Shown: piece after piece, positions 1 to 64,000 of the stretch
Layout: the number at the start of each line of letters is the position of its first letter
Position numbering within the stretch: the stretch's first letter is position 1
Source of the DNA: Methylomonas sp. ZR1
GTDB taxonomy: Bacteria; Pseudomonadota; Gammaproteobacteria; Methylococcales; Methylomonadaceae
Length of the DNA stretch: 64,000 nt
Direction: 5' to 3'
Assembly: GCF_013141865.1 (NCBI RefSeq)
Contig: NZ_RCST01000001.1
Span: 2,170,001 to 2,234,000 of the forward strand
Notes under the pieces: model-generated
The model's input: the letters and a program-made list of their open reading frames with translations, nothing else
Told to the model about the DNA's origin: nothing
The model's database searches: none
Program-made: the position numbers and the translations under genes

Positions 1-1
1 T

Positions 2-901
2 TGGCCCGACCCGACCGGTCTGCGGAAGACTTGCCCGGTATTTCATTTACCGGCGCTATCGCATAGTTGGGCGCAATGTACCGATGGTCTGGCCCATCCA
101 CACAGCAAAGCCATTCGCCCGATTGTGTTTGATGCCGCTTTGGCAACCGGTCGAGACGATGTAGTTTTAGCTCATCTCAATCATCGTCTGGTGCAAATGT
201 GCTTGCGACTGTTGCGAGCGGAAATCTGGTCGCTCGACACCCAAACCCAGCATTTGTCGCGCGTATCGGCCTGCATCGTCGATGATTCAGCGTTAAGCCA
301 TCCCGTGGTGATTGCCCATGGCCGGATTGTAGTTTTGGGTGGCGATAACCACCGACTACATGAAGAGATCATCACCGCCGGCGGTGCCTTGATTGAAGGC
401 CGCTTTAATCGTTTGAATGTCGGCGAAACCAAAGCCGCTGCAGAATCAGCTACCGATACACCCGTACCGGCTGCAATTGAAGCCCGCTTCCAAGCGCTAT
501 GGCCAAAGCACGCTGATAGCTTACTGGCTGCCCTGGAAGCGCGACGCGTCGACCGCACCAAAAATCTGGAAAAAACCCTCGAAGAACGCGCCGAAAAAGA
601 AGTCAGCAAACTGACCGCCATCATGACCGAACTACAACGCTCGATTCAAGCCGAACTCGCTCCCCACCAAATCGAACAACTAGACCTGTTTCTCCTGGGT
701 GACGATCTTGGCAAACAACAGCGCGAACGCGATCTATCCGCATTGCGTAGACGGCTAGAAGAAATTCCCGAGGAAATTGAGCGCGAATCGCAGCATATCC
801 GCTCGCGCTTCACGAATCCGCATGCCCGACTGTTCCCGGTCGCGGTCACCTGGTTAATCCCGCGTAAAGCCGTGCTGGAAATCACCGGGGGTAAAGCATG
901 A
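2..901 (+). CDS. drmD: DISARM SNF2-type helicase DrmD, C-terminal part (cut by window edge)
   Basis: The reading frame is open from base 2, so this is the last ~299 residues of a larger protein that starts left of the window. No helicase motif lies in the visible part. It holds a mixed alpha/beta stretch and then a long charged helical region (roughly residues 170-270, rich in E, R, K and Q) of the kind found at the C-terminus of large SNF2 proteins. The DrmD name rests mainly on context: its stop overlaps the start of drmMI (ATGA at 898-901), and drmA, drmB and drmC follow, as in class 1 DISARM. In that system DrmD is the SNF2-like ATPase that accompanies the adenine methylase. A GTG at 125 is an internal codon, not a likely start. 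If the left flank lacks SNF2 motifs the call falls to a DISARM-associated unknown. Confidence 0.72.
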   Translation, partial: WPDPTGLRKTCPVFHLPALSHSWAQCTDGLAHPHSKAIRPIVFDAALATGRDDVVLAHLNHRLVQMCLRLLRAEIWSLDTQTQHLSRVSACIVDDSALSHPVVIAHGRIVVLGGDNHRLHEEIITAGGALIEGRFNRLNVGETKAAAESATDTPVPAAIEARFQALWPKHADSLLAALEARRVDRTKNLEKTLEERAEKEVSKLTAIMTELQRSIQAELAPHQIEQLDLFLLGDDLGKQQRERDLSALRRRLEEIPEEIERESQHIRSRFTNPHARLFPVAVTWLIPRKAVLEITGGKA

Positions 902-3900
902 GCCAGCCCAACGTTTCCCGTCATCATGCCGACTGGCTGTCGCTGGTCGAAGTCTCCGGGCCATTCGTCTCGCTGCCGGTATTGCTTAAAACCTTTCCGC
1001 AAGGACTGGACGCTCGCGATCCGGCGCAAGCCAAAGTATTACGCGCTGCCTATGAAGAATGGCAAGACAACCCCAATGGCCCGGGCAAACAGCGAGGCTG
1101 GATACTGCATGTCCTTGCTCAACTTCTGGCGTATCCGCAAGATCTGATTGCCGAAGGTCAAACGCTTCCTGCTGGTTTGGAAGCCTGCTTGCCGGAAATG
1201 GCTGAAACCCTGCGCCCAGATTTTGCCTTGGTAAGCCCGGCGGGTTCCGACAAACCCGGCCAAGCACACATGTTGATAATGATTTACCCATCCGAACAGG
1301 CGCTGGATAAACCGGTGATGGGTAAACTCTGGAAAGCCACACCCGCCACCCGCATGATGGAATTATTGCACGGTGCCGATGTGCCATTGGGGCTGGTCAG
1401 TAACGGCGAACAATGGATGTTGGTCTATGCGCCCCGCGGTGAAATCACCGGTTATACCTCTTGGTATGCCAGCCTTTGGCTAGATGAACCCATTACCCTG
1501 CGCGCTTTCCATTCCTTGCTGAGCATCCGTCGCTTCTTTGGTGTCGCCGAAGGCAGCACGCTGCAAACCATGCTCAAAGAAAGCGCACAAGATCAGCAGG
1601 AAGTCACCGATCAACTCGGTTACCAAGTCCGGGAAGCAGTCGAAGTATTGGTGCAATCCTTCGATGCCTTGGACAAGGAAAGCAACCGTGTCTTATTAAA
1701 AGGCGTCAGCGCCAAAAGCCAATACGAAGCCGCACTCACCATCATGATGCGCTTGGTGTTCCTGTTTTCTGCCGAAGAACGCGACCTGCTGCATTTGGGC
1801 AAACCGCTGTATGACGAAAACTATGCCGTTTCCACCTTGCAGGTACAACTCCAGGAAGTGGCCGACCGTTATGGCGAAGAAGTCTTGGAAAGACGCTACG
1901 ATGCCTGGACTCGGTTATTAGCCACTTTTCGCGCGGTTCATGGCGGTGTCGATCACCAGGATTTAATGATGCAAGCCTACGGCGGTTCGCTGTTCGATCC
2001 TGACCGCTATCCATTTCTGGAAGGCCGTAGTATCGGCAGCAACTGGCGCAATAGCGCCGCCGAGCCTTTGGCCGTCAATAACCGCGTGGTTTTACATCTG
2101 CTCAACTCCTTGCAAAGACTGCGCACTAAAAATGGTCCCGCAGGCATGGCGGAAACCCGCCGCGTTTCGTTTCGCGCGCTGGGCGTGGAGCAAATCGGCC
2201 ATGTTTACGAAGGCTTGCTCGACCACACCGCGGTTCGGGCCAATGAAGTAGTGTTGGGTATTTCCGGCACCCGAAAAAAAGAGCCGGAAATACCCTTGTC
2301 CGAGTTGGAAGCCTTACTGGCGGACAGCCAAGATAAACTCATCAACTTTCTCAAAGACGAAACCGGCCGTTCCGCGTCAGCGTTACGTAAAGCCTTGGAA
2401 CAAGGCAGTTTGCTGGACGAACACAAGCTATTGCTCGCTTGCGGACAGGATCAAGTCTTACTGGAACGCTTGCGACCCTTTGTCGGTATTATCCGCGACG
2501 ATTCCTTTGAACGGCCGCTGGTAGTCTTGCCCGGTAGCGCCTATGTCACCGCCGGCACCACCCGCCGTAGCACCGGCACCCATTACACCCCCCCGACATT
2601 GACTGAGCCGGTGGTTCAGCACACCCTGGAGCCTTTGGTGTATCAAGGCCCTGCCGAAGGCTGGCCGCGCGAGCAATGGCAACTTAAATCGCCCAAACAA
2701 ATCCTGTCACTCAAGGTCTGCGATATGGCCATGGGTTCCGGCGCCTTCCTGGTACAAGCCTGCCGCTATTTGGCCGAGCGTTTGGTGGAGGCCTGGGAGA
2801 ACGAGGAAAAGCGCCATCCCGGAGAAGTATTGACCAGTCCGGAAGGCGAGTTTTCCAAAGCCGCGCCCAGCGAACGCTTGATTCCACAAGATGCTGCCGA
2901 GCGTATTGCTGTTGCCCGTCGGGTAGTGGCTGATCGTTGTTTGTACGGTGTAGACATAAACCCGATGGCCGTGGAAATGGCCAAGCTGTCGATGTGGTTG
3001 ATTACCGTCGACAAACATCGCTCGTTTACCTTTTTGGATCATGCCTTCAAATGTGGTGATTCGTTATTGGGCATCACCTCGCTAAAACAATTAGAAAACT
3101 TCAGTCTGCAACCAGAGGGCTGCAAGCAAACATCTTTTGCGACGTTGAATCTGTTTCGCCATATCGAAGAGGCAACTAAGAAGCGGGAAGCTCTGGAAGC
3201 AATGTCATCCGATACGCCTGAACAGATATCTGCTAAATCTGTGTTGTACGAAGAGGCTGAAGAGGCTATAACCAAATTGTATGCAGCGGCTGATGTTCTA
3301 ATCTCAGTGGAAATTAAAGGATTGAAAGGCAGGGCTTATGAGGAAGAACGCCAACTAGCGGCTGATCATATGATGGCCTATTGGGCACAAAGTATTACTG
3401 AGTTACGGGCTTTTGCTAGTAAGAGACTAAAAAACGTGCGTTGTTTTCATTGGGGATTAGCTTTCCCAGAAGTTATTAATCACAATGGATTCGATGCTTT
3501 TATTGGAAATCCACCGTTTTTAGGAGGCCGGCGGATTTCATTTAGACTTGGTCAAGAATATTACTCACATTTGCAATCGCTTTTTCCTTGGGCAATAAGA
3601 ACAACTGACCTGTGCGTTTATTTCCTCCGTAGAACTTGTAGTTTACTTAAAGAAAACTCGGTTTCTGGATTAATTCTAAGTGACATAATTACCCAAGGAG
3701 ATTCACGCGAAGCAGGAATCGCTCAACTTTGCTCTATGAATTTCAAGATTATTTGCGCCAGATCATCTAGACCTTGGCCTGGAACAGCAGGGGTAAAAAT
3801 AGTAGATTGTCATTTTTTCAAAGGAAACTGGAATGCAAAATCAAAATTTGACTCATTATTTGTAAATGAAATTAATGCATATTTTCGACCAGAAGCAGGA

Positions 3901-4947
3901 AGAAATGCACCATTACAGTTACGCCATAATTCAGGTATATCTTTTTCTGGACATTACCTTGGAGGACAGGGTTTTTTGATTGGCCCAGACGAAGTCGAAA
4001 AGCTTATATTAGTAAATCCTGATAATGCCGATGTGATTTTTGATTATATTAAGGGTGACGAGTTAAATAATAAGGTATGTCAAACAAACCCATTAAAAGC
4101 AATTAACTTCGGATTTCGCGATTTGCCTGAGATTGAACAAAACTATCCGGAAGCTCTTGAAATCATCCGTGAAAGAGTTAAGCCAGAACGAGATTTGGTA
4201 AAGCGCGAAACTCATAGAGAAAGATGGTGGCGTTATGCTGATGCTAGACCCGCACTTGCTGAGGCAGTAAAAGATTTAAGTCACGTTCTACTACAACCTT
4301 ACACAGCAAAATATGTTATGCCTAGCTTTTATCCATCGCGATGTGTTTTTGCCCACCCAATGGTCGTGATAGCTGATTCTAGTTATGCATGTTTTGCATC
4401 GTTACAAAGTACATTTCATACACTATGGGTATGGAATTATTGCGCAACAAATTTAGATTTGCTTGCATATACAGCAGATAGAGTTTTGGCAACATATCCA
4501 TTCCCTCAACCGACAGATCAAATCACTGAAATTGGGCAGCGATATGCACATCGGCGCGATGAATTAAGGATATCGAGATCCTGGGCACTAACTGAGTTAT
4601 ATAACCGCGTACATAATCCTACGGAAACTGATTCAGATATTTTAGGATTGCGCGAATTGCATGTAAAACTTGATCTAGGGATCGCTATTGCATATGGATG
4701 GCGTGATCTTGATTTTAACCATGACTTCCATGAAACCAAGCAAGGCATTCGATTCACCATTAGCGAAGCTGCGCGCCTAGAAGTTCTCGACCGCCTGCTG
4801 GAACTGAATCACCAACGCTACGCTGAAGAAATCGCCTCCGGCTTGCACGACAAGAAATCAGCCAAGTCTGCTGGCACTGGCCGTGGCCGCAAGAAAAAAA
4901 CCGAGCCTGCTGCTGCCAATGAACCCGAACAATTCCAAATTTTCTGA
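898..4947 (+). CDS. drmMI: DISARM class 1 adenine-N6 DNA methyltransferase DrmMI
   Basis: A 1349-aa Eco57I/PglX-like N6-adenine methylase. Motif I appears as CDMAMGSGAFL near residue 605 (SAM binding), and the catalytic motif IV as GNPPF near residue 870. A long N-terminal domain precedes the fold, and a basic tail (GRGRKKK) precedes the end. In DISARM this enzyme modifies host DNA so that phage DNA can be told apart. The start ATG overlaps the drmD stop by four bases, so the two are translationally coupled. By eye, about 3100 to 4740 is clearly more AT-rich than the GC-rich ends. This stretch covers the NPPF motif and the expected target-recognition region, which suggests that specificity was swapped by recombination. 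Length and motifs fit an intact gene. The family call is firm; the DISARM role follows from the neighbours. Confidence 0.9.
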   Translation: MSQPNVSRHHADWLSLVEVSGPFVSLPVLLKTFPQGLDARDPAQAKVLRAAYEEWQDNPNGPGKQRGWILHVLAQLLAYPQDLIAEGQTLPAGLEACLPEMAETLRPDFALVSPAGSDKPGQAHMLIMIYPSEQALDKPVMGKLWKATPATRMMELLHGADVPLGLVSNGEQWMLVYAPRGEITGYTSWYASLWLDEPITLRAFHSLLSIRRFFGVAEGSTLQTMLKESAQDQQEVTDQLGYQVREAVEVLVQSFDALDKESNRVLLKGVSAKSQYEAALTIMMRLVFLFSAEERDLLHLGKPLYDENYAVSTLQVQLQEVADRYGEEVLERRYDAWTRLLATFRAVHGGVDHQDLMMQAYGGSLFDPDRYPFLEGRSIGSNWRNSAAEPLAVNNRVVLHLLNSLQRLRTKNGPAGMAETRRVSFRALGVEQIGHVYEGLLDHTAVRANEVVLGISGTRKKEPEIPLSELEALLADSQDKLINFLKDETGRSASALRKALEQGSLLDEHKLLLACGQDQVLLERLRPFVGIIRDDSFERPLVVLPGSAYVTAGTTRRSTGTHYTPPTLTEPVVQHTLEPLVYQGPAEGWPREQWQLKSPKQILSLKVCDMAMGSGAFLVQACRYLAERLVEAWENEEKRHPGEVLTSPEGEFSKAAPSERLIPQDAAERIAVARRVVADRCLYGVDINPMAVEMAKLSMWLITVDKHRSFTFLDHAFKCGDSLLGITSLKQLENFSLQPEGCKQTSFATLNLFRHIEEATKKREALEAMSSDTPEQISAKSVLYEEAEEAITKLYAAADVLISVEIKGLKGRAYEEERQLAADHMMAYWAQSITELRAFASKRLKNVRCFHWGLAFPEVINHNGFDAFIGNPPFLGGRRISFRLGQEYYSHLQSLFPWAIRTTDLCVYFLRRTCSLLKENSVSGLILSDIITQGDSREAGIAQLCSMNFKIICARSSRPWPGTAGVKIVDCHFFKGNWNAKSKFDSLFVNEINAYFRPEAGRNAPLQLRHNSGISFSGHYLGGQGFLIGPDEVEKLILVNPDNADVIFDYIKGDELNNKVCQTNPLKAINFGFRDLPEIEQNYPEALEIIRERVKPERDLVKRETHRERWWRYADARPALAEAVKDLSHVLLQPYTAKYVMPSFYPSRCVFAHPMVVIADSSYACFASLQSTFHTLWVWNYCATNLDLLAYTADRVLATYPFPQPTDQITEIGQRYAHRRDELRISRSWALTELYNRVHNPTETDSDILGLRELHVKLDLGIAIAYGWRDLDFNHDFHETKQGIRFTISEAARLEVLDRLLELNHQRYAEEIASGLHDKKSAKSAGTGRGRKKKTEPAAANEPEQFQIF

Positions 4948-4971
4948 ACGCCATTCAGAAGGAGAGCCGCT

Positions 4972-5205
4972 ATGACCGCCCAATATTATGAAGCCGTTGC
5001 AGAAATTCCGTTAGACCATTGTCTGCATTTGCAGCTGCCGCCGGAAATACCCGCTGGCCCGGTACGGGTCGCGATTATTTATGATCGGGCTATCGATACC
5101 GCCGGACAAGACATCAAAAACCTGCTGGCCGCGATGCCGGATGTCGGCGACGATGTGGATTTCAATTTGCGGGCTGGAGCAAATAATGATCTGCTATTCT
5201 TCTGA
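4972..5205 (+). CDS. Small antitoxin-like protein, orphan in the DISARM operon
   Basis: A 77-aa protein that starts behind a clear ribosome site (AAGGAGAG, 5-8 bases before ATG), 24 bases after drmMI. The N-terminal half (EAVAEIPLD, LQLPPEIPAGPVRVAIIY) looks like the beta-rich DNA-binding part of small antitoxins of PIN-domain toxins. The segment DIKNLLAAMPDVGDDVDF is also typical of such antitoxins. The last ten residues (RAGANNDLLFF) do not fit the usual polar tail. No toxin gene follows directly. It may be a leftover antitoxin whose toxin was lost, or a real accessory gene of this operon. The relationship is a pattern judgement, not a tested homology. Confidence 0.55.
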   Translation: MTAQYYEAVAEIPLDHCLHLQLPPEIPAGPVRVAIIYDRAIDTAGQDIKNLLAAMPDVGDDVDFNLRAGANNDLLFF

Positions 5206-5228
5206 AATTAAATATTCGTTTTCTTTCC

Positions 5229-6308
5229 ATGACTTTTACTAATCAACTCACAGATAATCATACCGCTGAGTTCACGACCTTGTTAAAAATCGAGGGTGCC
5301 GAAGCGGAATATCATGAAATCCGCGCGGAGACTTTGGCTTCAGTTTTGGCTGGTTTGCAAAAATTGGTTTATTTGTTGGCGACTGCCGAATCCGGTCAGG
5401 AGTTAGGCGAGCGGCTGAAACCCAGCAAAGCTATGCGCGAAAGCTGTTCGCTGCTTTGTGGTGTACCCCAAGCAGGCAGTTATGCCGTGCCGCTGGATCT
5501 GGGCTTGCATCAACAAATGGATATGGCCCCTAGCCCTTTTTTGTCGCGTATCGAGCAAATCTGGAGTGCGTTAGCGAGTCAGGATCAAAACCAGTTAAAG
5601 CAACTATTGCCCGCTACGATTGCGCAAAAGGCATTGAGAGAAATCCAGAAATTCTTGCCCAAAGAGCATGAAGGCTTGCGTTTGGGTTTCCAGAGCCGTT
5701 CCTCGACAACGCCGGCATTTTTGACGTCAAAAACCTCACGTTTTATCGCCGACTATTTGGCCCCTAAAACGTCGGAAGATGCCGTCATGACAGTTACGGG
5801 CGAACTACAGCGGATCGATTTTGCCGCGCATCAATTGACCATTCTTTATCCGCCAACTCGGCGAGAAATTGTCTGTACTTATTTGGCGGAAATCGAAGAA
5901 AACATTATTGAATCACGTAAAGAGCCGATTCAGGTAACCGGTCGGTTTGTTTTGGACGATACAGGTAATCCGATCAAGTTAATGGATGTCACGCGAGTTG
6001 AGCCGATCGATCTTTCCCCTGTGCTGATTAACGAAGTGGAAGCCGTTAATGTTCGCTTTAAACAGCCTCTGGAATTATCGCCTTCACTGGATGAGGACAG
6101 TCAACAGTACTTATGCATAACCGAACCGAATATAGGGTTACAGATTTTTGCTTTGAATCGCGAGTTATTGTTCGCCGAAATTCAAGAGCAGTTGGCAATG
6201 TTATGGCAGGAATATGCACTGGCTGCCGATCAAACTTTAGATGTTGATGCCAAAATCATTCAGGCCAACTTATTGAATCTTGTGGAGGCAGAAGATGCCA
6301 AGGCGTAA
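5229..6308 (+). CDS. Unrecognised 359-aa protein inserted in the DISARM locus
   Basis: I do not recognise this family. The protein has no signal peptide or membrane segment. It appears to have a helical N-terminal part (about 1-170) and a beta-rich middle (about 185-270: VTGELQRIDFAAHQLTILYP and PIQVTGRFVLDDTGNPIKLM) that could be an OB-like or small barrel fold. A helical, acidic C-terminus follows. No Shine-Dalgarno site is visible before ATG 5229, only a T-rich stretch. The gene sits 23 bases after the antitoxin-like gene. Its end overlaps the start of the HicA-like gene (ATG 6295), and the two are probably translated together. The coupling suggests a two-component unit, possibly a large antitoxin or partner for a small RNase-like protein. 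This function is inference. Confidence 0.8.
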   Translation: MTFTNQLTDNHTAEFTTLLKIEGAEAEYHEIRAETLASVLAGLQKLVYLLATAESGQELGERLKPSKAMRESCSLLCGVPQAGSYAVPLDLGLHQQMDMAPSPFLSRIEQIWSALASQDQNQLKQLLPATIAQKALREIQKFLPKEHEGLRLGFQSRSSTTPAFLTSKTSRFIADYLAPKTSEDAVMTVTGELQRIDFAAHQLTILYPPTRREIVCTYLAEIEENIIESRKEPIQVTGRFVLDDTGNPIKLMDVTRVEPIDLSPVLINEVEAVNVRFKQPLELSPSLDEDSQQYLCITEPNIGLQIFALNRELLFAEIQEQLAMLWQEYALAADQTLDVDAKIIQANLLNLVEAEDAKA

Positions 6309-6573
6309 GGATGATATTGAGCAAGGTTTGCTACGCAAAGGGTTTGTGAAAAAAGAAGGCGACCATCATTTTTTCATCTACTACAACCTGAAAGGCGAGA
6401 AAACCGCTGTTTTCACCAAAACCAGCCATACACCCAAAATGCGTGAGATTCCGGATAATCTTTTGGGATTGATGGCAAAGCAATGTCGGCTTAATAAAGC
6501 GGAGTTTTTGAATTTGGTGGATTGCCCACTGAGTCGGGACGAATACGAACAAAAATTGGCCTCAAACAAATAA
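6295..6573 (+). CDS. HicA/YcfA-like small RNA-binding or RNase-fold protein
   Basis: A 92-aa basic protein. ATG 6295 is preferred over TTG 6280 because GGAGG lies about eight bases before it. The order LLRKGFVKKEGDHHFFIYY, then a basic turn, then KTSHTPKMREIP and a C-terminal helix resembles the dsRBD-like fold of HicA mRNA interferases. There a histidine after a small turn (here the HH of GDHHF) is catalytic. It overlaps the end of the 359-aa gene by 14 bases, and drmA begins 12 bases after its stop, so all probably belong to one transcript. It could act as a toxin, as an RNA-binding helper of the defence locus, or as part of an embedded toxin-antitoxin pair. The fold call is moderate. Confidence 0.7.
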   Translation: MPRRKDDIEQGLLRKGFVKKEGDHHFFIYYNLKGEKTAVFTKTSHTPKMREIPDNLLGLMAKQCRLNKAEFLNLVDCPLSRDEYEQKLASNK

Positions 6574-6585
6574 GGGACTTTTACG

Positions 6586-9500
6586 ATGACGCTGTATGCG
6601 CCTACCCCCACTTCGATTCGCGACGAATTGACTCAAATGGTCATTCGCGATCTTCTCGGCCCAGCTGGTGGTGTTGAGGAAGAGTTAAATCAATACGAAG
6701 ACCATGCCTACCAACGTTATTTGGTCGGCATGTTGGCGCCGAAGGACAAGGAGGTAGCCGGCGGCGAATTGGACGAATTGGCAACGGGCGACGGCGATGA
6801 GGGGGAAGAAGGCAATACTGATGCCGGCGTACCCGCGGGCAGCACGTACTTTCCGTCTTCAATGGGTTTGAGCTTTGTGGTGGCATCCGAAACGGCTGAA
6901 ATTCTGGTTGCTGCCGAATGGGGGCAGTACCTGCGGATTAAAAGCGATAATCAACAGAACAAAGATGGCAATCCTGCCAATGTCTGGAAACGCAGGCCGG
7001 TGGTTGCGCCAGAATTACCGTTAGTGTTGAAGGAAGGCAATATTGCCCCACAAGCGCTTCATCCCGATCACCCCTTGGTGTTGCTGCAAGGACGCATCCG
7101 TTCTACTGCTGACGGTTGGGTGGTTACGTTATTCATGATCAATCAACAGGAAGAACGTAAAGGCAGAAACGAACCAAAAGACGAAGTGTGGGTATTTCAA
7201 CCCAAGCTAAAAGTGTATGCCTCGGATAGCCAACCGATTTTTGTGCAGCGCAAAAACGTCAAACTTGATTTGTCGAAAATGGACCCGTTGACGCGCGAGG
7301 AATCCGAAACCTTGGAAATGCTGTATCGGCATCAACGCGAGTTTGCGGTCGGCCACGGCATTTCGGTGCATGCCACGTTACCTGAGCCTTTGGCAGAGCG
7401 AGCCAGCCAGGTGGAAACCGAATGGGTGCCTTGTTTTGAAGTGCCGCAACAAACCCCGCGGTCTGCGGCAGACGATGAAAATCTCGCCGGCTTGAGTATG
7501 GACATGAAGGCCCTGGCAGATTTACCCAAGGAAGGCTTAATTGCCAGCTTGCGCCATATCGAGACAGCCTACCGAGTGTGGATCAAAGCGGAAGCCAACA
7601 AATTGACCTTGCCGGCTGAGAAGCTAGACGGCCATGAAGAAACAGCGCGCCGAGCCGTGGAGCGTTGTACTCGGGCCTTGCAACGGATCAAAGCCGGTAT
7701 TGATTTAATCGAAAACGATACTCTGGCGGAGGAGGCCTTTCGATTTGCCAATCGCGCGATGTGGCAACAGCGGATTCACACCACTTTTTCCCGAAAGGTG
7801 CGTAAAAAGGAAATCAAGCTGGAAGATGGTACTTCGGCTTTAGATATTGCCAAAAACCGCAGCTGGCGTTTGTTTCAGTTGGCGTTCGTATTACTGAATT
7901 TACCGAGTCTGACCGATTTACACCACTCTGATCGTAGTCATGAAACCGATGCGGTTGCCGACTTGCTGTGGTTTGCCACAGGTGGTGGTAAAACCGAAGC
8001 TTATTTGGGTTTGACGGCCTATACCCTGGCATTAAGACGCTTACAAGGCGAAATCGAGGGGCGACGCAGTGATCATGGTGTGGCGGTTTTAATGCGCTAT
8101 ACCCTACGCTTATTGACGTTACAGCAGTTTCAACGGGCGGCTGCTTTGATGTGCGCCTGTGAGTCGATTCGTCGGGTTGATATTGGCAAATGGGGCGAAA
8201 CACCCTTCCGCTTGGGACTGTGGGTGGGTAATAAAACCACTCCCAATACCCTTGCCGCTGCAGCCAATTCTTTAAGGCAGCGCAATGTCGGTGGCAGACC
8301 GTCGGCCTCCGGTACACCGCAACAAATCACGTCCTGTCCTTGGTGTGGTTGTGAGATCAAGGAAAAACATTTGCGGGTCTATGAAGCACCCAGCGACATT
8401 GGTCGCTGCGTCACCTATTGTGGCGACGATTTAGGACGATGTGAGTTTTCCGAAGCCAAAGCACCCAAGGAAGGTTTGCCGGTGATGGTGGTGGATGAAG
8501 AAATATATCGTCGGCCACCCTCGCTATTGATTGCCACTGTCGACAAGTTTGCGCAAATGCCCTGGAAAGGCGAAACGCAAATGCTGTTTGGCAAGGTTTC
8601 GGAGGTGTGTGATCGGCACGGGTTTCTGTCGCCGGAAATCGATGATGGGCAATCCCATCCTTCCCGTAATGGTTTGCCGTCAGTCAAAAATCGGCCCCAT
8701 GGAGCGTTACGGCCACCAGATTTGATTATTCAGGACGAATTACATTTGATTAGCGGGCCATTGGGCTCAATGGTTGGGCTCTACGAATCGGCGGTTGATG
8801 AGCTGTGCTCTTGGCAAGTCGACGGCAAGAAGGTGCGACCCAAGGTTGTGGCTTCGACAGCGACGATTCGTCGTGCGCCGGATCAGGTTCAAAAACTGTT
8901 TGTGCGTAAACTAGAAGTGTTTCCGCCGCAAGGCACCAGTATCAGAGATAGCTTTTTCGCCATTCAACGACCGACGGGGCCTGAGTATCCTGGTCGTCGG
9001 TATTTAGGTATCAATGCCTTTGGACGGCGTTATCCGGTAGCGATGATTCGTAGCTATGTGGCGCATATGGCTGCGGCGCAAGCGCTTTATGATAAATACG
9101 GTCGCTTGGCTGATCCATGGATGACCCTGGCTGGATACTTCAATTCCATACGCGAATTGGCCGGTACGCGTCGACTGGTCGAAGATGATATCCGCGCCCG
9201 TCTCCGCGATGCCGATCAACGAGGATTGGCAAAGCGTCGGGTACGAATGGGCGCAGTGGAAGAGCTGACTTCGCGTAAATCCGGCTCGGACATTCCAAAG
9301 ATATTGGATAGGCTGGAGGCCGTTTTTGATAAGGAACTGGAAGTACAGCGTGCTGCGGAGCGTAAAGCCAATCAGCCCGTTAGTTCTTCGATGCCTTACG
9401 ATGTCATTCTGGCAACCAATATGATTTCGGTAGGCGTGGATATTGACCGTTTAGGTCTAATGCTGGTCGCCGGTCAACCCAAAAACACTTCTGAATATAT

Positions 9501-10077
9501 TCAGGCTACTAGCCGTGTGGGGCGTTCATCGGACGGGCCTGGCTTAGTCTGTACGGTATTCAACTGGGCGCGTCCACGCGATCTGTCGCATTACGAACGC
9601 TTTGAACACTATCATGAAACCTTTTACAAACATGTCGAAGCCTTGTCCGTAACGCCATTTTCCGCGAGGGCACTGGATCGTGGTTTGTCAGGTGTCATGG
9701 TCGGTTTGATGCGCTTATGGGATGAGCATTTGAACGAAAATGCCGCGGCTGGCCTGGTAGCGGATACAGACGCATTTTGGAACATGATGGCTGATGTTTT
9801 AGCCAAGCGAGGCGTTAATGCCACTCATGATCCTGCTGTCGCTGAACGCATCAAGGATATGCTGGATAGACGCCGAGATGAATGGTTGTGTCGGGTGCAT
9901 AACCAAAAAGATCATCAGCTTTGTTACCGCTCCGAGGGAGGCGCGACTGTCGGCTTGCTGGAATTGGCCGATGACAAAGAGTGGAAGCTATTTACCTGTC
10001 TGAGTTCGCTGCGTGACGTGGAAGGCACCGTCGATCTGGTGCTGGATCAGCGCACCACAGGTTTACACACGGATTAA
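6586..10077 (+). CDS. drmA: DISARM helicase DrmA
   Basis: A 1163-aa superfamily 2 helicase, the core DISARM ATPase. The Walker A motif is ATGGGKTEAYLGL near residue 465. The DEAH-like box reads IIQDELHLISG near residue 715, and motif III is VASTATIRRA. The C-terminal helicase half carries ATNMISVGVDIDRLG and YIQATSRVGRS (motifs V and VI). A CPWCGC element near residue 585 suggests a bound zinc between the two helicase halves. DrmA acts with DrmB on incoming phage DNA. The start ATG follows AGGGA by eight bases. drmB begins 10 bases after its stop, which fits an operon. Length and motif order are normal for the family. Confidence 0.93.
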   Translation: MTLYAPTPTSIRDELTQMVIRDLLGPAGGVEEELNQYEDHAYQRYLVGMLAPKDKEVAGGELDELATGDGDEGEEGNTDAGVPAGSTYFPSSMGLSFVVASETAEILVAAEWGQYLRIKSDNQQNKDGNPANVWKRRPVVAPELPLVLKEGNIAPQALHPDHPLVLLQGRIRSTADGWVVTLFMINQQEERKGRNEPKDEVWVFQPKLKVYASDSQPIFVQRKNVKLDLSKMDPLTREESETLEMLYRHQREFAVGHGISVHATLPEPLAERASQVETEWVPCFEVPQQTPRSAADDENLAGLSMDMKALADLPKEGLIASLRHIETAYRVWIKAEANKLTLPAEKLDGHEETARRAVERCTRALQRIKAGIDLIENDTLAEEAFRFANRAMWQQRIHTTFSRKVRKKEIKLEDGTSALDIAKNRSWRLFQLAFVLLNLPSLTDLHHSDRSHETDAVADLLWFATGGGKTEAYLGLTAYTLALRRLQGEIEGRRSDHGVAVLMRYTLRLLTLQQFQRAAALMCACESIRRVDIGKWGETPFRLGLWVGNKTTPNTLAAAANSLRQRNVGGRPSASGTPQQITSCPWCGCEIKEKHLRVYEAPSDIGRCVTYCGDDLGRCEFSEAKAPKEGLPVMVVDEEIYRRPPSLLIATVDKFAQMPWKGETQMLFGKVSEVCDRHGFLSPEIDDGQSHPSRNGLPSVKNRPHGALRPPDLIIQDELHLISGPLGSMVGLYESAVDELCSWQVDGKKVRPKVVASTATIRRAPDQVQKLFVRKLEVFPPQGTSIRDSFFAIQRPTGPEYPGRRYLGINAFGRRYPVAMIRSYVAHMAAAQALYDKYGRLADPWMTLAGYFNSIRELAGTRRLVEDDIRARLRDADQRGLAKRRVRMGAVEELTSRKSGSDIPKILDRLEAVFDKELEVQRAAERKANQPVSSSMPYDVILATNMISVGVDIDRLGLMLVAGQPKNTSEYIQATSRVGRSSDGPGLVCTVFNWARPRDLSHYERFEHYHETFYKHVEALSVTPFSARALDRGLSGVMVGLMRLWDEHLNENAAAGLVADTDAFWNMMADVLAKRGVNATHDPAVAERIKDMLDRRRDEWLCRVHNQKDHQLCYRSEGGATVGLLELADDKEWKLFTCLSSLRDVEGTVDLVLDQRTTGLHTD

Positions 10078-10087
10078 GGAAACGACG

Positions 10088-11932
10088 ATGAACGAACTTG
10101 GCGAACTACGCCCCAGCCAGTTAATTTTTACTTTTGGCATTGGCTCGTTAGTCGATTTGCCGAATATGTCCGCTTTGGTGATGGGACTGGACGACTGGGA
10201 TACTCGGTATTGTAAGGAGATCGAAGAAGACCGCTTGATCGCCGCGGTACAAAAGCGCCTCGGTGCACAGATGAATAGGCTTTACATGCCGCCAATAAAG
10301 TTGGATAGCATGGACCGTGATCCGACGGCTCCAGCTATCGGTGTGCCAGTGGTGCCTTTTCCGCGTTGGATGCGCTGTTCGTTATGTGACACCTTGGCGA
10401 CAGTGGAGTCGGGGGTTTTTAAGTTGATTCAAGACCCTTATCGTCCTGATCGGACGGAATATGTGCATCAAGGCTGTTTGAAAAGCCAGGGTGGGCGCTC
10501 TCCATCGGCTTTGTCGGTACGATTTTTACTGGCATGTCGCGAGGGGCATTTAACCGATTTTTCTTGGTTAAGTTTTGTGCACAAAGGCAATGTCCCTTGT
10601 CGCCCGGCCACATTGACTATGCGGGAATTCGGAGCGTCAGGGGATGCTTCTGACATTATTGTCGAATGCCATGGGGGATGCGGAATGTCAAGGCGTATGG
10701 CTGACGCTTTTGATAGAGACAGCTACAAATATGCATGCTCAGGACATCATCCGCACTTACGCTTGGTTGAGCACGATTGTAAAGAGGAAGCGAAACCCAT
10801 TTTGCTTGGAGCATCGAATAGTTGGTTTCCAATTGCTCTATCCGCGTTATCCATCCCGCGTGCCACTGACAAATTGGGAAAATTGGTTGAAGAACAGTGG
10901 GCCAAGTTGATGAACGCGAATTCGTTAGCGAAACTGGGTTTTTATCGAGAGGAGCAACAGACCTACCAATCGCTAATTCCGTTATTTGCGGAATTTTCTG
11001 ACGAAGAAATCTGGGTGGCCATTGAAGAAAAACGCGCAGGACAACAGAGCGCTCTGCCTGCAGAAGATTTGAAGCTGCCAGAGTGGATGGCTTTTTCAAA
11101 TCCGGATTCATCCAAGGAAAATCGAGATTTCAAATTAAAGCGAGTATCACCGCCAAAAGGGTTTGAGGCGTTTCTCGAAGACACGGTCTTAGTGGAACGA
11201 ATCCGGGAGGTGCGGACTTTGTTGGGATTTACCCGCATCGAATCTAACGCTGATTTTGCGGAAGCAACAATCATTCAAGATGGTCGTATGACCAAACTTT
11301 GTCGGGAAAATCCAAACTGGTTGCCGGCAGCGGAAGTGCGGGGCGAAGGTTTGTTTTTACGTATCCGAGAAGATGTTCTTCTGGCCTGGCAAGCGAAAGA
11401 TGAGGTCAAGCAGCTTGAGCAAGAGTTTTTTGAGTCACATAAGGCCTGGCGCCGACTGAGAAAACTTGAACCCGTACAAGATGGCTTTCCAGGTATCCGA
11501 CTGATTCTTTTGCACTCGTTATCTCATGCTTTGATGCGGCAAATCGTTTTAGACTGTGGGTATACAGCTTCCAGTGTTAGAGAGCGTTTGTATTCGCGCA
11601 ACCCTGGAGAAGATGGCGGGCCTATGGCTGGCATATTGTTGTACACCGCGGCGCCAGATAGTGAAGGCACGTTAGGCGGCTTGGTCGAATTGGGTGATCC
11701 ACTCACTTTAGGCCGGCACCTTCAACAAGCGCTAGAGAGTATGCGCTTATGTGCGTCCGATCCGTTGTGTTCCGAACATAGACCCGATACGTTGGGTAGA
11801 GGCATACACGGTGCTTGCTGTCACGCTTGCCAATTTGCCGCGGAAACGTCATGCGAACGAGGCAATAGGTATCTGGATCGATCAGTACTTGTCGATACAT
11901 TTTCCGCCCGCGGAACAGCGTTTTTTGAATGA
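10088..11932 (+). CDS. drmB: DISARM protein DrmB (DUF1998)
   Basis: A 614-aa DUF1998 protein, the partner of DrmA. ATG 10088 is chosen over upstream GTG 10013 because it follows TAAGGA closely and gives the family start MNELGELRPSQLIFTFGIGS. A C-rich segment (MRCSLCDTLA) lies near residue 100 and a second one (ACCHACQFAAETSC) near the end; both are likely zinc sites. In DISARM, DrmA and DrmB form a complex that binds and scans phage DNA. The stop overlaps the start of drmC (ATGA at 11929-11932). Nothing looks broken. Confidence 0.92.
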   Translation: MNELGELRPSQLIFTFGIGSLVDLPNMSALVMGLDDWDTRYCKEIEEDRLIAAVQKRLGAQMNRLYMPPIKLDSMDRDPTAPAIGVPVVPFPRWMRCSLCDTLATVESGVFKLIQDPYRPDRTEYVHQGCLKSQGGRSPSALSVRFLLACREGHLTDFSWLSFVHKGNVPCRPATLTMREFGASGDASDIIVECHGGCGMSRRMADAFDRDSYKYACSGHHPHLRLVEHDCKEEAKPILLGASNSWFPIALSALSIPRATDKLGKLVEEQWAKLMNANSLAKLGFYREEQQTYQSLIPLFAEFSDEEIWVAIEEKRAGQQSALPAEDLKLPEWMAFSNPDSSKENRDFKLKRVSPPKGFEAFLEDTVLVERIREVRTLLGFTRIESNADFAEATIIQDGRMTKLCRENPNWLPAAEVRGEGLFLRIREDVLLAWQAKDEVKQLEQEFFESHKAWRRLRKLEPVQDGFPGIRLILLHSLSHALMRQIVLDCGYTASSVRERLYSRNPGEDGGPMAGILLYTAAPDSEGTLGGLVELGDPLTLGRHLQQALESMRLCASDPLCSEHRPDTLGRGIHGACCHACQFAAETSCERGNRYLDRSVLVDTFSARGTAFFE

Positions 11933-12765
11933 CCAACGTGCGCAAAGATTTATTTGAATCGATTGATAAGCTAGTCAAAAAAGCACCGGCTGATTGGATG
12001 ATAGCCGCATGCGAAACACTTCGGTCGGTTGATTCTGATACGTCATCAGACCGGGTGATCAAAAAACTACCGTTAACTAATAATGCCGATCTTTCATTTT
12101 TGATTGGCGAAACGGTGCGAATGGCTTCCAACACCATGTCTTGGGAGGCATTGAGCTGGGCTCTTGATTCGAGTTTTGAAATTTATCAGCAAAGCTTAGC
12201 CTCTCAACGTATCGAATTACTTTGGTCAGGCCCAACACCGGTTGCACAGATTCCTGCCCGCCGAATCGATCAGGCGCTATACGATTTAATTGCTAATGCT
12301 AAAAGCGAAATCTTGCTGGTTACCTTTGCTGCGTCTAGGATTCAGCGGCTTGTTAATGAGTTGGTCAATGCTCGACAGCGTGGTGTAAAAATCCGACTGA
12401 TCCTTGAGTTCGAACAAAGCTCTGAGGGGCAATTAAGTTACGATGCACTCAAGGCTTTTCCAGAGACCTTTGTTCAAAATACTGAAGTTTATTGCTGGCC
12501 AATAGAGAAACGCGATAGAAATCAGGCCGGACGTCCAGGAAAACTTCACGCTAAGTTAGCTATTGTTGACGATACGGTTTTGATTTCCAGTGCAAACCTG
12601 ACGGATGATGCGTTTAATCGAAATTTGGAAGTTGGCGTCATGATCCAAAACAACGAGTTTCTTATAAATACGAAAAACTATATTGGGTCGCTGATTTCAT
12701 GCGGAATTTTAAGCCGGTTAACAACCATGGTCCCGATAGTACTGGCGCCGAGCCCCACTGTATAA
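11929..12765 (+). CDS. drmC: DISARM phospholipase D-like protein DrmC
   Basis: A 278-aa protein with one HKD motif near residue 203 (KLHAKLAIVDDTVLISSANL), the signature of phospholipase D-type nucleases and lipases. PLD nucleases with a single motif act as dimers. DrmC is the third core DISARM gene and is reported to be the least needed for defence. It overlaps drmB by four bases and is the last intact gene of the operon. Its base composition is more AT-rich than that of drmA. The start MTNVRKDLFESIDKL is fixed by the overlap. Confidence 0.9.
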   Translation: MTNVRKDLFESIDKLVKKAPADWMIAACETLRSVDSDTSSDRVIKKLPLTNNADLSFLIGETVRMASNTMSWEALSWALDSSFEIYQQSLASQRIELLWSGPTPVAQIPARRIDQALYDLIANAKSEILLVTFAASRIQRLVNELVNARQRGVKIRLILEFEQSSEGQLSYDALKAFPETFVQNTEVYCWPIEKRDRNQAGRPGKLHAKLAIVDDTVLISSANLTDDAFNRNLEVGVMIQNNEFLINTKNYIGSLISCGILSRLTTMVPIVLAPSPTV

Positions 12766-12766
12766 C

Positions 12767-12985
12767 CTTCGTCAGTTAAGGCGCTGCAATCAAACCGGTT
12801 TGCAGGAAGTGGAAGAATTTATCGAGCGGGAAGCGCTATATGGCTTGGGTTGCGGGCTAATTGAGCAGTTGCTGGCTTCGGTTTTGATCGCGCCCGGCGC
12901 AAGGCTGTGGACGTTGGACAAGCACTTGGCGAGACTGGCCGAGCAATTTGGCGTAGCTTATCAAACATCGCCGCCCGCGAATTGA
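12767..12985 (+). pseudogene. Fragment of a VapC-like PIN-domain toxin
   Basis: The frame encodes the end of a PIN domain: LRQLRR, then EEFIEREALYGLG, then LLASVLIAPGARLWTLDKHL and ARLAEQFGVAY. In intact VapC toxins these parts are separated by more sequence and preceded by an LVDTS-type start with the first catalytic aspartate. Both are missing here, and the middle acidic site reads GLIEQLLAS in place of the usual GxxDxxLLAS. The best start inside the frame is TTG 12800, with no clear ribosome site. I read this as a decayed toxin gene just after drmC. It may once have paired with the orphan antitoxin-like gene at 4972, but that link is a guess. Confidence 0.6.
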
Positions 12986-13003
12986 AATAACAGATTCGTA
13001 ATT

Positions 13004-13033
13004 CGTAGTGTGGGCAAATTTGACCACACTACG
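13004..13033. repeat. Short palindrome after the VapC fragment
   Basis: Arms CGTAGTGTGG (13004-13013) and CCACACTACG (13024-13033) with a 10-base loop. There is no T-run on the + strand side, so it is more like a REP-type palindrome than a classical terminator. It lies between the DISARM transcript and the convergent SAMD9-like gene and could stop either one. Confidence 0.55.
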
Positions 13034-13129
13034 AGACTTTTCATTCGTCCGATTATGTTTCATTAATCGGACCATCCCGTCATTCCAACGGGACATGTAA
13101 AAACACGAAAACGATTTTATCTTCTGAGA

Positions 13130-16100
13130 TTACTCCTCTTTTACTTCCCACGCTCTTAACCCACTATAGCTAAAGCCAAGATAAAAAGAGGCTTTTCTGT
13201 TTTCAAAAAAATTCATTTTATAGTTCTGACCTGGAACAAAAAACGCCTTTAACCCTGTGCCTTCAATTTCAATATAGCCTTTTGCAGCACCTTCGATAGA
13301 AGCAATAACACCATTTAACCGTTTTAAAGCACTCGATTGCGTCCAAAAACCATCATGCCAATCACCAAGATTTTCACGATGGATAAGTTGCTTAACTCCA
13401 CTGCCATTACCCAGCCATTCAAAACAAATTTCATTTTTTCTTCGATATCTAGATCGATCATGACATTCTTTTATGCTCGCTTCTGCATTACCAAAATCTG
13501 TTAACGAGCCAGACATTACTTGCAAAACTTGTAGTATATACAAATAATAAATGGAATCGATTGAGTTAGTATTAATCTTCCAGTATGAAATTTTCTCTGA
13601 AATCTCATCCAAATGAGGCGAAGTCGGCAGTATGCGAATTGCATCAAGCCACATACTTAAGTCCTTGTCTTGCTTTCCCTGTCTAAGATTGTCTTCTAAT
13701 AACTCAACAATTCTATTAATGTGTTTTGGATTTAAATCAGCCCACTTATGATTAACTTGCTTTAGTCTCGTATAAATAATAGAGCGTCGTATTGAAAGTT
13801 TATCGAATGGCGCAATTTTTTCACTATCAAGTAATATGTTCCATTTCTGTAAGGCATCCTCGACATTTCCATATATAACATCCAACTCCGCTTGACAATT
13901 AGCCTCAAATCTACTTCTATGATCTTCTTGCCTAATACGCCTTACTTGATCGAGCAGGTAAGATGCATTTTCAAGAGATTCTCTCAGCCATTTTGGAGAT
14001 TGTATAAAAGTTATTGCATCAATAGGATTGTTGTTAAAATACTTGGCAGCATGATTCAATATTTTAATAATCATTTGCACTTCGCTAATATAGCCATGCT
14101 CATCAATTGGATTAAGCTCGCGATTTTTTGCAAAACTTAACGAAGCCTTTTCTGCTTCTTGTACTATTTTAGCTAAGAATTCTTTTTCATCTAGTTTATC
14201 CTTGTAAATTAAATTATATAATTTATTCCTTATTGCCATTCCTTTCATGTGATGAATCAACGGATCATTATCATTTAAGTCAAGCGCCCTATCAATAGCT
14301 AAAACTGCTTCATCAAAATCCTTTTTTATCACACTATAAAACCTTCCAAGATGAGCCCAGAATTGAGGTTCACCAGGGAACATTTCAGTTAGATAACGAA
14401 ATACAGCTAATTTTCCATTATCGTCGTTAATATCCTCAATAAAATTTGAAAACGACGATTTTTCAGTTCCGAGTAACTCATCGTTATCTCTGAAATAAAA
14501 AACCCTGCACATTAGCTCAATGCTTTCATCGGAAGGCGGTGCATCAAGATTACCTCGACAAAAAACAACAAACTCCTTTGCCCATGTAGATAAGCCCTGC
14601 TTCCAAATATGATCAAAATTATTATTTCCAAAATATTCTGGCGAAAATAAATATGATAAGCATTTTCTTGCGAAAATAACATGACTGATTCGCCATCTAC
14701 CAATTTCATCGTACACTATTAAATCATGAACCCTTGAGTCAAAAGCCTTATCTAACTCGACATGAAGAGTTGCAGAAATATTTAGAAGCTTATGAAACCA
14801 ATTTGGTGATATGCTTCTTTGCCCATAATAATAAGCAATTGATAAAAATATGACTATACGTTTTTGCGCATCACCGATATTATCAAGTCGATATTTTACA
14901 TAATTATCTATACCTTGATAGTCATCTCCGAACATAAGAAAACCGAGCGAGAACGGAGTGCAATCTTTTTTAACTTCCTCCTTTAGTTGATTTAACTTAT
15001 CGCTAGAAATTTCTTTTGAAAGCAAATAGTAGAAGTTATCTTTTTCGTTTTTTGAGAGTTTGTCGCTTAACGTTCTTGTATTTTTTGATGCTTTCTGAAT
15101 AGAGGGTAAATCAAATTTACGCAGCACCTGCAATATGACAACTGGCAAGTATGAAGAAGCTATCTTTTCATATAAAGCATCAGCCTGTCGGTCTGATATA
15201 AGTCCTCCATCTATCAATAGCAGAACAGCAGATTGAGATATATCAGCAACATGACTTAGCCGTATCATGGTTTCCAATGGATCTTTCATATCTTGCAATA
15301 CAATACACGGATATTCCTTGTGCTGATTCCATAATATTCGACGCGCTACTGTTGTCCCCCCAGCACCAGGTATATGATATAAATTTATTCTCAAGTGCCT
15401 TCTATTTCTAAGAGCATCTATAATCAGCCTTTCAAGCTTAACGGTTTCATCTCTGTCAACATCATGTCGATACTTTAGATTGCCCCACGATATTTCGTGA
15501 CCACGCAAAAAGTCTAAATAATTAATATTTTCGGGGAATGCATCATCTCCAACGCCTAAATGCACAATTTCAAGCTCTTCCTTTAACCAAGGTATTTTTT
15601 GTTTCTCAATTGATATAGCTGTGCCTGTTGAAGATGGTATTGAATAACTGCCTTTTTGAAAGTCCAATACCTTTTGACAGTTTTCAAATGTTTGACAAAG
15701 GTGTAACAAAGGCATTTGCAAAAAATCAACTCCATAATTATTCACAATACTTTCGATTGACGAATATTTCTCAGGTGAAACTACTATAAAAGATACATTA
15801 TCTTGATAAGTCGAAACTAAAGAATCTAGAATTGTAGTCAAATAATCTGAAATTAAACCATTTTCTAAAACCATCAAAACTTTAATAGGCTTTGCATTTC
15901 CAATGGCTTTGGATATACGTTCTACCTGCCTTCTAAAATCTCCACTATATTCTTTTAACCATGTGATTCTTTGTTGATTTGACAACAAAGTTTCGTTGCG
16001 CCCCGATAATCCAGATGCAAAATACCAATATGTGCCGAACGAGGCATGTATAGCTGGCGTCTCACCTTTAACAATAATATTTAAGCTCTGCCGATCTACC

Positions 16101-16837
16101 AAGTTATCCTTGCAACTAGACAATAGTCCGCTGTTCTGGCTATCGGGGTCAAAATCAACAACAAACGTCCAGTTAACGAAGCCGAAGTTTTGAAGGAGCG
16201 AGTCTGATTTAAGATTACTTAGAGGCGAAGTTATCAAAAAATAGTAATATTTATCAGAATCAAAATCTCCCATTGCTGACAAGAGAATTTCATTTTGAGT
16301 ATATGATTTTATACCTGAGTAAAAAATCTTATCTTTTTCTCTGAACCATCTATAGATCTCCTCTTCTTTTCTGGAACCTTTTAATGCTTCGGTGTTTTTA
16401 CTGCCTTCCCGGTAGTATAGAGCATCTTTCTTTAAGGTTTTTTCATAAAAATCTTTTAAACCAACACTTATAGTATTGGCTATAGGTATTGTAAATATAA
16501 CAAAATTTTTTTCATTGTAATTAAAAAAATCATAATCAAAGCTCGGGGTATAGCTAACCAGAGAATCGAATTGGCTTCGTAAATCTGCATCATCAGGAAT
16601 ATTATTAAAATCTATTCCAATAAATTCATTATTGTTATCACACCCCTTCTTTACACCCAATATTATGTAGGCATTTGTTTCTCGCGGCGTATTCCACATG
16701 CTTATAATATCTTTTACAAATTCAGCTCTCGCCTTATCCTTATTTTTGTTCGAATTTGAAAAATACATTTCGCTTTTAAAGTCAATAAAGTCCTTTTCAT
16801 TTAAGTTTATTAATTTTTCAAATGTTTTTAAATCCAT
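13130..16837 (-). CDS. SAMD9-like STAND NTPase with AlbA_2 domain (putative defence protein)
   Basis: A 1235-aa, AT-rich gene unlike its neighbours in codon use. Residues 1-170 resemble the AlbA_2/Schlafen nucleic-acid-binding domain (DFIDFKSEMYF, AYIILGVKKG, ALYYREGSKN). Near 490-500 is a P-loop HIPGAGGTTVARRIL, followed near 530 by a Walker B strand AVLLLIDGG. From about 860 come TPR-like helices (WAHLGRFY, EAVLAIDRALDLNDNDP). The C-terminus ends in a beta-rich, OB-like segment with FYLGFSYSGLRAW. The middle pieces WTFVVDFDPDS and LRGHEISWGN and the C-terminal FYLGFSY recall animal SAMD9/SAMD9L, for which prokaryotic relatives have been proposed. I recall this similarity; I could not search for it. 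Such proteins would be expected to sense infection and arrest the cell. AGGAT lies seven bases before ATG. It stands alone on the - strand next to DISARM. Confidence 0.8.
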   Translation of the reverse strand: MDLKTFEKLINLNEKDFIDFKSEMYFSNSNKNKDKARAEFVKDIISMWNTPRETNAYIILGVKKGCDNNNEFIGIDFNNIPDDADLRSQFDSLVSYTPSFDYDFFNYNEKNFVIFTIPIANTISVGLKDFYEKTLKKDALYYREGSKNTEALKGSRKEEEIYRWFREKDKIFYSGIKSYTQNEILLSAMGDFDSDKYYYFLITSPLSNLKSDSLLQNFGFVNWTFVVDFDPDSQNSGLLSSCKDNLVDRQSLNIIVKGETPAIHASFGTYWYFASGLSGRNETLLSNQQRITWLKEYSGDFRRQVERISKAIGNAKPIKVLMVLENGLISDYLTTILDSLVSTYQDNVSFIVVSPEKYSSIESIVNNYGVDFLQMPLLHLCQTFENCQKVLDFQKGSYSIPSSTGTAISIEKQKIPWLKEELEIVHLGVGDDAFPENINYLDFLRGHEISWGNLKYRHDVDRDETVKLERLIIDALRNRRHLRINLYHIPGAGGTTVARRILWNQHKEYPCIVLQDMKDPLETMIRLSHVADISQSAVLLLIDGGLISDRQADALYEKIASSYLPVVILQVLRKFDLPSIQKASKNTRTLSDKLSKNEKDNFYYLLSKEISSDKLNQLKEEVKKDCTPFSLGFLMFGDDYQGIDNYVKYRLDNIGDAQKRIVIFLSIAYYYGQRSISPNWFHKLLNISATLHVELDKAFDSRVHDLIVYDEIGRWRISHVIFARKCLSYLFSPEYFGNNNFDHIWKQGLSTWAKEFVVFCRGNLDAPPSDESIELMCRVFYFRDNDELLGTEKSSFSNFIEDINDDNGKLAVFRYLTEMFPGEPQFWAHLGRFYSVIKKDFDEAVLAIDRALDLNDNDPLIHHMKGMAIRNKLYNLIYKDKLDEKEFLAKIVQEAEKASLSFAKNRELNPIDEHGYISEVQMIIKILNHAAKYFNNNPIDAITFIQSPKWLRESLENASYLLDQVRRIRQEDHRSRFEANCQAELDVIYGNVEDALQKWNILLDSEKIAPFDKLSIRRSIIYTRLKQVNHKWADLNPKHINRIVELLEDNLRQGKQDKDLSMWLDAIRILPTSPHLDEISEKISYWKINTNSIDSIYYLYILQVLQVMSGSLTDFGNAEASIKECHDRSRYRRKNEICFEWLGNGSGVKQLIHRENLGDWHDGFWTQSSALKRLNGVIASIEGAAKGYIEIEGTGLKAFFVPGQNYKMNFFENRKASFYLGFSYSGLRAWEVKEE

Positions 16838-16872
16838 ATAATCATCCTAATATTTCTCATATAATAAACTAC

Positions 16873-16916
16873 GGTAGGTGTAGGATTCGCGGAACGACAG
16901 CGAATGGCATCCTACC
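16873..16916. repeat. REP-like imperfect palindrome
   Basis: The left arm GGTAGGTGTAGGATTCGC and the right arm GCGAATGGCATCCTACC flank a nine-base loop (GGAACGACA). Pairing is imperfect in the middle. It lies between the SAMD9-like gene (start 16837) and the nuclease-like gene (stop 16965). It has the look of a dispersed REP element and not of a promoter or terminator. Confidence 0.6.
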
Positions 16917-16964
16917 TATCTAACTACAAATATCATAAATCGACAAAAATCTGTTGACGTTAAG

Positions 16965-17840
16965 TCAATACGCCTGCACTCCAAACTTCAATAACAACCT
17001 CGGCAAAATATCGTCCAGATTCAGCACGTCCTTGTCGGTCAGTTCAATCAGGTTGAAATTATATTTCTGGTAAATGGCGAGTTTTTCCTGTTTTCGGGCT
17101 TGATATTTGACGTCGTTTTCGTAACCCCAGAATTCGATATAGACCTTGCCGGTGGGGATGTAAAAGTCGCAGTACATTTCTTCTTCTATCGGCAGTTTGC
17201 GCTCGTAGGCGTGGACGATTTCCGCCATGTACATCCAGTTGTCGATCAACATTTCCGCCTTGGAGCGGACGAAGTGGCCATCGGTGGTACGGTGGGTGGC
17301 TTCGAATTTGTGACGGAAGCTGCCCATTTTGTCGGCGTCGGTTTTGGGTTTGTCGACGCCCTTGATGTTATCGACGTTGTCTTTCAGCGCGCGGTTGCGG
17401 GTGATTTTTTCCGGCCAGCGCACGTAGGGTATACCGGAACGGCTGTCTTCGCCTTGTTCGGCGCCCATCGCCAATCCTTGCTCGGTGACCAGCCAGCCTT
17501 TCAAGCCTTTTTTGATCCAGCCGAGTTCCGACAGGATGTAATTCATTTTGTTGGCGGACAGTTCGAAGTGTTGCCCCAACACGGTGGCGGTTAGCAGCTT
17601 AGCCGCTTCCGGTTTGGCATCGGCGGTTGGCAATTGGAAATCCTCAGGCCAGGCGACGTATTGGCCGTATTTACCTGTCAGGTAGACACCGCCGGCGGCA
17701 GTGCCTGCGTCGGTTAACTGCCATTTGTCCTCTTGTTTCTCGATTAGGCCCAGTGCAGTCAACTGCCCGAACATTTGCTCTTGGGACACGCCGCGCAATT
17801 TGGCCAGTTGGGTGGTAGATAGGCGTTTCTCGTCACTCAT
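16965..17840 (-). CDS. Winged-helix plus PD-(D/E)XK-like nuclease protein
   Basis: A 291-aa protein. The first 140 residues look like two similar DNA-binding repeats (STTQLAKLRGVSQEQMFGQL and a second round ending NYILSELGWIKKGL), each followed by a wing. The C-terminus carries CDFYIPTGKVYIEFWG, then YQARKQEKLAIYQKYNFNLIEL. This D...E-x-(hydrophobic) spacing with following basic helix is typical of small PD-(D/E)XK or Vsr-like nucleases. The gene lies 55 bases after the helicase gene on the same strand, so the two are probably co-transcribed and may act together on DNA. The substrate is unknown. The nuclease reading is motif-based and needs a fold search to be firm. Confidence 0.7.
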   Translation of the reverse strand: MSDEKRLSTTQLAKLRGVSQEQMFGQLTALGLIEKQEDKWQLTDAGTAAGGVYLTGKYGQYVAWPEDFQLPTADAKPEAAKLLTATVLGQHFELSANKMNYILSELGWIKKGLKGWLVTEQGLAMGAEQGEDSRSGIPYVRWPEKITRNRALKDNVDNIKGVDKPKTDADKMGSFRHKFEATHRTTDGHFVRSKAEMLIDNWMYMAEIVHAYERKLPIEEEMYCDFYIPTGKVYIEFWGYENDVKYQARKQEKLAIYQKYNFNLIELTDKDVLNLDDILPRLLLKFGVQAY

Positions 17841-17895
17841 CTCTGTAGTTCTCTAGTTAGATCGGACCAAGTTTAGATCATGCCAAGCGTTGCTC

Positions 17896-20832
17896 TTAGT
17901 CGGCGCTGACTGTTGATTTAACCTTGGCAGCTTTTAGATCGATAAATTGCTCGGTGTGGGAACAGGAAAACGCTGCGTTTTTTCGGTAATGCGAGCAGCC
18001 CCAGAATTGGCCATGCGGTCCTTTACGCAACACCATGGCGCCTTGGCAACGCGGGCAGATCGGTTCGACAAAGTCGCAAAGGCGATTCTCACAAACGCGA
18101 AAGCGGCCTTGGGTTTTAAAACCGCTACCACACCATTGACAAGCCCGCTGCGTGTGATTGCAGAGTGGATATTGGTTGCAGCCAAAAAAGCTGCCGTACT
18201 GGCTATCTCTGGGTACCATCCAACCGGTTTCGCAGGCCGGACAGGGAATATCGGCGATCTGCTCTTGAAAGCCGGGCCCTGTAAATTCGTCGATGCTGAC
18301 GGCATAGTCGCCGTCGACTAATTCCCTGACGAATGGCGACGGGTTCAGGCCGTTGGTGACCAAATAGACGTGATGCCGCGCCCGTGTGAGTGCTACGTAG
18401 AACAGGCGACGCTCTTCGGCATGTGCGAAGGCCTCAGCTTGAGGCAGCAATAATTCCAGCAAGGGATGGGTGGCTTTTTCCGACGGAAAGCCGTGTTCGC
18501 CCTTCTCCAAGCCAAACACGATCACGTAATCGGCTTCTTTGCCTTTGGAGGCATGTACCGTCATGAAGTGCAGTGACAATTGCGGATAGCGGCGCTTTAA
18601 GGCCGCGACATCGGGCCGTTTAAAGTTGAAGCGGGCTAACAGCAACACGCTGGCGGATGGCTTGGCCTTGCTGGCGATGGCATCGAGTGCCGCCTGGATG
18701 CCGGTCAAATCCTGATCGGTTTTGATGAGGGATACGGCGGGCTGTTCGACAAGCCGTAAGCTACGAATCTGTTTGTCGATTTGGCTTGGGTTTTGGGTGA
18801 CAAAACGTGACGCCACTTCACCGATTTTGTTATTGAAGCGAAAGGTTTGATCCAGCACGCTGGTTGCCGTGTCGCCAAAGTGGGCTTGAAAGTCTTTGGT
18901 CAGTGCGACATCGCTGCCGGTAAAGCGGTAGATGGATTGCCAGTCGTCGCCAACGCCAAATAAGCTGGCTTCCACTTGCTGGGCCATCAAGGCTTTCAGT
19001 AAGCGTGCCCGGCTGGCGGAAATATCCTGAAACTCGTCCACCAGTAAATATCTGTATGGCGATTGAAAACGGCCGGATTCGACGTATTCGATGGCCCGAC
19101 CAATCATGTCGTCAAAATCGATGGTGGCATTGTCGCGCAACCGTTGCTGATAGCCTTGGTAGATCGGTTCGAATAAATGCGCGGCGGCGCGCATACGTTC
19201 CTGGTCTTCATGCTTGTCGGCTTTTTCGACCAGTTGTTTGATGCTGAGGTAAGCCGCTTTGAACAAGCTGAGGATTTGTGCCATCAGTTTGCTGAATTCC
19301 GATACTCGGCCCAGCTGATTCAGTTGGTCGAGTATTTCGTTTTGCGGCAAGGGTTTGAACTGAACGCCGGCAGCTTGTAATTTTTCGCTGAGTACTTCGG
19401 TCAATCGCCCTTGTTGTTTCAGGTAGCTGAAGGTTTCAATCAGCGGTGTTTGATATTTTGCGTGTAGCGCCCGTTTCCAGGCCATGCCAGCAAGGTAGTT
19501 TGTTTGGTCTATAAAAGGCGGCGTTTGATTTAGTTCGTTAACGGCAAAGTGTTCGATGTAAATGCCGTAAGCTGGTAGAAAGAAATCCGGTTGGTAGACG
19601 CGGTAATCCGGACCGGAGGTGTTAACCTGGTAATTGGCCTCGTATTGATAAGCAATCCCTTGTCGATACAAGAAATTGGCAATCTCGCATTCCTCGTAGC
19701 TTTTGACAAGCTCGCCTTGCAGTGTACGAATATCGTTTTCGAGGATGTAGGCATTGTAAGCGCCTAAACTATTGAAATTGAATTGGCTTTTGTAGGGATA
19801 GGCAAAACGTAGAAAATAGGTCAACAGCCGCGAGCGATAGCGTTCATCTTCCAGCAGGCTTTGAATTTGACTATCGACAAACGCAGCACGCAGGACGTCG
19901 TCTTCCGCCATTTTGTCAATGGCCGGCCTAGCACCTTCAACCTGGCTAATGATGTCTAAACCCAGGCCATGAAAGGTTTTCACTGTCAGGTTTTGAATCC
20001 CTAATTTCGACCGGATGCGTTCGCCCATTTCATCCGCCGCTTTGCGGGCATAGGCCAGCATCAAAATTTGTTCGGGTTTTGCCAGACCAGCTTTGATTAT
20101 ATAACCGGCGCGGCCGATCATGGTACTGGTCTTACCGGTACCCGCGCCGGCCAGCACCAGGTTGTGCTGTTCGTCGATGATGCAAGCCTTGCGTTGCGCT
20201 TCGGTCAGCGGGTTGGTTTCGACCTGATCAAAAAAATCCCTGAACAGCTGGGCTTGTCGATCGATAAACGCCTGATTGAAACAGCTGATCTGCTCATCCA
20301 TGTTGTCTATTAACGGACGGACATGCTGATAGTCTTGATGCAACTCGCTCGGCAAATACTGTAAACCATCAGGACGCTTCAGGCCCGCCGCTAACGTAGC
20401 ATGGCGTTTAATCCAATGAGCCGCCAAGGTACGGCGAATATAATGCTGGCCGGAAAAGATCAATCTGGCTTCTTGGGCTGCTTGTATCAGGGCAGGGGCA
20501 AACTCTTGGTAGAAACGCTGGATGCGTTGATTGACGTGGCGTTTCATCGATACTTGTAACAATGCCGACTGCTTTTTATCGACGCCGCCAAAGCGTAAGG
20601 TCTGGCCATCTATCTGAGAAATCAACAACGTGTCCCAAAACCAACCGGACTCGATGCCAATAGCTGGCTGAATACTCAGCACATGATGTTGATGCTTCTT
20701 TTGAAACTTGTCCGTCAACACTAGCGTTTCTTGGTCGAGAGCAAAGGCGTGAAAGCGACGATCGTTAGCAAACCACTTGGCCCATTGACTCAGTTGGTAA
20801 CGTGGTAAGTGGTTAGGCGTTGGCGTCTGCAT
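17896..20832 (-). CDS. HelD/UvrD-like superfamily 1 helicase with C-terminal zinc ribbons
   Basis: A 978-aa DNA helicase of the helicase IV type. The N-terminal 150 residues lack motifs, as in HelD. Walker A is LAGAGTGKTSTM near residue 230. Motif II is LLVDEFQDIS near 600, followed by GVGDDWQSIYRFTGSD, and MTVHASKGKEADYVIV marks the C-terminal motor. The end has at least two Cys4 units (CPACETGW...C; CQWCGSG; CPRCQGAM) related to topoisomerase zinc ribbons. Start ATG 20832 follows AAGGA by five bases. In this island the helicase and the nuclease-like gene downstream look like a two-gene DNA-processing unit. A housekeeping repair role is also possible. Confidence 0.85.
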   Translation of the reverse strand: MQTPTPNHLPRYQLSQWAKWFANDRRFHAFALDQETLVLTDKFQKKHQHHVLSIQPAIGIESGWFWDTLLISQIDGQTLRFGGVDKKQSALLQVSMKRHVNQRIQRFYQEFAPALIQAAQEARLIFSGQHYIRRTLAAHWIKRHATLAAGLKRPDGLQYLPSELHQDYQHVRPLIDNMDEQISCFNQAFIDRQAQLFRDFFDQVETNPLTEAQRKACIIDEQHNLVLAGAGTGKTSTMIGRAGYIIKAGLAKPEQILMLAYARKAADEMGERIRSKLGIQNLTVKTFHGLGLDIISQVEGARPAIDKMAEDDVLRAAFVDSQIQSLLEDERYRSRLLTYFLRFAYPYKSQFNFNSLGAYNAYILENDIRTLQGELVKSYEECEIANFLYRQGIAYQYEANYQVNTSGPDYRVYQPDFFLPAYGIYIEHFAVNELNQTPPFIDQTNYLAGMAWKRALHAKYQTPLIETFSYLKQQGRLTEVLSEKLQAAGVQFKPLPQNEILDQLNQLGRVSEFSKLMAQILSLFKAAYLSIKQLVEKADKHEDQERMRAAAHLFEPIYQGYQQRLRDNATIDFDDMIGRAIEYVESGRFQSPYRYLLVDEFQDISASRARLLKALMAQQVEASLFGVGDDWQSIYRFTGSDVALTKDFQAHFGDTATSVLDQTFRFNNKIGEVASRFVTQNPSQIDKQIRSLRLVEQPAVSLIKTDQDLTGIQAALDAIASKAKPSASVLLLARFNFKRPDVAALKRRYPQLSLHFMTVHASKGKEADYVIVFGLEKGEHGFPSEKATHPLLELLLPQAEAFAHAEERRLFYVALTRARHHVYLVTNGLNPSPFVRELVDGDYAVSIDEFTGPGFQEQIADIPCPACETGWMVPRDSQYGSFFGCNQYPLCNHTQRACQWCGSGFKTQGRFRVCENRLCDFVEPICPRCQGAMVLRKGPHGQFWGCSHYRKNAAFSCSHTEQFIDLKAAKVKSTVSAD

Positions 20833-20981
20833 ATATCCTTAATTTATTTAAATCCGCTTGCCGAGTCAGCACTACCAAGTAACGAGAGTGGCCAAAAAGA
20901 CGAAATTAGCATTTTTAAGCCGGTGAAAGCAAAGTAAAAACCGACGCAAGCCGATTTCGTCTGACTTTGTCGATGGCCGTT

Positions 20982-21302
20982 TTAGTCATCTGTGGCATCT
21001 GCAATCGGCTTGGTAGTACACAGTGGCTTTGGCGGCTGACCCGGTTTATCGGTCCACTCCCAGATCACGCATAACGCCAGCCAATAGGCATGAGCGGTTT
21101 TCGGTGCCAGGTCGCGGTGGGCTTTCCAGAAGGCAATGACGTGGCGTTTGCCGATTTCGTGCAGGTTATGCGGCCTTTCCGTCTGTTCGATAAATTCCAC
21201 GAACTTGATCATACGGCCAACCTGCAAGCGACGATGGGCTTTGGCGCCCTGGCGGACATAGTGGTGGGCCAGAGCCTGGATCTGTTTAACCAATATAGAC
21301 AC
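20982..21302 (-). CDS. Small integrase-associated protein with SAM-like core-binding fold
   Basis: About 106 residues. I favour GTG 21302 because GGAGG lies six bases before it; ATG 21323 would add MSVWRWC. The start overlaps the end of the large integrase by some 15 bases, so translation is coupled. The sequence (RMIKFVEFIEQTE, HNLHEIGKRHVIAFWKAH, LAPKTAHAYWLALCVIWEW) resembles the N-terminal core-binding domain of tyrosine recombinases but has no catalytic domain. It may help the integrase bind its site or direct excision. This role is inference from position. Confidence 0.65.
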   Translation of the reverse strand: MSILVKQIQALAHHYVRQGAKAHRRLQVGRMIKFVEFIEQTERPHNLHEIGKRHVIAFWKAHRDLAPKTAHAYWLALCVIWEWTDKPGQPPKPLCTTKPIADATDD

Positions 21303-22332
21303 ACACCACCTCCAGACGCTCATGGCCTAATTCCTGAGACAGGATGCTTCGGGCACGTTGGTCCAATGCTTCAGCGGCTTCCAGACTAATGCAGAGCTGC
21401 GCTGCCATGTAGCTATGCCAGTTAGATTTGGAGATTGTCGTATTGATGGGCGCCGGTACGCCGGTTAATGCCTGATAGCGCTGCTGGGCGTAATGATGTC
21501 GTTGGCCGTGAAACTGAAATCGCTGTTGTTGCGCTTGGCGATAGCAATGGTCGCGAAAATCGACATAGCGCAGATTAGCGGGAATCATCGACGGTCCATC
21601 CTGCAGACTGGCTGCTGTTTCCAGTGCCGCCAAGGCTTCTGCGGATACCGGCACTTGGCGCCGTTTGCCGCCTTTGGTGCCACTGAAGACTGTGATGCGC
21701 TGTTCCCGTTGTGCCTGGCGAAGCGCTTTTTGCGCATCCAACAAAGCCGATTCCTTGAAACGCAAGCCTAATGTCCGTTGCAGATTGAGCAAGACGGTAA
21801 TGCGTTCGTCGTCGACGCTGATTTGCAACTGTTCGTGCTGCAACTGTGGCATGGCTTTGCTGGTTTCCGGAATGTAGCGCCGCTTGGGTATGCCGCAATC
21901 ACGCGTTGGACTGACCGTCTGCCATTCACCTTGCGTTGCAGACGTCATGATGCTGTTGACTGCCGAGACGTACAGTTGCGCGGTCGAGGCTTTCAATTCG
22001 TCGCGTTCCACTCTGGCTTTCAACGCCAGGCCATAAGCCATCACGTGCTCACGGTTGATGTTTTCCATGCGTTTGATACCTTGGGCCTGTTCCAGCCATT
22101 TGGCAAACACCGACCAGCGCTCGGCGAGTGTGCCGCGCGTGGCGAAGGCCTTGCCCGATTGATGGGCGCAGGTTTTTCCGGCTCGGGTCAGATTGCGACT
22201 GCCAAGACCGAGATTGCGGCCTCGCTTTCGACTCGCCATCAATGGTTTTGGCGCTTGGTCATCAGGAGGACTGACACGCGCGCCTGTGCCAGTCTGGTTT
22301 ACTTGGTATTCGTCAGGTCGATCGATTGGCAT
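21286..22332 (-). CDS. Tyrosine-recombinase family integrase (Integrase_1-like)
   Basis: A 348-aa protein. ATG 22332 is chosen because GGAGG lies six bases upstream; the upstream extension to 22416 has no such support. An N-terminal SAM-like domain (RWSVFAKWLEQAQGIKRMENI) leads into a catalytic region with TLGLRFKESALLD (the first arginine region), FSGTKGGKRRQVPV, and a C-terminal ILSQELGHERLEVVCVYIG in which LGH and the final tyrosine are recognisable. This fits the integrase group often found on integrative and conjugative elements. No conjugation genes are seen nearby, so it may be a remnant or may belong to an element that spans this island. It forms a unit with the small downstream gene. 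Confidence 0.8.
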   Translation of the reverse strand: MPIDRPDEYQVNQTGTGARVSPPDDQAPKPLMASRKRGRNLGLGSRNLTRAGKTCAHQSGKAFATRGTLAERWSVFAKWLEQAQGIKRMENINREHVMAYGLALKARVERDELKASTAQLYVSAVNSIMTSATQGEWQTVSPTRDCGIPKRRYIPETSKAMPQLQHEQLQISVDDERITVLLNLQRTLGLRFKESALLDAQKALRQAQREQRITVFSGTKGGKRRQVPVSAEALAALETAASLQDGPSMIPANLRYVDFRDHCYRQAQQQRFQFHGQRHHYAQQRYQALTGVPAPINTTISKSNWHSYMAAQLCISLEAAEALDQRARSILSQELGHERLEVVCVYIG

Positions 22333-23796
22333 GGTTAACCTCCAGAAAAAAGTGGGCAACAGACTCCCTTGTCCAAAGCGGACTGGGACTGATTTCATGG
22401 GCAACGCCATGCGCATCAGCAGTCGGCTTTGAACAAGGGAGCCGGGGTGGCCTTGTTAAAACAGTTTTTCTTTCGTCATGAGCGGGGGACCCCGGCTCCG
22501 ACCCCACTTTGGTATACAAGGCCAAACTCATGACGATGAGTGTTGACGCACGGGTTGCCTACCCGGCGGAGGTGTATACCCAGTGTGAGGTGCGCGGCTT
22601 ATGACTCGCTGCGCAGGCGAGATATTTTGTGTCGGTCGGTGACGAACTCGGGGTGCTGGCCAGACGCATTCAGCGTCCAATTACGACGCTAAACTCGGCC
22701 CCTTACACGTTCGAGACAGACTGACCCGGCAAAACCCGCGATTATCATGCAGGTATCCGGTTGATTTACTTAATGGAAATGCTTGAATCCCGTTCTGTTT
22801 CTGTTTTTTAGAAACGGCGAAACAGTGGGCTTAGGTATGTACCGGAAGACATTCTTAGAACGTCCAGGTATGTCATTGAAGGGAATCCAGATCTAATCCG
22901 CGTGACGATATCGGTTGTTAAGCCGGCAAACGCGACTGCCGGTGGCACAGACCGATCTGAAAACGGGACGACGGGATTCTAAAAGACGTTCAATCGCCTT
23001 GCTCTGGTGGGCAGGCAGTCGCCTGTCGCCGATCCAGATGGGGACGATTGATATAAAACCATAGCTATAAGTTTGCCACCACTGAACCGGTCAAACGACC
23101 TTTCAGTATCCATTTTGCGGAACCGGGGTTCCAGACAAAATTTCTGCGCGCCTGCAAACGCGCAATGGCAACACCGCCTTTCGAAACTCTACTCGCGCGG
23201 TCTATTGGTTTGCGCCATCAAGGAGCTTTGGAATAATCAGCGATCAGCAGACGATCGTTGATGAATATAAACAAGCTTCACTATCGACAGCGACCGCGCA
23301 TTTCATCAAGGCGCATTTTCCCTGCCGACCCAGATAGAGCGTTTTCAAAACTCCATCTGCACCAAAAAAATATATTTAAGCGTGGACGCATTGCCCTAAG
23401 GCCCAACGGACACAGTACATCCAGCGGCGTTCCTCTGCCACCCCACTAGGGGCTATATAGCTGGTACTTCTTCGCTTTTTATACTGCCGAAGTGCAGTCT
23501 ATGAAAATTTCGTCCCGAAAAGTTCTACGTGCGGGGCTATTTTGGGGTTGAAATTAAGCGACTGTCAAATGGTTTTTTCATTTTATTTCAATTGCTTAAG
23601 TGATGAATACAGGCTGGACGGCGTTGGATTTTATTGGACAATTCAGATTTAACGACATGAATGACTTTCGCACCAACCGCCATTGAAAATCGGGGTATTA
23701 AAAACTGGGGTGACGCCAAAATCGATTTCGATAAGAGAGAGACCTCGATGATCTGGAGGCTTATTTTATTTATAGACATCGTCTGCGAGTAATACC

Positions 23797-23875
23797 GGTA
23801 ACACTAGGTAATCCGTCGACATATCCTTTGCAGCCTACACCAGACAAGGTGGTAACACCGGTAATACCAGTAATC
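23797..23875. repeat. Iterated GGTAA-type motifs upstream of fic
   Basis: GGTAACA (23797), GGTAATC (23807), GGTAACA (23851), GGTAATA (23860) and AGTAATC (23869). The last three form a 9-base tandem (GGTAACACC, GGTAATACC, AGTAATCTC). Spacings of 9-10 bases place them on one face of the helix. They may be a protein-binding array. They lie 130-200 bases before the fic start and on the open flank of the integrase leader. Confidence 0.45.
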
Positions 23876-23961
23876 TCATTTTCAACAGTTACAGTGCTCG
23901 GGTGTTCCCAGAGTCGCAATGCAGGCTGCGTGATGTTTAAACAGGTCCTTTATCGCTCAAT

Positions 23962-23993
23962 AAATGATATATTTATGATCGATAAAATCATTT
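23962..23993. promoter_or_regulatory. Inverted repeat before fic, possible operator
   Basis: AAATGAT (23962-23968) and ATCATTT (23987-23993) face each other over AT-rich DNA that ends 10 bases before the fic ATG. The AT-rich segment also offers TATATT-like -10 sequences. A repressor or Fic autoregulation could act here. No matching regulator gene is next to it. Confidence 0.35.
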
Positions 23994-24003
23994 TGTATTA
24001 ATC

Positions 24004-25119
24004 ATGATCTGGAATTGGCAACTGGCGGGTTGGCCGCGCTTCACCTACAACGCGACGCAGCTGGACGATTTTGAAAAGCGCTTGTTGCTCGGCGCCGGTG
24101 TGTCATTCGGCGCGATCAAGCATTTGTCTGAAGACGACAAGCGGCATTTGACCATCGAGCTAATCAGCAATGAAGCCTTGAAAACGTCAGCCATTGAAGG
24201 CGAATATCTCAACCGGGACAGCCTGCAATCTTCGATTTGCCGTCAATTCGGTTTAACCACCGATCATCGAAAAGTCCCGCCAGCCGAGCAAGGCATCGCG
24301 GAGGTTATGGTCGATTTGTACCAGCATTTTTCTACCCCACTAAGTCATGAGCAGTTGTATCGCTGGCACACTTGGATTACGGCCGGTCGTAGCGACCTAC
24401 AGGATGTCGGACGGTATCGAACACACGACGACCCGATGCGAATTGTCTCAGGTCCCATTTATGCGCCCAAGATCCATTTCGAGGCGCCGCCATCCTGCCA
24501 AATGACGCCGGAAATGGATCAGTTCATTGATTGGTTTAATAGCACGGCACCTGATGGAAACACGCCCTTGCCGACCTTACAGCGCGCGGGGATCGCGCAT
24601 CTTTATTTTGTCAGCATCCATCCGTTCGAAGACGGTAACGGTCGCATCGGTCGCGCCATTGCCGAAAAGGCATTGGCCCAATGTCTGGGGCAACCGACAT
24701 TAATCGCCCTGGCATTTACCATCGAACGCCACCGTAATGCGTACTACACCGCTTTGGAAATGGCTAACAAGCAAATCGACGTGACTGATTGGCTGGTTTA
24801 TTTCGCCGAATTGGTAATGGCCGCTCAGGAATACACCCATCAATGGATCGATTTCTTAATTCAAAAAACCAAACTCTACGACCACGTGCGTGGGCATCTG
24901 AATCCGCGACAGGAAAAAGCGTTGGCGAGAATGTTTCGGGAAGGTCCGGATGGCTTCACCGGCGGACTCAGTGCAGACAAATATCGCAGCATCACGGGGG
25001 CACCTTCAGCAACGGCCACGCGTGATCTGCAGGATCTGGTCGCCAAGGGCGTATTGTTTAGAACGGGAGAACGCAAACATACGCGCTACTATTTGAACTT
25101 AACCGGAACACTACCTTAA
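24004..25119 (+). CDS. Fic family protein with DUF4172 N-terminus (class II, self-inhibited)
   Basis: A 371-aa protein. Residues 1-85 match the DUF4172 domain (MIWNWQLAGWPRFTYN). An inhibitory helix motif TSAIEGE lies near residue 62; the (S/T)xxxE glutamate blocks ATP binding in class II Fic enzymes. The catalytic motif HPFEDGNGRIGR near residue 210 is complete, so AMP transfer to a target hydroxyl is expected, with possible removal of AMP. A C-terminal winged helix (YRSITGAPSATATRDLQDL) may bind DNA. No Shine-Dalgarno site is seen before ATG. The last bases overlap the 3' end of the convergent P4-type integrase gene. The target protein is unknown; a role in stress or defence is inferred from the island setting. 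Confidence 0.9.
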   Translation: MIWNWQLAGWPRFTYNATQLDDFEKRLLLGAGVSFGAIKHLSEDDKRHLTIELISNEALKTSAIEGEYLNRDSLQSSICRQFGLTTDHRKVPPAEQGIAEVMVDLYQHFSTPLSHEQLYRWHTWITAGRSDLQDVGRYRTHDDPMRIVSGPIYAPKIHFEAPPSCQMTPEMDQFIDWFNSTAPDGNTPLPTLQRAGIAHLYFVSIHPFEDGNGRIGRAIAEKALAQCLGQPTLIALAFTIERHRNAYYTALEMANKQIDVTDWLVYFAELVMAAQEYTHQWIDFLIQKTKLYDHVRGHLNPRQEKALARMFREGPDGFTGGLSADKYRSITGAPSATATRDLQDLVAKGVLFRTGERKHTRYYLNLTGTLP

Positions 25120-26313
25120 AGCCTGATTACCCTGCTCGCAATACATAGTCCAGTCGGCCATGAGCTGAGATCGCTTTTCCATCAAATCGCCTCGGCGATA
25201 CGCGGCCTCTGCCTGATTTTTAATCGTGTGGGCTAATGCCATTTCAACTACTTCATTGGGATAATGGGTTGTTTCAGCAGCCCAATCCCTAAAACTAGAT
25301 CGAAATCCGTGAACCGTCAGTTCCGGTAGGCCCATGCGTTTTAATAGTTGCAGCATGGCCATATTCGACAAACCTCTTTTTAACCCAGGAAACACAAATT
25401 CATTCGTTTTGAGTAGACTCATCTCCTGAACGATAGCCATTGCCCGAGGCGACAAGGGCACTCGATGAGGTTTGTTGGCTTTCATCCGTTCGACGGGAAT
25501 GGTCCACGTCTGACTGATAACATCTATTTCATCCCAAGTTGCGCCAATGGATTCATTGGTTCGGGCAGCGGTAAGGATCGTAAATTCCAGACATCGCGCG
25601 GCTATGCCTTGTTGATTTCTTAGTTTTACAATAAATTCCGATATATCCGTGTAAGGCAATGCGGCGTGATGTTCGACATTTTGAACTTTGGATGGTTTAG
25701 GTAATATCTTGTCAAGATGACCACGCCATCGAGCTGGATTTTCACCTTCTCGATATTTGCTTACAGTCGCCCAATCCAGCACCGTTTCGATGCGACCTCG
25801 CAATCTGCTGGCCGTTTCATTTTTGGACGTCCAGATTCCTTCAAGACATTTAACAACCAGTGCCGTATCGACTTCCGCGACCGGGAGTTTGCCAATGGTT
25901 GGATATGCGTACTGTTCTAGGGTATTGGACCATTGCTGAGCATGCTTAGGATTTTTCCAGCCATGGCGATTAATTTCAATGTAAGCGGAGGCACATTCTG
26001 CAAATGTCATTGACTTGGCGACGGACAAATGAAGCTCGCGTTCAATTTTCCGTTTTTCGACCAGAGGATTCAGACCTTGCTTGAGCAGCTTTCGGTACTC
26101 AGATGCTTGCTCCCTGGCTGCTTCCAGCGAAATATCGCCAAAACTACCCAGACCAATCTCGGTAGCCTTTTTATTCCTGACAAATTTGAAAATCCAGCTT
26201 TTTGAAAGTGTCGGACTAACCTGTAGGTAAAGACCACCACCATCACTGTGATAACCGGGAGTTTTGATTGTCACAACCTTGCGTGCGTTCAGCTTATTCA
26301 AAATCCGACTCAT
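25111..26313 (-). CDS. P4-type tyrosine integrase of the island
   Basis: A 400-aa integrase with the usual DUF4102 N-terminal arm-binding domain (GYHSDGGGLYLQVSP) and a core-binding helix set. Catalytic residues appear in order: AARTNESIGATW (Arg), HGFRSSFRDWAAE (His-x-x-Arg), MALAHTIKN (His) and AYRRGDLMEKR (Tyr). It looks intact. Start ATG 26313 follows AGGAT. Integrases of this type usually lie at one end of a genomic island, with the attachment site just upstream of the gene and often in the 3' end of a tRNA gene. The bases to the right (26314-26510) fit that picture. It converges on fic with a 9-base overlap. Confidence 0.93.
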   Translation of the reverse strand: MSRILNKLNARKVVTIKTPGYHSDGGGLYLQVSPTLSKSWIFKFVRNKKATEIGLGSFGDISLEAAREQASEYRKLLKQGLNPLVEKRKIERELHLSVAKSMTFAECASAYIEINRHGWKNPKHAQQWSNTLEQYAYPTIGKLPVAEVDTALVVKCLEGIWTSKNETASRLRGRIETVLDWATVSKYREGENPARWRGHLDKILPKPSKVQNVEHHAALPYTDISEFIVKLRNQQGIAARCLEFTILTAARTNESIGATWDEIDVISQTWTIPVERMKANKPHRVPLSPRAMAIVQEMSLLKTNEFVFPGLKRGLSNMAMLQLLKRMGLPELTVHGFRSSFRDWAAETTHYPNEVVEMALAHTIKNQAEAAYRRGDLMEKRSQLMADWTMYCEQGNQALR

Positions 26314-26316
26314 AAA

Positions 26317-26341
26317 TCCTACCCTACTTCCTACCCTACTT
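26317..26341. repeat. Tandem CCTACCCTACTT repeat before the integrase start
   Basis: Two direct copies of CCTACCCTACTT lie a few bases upstream of the P4-type integrase start. Short direct repeats here are a common place for arm-type integrase binding or autorepression. The reading is tentative. Confidence 0.4.
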
Positions 26342-26453
26342 TCGGCATCGGATTGGAGTATATTTTATCAAACCAAGCTGGACAATAAATTTGTAACTTA
26401 TCGTTTTTTAACAAGAATTTAGGACGATAAAAAACAATATCGGACTTTTGTTA

Positions 26454-26474
26454 GGCGGACTAGCTCTCCGCCAT
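26454..26474 (+). other. Possible attachment-site remnant: 3' end of a tRNA-Ser-like gene
   Basis: The stretch ending GCTCTCCGCCA (about 26463-26473) has the form of the last bases of a bacterial tRNA-Ser, CCA included. A strong + strand terminator follows about nine bases later. No T-arm (GGTTCGAATCC) precedes it, so this is not a whole tRNA. The bases also form a short hairpin, GGCGGA/TCCGCC. With the integrase starting 150 bases to the left, this could be the island-side att site, carrying the copied tRNA end and the original tRNA terminator. The match is short, so chance is possible. Confidence 0.4.
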
Positions 26475-26481
26475 ACACTTT

Positions 26482-26510
26482 AAAGGCCTTGATTTTTCAA
26501 GGCCTTTTTT
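26482..26510 (+). terminator. Rho-independent terminator
   Basis: Perfect stem AAAGGCCTTGA / TCAAGGCCTTT with a TTTT loop, followed by a T-run on the + strand. It also forms in the other direction, where it could end the leftward lipoprotein gene that stops at 26596, although the T-run there is weak. Confidence 0.85.
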
Positions 26511-26595
26511 ATTTTAAAGACTCAGATAAACAACATTTTCTGCAAATGACTCCCGACTGGGCACAAAACCCAATCTACTAAGCAAGCGGAAATGT

Positions 26596-27102
26596 TTATT
26601 TCCCGTTTATCGTCGCCTGTTCAACAATATGCTTTGACGCTTCTTCCAGCAAAATCAGCGTCGATGTTTCCTCGCCGCCTAAATTTCGGAAAGCCTCGTA
26701 TTGGGTGCCGGGCGCAAATTCCAATCCGGTAAAACGCTCGGCGCCGTCGTAGTCGACTAACAGCTTGCCGCTTTTTATGTATTTTGCATTGTAGACCAAC
26801 GATCCCCTGCCCGCGCCGAAACCTACCGTCAATCGTAATGCGGCATTGCCCGGATCAAATGCCGAAATCGCCACATCCAGCTGCGTAGCATTCTCGTCGG
26901 TGACAATATTAAATCCCGCCGTTAATAAAGAAGCCTGAATATAACGCCTGAGTTTATCGACAATCTCCAAGTTCTCGCCGCTTACATCAAGCTTAATGTC
27001 CTTGCCGTAACTCGAAACGTTTTCCGAAGATATTGTTTTCAGTTGGTGAGTCGAACACGCGCTTAAGATCAATAGCGATAGAATCAAAGACAGTAATTGC
27101 AC
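26596..27102 (-). CDS. Outer-membrane-type lipoprotein of unknown role (DUF4410-like)
   Basis: A 168-aa protein. GTG 27102 is chosen because GAGG lies five bases before it; upstream frames add a non-signal stretch. The signal peptide LLSLILSLLILSAC ends in a lipobox (LSAC), so the protein should be lipidated. The mature part (IVDKLRRYIQASLLTAGFNIV, LDVAISAFDPGN, AGRGSLVYNAKY) resembles DUF4410 lipoproteins, which are thought to sit in the periplasm on the outer membrane. It is a single gene in a repeat-rich area and reads toward the terminator at 26482-26510. Function unknown. Confidence 0.75.
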   Translation of the reverse strand: MQLLSLILSLLILSACSTHQLKTISSENVSSYGKDIKLDVSGENLEIVDKLRRYIQASLLTAGFNIVTDENATQLDVAISAFDPGNAALRLTVGFGAGRGSLVYNAKYIKSGKLLVDYDGAERFTGLEFAPGTQYEAFRNLGGEETSTLILLEEASKHIVEQATINGK

Positions 27103-27180
27103 ATTTACCTCAGTTTTTAAAATCCGTATTGCGTTGGCTCGATACAAAAAAACATTTTAATAAAGCATGCGTCGATCAAG

Positions 27181-27218
27181 CGACCGATGCGCTTCACTTT
27201 GTGAAGCACATCCTAAGG
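27181..27218. repeat. Short dispersed repeat core, copy 1
   Basis: ACCGATGCGCTTCAC, then GAAGCACATCCTAAGG. The same core (ACCGATGCGC, then CAGCACATCCTAAAA-like) occurs at 27551-27588 and 28511-28548, where it closes each 360-bp repeat. It looks like a REP-type sequence. Confidence 0.6.
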
Positions 27219-27260
27219 CCCTGGATTGCATGCCAACATTGACACATTGCCCCCCTGAAT

Positions 27261-27620
27261 GCATTTCCAAAGGATGCGAAGGCACTCCCCATGAAGTCGG
27301 ATGGATATAAAAATGTCAGGGATGCACCCACCCAGCTTTCGAACATACCCTCGCGACTCTCGAAGGCACATCCAGCAACCTTGACCGCACCTCCAACACA
27401 TTTATCCATGCCCTCACGGCTTGCGGCCACACCTTCCGGATATTTTTATATGCGTCCGGGAAGTTTTTATACATCTCCCAAGCCATTGGGAGTGCATTCG
27501 CGGGATTATTAGATACGCCCGGAACATCCGGAGATGCATTGTTTACAACTACCGATGCGCTCAACGTTGTTCAGCACATCCTAAAAGGAGACAAGTTTCC
27601 GTATGCGACGCCGAGTATTG
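27261..27620. repeat. 360-bp direct repeat, copy A
   Basis: This stretch aligns with 28221-28580 at a constant offset of 960 bases with no insertion or deletion that I can see. Shared landmarks are TTTCCAAAGGA, CCCATGAAG, CACCCACCCAGCTTTCGAAC, TTGACCGCACCTCCAACACA and GGGAAGTTTTTATAC. Differences are scattered substitutions. Two frames on the - strand stay open in both copies and end at matching positions (stops at 27194/28154 and 27316/28276). I treat it as repeat DNA, not as a gene. Confidence 0.8.
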
Positions 27621-27625
27621 CCCTG

Positions 27626-27734
27626 GTTCCCAAACTCCAGTTTGGGAACACCATCTCGAAAGCTCCAGCTTTCGTTGATTTAATCGGGAAGCTAGAGCTT
27701 CCAAGACCGAGTAACCAAGCGGGAGCTTGGTTAC
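27626..27734. repeat. Array of four consecutive hairpins
   Basis: Four perfect or near-perfect palindromes in 109 bases: GTTCCCAAA/TTTGGGAAC (27626-27649), CGAAAGCT/AGCTTTCG (27657-27674), GGAAGCT/AGCTTCC (27687-27702) and GTAACCAAGC/GCTTGGTTAC (27711-27734). All contain an AGCT-type centre or loop, so they are probably related. The array lies just after the stop of the DUF167 gene and could also end its transcript. Confidence 0.75.
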
Positions 27735-27766
27735 CAGCCCAGACGGCGCAGAACGTCCGGGGATAC

Positions 27767-28123
27767 CTACCCAGCTGATTTGCCAATCACCGCCGGCAAT
27801 TGCTTGGGCGCCTTGATGCGCAATTGTTTATTGATGTTATAGCGCCCGAACACCACCTCGATATCGCCTGTTGCCACCCCAAACTCTTTGGCCAGGAAGC
27901 GCACCATATGATCGGTGGCCTTGCCGTCCATCGGCGCGGCGGTGACGCTAATCTTCAGTTGCTGACCCTTGGGTTTGCCGATTGCATCCTGCTTGGCGGA
28001 TGGCGTACCGAGCACATTCAGCACCAGCACGTCGCCATCCCAGCCGCAAAACGAATCCATCACCAATCCCTTGCCCGCTTCCTTAGCCCCGCCCTTCGCT
28101 TTGATTTTTTTAGGTTTTGCCAT
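27767..28123 (-). CDS. DUF167/YggU family protein
   Basis: A 118-aa basic protein. The core matches DUF167: DGDVLVLNVLGTPSAKQDAI, LKISVTAAPMDGKATDHMVRFLAKEFGV, IEVVFGRYNINKQLRI. The family is small, widely conserved and of unknown function. It has an N-terminal lysine-rich tail and a short extra C-terminus. The gene stands alone, enclosed by the two 360-bp repeats and next to the hairpin array, which suggests that repeats have inserted or spread around it. Start ATG 28123 opens MAKPKKIKAKGG; no strong ribosome site is visible. Confidence 0.85.
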   Translation of the reverse strand: MAKPKKIKAKGGAKEAGKGLVMDSFCGWDGDVLVLNVLGTPSAKQDAIGKPKGQQLKISVTAAPMDGKATDHMVRFLAKEFGVATGDIEVVFGRYNINKQLRIKAPKQLPAVIGKSAG

Positions 28124-28220
28124 GCTGTCGATTAATTCCAGAAAAATGCGTGTTTAAAAATGAATAACCAACGCGGTCTTTGCAAGACGACGCGGAGCGT
28201 CTGGGAACGCACACCTTATC

Positions 28221-28580
28221 GCGTTTCCAAAGGACGCGAAGGCAATCCCCATGAAGCCGAAGGCACATAAAAATGTCACGTAGGCACCCACCCAGCTTTC
28301 GAACATACCCTCGCGTATCTCGAAGGCGCATTCAGCGACCTTGACCGCACCTCCAACACATTTGTCCGTGCCCCCAAAGCCGGCGAGCACACATTCGGGA
28401 TATTTTTACATACGCCCGGGAAGTTTTTATACCTCTCCCAAGCCATTGAGAGTGCGTCCACGGGACTATTAGATACACACGGGACATCCGGATATACATT
28501 ATTTAATACAACCGATGCGCTTCACGTTGTTCTGCACATCCTAAAAGGCGACGAGTTACCGCATGCCACGCCGAACATCG
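28221..28580. repeat. 360-bp direct repeat, copy B
   Basis: Partner of 27261-27620 at an offset of exactly 960 bases, without gaps. It also ends with the dispersed core (ACCGATGCGCTTCACG, then TGCACATCCTAAAAGG). The two copies enclose the DUF167 gene and the hairpin array. Confidence 0.8.
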
Positions 28581-28612
28581 GAGATTTTAGCGGAGATAGC
28601 ACATAGGCACGA

Positions 28613-29010
28613 TTAGGCCCGCAGCGCGGGCAAGCCCGTCGTTCCCACGCAGCGCATCGGAACGAGGAATTCTTCAAGGGGTTGGTTTACTCCCGTATGC
28701 CGCGCCGAGCACCGGAGGTTTTGCCGAGAATGGCCCGCGGGGGAGCGGCAGGGATGCCGCTCGTTTTCGGAGGGGCAGGAAGCCCCTTCCGAAAACCCTC
28801 GGCAAATACCCACAGGGCACAAGAGCGAGGAGCGCAGGAAACAAGCAGCATTCGGGTCGCCTTTTCTTTGGATACTTTCTTTTGGTCACGCACAAATTCG
28901 CCTGAAGCAAATTTGAACAGCCCATAGGCTGGCCCGAAGGGCGAAAACCAGGGATGGTTTTCGTAGCGAAAGCATCGCGGTTGCCGGTCTGCAAACCGGC
29001 GTTAAATCAA
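28613..29010. repeat. Composite multi-hairpin repeat region
   Basis: A gene-free stretch packed with palindromes: GAGCGGCA/TGCCGCTC (28743-28762), TTTTCGGAGGGGC/GCCCCTTCCGAAAA (28764-28795), GAAAACCA/TGGTTTTC (28943-28962) and GCCGGT/ACCGGC (28983-29000). The bases CTTTTCTTTGGATACTTTC also resemble a sequence I associate with dispersed repeats in other proteobacteria. Short frames here overlap in all phases and have no ribosome sites, so I do not call genes. Confidence 0.6.
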
Positions 29011-29092
29011 GTTTTACGCTAGCGAATCATTGTTGGTCCAAATTGGTAATCCCGCCTGAGCACAAAAACCGTGCCCGCCTTTACGAGACTAA

Positions 29093-29950
29093 TTAATTGA
29101 ATCCACGATGCATTACAAAAAAATGATTATTATGTTTTTCCAGAAGCAAAAGATCCGAAAAATTAAGCATCCATTCAAATTTCAATTTTTTCGGCGTTGT
29201 TAAGTTATTACTCGCGTACAAATCACGTACATATTCCATGCTATCCAGCTTTGAATCGATCTGATAAATAATCCTGGAATATTGATCTGCTGTTTCGACT
29301 ACATGAACTGGGTGGCCTGACATTGCGATTTGCGTAGCGAGAACAACAGTACCGGACGGAGCTCCACGAGTAATGTAGGAGTCGAACATTGCCCAGAGCC
29401 GTTTTCGCTCATCGCTCATGGATTTATCAGTAAATTCAAAAACTGAATGATCGAATATGCCCATTAATGTGAACATTTCCCGGGATACATTTGCAAATAC
29501 CAATTCGTTAGTTCGCTCAACATATCCGTTTCGCTCTGATTTCATACCAAGATGAAAATGATGAAACCCCATAGTGTTCAACAGAAAATCTTTATCCACC
29601 CATCGATCGACACCATGCTCCGTTTCTGACGTTGATGGCATATATCCACGAGTTTGTGGCAATGTAGAAAGATGTGGATTTAAATTATCGCCATCTCTGA
29701 CTTTTTCAAGCAGCGCATAAACTTGATGTTTGAGGTCGCACCATCTCCGATCACTCATGACCGCCGGCTCTATTAAAACCTTGCGCGGCTTAATTGCAAC
29801 GTATCTGATTACCCAATTGAGATAATGAATAAGCAAGTTCCCTAAAAACATTCCATCAAGCAAGTCTTTAGTTTCACGATTGTTGGGAAACGTTGGCAGC
29901 GCCGCGATAACTTCTCGTCGTAATTTCTTGACTCGTTTGGATTCTTCCAT
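29093..29950 (-). CDS. Unrecognised 285-aa protein with an HHFHLG motif
   Basis: I do not recognise the family. No signal peptide or membrane segment is evident. The most striking part is LLNTMGFHHFHLGM near residue 140, followed by GYVERTNELVFANVSREMF. A His-x-His element set before a beta-strand is reminiscent of metal-binding or RNase-like active sites. The N-terminus is basic (KRVKKLRREVIAAL). The gene is more AT-rich than the core genes and stands alone, with repeats on one side and the DUF2283 pair on the other. This suggests an acquired gene, perhaps with a toxin or defence role. That is inference only. Confidence 0.8.
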   Translation of the reverse strand: MEESKRVKKLRREVIAALPTFPNNRETKDLLDGMFLGNLLIHYLNWVIRYVAIKPRKVLIEPAVMSDRRWCDLKHQVYALLEKVRDGDNLNPHLSTLPQTRGYMPSTSETEHGVDRWVDKDFLLNTMGFHHFHLGMKSERNGYVERTNELVFANVSREMFTLMGIFDHSVFEFTDKSMSDERKRLWAMFDSYITRGAPSGTVVLATQIAMSGHPVHVVETADQYSRIIYQIDSKLDSMEYVRDLYASNNLTTPKKLKFEWMLNFSDLLLLEKHNNHFFVMHRGFN

Positions 29951-30021
29951 AAAGGATTACTTCAGTTCTGCATCTTCACATTATGCTTCAAGGCGAAACT
30001 GAACCGAACCAGTCAATATCT

Positions 30022-30237
30022 CTAAGCCGCCTGCAACTCCCTCAACGGCAAATGCAAAACCGCTAAATTTTGAATATCCGCTTTTTGACTTGCATGTTGA
30101 ACATCGATCCCCACCAATGCACCGTTTTCGTCGAAATCCAATACCACACCATCACTGACTTCATCCGAATCGACCGAAGGCCTGTCGGCTAAATGAATGT
30201 AAAGAGAATCTGTCGCTTCGTCGTAGCTCAATTTCAT
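30022..30237 (-). CDS. DUF2283 small protein
   Basis: A 71-aa protein that opens MKLSYDEATDSLYIHL and continues with DGVVLDFDENGALVGIDV, the DUF2283 pattern. Such proteins are small, acidic and often sit next to a DUF4258 partner. Its ATG overlaps the stop of the upstream DUF4258-like gene by four bases. The pair has the size and arrangement of a toxin-antitoxin module, with this one as the likely antitoxin. The function is not established from sequence. Confidence 0.85.
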   Translation of the reverse strand: MKLSYDEATDSLYIHLADRPSVDSDEVSDGVVLDFDENGALVGIDVQHASQKADIQNLAVLHLPLRELQAA

Positions 30238-30473
30238 GGTTTAAATCTCCGGTCGGGAAAGGCGTTGTGGATGGTTATGCCATCGGACAAGGTAACAACA
30301 CGCAAATACTTATTTAATTCGGATACGAAAAACCAGTGACGAATTCTACCGTCTTCTTGAATTTCGCGGCGAAACGGTTCGGACAATGCAGATTGGCACC
30401 ATTCGAGTCTGATGTAAGGCCTTTTTTGCAACACATCGCTACGAAAATACTCGGTCGTCGCTATCTCAATCAT
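30234..30473 (-). CDS. DUF4258-like small protein, partner of DUF2283
   Basis: A 79-aa protein with DVLQKRPYIRLEWCQSAL, then RIRHWFFVSELNKYLRVVTL and IHNAFPDRRFKP. This follows the order of DUF4258/RelE-like small toxins (a strand-turn with RxRxW, then hydrophobic strands and a basic end). It is coupled to the DUF2283 gene by a four-base overlap and starts 27 bases after nrdJb. Transcription from the nrdJ promoter is possible. A toxin role is plausible but unproven. Confidence 0.75.
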   Translation of the reverse strand: MIEIATTEYFRSDVLQKRPYIRLEWCQSALSEPFRREIQEDGRIRHWFFVSELNKYLRVVTLSDGITIHNAFPDRRFKP

Positions 30474-30500
30474 CGTCGGATTATAGCGAACCGCACCAAA

Positions 30501-31190
30501 TTAACCACACTTCGACTCCCCACAATTCAAACAAGTCATACACCCATCCATCAACACCATCGCCTTAGTCGAACATTTCACGCATAACACCGCTTTTTCC
30601 GGGAACGCCTGCCCCTCGGTCGTACCATGCTGGGCTTCAAACTCCCGGCGCTTTTCGTCGACCAATTGCTGGTGATGATCGCTGAGTTTTTCCGGCTTGA
30701 TCATGCCGATGTGTTTCATGTGCGATTCAATGGCGTGGCCGATCTCGGCGACCAGGGACGGCATGAAGACCCCGCCTTTTTTGAAATAGCCGCCCTGCGG
30801 GTCGAATACGGCCTTCATTTCTTCCACCAAAAAGGTGGCGTCGCCGCCTTTACGAAACACCGCCGAAATCAAGCGGGTCAGCGCCAGCACCCATTGAAAA
30901 TGCTCCATGTTTTTGGAGTTGATGAAGATTTCGTAAGGTCTGCGTTCCTGATGCACCGTACCTTCGTTCAAGATGATGTCGTTGATGGTGATGTACAGGG
31001 CATGCTCGGACTGCGGGGTTTTAATCTTATAAGTGGAGCCGAGCAGCATCTCCGGGCGCGCCAGATTTTCGTGCATTTCCTCCAGCGACGGTTTTGCCAC
31101 TTCGGCTTCCGCCTGGGCAGCTGCTTCCAGGTTTTCTTTGGTCAGCACTTTGTAGCCGACGATTTTTTTGTTGATTTTGTGTAGGGTCAT
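30501..31190 (-). CDS. nrdJb: NrdJb, C-terminal subunit of split class II ribonucleotide reductase
   Basis: A 229-aa protein. The middle has the TSCPD-type domain (LYITINDIILNEGTVHQERRP, ALTRLISAVFRKGGD). The C-terminus carries paired cysteines (CVKCSTKAMVLMDGCMTCLNCG) that would bind zinc or pass electrons to the active site. In Pseudomonas the adenosylcobalamin-dependent reductase is likewise split into NrdJa and NrdJb. It lies 131 bases after nrdJa on the same strand, with an inverted repeat between them. Together they reduce ribonucleotides to deoxyribonucleotides with or without oxygen. Start ATG 31190 is the only sensible one. Confidence 0.9.
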   Translation of the reverse strand: MTLHKINKKIVGYKVLTKENLEAAAQAEAEVAKPSLEEMHENLARPEMLLGSTYKIKTPQSEHALYITINDIILNEGTVHQERRPYEIFINSKNMEHFQWVLALTRLISAVFRKGGDATFLVEEMKAVFDPQGGYFKKGGVFMPSLVAEIGHAIESHMKHIGMIKPEKLSDHHQQLVDEKRREFEAQHGTTEGQAFPEKAVLCVKCSTKAMVLMDGCMTCLNCGESKCG

Positions 31191-31209
31191 GGGGGTATCT
31201 CATATTCTG

Positions 31210-31310
31210 TGTAGGTTGGGTTCACCCAAAGGGTGTAAAAGGCGCTAGCCGTAACCCAACACTCATAATGGCCAAATGTTGGGTTACGCTAACGCCTAAC
31301 CCAACCTACA
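31210..31310. repeat. Inverted-repeat element between nrdJa and nrdJb
   Basis: The outer arms TGTAGGTTGGGTT (31210 on) and AACCCAACCTACA (ending 31310) are complementary. Inside, GTAACCCAACA-like and TGTTGGGTTACG form a second palindrome. The roughly 100-base unit looks like a small dispersed repeat (REP/MITE type) and fills almost the whole gap between the two subunit genes. In RNA it could form a strong hairpin that adjusts the amount of NrdJb. Confidence 0.75.
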
Positions 31311-31321
31311 TTTTTTAAAAA

Positions 31322-33472
31322 TCAAAACTTGCCGTAATAGCCTTCTTTCAAAGCATCAAACAAGTTGGCAGCGGTGTGGGTTTCGCCATCGTATTCCACT
31401 TCTTCGTTGCCTTTAAATTCCACCACATGGCCGTCTTCCAGTGTGAACTGGTAGGTGGTGTTTTCCAGGTCGGATTCCTTGACCAACACGCCCTGAAACA
31501 CTTCCGGGTTGAAGCGGAAGGTAGTGCAGCCTTTCAGGCCTTGATCGTAGGCGTATTCGTAGATGGACTTGAAGTCTTCGTACGGATAATCGGTCGGCAC
31601 GTTGGCGGTTTTCGAGATGGACGAGTCTATCCAGCGTTGCGCAGCAGCTTGAATGTCCACATGCTGTTTGGGGCTGATGTCATCGGCAGCGATGAAATAA
31701 TCCGGCAATTGTTGAGTCGGGTCCTGGCTGTATGGCATGGCTTGCGGGTTGATCAGTTCGCGGTAGGCCAGCAATTCAAAGGAAAACACGTCGATTTTTT
31801 CCTTGGACTTTTTGCCTTCGCGGATTACGTTGCGCGAATAATGATGGGCAAAACTGGGCTCAATACCGTTGCTGGCGTTATTGGCCAGCGACAGCGAGAT
31901 GGTGCCGGTCGGCGCGATCGAGCTGTGGTGGGTAAAGCGGCAGCCCACTTCCGCCAGTTCCGCGACCAATTCCGGCAGTTCCTGCGCGACTTTTTGCATG
32001 TAGCGGCTGTATTTGGCGTGCAAAACTTTACCGGGCACTTGGTCGCCCAGTTTGTAACCGTCCGCCGTCATTTCCGGGCGTTTGTGCAGCATTTCGCCGG
32101 TGACGGTGAACAGCTGGTCCATGATAGGTGCCGGGCCCTTTTCTTTCGCCAGTTCCAGGCCGGCTTTCCAGCCTTCCAAAGCCAACTCTTTGGTGACTTG
32201 TTCGGTAAATGCCAGAGACTCTTCATTGCCGTATTTCATGCCCAACATGGTGATGGTGGAACCCAAGCCTAAATAGCCCATGCCGTGGCGGCGTTTGCCA
32301 ATGATTTCTTCGCGCTGTTTTTCCAAAGGCAGGCCGTTGATCTCGACGACGTTATCCAACATGCGGGTAAAGATACGAATAGTTTTACGATAAGCTTCCC
32401 AATCAAAGCGGGCTTCTTTGGAGAATGGTTTATCGATGAAGCGGGTCAGGTTGATCGAGCCCAGCAAGCAACTGCCGTAAGGCGGTAAAGGTTGTTCGCC
32501 GCAAGGGTTGGTGGCGCGGATGTGCTCACAAAACCAGTTGTTGTTCATCTCGTTGACTTTGTCGATCAAGATAAATCCCGGTTCGGCGTAATCGTAAGTG
32601 GAGGACATGATGATGTCCCACAAGCGGCGGGCCGGCATGACTTTGGTAATGCGGCAAGCCACCAAGCCGGCGTCGTTGACCACATAGCCTTTTTTATTGG
32701 GCAGATCGCGCCAGACGATTTTGTCGGTATCGGTTAAATCCAGTTTATCGGCATTGGCTTCGCGTTCGGTAACCGGAAAAGACAGCGGCCATTGGCCGTT
32801 GCTTTTCACAGCTTCGACGAATTCGCTGGTAATCAGCAGCGACAGGTTGAACTGGCGCAAGCGGCCGTCTTCACGCTTCGCGCGGATGAAATCCACCACA
32901 TCCGGGTGGGCGACGTCGAAGGTGGCCATTTGCGCGCCACGGCGGCCGCCGGCCGAGGATACGGTGAAACACATCTTGTCGTAAATATCCATGAACGATA
33001 ACGGGCCGGAGGTATAGGCGCCGGCGCCGGATACATAAGCGTCTCGCGGCCGTAATGTCGAAAATTCGTAACCAATACCGCAACCGGCTTTCAGGGTCAA
33101 ACCGGCTTCGTGAACCTTGTGCAGAATATCGTCCATCGAATCTTCGATAATGCCGGACACGGTGCAGTTGATGGTGGAGGTGGCCGGTTTATGATCCAAA
33201 GCGCCGGCGTTGGAGGTGATGCGACCGGCCGGGATCACGCCTTTCCGCAAGGCCCACAGAAATTCTTTGTAGTGTTTTTCTTGCAGCGCCTTGGTTTTCT
33301 CCACACTAGACAGGGCTTTGGCGACACGCTTGTAGGTGTCATCAATGGTTTCATCAATTGCTTTGCCATCCTTGGTTTTTAAGCGGTATTTGCTGTCCCA
33401 AATATCCAGGGAAGCACTTTGCAGCGGGATTTCGGTGGCGTCTTGTGTCACAACATGAAGTTTTGCGGTCAT
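31322..33472 (-). CDS. nrdJa: NrdJa, adenosylcobalamin-dependent ribonucleotide reductase catalytic subunit
   Basis: A 716-aa class II reductase. It has the phosphate/active-site loops AGCGIGYEFSTLRP near residue 130 and NPCGEQPLPPYGSC near 320 (radical cysteine region), and GKRRHGMGYLGLGS and APTGTISL farther on. The C-terminal redox cysteines are absent because they reside on NrdJb. Start ATG 33472 follows AAAAGGGAA. Upstream are two NrdR-like boxes, so control by NrdR and deoxynucleotide levels is likely. No cobalamin riboswitch is visible. Confidence 0.94.
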   Translation of the reverse strand: MTAKLHVVTQDATEIPLQSASLDIWDSKYRLKTKDGKAIDETIDDTYKRVAKALSSVEKTKALQEKHYKEFLWALRKGVIPAGRITSNAGALDHKPATSTINCTVSGIIEDSMDDILHKVHEAGLTLKAGCGIGYEFSTLRPRDAYVSGAGAYTSGPLSFMDIYDKMCFTVSSAGGRRGAQMATFDVAHPDVVDFIRAKREDGRLRQFNLSLLITSEFVEAVKSNGQWPLSFPVTEREANADKLDLTDTDKIVWRDLPNKKGYVVNDAGLVACRITKVMPARRLWDIIMSSTYDYAEPGFILIDKVNEMNNNWFCEHIRATNPCGEQPLPPYGSCLLGSINLTRFIDKPFSKEARFDWEAYRKTIRIFTRMLDNVVEINGLPLEKQREEIIGKRRHGMGYLGLGSTITMLGMKYGNEESLAFTEQVTKELALEGWKAGLELAKEKGPAPIMDQLFTVTGEMLHKRPEMTADGYKLGDQVPGKVLHAKYSRYMQKVAQELPELVAELAEVGCRFTHHSSIAPTGTISLSLANNASNGIEPSFAHHYSRNVIREGKKSKEKIDVFSFELLAYRELINPQAMPYSQDPTQQLPDYFIAADDISPKQHVDIQAAAQRWIDSSISKTANVPTDYPYEDFKSIYEYAYDQGLKGCTTFRFNPEVFQGVLVKESDLENTTYQFTLEDGHVVEFKGNEEVEYDGETHTAANLFDALKEGYYGKF

Positions 33473-33583
33473 TCGTGGATTCCCTTTTCTAATTGAATGG
33501 TTATAGGCCTATCTTGCCGCTCCGGCACGGCTAAGATGTTGATGTTTATTGGATTAAAACCGAAAACAATACAGTCCGGCGAT

Positions 33584-33632
33584 ATACTGCATATAGTGTC
33601 TATGTTGAAATTCTAGCACAACATATTGTGTT
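33584..33632 (-). promoter_or_regulatory. Two NrdR-like boxes upstream of nrdJa
   Basis: On the - strand the first reads ACACTATATGCAGTAT (33599-33584) and the second is a palindrome around CACAACATATTGTG (33617-33630). Both fit the NrdR consensus ACACWATATATWGTGT well. Centre-to-centre distance is about 32 bases, near three helical turns, as is usual for cooperating NrdR boxes. They lie 110-160 bases before the nrdJa start, where a promoter is expected. Confidence 0.75.
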
Positions 33633-33760
33633 GTCAGCGGGAAATTTTTACTAAATAGCCGCACTTGCGTGCTTTGTTTTTTAACTCAAGGAGTTAGCGG
33701 CGGCATTTAATTTCAATTTCCTAATTAGATGGCCTAGCCATAAGATTTCGAATTGAGCGG

Positions 33761-33976
33761 ATGGTTTACTCAGGCGCGGGAGGAGTCGAGGTTGCCGTAT
33801 CAACCAATTATTCCCGGAATGCGGACGCGCCTAACAACAGCGGACCACCACTGCATTTGGTGTTTATCGTGGGGATTGAAAATGGCGTCAATAAGACAGA
33901 CAGTTCTGGGTTGCGCTCGGCCTGGGCCAGTCAAAGGGCTGGAAGTAATGGAGAGTTCGCTAAACCGCAAAGCTAA
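33761..33976 (+). CDS. Doubtful 71-aa ORF ending at a terminator-like hairpin
   Basis: The region between the nrdJa promoter and tRNA-Val (33,640-34,129) has no clear gene. This frame is listed only because its stop (33974-33976) lies two bases before a stem AATGGCAAG/CTTGCCATT followed by TT, a good intrinsic terminator shape. There is no ribosome site, and the product (LHLVFIVGIENGVN, then a polar end) resembles nothing I know. Another frame from 33753 overlaps it. It may be a small gene, an sRNA, or nothing. Confidence 0.2.
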   Translation: MVYSGAGGVEVAVSTNYSRNADAPNNSGPPLHLVFIVGIENGVNKTDSSGLRSAWASQRAGSNGEFAKPQS

Positions 33977-33977
33977 C

Positions 33978-34008
33978 AATGGCAAGGCAAAACCCAGCTT
34001 GCCATTTT
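33978..34008 (+). terminator. Terminator-like hairpin
   Basis: Stem AATGGCAAG (33978-33986) and CTTGCCATT (33998-34006) with an 11-base loop, followed by TT on the + strand. It is placed between nrdJa and tRNA-Val genes that both read left, so what it would terminate on the + strand is not known. Confidence 0.5.
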
Positions 34009-34129
34009 GCCGAAAATAGGAATCCGTTGCGACGAATTGGCGTAGCGCTTGCCTTAGGAATGTTGATTGGGACGCTTGAGATTACCGAATAAGAATCGTG
34101 GGAGATTCTATGTTTAACCTCCGATAGTC

Positions 34130-34205
34130 TGGTGGGTGCTGAGGGGTTCGAACCCCCGACCCTCGCCTTGTAAGGGCGATGCTCTCCCAGCTGAGCTAAG
34201 CACCC
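34130..34205 (-). tRNA. tRNA-Val (anticodon TAC)
   Basis: A complete cloverleaf of 76 bases on the - strand: acceptor GGGTGCT/AGCACCC, anticodon stem TCGCC/GGCGA with loop CTTACAA (anticodon TAC), T-arm GGGGGTTCGAACCCC, and an encoded CCA. No att-like duplicate of its 3' end is seen nearby. Confidence 0.97.
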
Positions 34206-34681
34206 GACTAAAGGACGCGCATTCTATCCAAAACTGGAGCTGCTGCAAAATGTTTTGTTAACTTTGCGATGCAAATACTCGTGCCACACGTGCGGTTGCC
34301 AAGAGTTTGCATTCTCCGGACAGCCATTAGAAAAACAGCCGGTACACGCAAACCATTTCTAGAAAAAATTACACTGAAAAACTCACCCTCTCAAAACCCG
34401 CCCCTACACGCAAACTGCAAACACCGTGTGCGTCAGCTTATTTTCCGGATCTATTGAAAAATCCCGGTTTTAAGTTACCTTTATGTAGGCTTATGACTAC
34501 GTAAAATGAAAGCCTGGAGGCTCATAGTGTTTCAAGCACAATTATCCAAGTTACCTTAAGACACGTTCTACTAAGCGCTAAACCCGGCGCATCGATACGG
34601 AACAATCGAAAGCAGTGACAGGGTTAACAATCCCGGCGCGAGCAGTACTTAAACCGTTATACGTTTATCGACAAAAATCTG
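34206..34681. other. Gene-free stretch before the diguanylate cyclase gene
   Basis: I see no gene here. It contains a short hairpin GCCTGGAGGC near 34,511 and scattered ACACGCAAAC words, but no c-di-GMP riboswitch pattern. It must hold the promoters of tRNA-Val (left) and of the GGDEF gene (right). Confidence 0.5.
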
Positions 34682-35719
34682 ATGAGTAAAGGCACCACTT
34701 ACATACCGATTTACGATTTCTCGCCGAGCGTTAACGCCGGCCATCTAAAACAAATCCTGCCATTATTGATGCGTCATAACGTTGCTGCCAATCCCATCAA
34801 CTACGCTATTTGGTACGACTATGTGGCCGGCGGCAACCCAAGCTTAAACAAAGCAGTCGACTCGTTGCTCGCCGAAAACAAGGCCTTCGATTACGACAAC
34901 AGCGTCGAGCTTTACAAATCACACATTTGTAATGCGTCTTTGGAATCTTTCGAGCAAATCAACCGGCAACTGCACAAAGTCATCGAGCAAGCCACTAGCG
35001 CGATCAACGAAACTTACAACAAGGCCGAAGAGACCAACGACAGCTTTCAGAAAAAATCAGTCATCTTGGAAACTTTCTCCGCTTCAGACGGCTTGAAAAC
35101 CATCTTGGAAGAAATCATTCAGGAAACCAAAGCGCTGGCGATGACCAGTCAGGCCATGCAAACCAAGCTGACCGAAGCCAACCAAGAAATGGAGCAATTG
35201 CGCACCGAGCTGGCTCAAGCCAGACAAATCGCCACCACCGACGGTTTAACCGGCTTGTTGAATCGGCGCGCGTTCGACATGACCCTGGCCGAAATCATCG
35301 AACAATCCGCACCCGATACCGCGTGCCTGTCGATGCTGGACATAGACCATTTCAAACGCATTAATGACACTTACGGCCACACTATCGGCGACAATGTCAT
35401 TAAATATGTAGCAAATTTAATGAAGAAACACGCCGAGGAACATCATCACGTTGCGCGTTACGGCGGTGAGGAACTAGCGATTATCATGCCCAATACCAGC
35501 CACGAAAAGGCGGTAGAAATCTCCGAAAATATTCGCACCGCGATGGCAGCCAGCCGCTTGCAACGCAAAAACGACAACCAGTCGCTGGGCAAAATCACCT
35601 TGTCGATAGGCGTTGCCAGATTGCAATCCGGCGATAATCCGGAAAGCTTTATCGTCCGCGCAGATAACGCCTTGTATAAAGCCAAGCAAAGCGGCCGCAA
35701 TCGGGTAATCCATTCATAA
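34682..35719 (+). CDS. Diguanylate cyclase (GGDEF) with unknown N-terminal domain
   Basis: A 345-aa soluble protein. Residues 1-150 form a helical domain that I cannot name (IPIYDFSPSVNAGH, AIWYDYVAGG). A coiled coil follows at about 150-185 (QTKLTEANQEMEQLRTELAQA), and then a GGDEF domain from TDGLTGLLNRRAFD with the active-site loop RYGGEEL. GGEEL is a catalytically competent variant. The RxxD inhibitory site normally found a few residues before it is absent, so product inhibition may be weak. There is no membrane segment, so it acts in the cytoplasm. ATG follows a run of CAAAAATCTG with no clear ribosome site. It makes cyclic di-GMP. Confidence 0.93.
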   Translation: MSKGTTYIPIYDFSPSVNAGHLKQILPLLMRHNVAANPINYAIWYDYVAGGNPSLNKAVDSLLAENKAFDYDNSVELYKSHICNASLESFEQINRQLHKVIEQATSAINETYNKAEETNDSFQKKSVILETFSASDGLKTILEEIIQETKALAMTSQAMQTKLTEANQEMEQLRTELAQARQIATTDGLTGLLNRRAFDMTLAEIIEQSAPDTACLSMLDIDHFKRINDTYGHTIGDNVIKYVANLMKKHAEEHHHVARYGGEELAIIMPNTSHEKAVEISENIRTAMAASRLQRKNDNQSLGKITLSIGVARLQSGDNPESFIVRADNALYKAKQSGRNRVIHS

Positions 35720-35732
35720 ACCGCAGAAAAAA

Positions 35733-36962
35733 CTAGCGATCCGTCAAGCGCTGTACCACTAAGCAACCCACCATATCGCCCTCGACGTTGACCATGGTCC
35801 GCACCGTATCCAGTATGCGGTCTATGGGTAACAGTATCGCAATGGCTTCGGTCGGGAGACCAACCGATTGCAACACCATCATCATGGTCACCATGCCGGC
35901 ACTGGGGATGCCCGGCGCGCCCATGGCGGCGATCATCGTGGTAAAACACACGATCAATTGTTGCGCCAAATCCAGCTCTATGCCGGCTAAATTAGCGACA
36001 AATAACGCAGCGGCAGCTTCGTAGAGCGCGGTGCCGTCCATATTGACCGTGGCACCCAGCGGCACCACGAAACCGGCAATACCGGGTTTGACGTGCAAAT
36101 GCTGTTCAACGCAACGCAAGGTGACCGGCAATGTCGCCGAGCTGGAACTGGTGGCAAATGCGGTGATTAAGGCTTCCCTGGCGCCCAGAAAAAACTTCAG
36201 CGGCGAAACCTTGGCAACTATACCTAACAACAAAGGCAACACGACCAAGCCATGCAGCATGGTGGTGCCAATGACCACCGCGACAAATTCCGCCAAACTG
36301 CTTAACAAGGCCAGATTTTGCGTCGCCAGCAACTGCGCCAGCAAAGCCATGATGCCCAGCGGCGCCAGCCGCATAATCCAGCCGACCAAGCGCAGCATCA
36401 ACTCCAAGCCTTCCTTCAACAGCAGCAAGATATTGCGATAACGATCCCCTCCCACTACCAAAGCAATACCCAACAACAGTGCAAACATCACGATTGCCAG
36501 GATATTGGCCTGCGCTAGTGCCGCGAACGGGTTAACGAATAAGCCATGCAGGAAGCTGGCTACAAATTGCGCAAAGCTCATTTGCTTGGCGGCGAAGTTG
36601 GGAACAGCGTTATTGAACAAGTCCAGATTCAAACCTTTTCCCGGCTCGAATATATTTGCCGCCGCCACGCCCAGCAGGATAGCCAGAGCCATAGAGACCA
36701 CAAAAAAAACCAAGGTAGACAGCCAGACTCGATGCAATTGGCCGTGCATGCGCAAATTTGCCACCCCAACCGCAATGGAGGTAAACACCAAAGGCACCAA
36801 GACCATTTTCAACAAATCCATGAATAAAGTACTCAATAGACCGCAAACGTAGATACCTTGTTTGCTAAGCGCGGCGTCCTGTCCCAATTTGGCGAATCCC
36901 ATGCCCAACGCTACGCCGAATACGGCACCCAGAAAAATTTGTGTGTTTAGTGCGACTTTCAA
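35733..36962 (-). CDS. Dicarboxylate/amino acid:cation symporter (DAACS family)
   Basis: A 409-aa membrane protein of the GltP/DctA family with about eight helices. Family motifs are the serine-rich hairpin FATSSSSATLPVTL near residue 270 and GATVNMDGTALYEA near 310, which bind cation and substrate. The second re-entrant loop carries AAMGAPGIPSAGMVTM. It imports C4-dicarboxylates or glutamate/aspartate with sodium or protons; the exact substrate cannot be read. Convergent with the GGDEF gene, with 13 bases between stops. It probably has its own promoter in the 36,963-37,127 gap, shared with the divergent YchJ gene. Confidence 0.92.
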   Translation of the reverse strand: MKVALNTQIFLGAVFGVALGMGFAKLGQDAALSKQGIYVCGLLSTLFMDLLKMVLVPLVFTSIAVGVANLRMHGQLHRVWLSTLVFFVVSMALAILLGVAAANIFEPGKGLNLDLFNNAVPNFAAKQMSFAQFVASFLHGLFVNPFAALAQANILAIVMFALLLGIALVVGGDRYRNILLLLKEGLELMLRLVGWIMRLAPLGIMALLAQLLATQNLALLSSLAEFVAVVIGTTMLHGLVVLPLLLGIVAKVSPLKFFLGAREALITAFATSSSSATLPVTLRCVEQHLHVKPGIAGFVVPLGATVNMDGTALYEAAAALFVANLAGIELDLAQQLIVCFTTMIAAMGAPGIPSAGMVTMMMVLQSVGLPTEAIAILLPIDRILDTVRTMVNVEGDMVGCLVVQRLTDR

Positions 36963-37127
36963 TCCGGCCTCCTGAAAATACGCTGATCGTAAAACCCCAA
37001 AGCTTAGAGATTTATCATAACAAGCCCGGCCCCCATCATCTAACAGCTCTGTCAGTGCGCGGATACGTTCCGCCGAGAGCGGCTAAGATTGGCTTTTGGC
37101 TTGTCTATTTCGGTAAAATCCGCCGTT

Positions 37128-37622
37128 ATGACGACAATCACCGACCCACTAGAAACTTGTTTATGCGGCTCCGGCCTGGATTATGCCGACTGCTGCGGCC
37201 GCTATCACAGCGGCGAACACTACGCGCCGACTGCGGAAGCCTTGATGCGCTCGCGTTTTAGTGCCTATGCCCGGCGCGATGTGGACTATTTATTGAATAC
37301 TTGGGATACCAGCAAACGGCCGGCCGACATCGACTTTTCCAAGGAAACCGCACACTGGCAAAAACTGGCGATAGTCAGCACTAAAAAAGGCAGCGGCCAA
37401 GACAGCAAGGGCATTGTCGAGTTTAAGGCTTTTTACCGACAAGACGGCGAAGACTATTTCATGCACGAAATCAGTCGCTTCGTTAAATCCAATTCCCGTT
37501 GGCTTTATCTGGACGGCGTCATCAAAGCCGCGGGCAAAGTTGCGGTAAGCACGGATACCGGCAAAAACGCGCCTTGTCCGTGCGGCAGCGGCAAGAAATT
37601 TAAGCGTTGCTGCGGGCGCTGA
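37128..37622 (+). CDS. YchJ family SEC-C protein (UPF0225)
   Basis: A 164-aa protein. ATG 37128 is chosen over 37089 because it starts the family sequence (MTTITDPLETCLCGSG). SEC-C zinc motifs lie at both ends: CLCGSGLDYADCC near residue 11 and [13 protein letters not shown] at the C-terminus, with a small NTF2-like domain between (EALMRSRFSAYARRDVDYLL). The molecular role of YchJ is not known. It converges with trmL, with 12 bases between stops. Confidence 0.9.
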   Translation: MTTITDPLETCLCGSGLDYADCCGRYHSGEHYAPTAEALMRSRFSAYARRDVDYLLNTWDTSKRPADIDFSKETAHWQKLAIVSTKKGSGQDSKGIVEFKAFYRQDGEDYFMHEISRFVKSNSRWLYLDGVIKAAGKVAVSTDTGKNAPCPCGSGKKFKRCCGR

Positions 37623-37634
37623 TCTATCACTAAG

Positions 37635-38102
37635 TCAACGCGCCGCATCCACAAAATTCAATTGCTTCCAGGCTTCGTAGAGCACTATTGCCACGGTATT
37701 GGAGAGATTAAGACTGCGGCTCTCCTTGCGCATCGGCAAATACAGTTGCAGAGCTGCCGGATGTTGACCAAGAAATGCGGCCGGTAAGCCACGGGTTTCC
37801 GGACCGAATAACAAGGCATCTCCGGCTTTGTATCGTACCTCACTGTAACCGGTGTGGCCTTTGGTGGTTAATGCAAATAAACGTTGGGGCTTGGCTTTTT
37901 CGACGTAATCATGCAAGGAACCGTACTGGCGGATGTTCACCCATTCATGATAATCCAGCCCGGCGCGACGCAGACGTTTGTCGTCCAAATCAAACCCCAA
38001 AGGCTGGATTAAATGCAGATGCGCACCGGTATTCGCGCATAAACGGATGATATTGCCGGTATTGGCCGGAATTTCCGGCTCGAACAAGACAATATCCAGC
38101 AT
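37635..38102 (-). CDS. trmL: tRNA (cytidine/uridine-34-2'-O)-methyltransferase TrmL
   Basis: A 155-aa SPOUT methyltransferase. It shows [20 protein letters not shown] near the start, [11 protein letters not shown] near 110, and [20 protein letters not shown] at the knot. It methylates the wobble base of some tRNA-Leu species using SAM. The start lies four bases after the glgP stop, with GTGGAAA within the glgP end as ribosome site, so it is the second gene of that unit. Confidence 0.95.
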
Positions 38103-38106
38103 TGTT

Positions 38107-40611
38107 TCAGTATTTTTCCACGTCCACCGGGGACAATTTCCAAATCTCGCGGTTGTATTCGCTAATCGTCCGGTCCGTGGAAAATTTACCGCTGGCCGCG
38201 GTATTGAGAATACTCATTTTGGTCCAGCGCTCTTGATCACGCCAAGTTTGCTCGACCCGCTTCTGTGCTTCCAGATAACTGCGAAAATCGGCGATAGTCA
38301 TCCAAGGATCGTGCGGACTTTTAATCGAGGCAATGATGTCGTCGAAAATCCCCGGCTCAAACTGATTGAAATGCCCGCATTCCAGCAAGCGCATCACGCC
38401 TTGTAAATCGCTGTCCTGATTGATGAACCATTGCGGATCGTAATGCGGCCGCATCGCCTCCACTTCGGTTTCGGTCAAGCCGAACAGGAAGAAATTGTCG
38501 GCACCGACCTCTTCACGAATTTCGATGTTGGCACCATCCAAGGTACCGATGGTCAGCGCGCCATTCATCATGAACTTCATGTTACCGGTACCGGACGCTT
38601 CCTTGCCGGCAGTCGAAATTTGTTCCGACAAATCCGCGCCCGGACAGATTTTTTCCATCGCCGATACGCAGTAATTGGGCATAAACACCAATCTCAGCTT
38701 GTTGCCTACTTCCGGGTCTTCATTAATGACACTGCCGACATTGTTAATCAGCTTGATGATTTTTTTCGCCATGACATAGCCAGGGGCCGCCTTGCCGCCG
38801 ATCAAGACGCAACGATCCACCCAGTTTTGCGTATCGCCACGTTTAATCCGATCATAAAGATGAATCACATGCAGCACATTCAAAATCTGCCGCTTGTATT
38901 CGTGGATACGCTTAACCTGCACATCAAACAAAGCATCGACATTGATTTCAATGTCATGTTCTTCTTTTTTGTAATCGACCAAACGCTGTTTGCTGGCCCG
39001 ATTCAAGTCGTACCATTTTTGCCTGAACGCCGCGTCCTCGGCATAAGGCGCTAATTTGGACAGCTGAGACAGGTCGGTAATCCAGCCGTCACCAATCGTT
39101 GCGGTGATAAACTCGGCCAATTCCGGATTACAGCCGGCCAGCCAGCGTCTGGGGGTCACACCGTTAGTTTTGTTATTAAATTTTTGCGGCCAGAGCTCAT
39201 AAAAATCTTTAAACAAGCCTTCCTGCAACAGCTTGGAATGCAGCTCGGCGACACCGTTGACAGAAAAACTACCGACGATAGCCAAAAATGCCATCCGCAC
39301 CTGTTTTTGATAACCCTCTTCGATGATGGACATCCGCGCCATGCGTGGATTGTCGCCAGGCCAACGCGCCGACACTTCAGCCATGAAGTGTGCGTTAATT
39401 TCAAAAATAATTTCCATCAAGCGCGGCAGCAAATGCTGCATCAGATTGACCGACCATTTTTCCAAGGCCTCGGGCAACAAGGTATGATTGGTGTAGGCCA
39501 TCGTTTGCCGCGTGATGTTCCAGGCTTCTTTCCAAGGTAAACCGTGAATATCCATCAACAAGCGCATCAGCTCGGCCACCGCGATGCTGGGATGAGTGTC
39601 GTTGAGCTGAAAGCAGTTTTTCTCGGCAAATTTACTGAAATTATTACCGTGACGCCCCACCCAGTTGGCGATGACGTCCTGCAAACTGGCGGAGGCCAAC
39701 AGATATTGCTGTTGCAGGCGCAAGGCTTTGCCGTTTTCGTTGGCATCGTTGGGATACAACACCATCGTAATGTTTTCAGCGGTGTTTTTCTCGGCCACGG
39801 CTTCGGCGTAATCACCGGCATTGAATTCCTGCAAATTGAATTCTTCCGTGGCGATGGCTTTCCACAAGCGCAGAGTATTGACCGTACCGTTTTTATAGCC
39901 AGGCACCGGCGTGTCGTAAGGCATGGCGATCACATCATGGGTATCCAGCCAACTGGTGCGCTTGTTGCCTTTTTCATCGATGTGGGTTTGGGTGTGGCCG
40001 CCGAATTTGATGCGGTGCATGTATTCCGGACGTTCGATTTCCCAGACGTTGCCCATCCGCAACCAATGATCGGGTTTCTCGACCTGCTCGCCATTGACGA
40101 TTTGTTGCGAAAACATGCCGTATTCATAACGCAAACCGTAGCCCGTGACCGGTAGTTGCAAGGTGGCACAACTATCGATGAAACACGCCGCCAAGCGTCC
40201 CAAGCCGCCATTACCTAAGCCTGCGTCCGGCTCGCTCTCGATAAGTTCCTCGGCTTCCAAACCCAAATCATACAAGGCTTGCGTGACAATATCGTCAACC
40301 CCGAGATTCAACATGGCGTTGCTCAAAGAACGCCCCATCAAAAACTCCATCGACAGATAGAAGGCTTTTTTACAATCGGAGTCGCGATAGACGTTGTAGG
40401 TTTTCTTCCAGCGTTCGACCAAACGGTCGCTGATCGCCAAAGACAAGGCTTCGTAGGCGTAATGCGGAGAACGGCAATTTTCATCGCGCCCGAGCCGATG
40501 ACTGTAGTAGTGTTTGAAGTCGGCGATGAAATGCTTTTTTTCCATGCCCAACTTGGGGAGCTTGGTAATATCGGCGGCGGGATTACTCTTATTAAAGACT
40601 CTATGCGGCAT
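38107..40611 (-). CDS. glgP: Glycogen/starch phosphorylase
   Basis: An 834-aa phosphorylase, full length. Signatures: [19 protein letters not shown] near 110, [12 protein letters not shown] near 340 and [16 protein letters not shown] near 660, where the lysine binds pyridoxal phosphate. It releases glucose-1-phosphate from glycogen. No other glycogen gene is adjacent; trmL follows. Start ATG 40611 is preceded by AAGGGTAAGT. It is a cytoplasmic enzyme. Confidence 0.96.
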
Positions 40612-40713
40612 AGTACTTACCCTTGAGGACAGTGAAAATTAAAAGCCGTGGGCCGCTGATTTTGCAAGGCTGAAAGCGATGCCAAAGGCCCTCTAAATCA
40701 AATTGTCGGGCAG

Positions 40714-40741
40714 CCGCGACGCCCGGTTTGGGGCGCCGCGG
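40714..40741 (-). terminator. Strong GC-rich hairpin after secA
   Basis: CCGCGACGCCC / GGGGCGCCGCGG with one mismatch and a short loop, starting eight bases after the secA stop. No T-run follows on the - strand, so it is a stable 3' hairpin more than a textbook terminator. Confidence 0.5.
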
Positions 40742-40748
40742 TTAAACA

Positions 40749-43496
40749 TTAGTTCAATTTGCCGTGGCATTGCTTGTACTTTTTACCGGAACCGCAGGGG
40801 CATGGGTCGTTACGGCCCACTTTGTTGCCGAGCCTGACAAAAGGCTGCTCCGCGCTCTCCGGGTCTGAGTCTGGCTGAGCTGCTGGTACCGCGGGCTCTT
40901 CTTCAAAAATGGAGTGGGCTTCCGCGTGTTCGTAGTGCATTTCCAGCGGTGCTTGGCGTTGTTCGTCGATCGCCTGCACGTCTTCTTCACGCGCCACTTG
41001 CACCTTGGCGAGTATACCCACCACTTCCTGCTTGATATGCGTCAACAGGCCGGTAAACATTTGGAACGACTCCCGCTTGTATTCCTGCTTGGGATCTTTT
41101 TGCGCATAGCCTCTGAAATGAATACCTTGGCGCAATTGGTCCATCGCCGCCAGATGTTCTTTCCAGCTATTATCCAGCACTTGCAACATCACGGATTTCT
41201 CGAAATGCCTTAGCACTTGCACACCTACGGCCTCTTCACGGGCGCGGCTTTCTTGCTCGGCTTTTTCGATAATCAGCCGGCGCAATTTCGCTTCATTCAG
41301 GGTACGGTCGTGCTCCAACATTTCCACTAGCGGCATCTGCAGATTAAATTCTTGCTGCAAATGGGTTTCCAATCCACGCACATCCCATTGCTCTTCCATG
41401 GTTTTCGGCGGAATGTATTCGGTGATGACGTCGTTCAACACGTCAGCACGAATCGCGTTGATAATGTCGTTGATGTCTTCGGCAGCCATCAACTCATTGC
41501 GCTGCGCGTAAATAACCTTACGTTGATCGTTGGCGACATCGTCGTACGCCAGAATTTCTTTGCGAATATCGAAATTACGATTCTCGACTTTGCGTTGCGC
41601 GCTTTCGATGGAACGAGTCACCCAAGGATGCTCAATCGCTTCACCTTCTTCCATACCCAGTTTTTGCATCAAGCTGGCGACGCGCTCGGACGCGAAAATC
41701 CGCATCAAATCGTCTTCCAGCGACAGATAAAAACGGGTCGAACCCGGATCGCCCTGCCGACCGGAACGGCCGCGCAACTGGTTGTCGATCCGCCGCGACT
41801 CGTGGCGTTCCGAACCGATCACATGCAGACCGCCGCTTGCCAAGACTTTTTCATGTCTTTCCTGCCAAGTAGCACGCACCCGCTCTTTATCGGCTTCGCT
41901 GGCATCCGGTCCCAAGGCAGCCAGTTCGGCATTCAGATTGCCACCCAACACGATGTCGGTACCGCGACCGGCCATATTCGTAGCAATCGTCACAGCGCCC
42001 GGCATACCGGCATTTTCGATGATGTGGGCTTCGCGCTCGTGCTGCTTGGCATTCAAGACTTCATGGCGGATGTTTTGCTGTTGCAGCATCCGGGAAATCA
42101 ATTCAGAGTTTTCGATCGACGTCGTACCGACCAAGACCGGCTGGCCGCGCTGCACGCAATCCTTAATATCTTCGATGACGGCGTTGTATTTTTCCCGCGC
42201 GGACAGATAAACCAAATCGCCCTTATCTTTACGAATCATCGGTCTGTGGGTAGGAATAACCACCACTTCCAGGCCGTAGATTTTGTTCAACTCAAACGCT
42301 TCGGTATCCGCAGTACCGGTCATACCGGATAATTTGTTGTAAAGACGGAAATAATTCTGGAAGGTAATCGAAGCCAGGGTTTGGTTTTCGTTTTGAATAG
42401 TCACGTTTTCCTTGGCTTCCATCGCTTGATGCAAACCTTCGGACCAGCGCCGACCGCTCATCATCCGGCCGGTGAATTCGTCGACGATGATGACCTGACC
42501 ATCCTTCACTACATAATCCACGTCTTTTTGGAACAGTACGTGAGCTCGCAGCGATGCGTTCAAATAGTGCATCAAGCGGATGTTGGCGGCTTCGTATAAT
42601 GTGGAGCCGTCGGCTATCAAGCCGTGCTCCGCCAACAAGCGTTCCACATGTTCGTAACCGGCTTCGGTTAAATGAATCTGCCGAGATTTTTCGTCGACCG
42701 CATAATCACCCGGCATTTGATCCTGTTTCTCCGGATCGTCGGCTTTTTCCTGTTTGGTCAGGTAGGGAATGATTTGATTGGTCTTCAGGTAAATATCGGT
42801 ACTGCCTTCCGCCTGACCGGAGATGATCAACGGCGTTCTGGCTTCGTCGATCAGAATCGAATCCACCTCGTCGACGATGGCAAAATTCAGATCACGCTGG
42901 ACTTTTTGTTCCAGACTGAAAGCCATGTTGTCACGCAGATAATCGAAACCAAATTCGTTGTTGGTGCCGTAAGTAATATCCGCCGCATAGGCAACCTGGC
43001 GTTGCTCATGGGTCAAATCGCTGACGATGACACCGGTGGTCAAGCCCAGGAAACCGTATAGTTTGCCCATCCATTCCGCGTCGCGGCGGGCCAAGTAATC
43101 ATTGACGGTCACCACATGCACGCCTTTACCGGGCAAGGCATTCAAATAGGCGGCCAAGGTCGCCATCAGGGTTTTACCCTCACCGGTTTTCATCTCGGCT
43201 ATCTTGCCGCTGTGCAAGACCATGCCGCCAATCAACTGCACGTCGAAATGCCGCATGCCAAATACACGGGTCGAGGCTTCCCGCACGGCGGCAAAGGCTT
43301 CTGGGAGTAAATTGTCTAAGTTTTCGCCTTGGGCCAGGCGGTCGCGAAATTCCTGCGTCTTGGCTTGTAACGCCGCATCGGATAATTTTTCGTATTCGGC
43401 GGCCAGAGCATTGACTTTCTTGACTAGCTTGCGTTTCTTCTTGACCAGCCTGTCGTTGCGGCTGCCAACTACCAATTTAACCAGCTTACCCAGCAT
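40749..43496 (-). CDS. secA: Preprotein translocase ATPase SecA
   Basis: A 915-aa SecA. ATG 43496 is chosen because it gives the family start [16 protein letters not shown]; the frame extends nine codons upstream without support. Walker A is [11 protein letters not shown] near residue 105, DEAD-type [16 protein letters not shown] near 210, and [12 protein letters not shown] and [11 protein letters not shown] in the second motor. The C-terminal SEC-C zinc end [18 protein letters not shown] binds SecB. It drives export of proteins through SecYEG at the inner membrane. It is a single gene here, divergent from trkA. Confidence 0.97.
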
Positions 43497-43793
43497 GATA
43501 TTTCCAGAGTGAGAGTGAACCAAAGTTTGCGATTATAAACGGTATGGGGCGGCTGTGACCAGAAAACAAGCCCGGCAAGCTGAGACTATTCACCAGCCTG
43601 TTTTTGTAAATCGGCTGTTTAAAACAGGATTTTTGCTTGGCAGCCGCAGCCTAACTGCATCATCCGGCGATTTCCATCGCGGCAAAGTTAGCACTCGCTG
43701 GAACATGGACAAGCCTATCGATCAGCGTATAATTCGCCGGCTTCGGCCCTTGTGGCGGCAAGCATTCGACATCATTACTGGCTTTAACAATTT

Positions 43794-45149
43794 ATGAAAA
43801 TAGTGATTCTCGGTGCCGGTGTGACCGGCTCTTCGGTTGCCGGCGCATTGGCCAGTGAAGAAAACGATATTGTCGTTATCGATAAAAATGCCCACTTGCT
43901 CACCGCATTAAAAGGTCGCCTGGATATAGCCACCGTCGAAGGTAACGCTGCCCATCCCAGCGTGCTGGAACAAGCCGGGATTCAGGACGCGGACATGGTG
44001 ATTGCCGTTACCGACCGCGACGAGACCAATATGCTGGCCTGTCAGGTGATCAACACCCTGTACAGCAAACCCAAAACCATCGCCCGAGTGCGCGCCATCG
44101 ACTTTCTCAACCATCCGGAATTATTTGCGCCGGGCGGTATAGATATTGTCATCAGCCCTGAGCAGGTTGTCACCGAATCCATCCACAACCTGATCAAATA
44201 CCCCGGTGCGCTGCATGTGTCCGAGTTTGCCGACGGCTTGGTCAGGCTGTTTTCGATTCGCGTGGTACCGACCGGCTTTCTGACCGGCAAACACATCCAC
44301 GCCGTCAAAGAAAAACTGGCCGACAGCATGATCCGGGTCGCGGCGATTTTCCGCGACGGCAAAGCCATCGCGGTAAACGGCGAGGCGGTAATTGCCACCG
44401 GCGATGAAGTATTTTTTGTCTGCCCCCGCGATAAGGTCCGTAAAACCCTGGTGGATCTGCATAAACTGGAATCGCCGATCAAAACCATTATGCTGGCCGG
44501 CGGCGGCCACGTCGGCAAGCGGCTGGCCATTGCCTTGGAAAAAAACTACCACGTCAAAGTCATCGAGCAAGACATCGAGCGCGCGCGGGAGATATCTAAC
44601 GATTTGCGTAACACCTTAATTCTACACGGCGACTGTACCGACGAATCGCTACTGCAGGAAGAAATGATCGAAGACATCGATCTGTTCTGCGCGATTACCA
44701 ATAACGACGGCATCAACCTGATTGCCGCCGGTCTGGCGAAAAAACTCGGCGCCAAAAAGGCTATCTGCCTGATTAACAATAATTCCTACCTAAAATTATT
44801 GGACGGCACCGAAATCGATCTGGCGATTCAACCAAAACTGGAAACCTTGGGCGGCATCCTCAAACACGTGCGTAAAGGCGACGTGGTCGGCGTCAGCTCG
44901 GTATGCGGCGGCAGTGCGGAAGCGATCGAAGCGATTGCTCACCGCAGCAAGAACTCCAGCTCAGTGGTTGGCTTGCGTGTAGATCAGGTCAATTTACCGG
45001 ACGGCGTCATATTAGGCGCGCTAATTCGCGAAAAAGAAGTGATTCCGGTGCATCACGACACCGTATTCGCGGAAGGCGATCACGTGGTGATGTTTGCGTT
45101 GAACAAGAAAATGGTTAGAGACATCGAAGGCTATTTCCAGCCGATCTAG
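43794..45149 (+). CDS. trkA: Trk potassium uptake regulator TrkA
   Basis: A 451-aa cytoplasmic protein with two RCK halves. Each has a Rossmann NAD-binding motif: MKIVILGAGVTGSSVA at the start and IMLAGGGHVGKRLA near 230. Each is followed by an aspartate-ending second strand (VIDKN; VIEQD) and a TrkA_C domain. It gates the TrkH/TrkG potassium channel. No trkH gene is adjacent. Its 3' end overlaps the convergent gene at 45146 by four bases. A CAATTT run before ATG lacks a strong ribosome site. Confidence 0.96.
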   Translation: MKIVILGAGVTGSSVAGALASEENDIVVIDKNAHLLTALKGRLDIATVEGNAAHPSVLEQAGIQDADMVIAVTDRDETNMLACQVINTLYSKPKTIARVRAIDFLNHPELFAPGGIDIVISPEQVVTESIHNLIKYPGALHVSEFADGLVRLFSIRVVPTGFLTGKHIHAVKEKLADSMIRVAAIFRDGKAIAVNGEAVIATGDEVFFVCPRDKVRKTLVDLHKLESPIKTIMLAGGGHVGKRLAIALEKNYHVKVIEQDIERAREISNDLRNTLILHGDCTDESLLQEEMIEDIDLFCAITNNDGINLIAAGLAKKLGAKKAICLINNNSYLKLLDGTEIDLAIQPKLETLGGILKHVRKGDVVGVSSVCGGSAEAIEAIAHRSKNSSSVVGLRVDQVNLPDGVILGALIREKEVIPVHHDTVFAEGDHVVMFALNKKMVRDIEGYFQPI

Positions 45150-45688
45150 TCCGCCAAATCCGCATCGATAAAAGCCAGTGCCCGCTGCGGCAAACCTTCG
45201 ATGCCCTCGCCTTGCAAAACGGCCTGACTGTCTTCATGCACCGCCGTCATAAACTGCAACAACTGCATTTCAATTTTCATTTTTTCCTGCGGCTCTTGGG
45301 CGTCCCACATCCGATTCAATAACTGCTTGGCGTGATGATGAATCGTGAACGCCACCGCTTCCGGCAGATGCGCGTAACTGGTGCGCAAAGACTCCTTCAG
45401 CTTATCCAGCGATTGCAGATATTGCTGATAGTCTTTTAAATCCTGCTGACATTGGGTTTTCACCATCGCCAACTCGTTGCTGTTGCGGGCTTTGATGACG
45501 GCCAGCTCGTGAGCCAATTGCTGCGACTGTTTTTTCAGTTGCGCCACCAAGGCCTGTTCCGCCAGCGCCTTGGTTTGCCGCAGTTCGGCGACATCTTCGT
45601 GCCTGGATAAATGCCATTGCAAATTGTCGTCGCGACTGCGCCGCAAAAACGCCAGCGCTTCGCCCAGCCAACGGCTAATCGACGACAT
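45146..45688 (-). CDS. Unknown coiled-coil protein, coupled to upstream membrane protein
   Basis: A 180-aa protein. ATG 45688 (MSSISRWLGEALAFLRR) lies within the last 14 bases of the upstream gene; the longer frame to 45811 has a cysteine-rich, unlikely start. The middle is a long helical coiled coil (ALAEQALVAQLKKQSQQLAH, VIKARNSNELAMVKTQCQQD). No enzyme motif is seen and I do not recognise the family. It probably partners the membrane protein just upstream. Last gene of the leftward unit; its stop overlaps trkA. Confidence 0.75.
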   Translation of the reverse strand: MSSISRWLGEALAFLRRSRDDNLQWHLSRHEDVAELRQTKALAEQALVAQLKKQSQQLAHELAVIKARNSNELAMVKTQCQQDLKDYQQYLQSLDKLKESLRTSYAHLPEAVAFTIHHHAKQLLNRMWDAQEPQEKMKIEMQLLQFMTAVHEDSQAVLQGEGIEGLPQRALAFIDADLAD

Positions 45689-46208
45689 GCAGTTGGTGGC
45701 GTAAAGCCAGCATTGCCGCAGCATCGGCTTGTTTACGATAGGTACGCAAGGCTTTGCGCAGATTTTTATATCGAGTGGCCGGCAATTGCGCCCGCACCGC
45801 TTGCAATTCATCGCTAATTACCGCGAATAAGGCCCTGGCCTGTTTTCGGTTATCGGCTACCAGCAGGCGTTGCCGCTTGAATCTGCTCAGATAGCTCAAC
45901 TGCCGGCATTCCGCAGCCTGGCGCCGCTCAATATTTTGCCGACGAATCTGCAAAGACAACAGCTGCCGTACCGCCGCCGATTCGCGACTGAAATACCCGC
46001 GCAGCTCGCGGTAAATCGCTTTAAATAAAGTCATCACGGCCAGCAAAGCCAGCAGACCCAAAGCCAACAACATCACTTTACTGGCTAACAGATAAAACAG
46101 CCCCATCAAAAAAACCAAGCCAAACTGCAAACACACAAACCCCAGCACAAACAGCAGCATCGCCAGGCTGCCTATCAGTAGTCCGCCGAAAAAAAGCCGT
46201 CCGAACAT
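45675..46208 (-). CDS. Unknown membrane protein with helical cytoplasmic tail
   Basis: A 177-aa protein. ATG 46208 is preferred, just after the VOC gene stop; a TTG at 46217 would overlap that stop. The first 65 residues hold two or more hydrophobic helices (LLIGSLAMLLFVLGFVCL, VMLLALGLLALLAVMTLF). The rest is basic and helical (YLSRFKRQRLLVADNRKQAR). Gene order and overlap suggest that it works with the coiled-coil protein encoded next. Family not recognised. Confidence 0.75.
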   Translation of the reverse strand: MFGRLFFGGLLIGSLAMLLFVLGFVCLQFGLVFLMGLFYLLASKVMLLALGLLALLAVMTLFKAIYRELRGYFSRESAAVRQLLSLQIRRQNIERRQAAECRQLSYLSRFKRQRLLVADNRKQARALFAVISDELQAVRAQLPATRYKNLRKALRTYRKQADAAAMLALRHQLHVVD

Positions 46209-46213
46209 GACTC

Positions 46214-46588
46214 TCAAGGCCGCTCGATAAACTCCAGCGCATTGCCGTCTCTATCCCGGCAAAACAGCGCCTTACGGCCGGAGATACTCAGCGTGTACGC
46301 CGTACCGGCCCGCTCCAGATCTTCGCGTAGAGCATCAACCGAATCGATATGCATCGCCACATGCCGATCACGGCCGCCATGCGCCGGTCTGCCGGTAGTG
46401 GGATCGGGGTTATCCAGTTCCAGCAAATGAATTTGCTGCGCGCCGATTTGCAGCCAGGCGCCTGGGAAAGGGAGATTCGGCCGTTCGGTTTGCTCCATTC
46501 CCAACACATTGCGGTAAAAAAACAGCGATTGCTCGGTATCGGAGACGATCAAACTGGCGTGATGTATCGTGAAATTATGTTTGGACAT
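46214..46588 (-). CDS. VOC/glyoxalase-fold protein
   Basis: A 124-aa single-unit vicinal oxygen chelate protein. It has IHHASLIVSDTEQSLFFYRNVLGM at the start, with a metal-ligand histidine, then QIHLLELDNPDP, RHVAMHIDSVDAL and FCRDRDGNALEFIE at the end. Such proteins act as dimers on small oxygenated substrates, but the substrate cannot be told. It follows hyi by 43 bases and may belong to the same glyoxylate-linked operon. Confidence 0.88.
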   Translation of the reverse strand: MSKHNFTIHHASLIVSDTEQSLFFYRNVLGMEQTERPNLPFPGAWLQIGAQQIHLLELDNPDPTTGRPAHGGRDRHVAMHIDSVDALREDLERAGTAYTLSISGRKALFCRDRDGNALEFIERP

Positions 46589-46631
46589 GGCAATTAACAG
46601 GTGAGTAAGGCAGCGAGATTATACCGCCCGA

Positions 46632-47414
46632 TTATTTCACCGCGTAGGTTTTCAACCAAGCCAAACTGGCAGCGGTGTCGGCTGTCGGCCGGTACTCGCT
46701 ACCGACCCAACCTTTATAATCCGAGTTTGCGATAATATCGAACAAGGTTTTAAAATCCACAGCGCCTGTGCCTGGCTGCCCGCGGCCTGGAGAGTCGGCA
46801 AATTGAATATGCTCGATTCTATCTGTATGTTGGCGCAAAAATCCGGCACAATCTTCGCCCATTCGGCTCATGTGATAAATATCGTATTGCATGTATACGT
46901 TCGGATGGCCGATTTGCTCTAGCACATCCAGCATCTTGTCGCCGGTATCAACGATAAAGCCCGGCATGTCATAGCTATTGACCGCCTCGAATACGGTTTT
47001 GATACCCAATTCGGCAAACGCTGCGGCGGCGTAAGCCAGATTCTCGCAAAAGGTAGTTTGATATTCGCCCAAGCGTTGTGGGTCGAAACAGCGACCCGGT
47101 AACACATTAATAACGCGGGGCTTTAATCGTTCGGCATAAGCCAGCGTCTGCCCCACCGCGACTTTAAATTGCTCGCGTTTTTCCGGAACCGCCGCCAAAC
47201 CCTCGCCGCCCTGCAGCAAGGTATCGGCATCAACATTAAACAACACCAACTTTAAGTCCTGTTGAGCTAATAGGTCGCCGATTTGTTCGACTGGCAGCGA
47301 GTAGGGAAACTGGATTTCCACTGCGTCGAAACCGCACTGTTTAGCAGCCTGAAACCGTTCCGGCAACGGCAGTTCCGTAAACAATAAACTCAGATTGGCG
47401 GTAAAGCGCAGCAT
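46632..47414 (-). CDS. hyi: Hydroxypyruvate isomerase
   Basis: A 260-aa TIM-barrel protein of the Hyi family. It opens MLRFTANLSLLFTELPLPERF, with AAKQCGFDAVEIQFPY and later FEAVNSYDMPGFIVD and QYDIYHMSRMGED (metal ligands). The end has GWVGSEYRP. It interconverts hydroxypyruvate and tartronate semialdehyde. The ATG shares a base with the glxR stop (TAATG), so the two are translated together, which matches their consecutive steps. Confidence 0.92.
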   Translation of the reverse strand: MLRFTANLSLLFTELPLPERFQAAKQCGFDAVEIQFPYSLPVEQIGDLLAQQDLKLVLFNVDADTLLQGGEGLAAVPEKREQFKVAVGQTLAYAERLKPRVINVLPGRCFDPQRLGEYQTTFCENLAYAAAAFAELGIKTVFEAVNSYDMPGFIVDTGDKMLDVLEQIGHPNVYMQYDIYHMSRMGEDCAGFLRQHTDRIEHIQFADSPGRGQPGTGAVDFKTLFDIIANSDYKGWVGSEYRPTADTAASLAWLKTYAVK

Positions 47415-48292
47415 TAGTCTTGGGCGTACAGTTTGATCAGTGTCGAGGGGTCTTGATCCAAAAAGCCGCTACTGCCGTGCAATTGCATGAGTTGCGCCGC
47501 CAAGCCTGACATAGGTATCGCACTGCCCTGCTTGCTGGCTAAATCGACGGCCATATTTAAATCTTTCAATAAAGTTTTCACGCGCCACTTTACCGGCTCG
47601 AAACGCTGATCCGCCATTTCCGGGCCGACGATTTGCAGTGGTTTGGAATCGGCAAAGCCGCCGGCCAGCGCTTCCGGAATTTTTGCGGCATCGACGCCGG
47701 CCGAATTGGCCAGCGCCATCATTTCCGCGATCACCAGCACATTGCAACTGACGATCATCTGATTGCAGATTTTAGTGGTCTGACCACTGCCGACCGGCCC
47801 CATATACGTCAAACGGCTATACAGCGGCCGCAATACTTCCCTGGCAATTTGAATGTCTTGTTCCGCACCGCCGGCCATAATCGCCAGACTACCCTGCTCT
47901 GCCCCGGCCGTGCCACCGGATACCGGCGCATCCACCCAGCGCATACGGCAAGCGGCGCGCAATTGAGACGCCATGCGTCGAGTGGCCTCCGGGTGAATGC
48001 TGGATAAATCAATCAACAATTTGTCGGCAGCGCCGTCGGCTATAACGTGTTCCATCACCACCGCTTCAACAGCCATGGTGTCGGCCAGGCACAAAATCAC
48101 CACATCGGAGGTTTTTACCAATTCACTGACACTGCCGCAGACCTTAGCACCGGCACCCGCCACCACAGCCAATTTGGCGGTAGTGCGATTCCAGACATTC
48201 ACCTGAAAACCCGAGGCCAAAAGCCGCAATGTCAACGGTTGCCCCATCAAGCCTATCCCAACGAAGCCTAGCGTGTAGCGTTGTTGTGCCAT
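47414..48292 (-). CDS. glxR: Tartronate semialdehyde (2-hydroxy-3-oxopropionate) reductase
   Basis: A 292-aa beta-hydroxyacid dehydrogenase. The NAD(P) site is LGFVGIGLMGQPLTLRLL, the substrate loop DAPVSGGTAGAEQGSLAIM near 125, and the catalytic lysine lies in GSGQTTKICNQM near 175. It reduces tartronate semialdehyde to glycerate. The gene is coupled to hyi and starts 14 bases after the pyrophosphohydrolase-like gene. The close relative 3-hydroxyisobutyrate dehydrogenase is less likely given hyi. Confidence 0.92.
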   Translation of the reverse strand: MAQQRYTLGFVGIGLMGQPLTLRLLASGFQVNVWNRTTAKLAVVAGAGAKVCGSVSELVKTSDVVILCLADTMAVEAVVMEHVIADGAADKLLIDLSSIHPEATRRMASQLRAACRMRWVDAPVSGGTAGAEQGSLAIMAGGAEQDIQIAREVLRPLYSRLTYMGPVGSGQTTKICNQMIVSCNVLVIAEMMALANSAGVDAAKIPEALAGGFADSKPLQIVGPEMADQRFEPVKWRVKTLLKDLNMAVDLASKQGSAIPMSGLAAQLMQLHGSSGFLDQDPSTLIKLYAQD

Positions 48293-48306
48293 AGTGACGC
48301 TCGCTG

Positions 48307-48801
48307 TTATTCGAATAGCGCCGGGCTTAAATCCAAACGCTCGGCATCGCCGCGCCCGCTCATCAGATGTTGATAGACGATTTGAAAAGCTTCGTCGAAA
48401 TCAGCATTGACAAAACGCTGGGACAAATGCACGCAAATCGCATATAAGCCGGAATAATGCACGGTCTCGCCGGAAGTACATAGGTTGATTTTCTCGGACA
48501 GCACACGCATTAGCGATAACACCGATCCATCCTGCCGCCAATTGGCGGATACCGCGATAACTTCGTCACCGCGGCTGGCAATAGCCGCCAATGCATTAAA
48601 GGATAAGTCCACCAAACCGGCCAAAATTTTGATGAGGTCACCGCTGGCAATGGCTTTAAAGGTGTCACTACCGCAATCCAATAATAGCGCTTGGCGCAGC
48701 ACAATATCCATGTCGGACAAGTGCCCGATCTCGCCGTCATCAGGCTGCTTGATAGCGAATTTCCGGTGAAAATCTCTAACTTGTTGTAAATGTTTGTTCA
48801 T
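48307..48801 (-). CDS. Phosphoribosyl-ATP pyrophosphohydrolase-like (MazG-superfamily) protein
   Basis: A 164-aa all-helical protein. QVRDFHRKFAIKQPD and LRQALLLDCGSDTFKAIASGD, then KILAGLVDLSFNALAAIASRGDEV, follow the helix order of the PRA-PH/MazG group, with acidic residues that could bind magnesium. It would hydrolyse a nucleotide or related pyrophosphate; the substrate is unknown. It is the first gene of the leftward operon that includes glxR and hyi. The family call is moderate. Confidence 0.65.
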   Translation of the reverse strand: MNKHLQQVRDFHRKFAIKQPDDGEIGHLSDMDIVLRQALLLDCGSDTFKAIASGDLIKILAGLVDLSFNALAAIASRGDEVIAVSANWRQDGSVLSLMRVLSEKINLCTSGETVHYSGLYAICVHLSQRFVNADFDEAFQIVYQHLMSGRGDAERLDLSPALFE

Positions 48802-49008
48802 AAATCCCCCGCATGCGCTAATTGTTCGGGCATGTTACAGGAGGAAAGAGAAAGCGCAAAGAGAGGTCCTTAAAGCGCTGAAAAACCATTTAGGTTTAAC
48901 TCAGCGCCCCAGTGATTCCATTAAACAAGTAACGGCAATTTCAGAATAATGAATCGCGCATTACCATTACCAGTCGTAAGTCCTCGACAACGGAGGCTAC
49001 CACGGGAA

Positions 49009-51249
49009 TTAAATATCGAAATCCAATTCGAAGCCTCCATAAGCGAAAAGCGGCATACCCGGACGTGGCCCATAAGGCTGACGCGAGACAACATACTCTT
49101 CATTTGAGGCGTTTTGCACGCCACCCAAGACTTTTACGCCTTTCGCAACTTTATAATAGGCCGACACATCCATAATCACGTACTCGTCAGTGACACCAAA
49201 GCGCGAGTCTTTCCTGGCCACAGGGGTGTTTCCATCCAATTGCTGTTCCGTGTTGTTAGCACTCGTGAAGGTCTCGCTGACATAGTTAGCAGACACTTCC
49301 ATACCCCAGCTTTGAAAATGCAACCCACTGCCAAAATTAAGTGTGTATTCAGGAATATAAGGCACTTTATTACCTTTGCGTCCGTAACTGAAGATGGACT
49401 CGGAGTTACTGGATCGGGCGTTGCTGGTTTGCTCGGCATTAGTGTAAGTGAAAGCCAAGAAGTATGGATTGCGAAAGCCCCAGGCAAATGCTTCGCCGGC
49501 GTCGAAATTCATCGCCAACTCAACCCCGCGGCTGTCGACGCTGCCAAAGTTCTCCGCAGGGCCGCCGCCACCGCCGATATTGTTGACTACCAGCAAATTG
49601 TTGAACTGCGTATAAAAACCCGTCAGCTCTGCGTTGAATGCTCCATGCGTATAGCGCCCGCCCAACTCGTAAGCATCACTTGTTTCCTCTCCGTAATTGT
49701 TGACTATTGCGCTTTCGGGATTAGGCGGCGAAAATCCTCGATGAGCACCGGCAAACACCATAAGGTCGTCGTTAAAACGATAATCGACACTGCCGCCGCC
49801 CGCATAAATATCCAGCCCAGAACTCGCCAATCGTCTTGAAGCAGGTCTGCGATCCTCGTAGACTTGGTTCAAATGCTCGTAGCGTAGACCCGGTGTGAAG
49901 CCAAACTTACCCAGTTCGATCCTATCTTTCAAGAAGAATGCATAGGCTTGAGTAAACCCGGTCCGGTCGTCTTGACTACCAGGCGCACCCACTACCTTGT
50001 TGGTTATTGCGCCACTCGCATTCTGGGTGTAGGTGGTATCGTGCTGGAAGCGCGTTTCGGCGTCTTCATGGTATCGGAAACCGCCGTTCAACTCGTGATG
50101 AGTGGGGCCTAGATTGAAGCGGTAAATTGCGGCAGTTTCGACACCCGCCGAGTAGTACGTACGATTATTGTCCCGAACGTTAAAACTGCAAGCTCTAGTG
50201 CCTTTGAGACAGGCGAGATCATTCAAGTTATTCCCTGCTAACGCACGAGACCATTGCTCACCGTCCAACTTACTCCAATTACGATCAAACTCCCGGTAAT
50301 AGGCCGTGGTGACAATATCAAGATTATCGGTCGGCGCGATCAAATAGCGTGCATAACCGCCGATTTGCGTGGTATCGATATTGTCAAAGCGCGAAGCCGC
50401 GTAACGACGATAAGGAGTATTCCGAAAATCTTCCTCGGTAAGCCCTAAGTAGGTTTCGTCGGCATCCATAGATGAATAACCAAATTTAACGTCCAGCTTT
50501 TGGTACATCGCGGTATTGGGTTCCCAGGACATACGCAACATAGGTTCAACTTGCTGGAAACCTGTTTGATCACCATTTTTAAAGTCCGGGGTACTATCGA
50601 TGGTTTTAAAACCATCGGAGCCGCGATAAAAACCTTCCAGCAAATAGCCCACTTTACCGTGTGAGGTATCTAGGGTATCACCGACAAATCCGTGCGAACG
50701 GAACTCACCGTAACTACCATAAATGGTTTTTAAATAGGCCTTCCCATTCGTAGGGATGGGCGTCGAAAGATAGTTCATCACGCCACCGGTAATGTGGGGG
50801 CCGTATTTTATTTGGCTACCACCTTTCAAAACCTCGACGCCACTCATACGCCCGCCAGCGGGATTAAAATAGGCCGCTGGGGCAGAATATGGCGCCGGCG
50901 CAATCATTATACCGTCCTCCATAACTGTAATCTTGGCGCTACGAGTGGTATCAACCCCACGAAAGCTAATATTCGGGAACAAGCCGAAACCGTCTTCTTC
51001 TCGAATATTCACCCCAGGCGCTTTGCGCAAAATTCGGTTTACATCACTGTAACTTTGATCGCGAATGTCCTCAGTTCTAATATACGTAGCGGAAGCAGGC
51101 AAATCTTTAACATCCGCCGGGTCGCCCAACACACTCACCACATCCAAAACATCTTCTTCAGCTTTTTCCGCAGCTTTCGGGAGAGACATTGCCCCCATCG
51201 AAAGACAAACGAGCGATATAGCTCGAACAAGTGGTTTTATTTCAAACAT
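49009..51249 (-). CDS. TonB-dependent receptor, FecA-like siderophore/iron-citrate type
   Basis: A 746-aa outer-membrane receptor. A signal peptide (AISLVCLSMGAMSLPKAA) is followed by a TonB-box-like segment (EDVLDVVSVLG). The plug domain has NRILRKAPGVNIREEDG and NISFRGVDTTRSAKI and ends near residue 190. A 22-strand barrel follows. The C-terminus (FAYGGFELDFDI) ends in isoleucine, not the usual aromatic residue. A Fur-like box lies upstream, so ferric chelate uptake under iron shortage is expected. The exact ligand is unknown. It has its own transcript. Confidence 0.93.
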   Translation of the reverse strand: MFEIKPLVRAISLVCLSMGAMSLPKAAEKAEEDVLDVVSVLGDPADVKDLPASATYIRTEDIRDQSYSDVNRILRKAPGVNIREEDGFGLFPNISFRGVDTTRSAKITVMEDGIMIAPAPYSAPAAYFNPAGGRMSGVEVLKGGSQIKYGPHITGGVMNYLSTPIPTNGKAYLKTIYGSYGEFRSHGFVGDTLDTSHGKVGYLLEGFYRGSDGFKTIDSTPDFKNGDQTGFQQVEPMLRMSWEPNTAMYQKLDVKFGYSSMDADETYLGLTEEDFRNTPYRRYAASRFDNIDTTQIGGYARYLIAPTDNLDIVTTAYYREFDRNWSKLDGEQWSRALAGNNLNDLACLKGTRACSFNVRDNNRTYYSAGVETAAIYRFNLGPTHHELNGGFRYHEDAETRFQHDTTYTQNASGAITNKVVGAPGSQDDRTGFTQAYAFFLKDRIELGKFGFTPGLRYEHLNQVYEDRRPASRRLASSGLDIYAGGGSVDYRFNDDLMVFAGAHRGFSPPNPESAIVNNYGEETSDAYELGGRYTHGAFNAELTGFYTQFNNLLVVNNIGGGGGPAENFGSVDSRGVELAMNFDAGEAFAWGFRNPYFLAFTYTNAEQTSNARSSNSESIFSYGRKGNKVPYIPEYTLNFGSGLHFQSWGMEVSANYVSETFTSANNTEQQLDGNTPVARKDSRFGVTDEYVIMDVSAYYKVAKGVKVLGGVQNASNEEYVVSRQPYGPRPGMPLFAYGGFELDFDI

Positions 51250-51326
51250 GACTTCACCCCTGAATATTGACGATATTTTACGAAATGTAAAATCTTGTAA
51301 AAGATGGGGGTATGTTACACTTAATC

Positions 51327-51347
51327 TTAATGAGAATCTATATCATT
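51327..51347 (-). promoter_or_regulatory. Fur-box-like site before the TonB receptor
   Basis: The sequence TTAATGAGAATCTATATCATT fits the repeated NATWAT-type Fur consensus in several positions and lies about 80-100 bases before the receptor start in an AT-rich stretch. It supports iron control of the receptor. Confidence 0.6.
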
Positions 51348-51484
51348 TTTGATGGACTAACCGTGCCATGCCGTGGCAATATTTTGGATTCAGAAGATTG
51401 GCTTTAATCACAATGAACAATAGAAATCCCGTCAACTTAGCAGCTTCGCAGAAAGGCTTGACTTGGACAATTACGCATATTCGT

Positions 51485-51775
51485 TTAGCTTTTTTCCACC
51501 TTTATACGAGTAGCGATCTGTTTAAAATCCTCACCCGAAATCAACTTCATCTTTTGAACTCTTGACAACTTTTTTATTACAGACTCTCTTCGACTAGCAC
51601 TGGCGCGGCTATGACCAACTTCCGTATAAATTAATTCTTTTGGTCGCTTAGCTCTAAAATATTTCGCCCCTCGTCCTTCTATGTGCTGCTTAAAACGTCG
51701 CTCAACATCGGTACTAATTCCGGTATACAGACTGCCGTCATCACACTGAATGATATACACCGACCAATTTGACAC
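51485..51775 (-). CDS. GIY-YIG nuclease-superfamily protein (YhbQ/UPF0213-like)
   Basis: A 96-aa protein. It begins WSVYIIQCDDGSLYTGIST (GIY-YIG strands), with RRFKQHIEGRGAKYFRAKRP and EVGHSRASASRRESVIKKL, the family order including the basic helix and the conserved glutamate. Free-standing members are small nucleases or repair helpers with poorly known roles. It follows the small membrane-protein gene by seven bases. Confidence 0.92.
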   Translation of the reverse strand: MSNWSVYIIQCDDGSLYTGISTDVERRFKQHIEGRGAKYFRAKRPKELIYTEVGHSRASASRRESVIKKLSRVQKMKLISGEDFKQIATRIKVEKS

Positions 51776-51782
51776 TGGCGCG

Positions 51783-52064
51783 CTATTCAGAGTCGGTGGA
51801 TTTATTCAACCAACTGTTCAACAAAATCGCTACCAGTACGCCAAACCCGATATAGGCATAGCGAACGATGAAGATCAGTGCGGCGCTTTGGCTGTGACTT
51901 GCAGCATCTTTGACACTTGGCGTGATAGCCAAAGTCCAGAGTAGCGCCGCCAAAAAATACACCACCACACCCGACACCGCCCATGAGATTGGCGGACGAC
52001 TTGAGCGTGCCGCCGTGTTGTAAAACCAAATGCCGACTAACGCAGCAGCTATCGAACCTAACAT
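51783..52064 (-). CDS. Small three-helix membrane protein
   Basis: A 93-aa protein with three hydrophobic stretches: MLGSIAAALVGIWFYNTAA, WAVSGVVVYFLAALLWTLAI and FIVRYAYIGFGVLVAILLN. No family was recognised. It lies between rnhA (23 bases upstream) and the GIY-YIG gene (seven bases downstream) on the same strand and probably shares their transcript. Confidence 0.7.
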   Translation of the reverse strand: MLGSIAAALVGIWFYNTAARSSRPPISWAVSGVVVYFLAALLWTLAITPSVKDAASHSQSAALIFIVRYAYIGFGVLVAILLNSWLNKSTDSE

Positions 52065-52087
52065 GTATTTTCCTGATTTTAAGTGAT

Positions 52088-52528
52088 TTATCGGCGAGAC
52101 AAGCGTTCTATTCCCACATTGGCCAACTGATCGGCACGCTCGTTACCGACATCCCCGGCATGTCCCTTCACCCATATCCAATCGATGTTGTGACGCTGGA
52201 TCGCAGCATCCAAACGTCGCCATAAATCTTCGTTTTTCACAGGTTTATTTGCCGCGGTTTTCCATGCCCGCTTTTTCCAATTAGCCATCCATTCGGTAAT
52301 ACCTTGCAAAACATATTTAGAGTCAGTGTGCAATTTGACGCTACACGGTTTTGTTAGTGTTTCCAGAGCCTGTATTGCGGCCACTAATTCCATCCGGTTA
52401 TTCGTCGTTTCAGGTTCACCACCGCACAGTTCCTTTTCTTTATTTCGGTATTCCAAGCGCACGCCCCAACCTCCTGGCCCAGGGTTGCCCTTGCATGCAC
52501 CATCCGTATAAATAATGACTTCAGTCAT
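52088..52528 (-). CDS. rnhA: Ribonuclease HI
   Basis: A 146-aa RNase H. The four active acidic residues sit in [40 protein letters not shown] and [14 protein letters not shown]. It cuts RNA in RNA-DNA hybrids. Its start overlaps the end of the methyltransferase gene by eight bases, the same order as yafS-rnhA in enteric bacteria. Length is usual. Confidence 0.97.
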
Positions 52529-53243
52529 GGCCCACCTTTCTATGTAAGTTCGATTTCAATCCCAATCCAACCGCAGCCAAATTGCTGCGGCGTTGCTGTG
52601 CCGCGGTTAAAGGAATCAATGTATATTGCCTCTTCACCGCTTTAATGCCGTAAGCCATAGCAAACAAAGACGCAAAGCTAAATTCAAATTTACCGTGAGC
52701 AATGGTGTAACTGTCTAGCCCAAACTCGGCAGTCGTTAACAATTCGAAATTCATCAGTTTCAACCAATCCAATACCCGTGCTTTGGTAATCAAATGCGCC
52801 CGCCAGGATTCCGCAAGCTTCCAGTCCCATAAAAACTGAAAACGTACCGACATACTGAACGGATTGAAATTCAACATGACCAATTCGCCACCCGGTTTTA
52901 ACACGCGATTGACTTCGCGGAGGGTTTGAAATCGACGCGCATCGAACTCCAAAATGTGCGGAAGTATGACTAAATCCATCGATTCAGTTTGAACAGGCAA
53001 GTTGAATGCCTTAGCAGTCACCTTCAACGCACCAGCATCACCCAAGGCCTTGCCGTCCAGAATTAGATAATTCTTATACAAGGAAAAATCGACGAACTCA
53101 TTTTCCCAACCTAAGCCACCGATCTGGAGTTGTTGTTGTTTACAACTCACCGTTATTGATCTTCGCAGATAGTTGGCCTCCATGGTTTGCAGTAGCTTAC
53201 CCCTTGGGGTTTGGTACAACGCAAACAGAAATTGTCTCTTCAT
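52521..53243 (-). CDS. SAM-dependent methyltransferase (YafS-like)
   Basis: A 240-aa class I methyltransferase-like protein. The clear part is [20 protein letters not shown] followed by [13 protein letters not shown], the post-motif region. The usual glycine-rich SAM loop is weak ([15 protein letters not shown]). It lies next to rnhA and is divergent from mltD, as in related bacteria. Substrate unknown. The start [18 protein letters not shown] is reasonable, with no strong ribosome site. Confidence 0.85.
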
Positions 53244-53328
53244 TTAACCGCCGCTAAGGGTATGTTTTTTTGGCTATTTTAGAAAGCCATGCTAGGATCT
53301 AATTTTTTTATTTTAGCGAGTTCAGACA

Positions 53329-54927
53329 ATGCCCCGCTCAATTTCCAAAAAATCAGGCCGTCATCTGTCTTATCTACTACCTATTTTGCTGGCAACCGGT
53401 TGTAGCCAACATGCGCAAAAAGACCATCTAAGCCAATCATCAACTAGTAAGTTTTCCGTATTTACCCGGAATGGCAATGCCGGAAAAATCCATAACAAAC
53501 AGGTAGAAGCAAAAGAGCACGCCACCATCTGGGATAGGATGCTGTCTCTTTACGCCTTACCGGAAATCGATAATGCCAGAATCGACCGCGAAGTAAACTG
53601 GTATCTCAGAAACCCTGAATACCTGACCAGAGTACAACAACGCGCCGAGCCTTATTTATACTTCATCCTCAACGAAATCGAAGCGAAAAACATCCCCGGA
53701 GAATTGGCCCTGTTACCTGCGGTTGAGAGCGCTTTCAGACCTGACGCAATGTCGCCAGCTCAAGCATCCGGTCTTTGGCAGTTCATTCCACCCACCGGGC
53801 GTCTTTACGGGTTGAAGCAGAATAGCTGGTATGACGCGCGACGCGATGTGGTGCAATCGACTCAGGCAGCCACTACCTTTCTGAAAGAACTGAGCGAGAC
53901 TTTCAATAACGACTGGTTACTGGCGCTTGCTTCATACAACGCCGGCAAAGGCAATATCAAAAACGCCGTAGATAGAAACATCGAACGCGGACAGCCTACC
54001 GACTTCTGGTCTCTGGATTTGAACAACGAGACCTCAGCTTACGTACCCAGGCTGCTGGCAATCGCCAAGATCTTTGCCAACCCGGAAAAATATAACGTCA
54101 ATCTGCATCAATTCGCCAACCAACCTTACTTCGAATTGGTGGATGTAAAGTCGCAGCTCGATTTGGGTAAAGCCGCCGAAATGGCGCAAACCCCACTGGA
54201 CGACTTCTTAAAGCTCAATCCCGGCTACAACCGCTGGAGCACCGACCCGAACGGTGCGCAACATCTGTTGATTCCGGTAAGCAAAGCCGATTCCTTTAAA
54301 GAGAAACTCGCTGAACTGCCACACGAAGAGAGAATCAAGTGGGAACACCACACGGTAGGTAAGAAAGAGACTCTGAAAAGCATAGCCAGCAAACACAGTA
54401 CCAGTGTAGAAGAGATTATTAATGTCAATCATCTTGACGACGATACCGTTGCCCAAGGCACAATCCTGCTAATTCCAGTGTCTTATCATTCACAGAAAGG
54501 CGAACCAACCACATCGGCTGTTGCCGCAGCGTCACAACAATCCACGCCAACCCCCGCCCAATCAAGCAAACAGCAATATACGGTTAAGAAAGGCGATACC
54601 TTATGGGATGTCTCGCAACGTTTTTCTGTTGATAAAGATGATATTTTGAGTTGGAATAAATTACCCAAGAAAGCGGCTCTGAAACCCGGTCAAAAACTGA
54701 CTATCAAGAAAACCAGCAGCAGTATAACCGTGGCATCTACCGCGCCTTCCGTCAAGCAAATCAGCTACACAGTCAAACCCGGCGATACCTTGGCGCAGAT
54801 CTCCAAAAAATTTAACGTTAACGTCACCGAGCTCCGCAAATGGAATAACGTTCCCAAAAACAAGGCGGACATCAAACCGGGCTCTAAGCTAAAAGTGATG
54901 ATTGAAGCCAGCCATCCGTCTACCTAA
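53329..54927 (+). CDS. mltD: Membrane-bound lytic murein transglycosylase D
   Basis: A 532-aa lipoprotein. A signal peptide ends in LLATGC (lipobox). The SLT domain at about 125-230 carries ALLPAVESAFRPDAMS, with the catalytic glutamate, and ASGLWQFIPPTGRLYGL. Three LysM repeats follow: HHTVGKKETLKSIASKHS, QYTVKKGDTLWDVSQRFS and SYTVKPGDTLAQISKKFN, with low-complexity Q/S/T linkers. It cuts glycan strands of peptidoglycan in the periplasm to leave anhydro-muropeptides. ATG follows GCGAGTTCAGACA. A hairpin at 54998-55024 may end the transcript. Confidence 0.96.
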   Translation: MPRSISKKSGRHLSYLLPILLATGCSQHAQKDHLSQSSTSKFSVFTRNGNAGKIHNKQVEAKEHATIWDRMLSLYALPEIDNARIDREVNWYLRNPEYLTRVQQRAEPYLYFILNEIEAKNIPGELALLPAVESAFRPDAMSPAQASGLWQFIPPTGRLYGLKQNSWYDARRDVVQSTQAATTFLKELSETFNNDWLLALASYNAGKGNIKNAVDRNIERGQPTDFWSLDLNNETSAYVPRLLAIAKIFANPEKYNVNLHQFANQPYFELVDVKSQLDLGKAAEMAQTPLDDFLKLNPGYNRWSTDPNGAQHLLIPVSKADSFKEKLAELPHEERIKWEHHTVGKKETLKSIASKHSTSVEEIINVNHLDDDTVAQGTILLIPVSYHSQKGEPTTSAVAAASQQSTPTPAQSSKQQYTVKKGDTLWDVSQRFSVDKDDILSWNKLPKKAALKPGQKLTIKKTSSSITVASTAPSVKQISYTVKPGDTLAQISKKFNVNVTELRKWNNVPKNKADIKPGSKLKVMIEASHPST

Positions 54928-54997
54928 AGCTTCAGACAACAAATACGTAAGTTCAATATGGATCTACGACACTAGATCTATCTCATCGCCGCGAGGG

Positions 54998-55024
54998 TAA
55001 ACTTAAATAAGCGATTTAGGTTTA
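54998..55024 (+). terminator. AT-rich hairpin after mltD
   Basis: TAAACTTAAAT / ATTTAGGTTTA with one mismatch and the loop AAGCG. It is some 70 bases after the mltD stop and could be its terminator. The rest of 54,928-55,201 shows no gene. Confidence 0.45.
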
Positions 55025-55201
55025 CTCTTATGCTTCGCGAGATCAAACCGCCCCAGTAAAGCGATCAGCATAGGAGACACTAGTCGCCACATCACCACAG
55101 AAATAGTGATTGGACTTAAAATATTGAATTAAAACAGACGATATAGCAAACTTTGCACAGCATTGTATCCGCTGCGCACGAGCTATAACTTTAAGAATTG
55201 A

Positions 55202-55277
55202 TGGCGTCCCCACGGGGGTTCGAACCCCGGTTACCGCCGTGAAAGGGCGGTGTCCTAGGCCACTAGACGATGGGGAC
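55202..55277 (-). tRNA. tRNA-Glu (anticodon TTC), copy 2
   Basis: 76-base cloverleaf with acceptor GTCCCCA/TGGGGAC, anticodon stem CCGCC/GGCGG and loop CTTTCAC (anticodon TTC), T-arm GGGGTTCGAACCCC, and encoded CCA. It is identical to the copy at 55343-55418 and lies last in the gltX-tRNA-Ala-tRNA-Glu-tRNA-Glu series. Confidence 0.97.
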
Positions 55278-55342
55278 TAAGACTATTTTTTCAGAATGAC
55301 TTCTTCAACAAGAAGTGCCGGTTTAACCGACTTTAGCCAAGT

Positions 55343-55418
55343 TGGCGTCCCCACGGGGGTTCGAACCCCGGTTACCGCCGTGAAAGGGCGGTGTCCTAGG
55401 CCACTAGACGATGGGGAC
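55343..55418 (-). tRNA. tRNA-Glu (anticodon TTC), copy 1
   Basis: Same sequence as 55202-55277: loop CTTTCAC, encoded CCA, T-arm GGGGTTCGAACCCC. It is 21 bases from the tRNA-Ala gene on the same strand, so the three are probably processed from one precursor. Confidence 0.97.
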
Positions 55419-55439
55419 TCAGGACTAAATCAACTACTT

Positions 55440-55515
<76 letters not shown>

Positions 55516-55556
55516 GTAGTTGAGTCCTCGTATTATACGGATTTTCAGAGCTTTGT

Positions 55557-56963
55557 CTAGGAATTTTCTACATTCTTTATGTATCTGATCGCTCGCTCTA
55601 TTCTGTGCAAGGTTTTCTCTCTGCCCAATAGCGCTACAGTCAGGTCAATAGCCGGCGATACGCCGCTGCCGCAAACCGCTACACGCAAGGGCTGCGCAAC
55701 CTTACCCAGATTAAGCTGCAACTGCTCCGCGCTCTCCAATACCACTTGATGAAGGCCTGACGCTTCCCATTCGCCGATAGCGCTAAATTGCACCAGTAAA
55801 TGTTGCAATACATCGTCCACGCCCGCTTTGAAATTCTTCTTGGCGGCTTTTTCTTCGTAAGCGTCGAATTCCTTATAAAAGTATTCGCTCTCAGCGGCCA
55901 TATCCACCAGAGTTTTGCATCGCTCGCGCTGCGCTTTAACAACATCCGCCAGCGCCGGGCCGGTGGTCGGATCGATACCACGCTCCCCCATATGCCAAGC
56001 CAAATGCCGAGCAACATGTGCCGGATCGCTATTCATGATGTACTGGTGATTCAACCACACCAGCTTCTCGGTATTGAACGTGGACGCGGAAACGTTAACT
56101 TTTTCCAACTCGAACAAGGCCACCATTTCTTCCAAGGAAAACAATTCCTGATCACCGTGCGACCAACCCAACCGCACCAGATAGTTCAACAAAGCCTCGG
56201 GTAAATACCCGTCATTGCGGTACTGCATCACGCTGACCGCACCGTGGCGTTTGGACAATCTTGCACCGTCGGAACCTAAAATCATCGGCACATGCGCATA
56301 CACAGGCAATTGCGCACCCAAGGCTTTCAGAATATTAATCTGCCTGGGCGTATTGTTAACATGATCGTCACCCCGTATTACATGAGTAACCCCCATATCC
56401 ATATCGTCGACTACTACCGTCAGGTTATAGGTCGGCGTACCATCGGAACGGGCAATAATCAGATCATCCAGTTCCTTGTTGGCAACGACGATGCGGCCTT
56501 TTACTAAATCGTCGATAATCACTTCGCCCTGCTCCGGGTTCTTAAAGCGCACCACCCGCTCGCCTTGCGGATTGTCAACGCCATGCCGGCACTTGCCGTT
56601 GTAACGCGGCTTTTCCTTGTTGGCCATTTGCTGCTCGCGCAAAGCCTCCAACTCTTCGCGACTGCAGTAGCAATAATAGGCATCGCCCTGCGCCAGCAAT
56701 TGCTGAATGGCTTCTTTGTATCGATCAAAACGATGCGTCTGATAGAACGGCCCCTCATCATATTCCAAGCCTAACCAAGTCATGCCTTCCAGAATGGCAT
56801 TCACAGACTCCTGGCTGGAACGTTCAAGATCGGTATCCTCGATTCGCAAAATAAATTTGCCACCGTGTTTGCGCGCATACAACCACGAAAACAGAGCGGT
56901 TCTGGCACCGCCAACATGTAAATAACCGGTGGGACTGGGGGCAAAGCGGGTTCTAATACTCAT
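55557..56963 (-). CDS. gltX: Glutamyl-tRNA synthetase
   Basis: A 468-aa class I synthetase. ATG 56963 ([13 protein letters not shown]) is chosen over TTG 56969. The HIGH-like motif is [11 protein letters not shown] and the KMSKS-like motif [10 protein letters not shown] near 240. The zinc-type cysteine segment ([12 protein letters not shown]) is partly kept. It charges tRNA-Glu. The gene starts six bases after the Sel1 gene stop, and on the same strand it is followed by tRNA-Ala and two tRNA-Glu genes, a natural link between the enzyme and its substrate. Confidence 0.97.
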
Positions 56964-56969
56964 CGTCAA

Positions 56970-57413
56970 TTATTTAGTTGTTAAAAATTTCTTGGCATAT
57001 TCGCCGGGAATGGAGCGAGAGGCGTTTAAACGCATCGCCTGATAATTAAATTGCACGCTGCCTTTCGCTGCATCGTTTCTGCCCAGAATCGCCAGCGAGG
57101 TGGCATGTCCTTGTTTAGCGGCTTTTTCGTACCAATCGGTAGCCTTATCTCTGTCGCTATTCACACCCATGCCTCGATCATACATCGCACCCATCACCAC
57201 CTGAGCATCAAGCAAACCTTGATTCGCCGCCTTTTCCATCCACTCCGCGGCCTTGTGCTCGTCCTTCTCGAAACCCTCTCGGCCCAGTAAATACAGCGAT
57301 GCCAACTTGGCTTGAGCCTGCGCATTCCCCTGCTCAGCCATTTCTTTCACGCTGTCAGCCTTTACCGCACTGGCAAGTAAAAACATCGCACAGAAAAATA
57401 AAATCTTGCCCAT
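56970..57413 (-). CDS. Exported Sel1-repeat protein
   Basis: A 147-aa protein. ATG 57413 is preferred because GGAG lies about six bases before it. It has a signal peptide (ILFFCAMFLLASAVKA) cut before DSVKEMAEQG, then about three Sel1-like repeats (NAQAQAKLASLYLLG, DAQVVMGAMYDRGMGVNSDR, KAAKQGHATSLAILG). Sel1 repeats bind proteins; partner unknown. It is likely periplasmic. It precedes gltX by six bases, so the two are probably co-transcribed. Confidence 0.88.
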   Translation of the reverse strand: MGKILFFCAMFLLASAVKADSVKEMAEQGNAQAQAKLASLYLLGREGFEKDEHKAAEWMEKAANQGLLDAQVVMGAMYDRGMGVNSDRDKATDWYEKAAKQGHATSLAILGRNDAAKGSVQFNYQAMRLNASRSIPGEYAKKFLTTK

Positions 57414-57581
57414 TACATTCTCCAAGGAAGCCTAAGGATTAAAAACAAACCGGCATTATTTCACGGCGCCCGGCTAAGATGAACGCACTATTTAAAAATA
57501 AGGGATTGATGTTAGACTTAAGACACCAAGGCGGTACGCTAGGCCTTGTCGATGCAGAACAATAACCTGGAGAATCAATAC

Positions 57582-58766
57582 ATGAAAAGAAAACTTTTAT
57601 TCACGGCCACTCTGGCCGGAGCGCTGCTTTCCGGTTGCGCGACGCAGTCGAGCAATAATTTCCAGGCTTTCCAGCCTGAAGACCTTAACGCGCTGGTTAA
57701 ATCTGGAAAACTGGTACAAAAAACCAACAGTTTTTTCGTGATTAATGATTCGTCTTCATCCATGAGCCGTACCTATGTAAATTCTGCGGATTACAGCGGC
57801 ACCAAGCTGGATGTCGAAAAAAATCTGCTCAACAAGTTTAACAAATCCATTCCGGTTATGCCGCTGACATCCGGTTTGCGCAGCTTCGGTTTTGGCCCAT
57901 GCCTGTCTTGGGGCTCAACTTATCTCAACCAAGCCGTGCAAAATTACACTCAGGCCGGTTTCGAAACTGCAATTACCTCTCTACAATGCTCTAGCGGCGG
58001 CACCCCACTAGCCACGGCGCTAAGCGAGTCCGGCAAAGACATCACCTCTGCTCCCGGCAATATCGCCTTAATCGTTTTAAGCGACGGTATCGAGGAAGTC
58101 TCGCCCCTACCGACTGCCGAAGCGCTTAAATCCCAGTACGGAGACAAGCTATGCATTTACACAGTCTGGGTCGGTAATGACCAAGATGTGGCCGGACAAG
58201 CGGTGCTGCAAGACCTAGCCAATGCATCGGGTTGCGGATTCTCGACTACTGCCGAAGCGATCACCAGCGCCAAAGGCATGAGTGATTTCGTTAAAAACGT
58301 CTTCTTGAAAGCAGGCACACCCAAAGTGGCCGATTGCTCAACCCAAGACGACGACAAAGACGGCGTAAGCAACTGTGCCGATAAATGCCCTGACACCCCT
58401 AAAGGCGCTATCGTCGATAAAGACGGTTGCTGGGCGTTCCGCGGCCTACTGTTCGATTTCGACAAATCCGACGTCAAAGCCAAATACGGCCCGCTGATCC
58501 AAAACGCCGTGGAAGTCATGAAAATGAACCCTGGTTTGACCATAGAGATTCAGGGCCACACCGATAGTTACGGTAAAGATGCTTACAACCAAAAGCTTTC
58601 CGAGCGCAGAGCCAATGCAGTCAAAGCCGAGCTGATCAAACAAGGTGTGGAAGGCAAACGCCTGACAGCGGTTGGCTTCGGCGAATCCAAACCCGTCGAT
58701 ACCAATGAAACCGACGAGGGCCGTGCCTACAACCGCCGTGTCGAATACAAACGTACCGACCGCTAA
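57582..58766 (+). CDS. OmpA-family lipoprotein with VWA-like domain and TSP3 repeat
   Basis: A 394-aa lipoprotein. ATG 57582 follows GGAG; the signal ends in LLSGC. A von Willebrand A-like domain follows, with FVINDSSSSM near residue 50 (a complete DxSxS metal site), then TPLATAL (threonine) and LSDGIEE (aspartate). A thrombospondin-type calcium segment (DDDKDGVSNCADKCPDTPKG) leads to the OmpA domain (LLFDFDKSDVKAKYG, IEIQGHTDSYGKDAYN, LSERRANAVKAEL) that binds peptidoglycan. It probably sits in the outer membrane with the VWA part in the periplasm or at the surface. Ligand unknown. A strong terminator follows. Confidence 0.93.
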   Translation: MKRKLLFTATLAGALLSGCATQSSNNFQAFQPEDLNALVKSGKLVQKTNSFFVINDSSSSMSRTYVNSADYSGTKLDVEKNLLNKFNKSIPVMPLTSGLRSFGFGPCLSWGSTYLNQAVQNYTQAGFETAITSLQCSSGGTPLATALSESGKDITSAPGNIALIVLSDGIEEVSPLPTAEALKSQYGDKLCIYTVWVGNDQDVAGQAVLQDLANASGCGFSTTAEAITSAKGMSDFVKNVFLKAGTPKVADCSTQDDDKDGVSNCADKCPDTPKGAIVDKDGCWAFRGLLFDFDKSDVKAKYGPLIQNAVEVMKMNPGLTIEIQGHTDSYGKDAYNQKLSERRANAVKAELIKQGVEGKRLTAVGFGESKPVDTNETDEGRAYNRRVEYKRTDR

Positions 58767-58791
58767 ACGCTAAGCTTCCAGCTTAACGAAA

Positions 58792-58818
58792 CCAGGGAGG
58801 CCCAGGCCTCCCTTTTTT
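58792..58818 (+). terminator. Rho-independent terminator after the OmpA-family gene
   Basis: Stem GGGAGGC / GCCTCCC (with a CCAG loop), followed by a run of T on the + strand, about 25 bases after the stop. Confidence 0.9.
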
Positions 58819-58954
58819 ATGTCCAGATCAATCAAATGGGCTCAGCATCGTTCGCGCTTGTTGCGGTCCGTAAACTCAATACACACTCGATGTGTGCATT
58901 TAGCCGAACCCCGCCTATCCCCGCTCCCAGAAATACAATGCGTCAAACGCCAGT

Positions 58955-61900
58955 TCAATATCTGACCAGCACAGTTTCGCTAGACAGCAAGCGCCGCAGG
59001 CGGATCAGGAGTTCATCGCTAGGGCGCACGCGCCAGTCGTCGCCCAATTGCAGGATGGCTTTGTTGGCCGCAGTGCGGTACTCGATTTGGATTGGACATT
59101 GACCGCCGCAGAATGGCGTCAGTGTGGTCTGTAGATTTGCCAGCCAACCCGGCGGCAGGCCGCCATTGGCCAGGTCTATCGTTAATGTAATGCCGCGGGC
59201 ATATAATTCGCGCGCTTCTTCCATACTGTAGAGCTTCTCGGCAGTCATCCTAAGACTGTTGGTAAAGTCGTCCATTGCCAATGAACCTTCGGCAATCAGA
59301 ATCGTGTCTTTGCTGAGCAGGTTACGGTATTTGTCGTATATATTGCTGAAGGCCGCCACTTCCAGCCGGCCGGTACGGTCGTCCAGCGTTGCAAAGCCCA
59401 TCATCTTGCCTTGCTTGGTTTGCCGGGTACGCATTTCCACGATCAGGCCGGCAACACGCGCTTCCATTTTACCTCTGGACCGGCCGGCATCGACTTCCAG
59501 ACTGGCGAGCGAGCCGTGGGTGATATGTTTTAATTCCGGCAGATATTCGGCGATGGGATGGCCGGTCAGAAACAGACCCAAAGTCTGCTTTTCCGCTTCC
59601 AGCTTTTCTTTTTCGGTCCACGGCTCGACCACGGTGGAATAAGCTTCCGCTTCACCGTCGCTGACTTCCACTTGTACCGCCAAACCGAATAGATCGTTTT
59701 GACCGGCCAACGCCATTTTTCCGTGTTGTTCGGCCACTCGCAAGGCGGTAGTCAATTCAGCGAGATGCGCCGCACGATTTGGATCGATAGTATCCAGCGC
59801 TCCGGCTCTGATCAATGCTTCCAGGACCCGGCGATTGACCTTGCGCAAATCGACACGCTTGCACAGATCGTACAAGCCCGCAAACGCGCCGTTGGCAGCC
59901 CGTTCCTTTAATAAATCTTCAATCGCATTTTCGCCGACACCCTTGATCGCGCCGATACCATAAACAATCTGACCCTGGTCGTTTACCGTAAAACGAAAGT
60001 CGGAAACATTAATGTCCGGCGGGCAAATCTCCAGCTTCATCTCCCGGCATTCGTCGATCAAAACCACCACTTTGTCGGTGTTATCCATATCCGACGACAT
60101 CACCGCCGCCATGAACGCGGCCGGATAATGCGCCTTCAACCAGGCGGTCTGATACGCAACCAAAGCGTAAGCCGCTGAATGCGATTTGTTGAAACCGTAG
60201 CCGGCAAACTTCTCCATCAGGTCGAAAACATAAGTCGCGATCGCGGCATCGATCTGGTTCGCTACCGCGCCCGACATGAATTTTTCCCGCTCCTTGGCCA
60301 TTTCCTCCGGTTTTTTCTTACCCATCGCCCGCCGCAACATATCGGCGCCACCCAAGGTGTAACTGGCCAATTCCCGGGCAATCTGCATCACCTGCTCCTG
60401 ATACAGAATAACGCCATTGGTGGGTTTTAAAATCGGTTCCAGCAAGGGATGCGCATATTCAGCCTTGGCGCCGTGCTTAACGTTGATGTAGTCGTCTACC
60501 ATGCCCGATTCCAAGGGGCCCGGACGGAATAATGCCACCAGCGCGATAATGTCGTCGAAGCAATCGGGCTTTAGTTTTTTGATCAACTCCTTCATGCCAC
60601 GCGACTCGAGCTGAAACACCGCGGTAGTCTGGGCATTTTTTAATAATTCATAGCTGGGCATGTCGTCGCGCGGAATCTGGCTTATATCCACCGGCTCTTC
60701 ACCGCGTTGCACGCGCTGGCGATTGATGGTTTGCAGCGCCCAATCAATGATCGTCAAGGTTCGCAAACCCAGGAAGTCGAATTTAACCAAGCCTACCGCT
60801 TCGACATCGTCCTTATCAAACTGCGTGACCAGATTGCCGCCGCCCTGCTCGCAATACAAAGGGCTGAAATCGGTGAGTTTGGTCGGCGAAATCACCACAC
60901 CACCGGCGTGTTTACCGGCATTCCGGGAGATGCCTTCCAGCGAACGCGCCATATCGATCAGCGCTTTGACCTCTTCCTCGGTGTCGTACAACGCCTTCAA
61001 TTCCGCGCTGTCTTGCAAGGCCTTATCCAGTGTCATGCCGATCTCAAAGGGAATCAATTTTGCCAGCCTGTCCACAAAACCGTAGGCGTGACCCATCACC
61101 CGCCCCACGTCGCGAATCACCGCCTTGGCCGCCATCGAGCCGTAGGTAATAATCTGCGATACATGATCGCGGCCATAGTGACGGGCCACGTAATCGATGA
61201 CCTCATCGCGGCGTTCCATGCAAAAGTCGATATCAAAGTCGGGCATCGATACCCGCTCCGGGTTCAAGAACCGTTCAAACAGCAAATCAAATTCGATGGG
61301 ATCAAGGTCGGTAATCTTCAACGCATACGCCACCAAAGAACCTGCACCGGAACCCCGCCCCGGCCCTACCGGTATCGCATTGTTCTTGGCCCACTGGATA
61401 AAGTCGGCAACAATCATGAAATAGCCGGGAAAACCCATTTGGGTGATCACGTTCAGCTCAACTTCCAATCTTTCGTCATAGACTTTGCGGTTTTCCGCGA
61501 AGCTGCCCTTGCCTACCGGCGGGTATTGAACGAGTCGTTCTTCCAGGCCCTGGCGCGAAGCATGCTTGAAATAGTCGTCCAGAGTCATGCCTTCAGGCAC
61601 CGGGAAATCGGGCAAATAGTTTTCGCCCAGGGTCAATTCGACATTGCAGCGTTTGGCAATTTCCACACTATTGGCCAAGGCCTCCGGAATATCGGCAAAC
61701 AATTCGGCCATTTCCTCGGCGGTACGCAAATATTGCTGGGCGGTATAATTTTTCGGCCGGCGGCTATCGTCCAGCACCCGGCCCTGATGGATACAGACCC
61801 TCACTTCATGCGCATCGAAGTCGTTTTTACCGATAAAGCGCACATCGTTGGTGGCGACGACCGGCAATTCCAGTTCGGAAGCCAAATCCGCCGCGAGTTT

Positions 61901-62443
61901 AATGTAACGCTCCTCGTCCGTTTTACCGACCCGCTGCAATTCCAGGTAAAAACTGTTTGGAAACAAATCCCGCCAATATTCGGCACAGCGTTTGGCTTGC
62001 TCGGCATTTTCCGCCAGCAAAGCTTGGCCGACGTCACCATCCATCGCTCCCGATAACACGATCAAACCCTCATGATTCTCGGCAATCCAGTCTTTGTGCA
62101 GCATCGGTATCCCTTGGTGCTGCCCTTCCTGGTAGCCTCTGGAAATCAGCTCGGTCAACGTCACATAGCCTTTTTGATTGCGGGCCAACATAGTCAGGCG
62201 AAACGGCGAGGCCGGCTCGTCAGGATTGAAAATCAGCGCATCGGCGCCGATCAAGGGTTTGATGCCGGCACCCTGCGCCGCTTTATAGAATTTAACCAGC
62301 GAGAACAAATTGCTTTGTTCGGTAATCGCGGCCGCCGGCATTTGATACTCAGCCAGTTTCTTCACCAAGGGCTTGATTCTGACGATACCGTCAACCAGGG
62401 AGAACTCAGTATGAATACGAAGATGAACAAAACTCGGCGTCAT
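58955..62443 (-). CDS. dnaE: DNA polymerase III alpha subunit
   Basis: A 1162-aa DnaE1-type polymerase. The PHP domain opens VHLRIHTEFSLVDGIVRI. Catalytic acids lie in GRGSGAGSLVAYAL and PDFDIDFCMERRDEV near 390-420. Later come NAGKHAGGVVISP, ATYVFDLMEKFAGYGFNKSHSAAYAL (helix-hairpin region) and an OB-fold near 1000 (ARVAGLIVEMRTRQTKQGK). It replicates the chromosome. It follows rnhB by six bases in the conserved lpxA-rnhB-dnaE order, with lpxB missing from its usual place. The gene is intact. Confidence 0.97.
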   Translation of the reverse strand: MTPSFVHLRIHTEFSLVDGIVRIKPLVKKLAEYQMPAAAITEQSNLFSLVKFYKAAQGAGIKPLIGADALIFNPDEPASPFRLTMLARNQKGYVTLTELISRGYQEGQHQGIPMLHKDWIAENHEGLIVLSGAMDGDVGQALLAENAEQAKRCAEYWRDLFPNSFYLELQRVGKTDEERYIKLAADLASELELPVVATNDVRFIGKNDFDAHEVRVCIHQGRVLDDSRRPKNYTAQQYLRTAEEMAELFADIPEALANSVEIAKRCNVELTLGENYLPDFPVPEGMTLDDYFKHASRQGLEERLVQYPPVGKGSFAENRKVYDERLEVELNVITQMGFPGYFMIVADFIQWAKNNAIPVGPGRGSGAGSLVAYALKITDLDPIEFDLLFERFLNPERVSMPDFDIDFCMERRDEVIDYVARHYGRDHVSQIITYGSMAAKAVIRDVGRVMGHAYGFVDRLAKLIPFEIGMTLDKALQDSAELKALYDTEEEVKALIDMARSLEGISRNAGKHAGGVVISPTKLTDFSPLYCEQGGGNLVTQFDKDDVEAVGLVKFDFLGLRTLTIIDWALQTINRQRVQRGEEPVDISQIPRDDMPSYELLKNAQTTAVFQLESRGMKELIKKLKPDCFDDIIALVALFRPGPLESGMVDDYINVKHGAKAEYAHPLLEPILKPTNGVILYQEQVMQIARELASYTLGGADMLRRAMGKKKPEEMAKEREKFMSGAVANQIDAAIATYVFDLMEKFAGYGFNKSHSAAYALVAYQTAWLKAHYPAAFMAAVMSSDMDNTDKVVVLIDECREMKLEICPPDINVSDFRFTVNDQGQIVYGIGAIKGVGENAIEDLLKERAANGAFAGLYDLCKRVDLRKVNRRVLEALIRAGALDTIDPNRAAHLAELTTALRVAEQHGKMALAGQNDLFGLAVQVEVSDGEAEAYSTVVEPWTEKEKLEAEKQTLGLFLTGHPIAEYLPELKHITHGSLASLEVDAGRSRGKMEARVAGLIVEMRTRQTKQGKMMGFATLDDRTGRLEVAAFSNIYDKYRNLLSKDTILIAEGSLAMDDFTNSLRMTAEKLYSMEEARELYARGITLTIDLANGGLPPGWLANLQTTLTPFCGGQCPIQIEYRTAANKAILQLGDDWRVRPSDELLIRLRRLLSSETVLVRY

Positions 62444-62449
62444 GGCTGT

Positions 62450-63040
62450 TTAAACAAGATACTTTTTAACAGGAGCAAACGATTTTCGATGCTGCGGGCT
62501 AATCCCAAGCTGTTGTAAAGCTGCTAAATGCTGCTGGGTAGGATAGCCTTTGTGGATAGCAAAAGCATAACCGGGATACAGCCTATCCAGCGTCTGCATT
62601 TCCTCATCGCGGGCGACTTTGGCTAGGATCGAGGCGGCGGAAATTTCCGCAACCAGCAAATCGCCTTGTACGATAGCTTCGCCCGGTATATCCACTACCG
62701 GTAGCCGATTGCCGTCCACCTTGACCGCATCCGGGCGATATTCGAGTTGTGATACCGCCCGTTGCATCGCCACCATCGTCGCTTGCAGAATGTTGATAGT
62801 ATCAATTTCGCTAGCTTCAGCCCGGGCAACGGCCCAACACAAGGCATTGCTCTTGATCTGCTCGGCCAGCAGCTTGCGTTTCTTTTCGGTAAGTTTTTTG
62901 GAATCTGTTAAACCCGCGATGGGTCTGAGTGGATCGAGAATTACCGCAGCGGCGACCACCGGCCCGACTATGCAGCCGCGGCCAACTTCGTCGATACCGG
63001 CTATGCGTGGGGGGTTATCGGAGGATACCGCGTGTGACAT
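62450..63040 (-). CDS. rnhB: Ribonuclease HII
   Basis: A 196-aa RNase HII. The active site is [20 protein letters not shown], with the D-E pair; later [26 protein letters not shown] and [10 protein letters not shown]. It removes ribonucleotides from DNA. The only start (ATG 63040) overlaps the end of lpxA by 26 bases, a long overlap that suggests coupled translation. Length normal. Confidence 0.96.
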
Positions 63041-63785
63041 TACGTAGAAAGCTGACCATATTGGAAAGTTCGTTACTTTCGCCGGCCATATCTTCCATTT
63101 CTTCGATGGCGTCTTCCAGACGCAGATTGTTTTTATAGAGGATCTTATAGGCTTTGCGAATCTGCCGAATCACTTCCGGCGGCACGCCGTTACGCTCCAT
63201 ACCCACCGAATTGATCCCGTGCGGGCGAGTGGGCCTGCCACCGACCATCACATATGGCGGAATGTCTTGAGTGATTGCGCTACCCATCGCCGAAAAACTG
63301 TATTCGCCGATTTTGGTAAATTGATGCACCAAGGTAAAACCGCCCAAAATAGCATGATCACCCAAATGCACATGCCCGGCAATCGAGGCGCCATTCGCCA
63401 TGATCACATGATCGCCAATTTCGCAATCGTGCGCCACGTGGGTGTAAGCCATGAACAAATTATCGCTGCCGATCAACGTCAATCCTCGATCTTGCTGCGT
63501 GCCACGGTGCATCGTACAAAATTCGCGTATTACATTGCGGTCGCCGATTTCCAGACGGGTGATTTCATCGGCGTACTTTTTATCTTGCGGGTCTTCGCCT
63601 ATCGAGGTGAATTGGTAGATCGTATTATCCTTGCCGATGGCGGTAGGACCTTTAATCACCACATGCGGCCCAATCTCGGTACCTGAATCTATCTGCACAT
63701 CCGGGCCAATAACCGAGAACGGCCCGACTTTAACGTCGTCCGCCAATTCGGCATTGATATGCACAACCGCTCTGGGATCTATCAT
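63015..63785 (-). CDS. lpxA: UDP-N-acetylglucosamine acyltransferase LpxA
   Basis: A 256-aa left-handed beta-helix protein, first enzyme of lipid A synthesis. Hexapeptide repeats run from [20 protein letters not shown] to [21 protein letters not shown] (catalytic His near residue 125), and a C-terminal helical domain holds [20 protein letters not shown]. It transfers a 3-hydroxyacyl chain to UDP-GlcNAc. It follows fabZ with its start codon adjoining the fabZ stop. It overlaps rnhB instead of being followed by lpxB. Confidence 0.97.
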
Positions 63786-64000
63786 TTATGCCTCTGCGGC
63801 CACGGCCGCACACATGATTTGCGCACTCGCGGCAAGTTCACCATCTACTTCCGCACGGCAATCGAAGGACCAGAGGTGACGCTTGTGTTTGATGTAAGTC
63901 ACTTCCAGACGCAATTGGTCACCGGGAACAACTTGCTTTTTGAAGCGGGCGTTATCGATGCCCGCCAAGTAATAAATCGTGCCTTTGCCCAATTGATCGT
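63786..64000 (-). CDS. fabZ: 3-hydroxyacyl-ACP dehydratase FabZ, C-terminal part (cut by window edge)
   Basis: The visible 71 codons encode the end of a hot-dog fold dehydratase: [21 protein letters not shown], then [21 protein letters not shown] and a C-terminal [16 protein letters not shown]. The catalytic His and Glu lie in the missing part. The frame is open to base 64000. FabZ supplies unsaturated acyl chains and lies directly before lpxA, as in most gammaproteobacteria. Confidence 0.93.

What the first reader, a model, noticed from the sequence alone, without database searches (positions are those of the whole stretch)
13130..16837. Bacterial SAMD9/SAMD9L-like STAND NTPase beside DISARM
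The protein combines an AlbA_2/Schlafen-type domain, a P-loop reading GAGGTT, TPR-like helices and a C-terminal OB-like segment (FYLGFSY). Several of these, with WTFVVDFDPDS and LRGHEISWGN in between, recall animal SAMD9/SAMD9L antiviral proteins. It is AT-rich and stands alone in a defence island. Prokaryotic relatives of SAMD9 have been proposed, but this gene next to a DISARM locus could be a little-studied abortive-infection system and the most interesting single gene in the window.
Basis: partly seen in the sequence, partly recalled or inferred. Interest (0 to 1): 0.85.

Follow-up and report, generated by a model that had tools for sequence, protein, structure and literature searches.

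The report
Bacterial SAMD9-like STAND with nuclease front
A bacterium carries a single large gene that is a true relative of the animal antiviral protein SAMD9, including a nuclease-type front end, in a spot where related bacteria carry other anti-virus-type genes; it probably stalls or kills infected cells, but that is untested.

Summary
In detail: one intact 1235-aa ORF at 13130-16837 (-), 34% GC against 50% around it, beside a DISARM locus. Its only PDB sequence matches better than E 1 are SAMD9 chains (2.8e-11; 2.8e-39 with a profile of bacterial relatives), and AlphaFold2 models of residues 1-640 and 425-1235 both rank SAMD9 first (8.7e-20, 4.6e-26), far ahead of Avs5 or other STANDs. It keeps the family's odd P-loop (HIPGAGGTT, Gly for Lys) and an ExxxxDFK nuclease-type motif, invariant in the six AlbA_2-type proteins aligned, from five phyla. 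Other bacterial relatives carry a TCAD9/kinase-like front end on the same core. The DISARM pairing is not conserved. The local slot, however, is a cargo site: in genus mates it holds a Tmn-type gene, a GmrSD_N/AlbA_2 gene, unknown genes or transposase-type genes, and in one mate a retron adjoins the same flanking gene. Most likely mechanism: a TPR/OB-sensed STAND switch that releases an AlbA_2 (Schlafen/SAMD9-type) RNase, probably against tRNA, giving abortive infection. Membership is shown; defence and RNA cleavage are inferred. Bacterial SAMD9 homologues were reported in 2017, so this is a new member of a known kind.

The parts
13130..16837 (-). SAMD9-family STAND protein, 1235 aa, single gene
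   Evidence: ORF; SAMD9 by sequence (2.8e-11), profile (2.8e-39) and fold
16388..16798 (-). AlbA_2 / Schlafen-type domain, residues 14-150 (proposed RNase effector)
   Evidence: Pfam PF04326 2.6e-11; profile A3 matches one PDB protein, CbCash (9ylu), at 5.7e-5
16775..16798 (-). ExxxxDhK nuclease-type motif EKDFIDFK, residues 14-21
   Evidence: E14, D19, F20, K21 invariant in 6 of 6 AlbA_2-type proteins aligned; not found at the front of the 7 relatives with the other front end
15563..16300 (-). SIR2-like domain, about residues 180-425, without NADase motifs (boundaries approximate)
   Evidence: No GAGxS or TTNxD type motif in this region; model of 1-640 matches SAMD9, then EfAvs5 (SIR2-STAND), and a KomBC chain at 1.3e-3
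15110..15514 (-). STAND-type P-loop NTPase domain (nSTAND_NTPase5), residues 442-576
   Evidence: Pfam PF25199 2.8e-5, below the curated cut-off; relatives L015 and L022 above it
15350..15376 (-). Variant Walker A HIPGAGGTT, residues 488-496 (Gly for Lys, upstream His)
   Evidence: GG[TS] form in 12 of 13 proteins that have the region (L016 has GAS), upstream His in 13 of 13
13508..14500 (-). Helical TPR-like array, about residues 780-1110 (proposed sensor)
   Evidence: All-helical in the model; Pfam TPR matches weak; structure match to a STAND-TPR protein 6mfv 3.6e-9
13133..13462 (-). C-terminal beta-rich OB-like domain, about residues 1126-1235
   Evidence: Strands in the model; weak sequence match to the SAMD9 C-terminus
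12758..12993 (+). Remnant of a VapC/PIN-like gene (C-terminal part only) at one edge of the cargo slot
   Evidence: One frame reads to a stop without the N-terminal half; full-length 127-aa ORF in genus mate L042. The VapC/PIN name is recalled from the sequence, not from a call
13047..13072 (.). REP-like palindrome GTCCGATTA-N7-TTAATCGGAC at the slot edge
   Evidence: 8 places in the genome with up to 2 mismatches, control 0
16965..17840 (-). PDC-S69 candidate-defence gene, the usual neighbour of the slot
   Evidence: PADLOC 9e-109; full-length DNA match in 6 of 11 genus mates searched, degraded in a seventh, not matched in four
17896..20832 (-). UvrD-type helicase beyond the slot
   Evidence: Pfam UvrD-helicase 1.6e-48
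898..12765 (+). DISARM locus on the other side of the slot (DrmMI 898-4947, DrmA 6586-10077, DrmB 10013-11932, DrmC 11929-12765; DrmD 2-901 cut by the window edge)
   Evidence: PADLOC

Best explanation
The gene encodes a stand-alone prokaryotic SAMD9-family protein with the parts AlbA_2 nuclease-type domain - degenerate SIR2-like domain - variant nSTAND5 NTPase - TPR-like helices - OB-like end. It most likely works as a single-gene anti-phage switch: the TPR/OB part recognises an infection signal, the NTPase core changes nucleotide-bound or oligomeric state, and this frees the AlbA_2 domain to cut RNA, most likely tRNA, so that translation stops and the phage cannot multiply. Shown here: intact gene, SAMD9 family membership, order of the main parts, complete ExxxxDhK motif, spread over several phyla, position in a cargo slot. 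Inferred: defence role, oligomerisation, RNA as substrate (by analogy with SAMD9 and Schlafens), the trigger.
For: Only SAMD9 chains among PDB sequence matches better than E 1; profile of bacterial relatives to SAMD9 2.8e-39, collinear over profile positions 74-893; both structure models rank SAMD9 first by many orders of magnitude. ExxxxDFK invariant in 6 of 6 AlbA_2-type proteins aligned; in SLFN14 the ExxxxExK motif is required for RNA cleavage and SAMD9 is said to have a cryptic E-EhK motif (PMC12215978, passages); hSAMD9 cuts tRNA-Phe and its nuclease residues are needed (PMC13245274, passages). SIR2 motifs absent, which points to AlbA_2 as effector. The same slot in genus mates carries a Tmn-type gene (G119) and a GmrSD_N/AlbA_2 gene (G115); a type II-A retron adjoins the same PDC-S69 gene in G110. 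Low GC and absence of the full protein from the 236 other family genomes searched fit recent arrival.
Against: No function has been tested. AlbA_2-type relatives are not beside established defence systems in the five loci with flanks, and in four of seven genus mates compared at the slot no PADLOC-recognised gene was seen (two of these four were scanned by Pfam only). The catalytic residues of hSAMD9 could not be aligned one by one: the AlbA_2 profile alone does not find SAMD9 in the PDB. None found in phage or viral contigs. In PMC5445408 AlbA_2 was proposed to bind DNA, not to cut RNA.
Confidence: 0.68

Rival explanations
1. The AlbA_2 domain binds nucleic acid without cutting it, so the protein is a DNA/RNA sensor or a transcriptional/translational regulator, still within a STAND defence or stress circuit.
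For: PMC5445408 (parts 1-2 of 4 read) proposed DNA binding for SAMD9 AlbA_2.
Against: The ExxxxDhK motif is fully invariant across 6 proteins that are 33-40% identical to the window protein in this domain, as expected of an active site; SAMD9 work now treats the domain as a tRNase (PMC12331169 abstract and passages).
Confidence: 0.15
2. The SIR2-like domain is the effector and depletes NAD+, as in Avs5.
For: EfAvs5 (SIR2-STAND) is the best fold match after the SAMD9 chains for the 1-640 model (9.6e-8); PMC12931631 (passages) reports fold similarity of PaAvs5 to SAMD9.
Against: GAGxS and TTNxD, the motifs described for Avs5 (PMC12931631 passages), are absent from the SIR2-like part of the 13 proteins that have it (two GAGxS hits lie in P-loops); the SIR2-nSTAND5 protein L006 does carry TTNFD.
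Confidence: 0.05
3. The gene has a host role (stress signalling, growth control) or stabilises mobile DNA, and its presence in a defence slot is incidental.
For: AlbA_2-type relatives mostly sit alone among metabolic or transport genes; one is on a cyanobacterial plasmid between transposase genes (L022).
Against: Patchy presence (own genome only among 237 family genomes for the full protein), AT-rich insert, and other defence-type genes in the same slot in some genus mates.
Confidence: 0.1
4. Recently acquired passenger that is no longer, or not yet, functional.
For: A copy with a broken frame (L018, a MAG) and a C-terminally truncated copy (L022) exist in cyanobacteria.
Against: The window ORF is intact over 1235 codons with the main motifs and a plausible ribosome site.
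Confidence: 0.04

Closest known systems
Human SAMD9 / SAMD9L (animal antiviral factors)
   Same: Same order AlbA_2 - SIR2-like - GGT P-loop NTPase - TPR-like - OB-like; best sequence, profile and fold match
   Different: No SAM or DEATH-type Pfam hit in front; the hSAMD9 tRNase region is residues 156-385 (PMC12331169), about 230 aa against about 165 here; trigger and substrate unknown. The one animal sequence used falls on a very long branch, and grouping it with the AlbA_2-type bacteria is weakly rejected (p-AU 0.037)
Bacterial SAMD9-family proteins of Mekhedov et al. 2017 (PMC5445408)
   Same: Same core and same GGT P-loop with upstream His
   Different: Many bacterial members described there have a kinase instead of AlbA_2. 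Here 7 of 14 loci lack AlbA_2 at the front, and Pfam finds TCAD9 there in 6 of 6 scanned, 4 of them above its cut-off.
Avs5 (AVAST type 5, SIR2-STAND)
   Same: N-terminal effector, central STAND NTPase, C-terminal helical sensor; best fold match after SAMD9 for residues 1-640
   Different: Avs5 effector is an active SIR2 NADase with a standard GKT P-loop (PMC12931631, passages); here SIR2 motifs are missing, the P-loop is GGT, an AlbA_2 domain is added, and at E up to 0.1 the only PADLOC match is PDC-S50
CbCash (PDB 9ylu, 9ylv, 9ylx)
   Same: The only PDB match of the AlbA_2 profile up to E 10, at 5.7e-5 over 142 residues
   Different: Chain of 297 aa, without room for STAND/TPR/OB parts; the call gives only the name, so what CbCash does was not learned here
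PADLOC candidate PDC-S50
   Same: AlbA_2 part matched, 6.6e-13 over residues 5-156
   Different: Profile of 387 positions; the STAND, TPR and OB parts are not matched

Membership tests
SAMD9 family | AlbA_2 domain at the N-terminal side | tested here: met
   Pfam PF04326 above cut-off
SAMD9 family | SIR2-like domain between AlbA_2 and NTPase | tested here: met
   Region is collinear with SAMD9 in the profile match, and the 1-640 model aligns to SAMD9 over 518-541 columns in the five best chains; no Pfam SIR2 hit in the window protein itself
SAMD9 family | P-loop with GG[TS] in place of GK[TS] and a conserved upstream His | tested here: met
   HIPGAGGTT at 488-496; feature described in PMC5445408
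SAMD9 family | TPR array after the NTPase | tested here: inconclusive
   Weak Pfam TPR hits below cut-off; all-helical model that also matches TPR proteins
SAMD9 family | C-terminal OB fold | tested here: inconclusive
   Beta-rich end in the model; sequence match to the SAMD9 C-terminus weak (i-Evalue 0.88 with profile; 2.3e+02 alone)
SAMD9 family | Long collinear similarity to SAMD9 beyond a generic NTPase | tested here: met
   2.8e-39, best stretch over profile positions 74-893 of 1215
SAMD9 family | tRNase residues (hSAMD9 E184, E196, E218, D241; K198, K214, R221) | tested here: inconclusive
   E-x4-D-F-K is present and invariant and may match the E196-x-K198 pair (inference), but the part of hSAMD9 that holds these residues did not align by sequence
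SAMD9 family | tRNA anticodon cleavage activity | not testable with these tools
   Needs biochemistry
Avs5 (SIR2-STAND) | Active SIR2 motifs GAGxS and TTNxD | tested here: not met
   Absent from the SIR2-like region
Avs5 (SIR2-STAND) | Canonical GK[TS] Walker A | tested here: not met
   GGT instead
Schlafen-type nuclease domain | ExxxxExK catalytic motif | tested here: met
   Present as ExxxxDFK, Asp for the second Glu, within the D-(D/E)hK form cited in PMC12215978
DISARM | Is the gene a DISARM component? | tested here: not met
   Opposite strand, no Drm model matches it, and genus mate G116 keeps DrmA-DrmC next to the slot with other cargo in it

The most novel reading that the evidence does not exclude
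Bacteria hold a complete, working SAMD9-type immune protein: a modular chassis (degenerate SIR2 - GGT-type NTPase - TPR - OB) that accepts alternative effectors, an AlbA_2 anticodon-type RNase as in animals or a kinase-like TCAD9 domain, and that moves between phyla as a one-gene anti-phage system. Such proteins would be the pool from which animal SAMD9 arose.
Probability: 0.4. Interest if true: 0.85.

Novelty: new member of a known kind. Interest (0 to 1): 0.62.

Why it matters
[quoted passage not shown] Here are intact bacterial proteins with an AlbA_2 nuclease-type front end as well. They can be expressed in E. coli, challenged with phage and studied with escape mutants, which makes the sensing step and the effector of this family directly testable. 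The alternative front ends (AlbA_2 or TCAD9) on one core also suggest that the effector part is exchangeable, as in Avs proteins.

Tried and rejected
Generic STAND/TPR explanation: rejected, since the nearest non-SAMD9 fold matches are about 12 orders of magnitude weaker for residues 1-640 and about 17 for residues 425-1235.

DISARM accessory gene: rejected as a conserved feature.

SIR2 NADase effector: not favoured, motifs absent.

Phage- or virus-borne gene: no relative in 50,697 phage records or in viral contigs by three scans (seeded by a few short peptides, so not exhaustive). Plasmid records gave 4 matches, all to the AlbA_2 part only.

First genome-contig scan with the single sequence found nothing; the alignment A1 found 14 loci. 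Those scans start from a few short peptides, so counts are lower bounds.

Position of animal SAMD9: a tree of the core with one human sequence leaves it on a very long branch. Tests of one clade: AlbA_2-type plus SAMD9 p-AU 0.037, AlbA_2-type alone 0.057, TCAD9-type plus SAMD9 0.058. No claim about origin is made from it.

Hairpin upstream of the gene (16862-16932): a single copy in the genome, so not a repeat family there; the 13047-13072 palindrome has 8 places.

Weak match G503 (24% over 657-780, one internal stop): set aside as probably chance; the three ORFs of 150 aa or more listed in that locus read like an ABC transporter ATPase, its permease and a metabolic enzyme (my reading).

In checking this report I corrected: CbCash is known to me only by name; PADLOC covered only part of the neighbours; one profile match after SAMD9 is a designed protein.
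Full report
WHAT IS THERE. The ORF at 13130-16837 (-) is real, intact and 1235 codons long. It has 34.2% GC while the window outside 12767-16964 has 50.4%, and AGGA lies shortly before its ATG. The genome (G000, 5.18 Mb, 2 contigs) has three matches to Pfam AMO over the cut-off, one with an internal stop, while 14 control genomes have none; from this I take the host for a methane oxidiser (recalled meaning of the family; no call names the organism). To one side lies a DISARM locus, to the other a PDC-S69 gene and a UvrD-type helicase.

FAMILY. By sequence alone, phmmer against all PDB chains gives six SAMD9 sequences at 2.8e-11 to 1.1e-9 and then only one match, at E 1.3. A profile of the window protein and seven relatives (A2) gives SAMD9 at 2.8e-39, best stretch over profile positions 74-893, with a weak second stretch at the C-terminus; the next matches are a designed protein at 0.0012 and TPR proteins at 0.007 or worse. 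AlphaFold2 models made from window and locus sequences only, residues 1-640 (mean pLDDT 79, pTM 0.50) and 425-1235 (84.9, 0.70), both rank human SAMD9 first: 8.7e-20 and 4.6e-26. The best others are EfAvs5 SIR2-STAND at 9.6e-8 and a STAND-TPR protein at 3.6e-9. The rmsd values of the top rows are large (8.5 and 23.9), so relative domain placement is not established.

ANATOMY. AlbA_2 (residues 14-150) carries EKDFIDFK at 14-21. In 6 of 6 AlbA_2-type proteins aligned, E14, D19, F20, K21, K42, D43, N49, T50, P51, R52 and others are invariant. SLFN14 needs its ExxxxExK motif for RNA cleavage, and the authors liken it to D-(D/E)hK and mention a cryptic E-EhK motif in SAMD9 (PMC12215978, passages). 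The AlbA_2 profile finds one PDB protein up to E 10, CbCash (9ylu), at 5.7e-5; I know only its name from that call. SAMD9 itself is not found by this part alone. The SIR2-like part lacks GAGxS and TTNxD type motifs. The NTPase has HIPGAGGTT at 488-496. Mekhedov et al. 2017 (PMC5445408, parts 1 and 2 of 4 read) name Gly-for-Lys in the P-loop and a conserved upstream His as features of the SAMD9 family; here GG[TS] occurs in 12 of 13 proteins that have the region (L016 has GAS), and the upstream His in 13 of 13. The TPR-like and OB-like parts rest on predicted structure and order, not on Pfam cut-offs.

RELATIVES. Of 14 loci found with alignment A1 in the 84,980-species collection (seeded by two peptide patterns, so a lower bound), six match from residues 1-6 on: Latescibacteria L015 (38% identity), a Proteobacteria MAG L016 (36%), a Bacillota MAG L017 (33%), Dehalococcoidia L019 (30%), a Cylindrospermum plasmid L022 (36%, C-terminal end missing) and Hormoscilla L018 (frame broken, left out of the alignments). 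Pfam finds TCAD9 there in 6 of 6 scanned, with 4 of 6 above the curated cut-off; L025 was not scanned. L021 lacks the front because the contig ends. Pfam AlbA_2 is above cut-off in 4 of 4 AlbA_2-type relatives scanned (L015, L017, L019, L022; L016 was not scanned). In a tree of the core, five AlbA_2-type proteins from four phyla form a group (99/98); the TCAD9-type L020 is their neighbour (95/95) and the AlbA_2-type L019 lies outside both. This suggests exchange of front ends, though all AlbA_2-types as one clade is not firmly rejected (p-AU 0.057).

RARITY. The full protein is found only in the own genome among 237 family genomes (two further matches are AlbA_2-only), only in the own genome among 369 class genomes (others: an AlbA_2-only protein, the SIR2-nSTAND5 protein L006, a probable chance match), and among 398 phylum genomes in the own genome plus two TCAD9-type relatives, with three further partial matches. 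Phages: none. Plasmids: 4 records, AlbA_2 part only. Viral contigs: none in three scans.

THE SLOT. DNA of window 5000-24999 was compared with 11 of the 20 same-genus or same-species genomes listed. In 6 of 11 both sides of the slot are matched, and each has other cargo: G119 a 550-aa gene matching the first part of Tmn at 2.1e-80, a 647-aa ORF without match and an ORF between them that I read as a transposase (here the far side is the helicase, PDC-S69 being unmatched); G115 a 588-aa gene with GmrSD_N and a C-terminal AlbA_2 domain (NsnA 2e-30 in PADLOC); G116 an 813-aa ORF without match, between DrmA-DrmC and PDC-S69 as here; G127 (same species) three ORFs without match; G105 a DDE transposase and small ORFs; G103 an ORF with a Y1_Tnp match just below cut-off. 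In G110 only the PDC-S69 side is shared, and next to it lies a type II-A retron, RT plus its NDT partner. Of these 7 mates 3 have a PADLOC-recognised gene, 2 have unknown genes only, and 2 have transposase-type genes (these two were not scanned with PADLOC). One edge of the slot holds the C-terminal remnant of a VapC-like gene whose full-length form is in G108 and a REP-like palindrome with 8 places in the genome. So the SAMD9-like gene is exchangeable cargo at a site that, in some mates, holds defence genes.

CONTEXT ELSEWHERE, FOR AND AGAINST. AlbA_2-type (20 neighbours by Pfam; 5 of them by PADLOC): L018 lies among glycine-cleavage genes, L022 between two DDE transposases, L019 among metabolic and transport genes, L016 near a SoFic-like Fic gene and a phosphatase, L015 near an AAA_14/DUF4143 gene (weak PDC-S01) and transport genes. 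So 0 of 5 sit beside an established multi-gene defence system; PADLOC matches were seen at L015 and L016, while the L019 gene tested had none and L018 and L022 were not tested with PADLOC. L017 has too little flank. TCAD9-type: L012 is directly beside type I restriction genes and PDC-S02, L013 beside a PDC-M54A-like gene in which I read a GGVGKS P-loop; for L020, L023, L026, L027, L028 ten neighbours gave no PADLOC match (the ORF picks in the GC-rich genomes are rough).

MECHANISM. Human SAMD9 is described as a tRNA endonuclease that depletes tRNA-Phe once activated, with putative catalytic residues E184, E196, E218, D241 and nucleic-acid-binding K198, K214, R221 (PMC13245274, passages; PMC12331169, abstract and passages). 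That review describes STAND proteins as C-terminal sensor, central NOD, N-terminal effector. The same logic fits here: TPR/OB sensor, GGT-type NTPase, AlbA_2 effector. RNA, probably tRNA, is the likeliest substrate; which tRNA cannot be said, since the 2'-O-methylated G read by SAMD9 is made by FTSJ1/WDR6. PMC12839542 (passages) cites a preprint on anti-phage bacterial Schlafens, which I did not see.

PRIOR ART. Bacterial SAMD9 homologues were reported in 2017, many with a kinase in front (PMC5445408). [quoted passage not shown] PMC12931631 notes fold similarity of Avs5 to SAMD9 (passages). I found no experimental study of a bacterial SAMD9 homologue in the listings of searches (open-licence library; no preprints, few subscription papers). 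Papers PMC12169576 and PMC12851939 were seen as passages only.

VERDICT. True member of the SAMD9 family with an AlbA_2 front end, in an exchangeable cargo slot that also takes defence genes; function inferred. Interesting because testable, not a new kind.

Noticed in passing
window 12758-12993: C-terminal remnant of a VapC/PIN-like gene (name recalled); a full-length ORF of the same sequence is present in genus mate L042 1556-1939.
   Followed up: partly
window 16965-17840: PDC-S69 candidate gene is matched in full in 6 of 11 genus mates and flanks a cargo slot; it may mark a defence hot spot worth surveying.
   Followed up: partly
L036 1414-3180: GmrSD N-terminal domain fused to a C-terminal AlbA_2 domain, in the same slot of genus mate G115.
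   Followed up: no
L033 728-3169; L034 1229-2980: Unrecognised 813-aa ORF, and three small ORFs in a row, in the same slot of G116 and G127; no Pfam or PADLOC match at E 0.001.
   Followed up: partly
L006 145-2853 (-): SIR2_2 - nSTAND5 - TPR protein, 902 aa, with TTNFD and a GSGKS P-loop and no AlbA_2: looks like an active-SIR2 cousin of the SAMD9 core.
   Followed up: partly
window 5229-6308: ORF of 359 aa inside the DISARM locus between DrmMI and DrmA, weak DUF7946 / PDC-M32A match.
   Followed up: no
window 24004-25119 and 29093-29950: SoFic-like Fic gene and a PD-T4-7-like gene: further candidate defence genes in the window.
   Followed up: no
window 13047-13072: REP-like palindrome with 8 places in the genome; genus mate L038 has a Y1_Tnp-like ORF in the slot, and L037 a similar ORF.
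   Followed up: partly
L012 8406-17195; L013 4705-12656: SAMD9-core proteins with a TCAD9-type front end directly beside type I restriction genes, and beside a PDC-M54A-like gene.
   Followed up: partly
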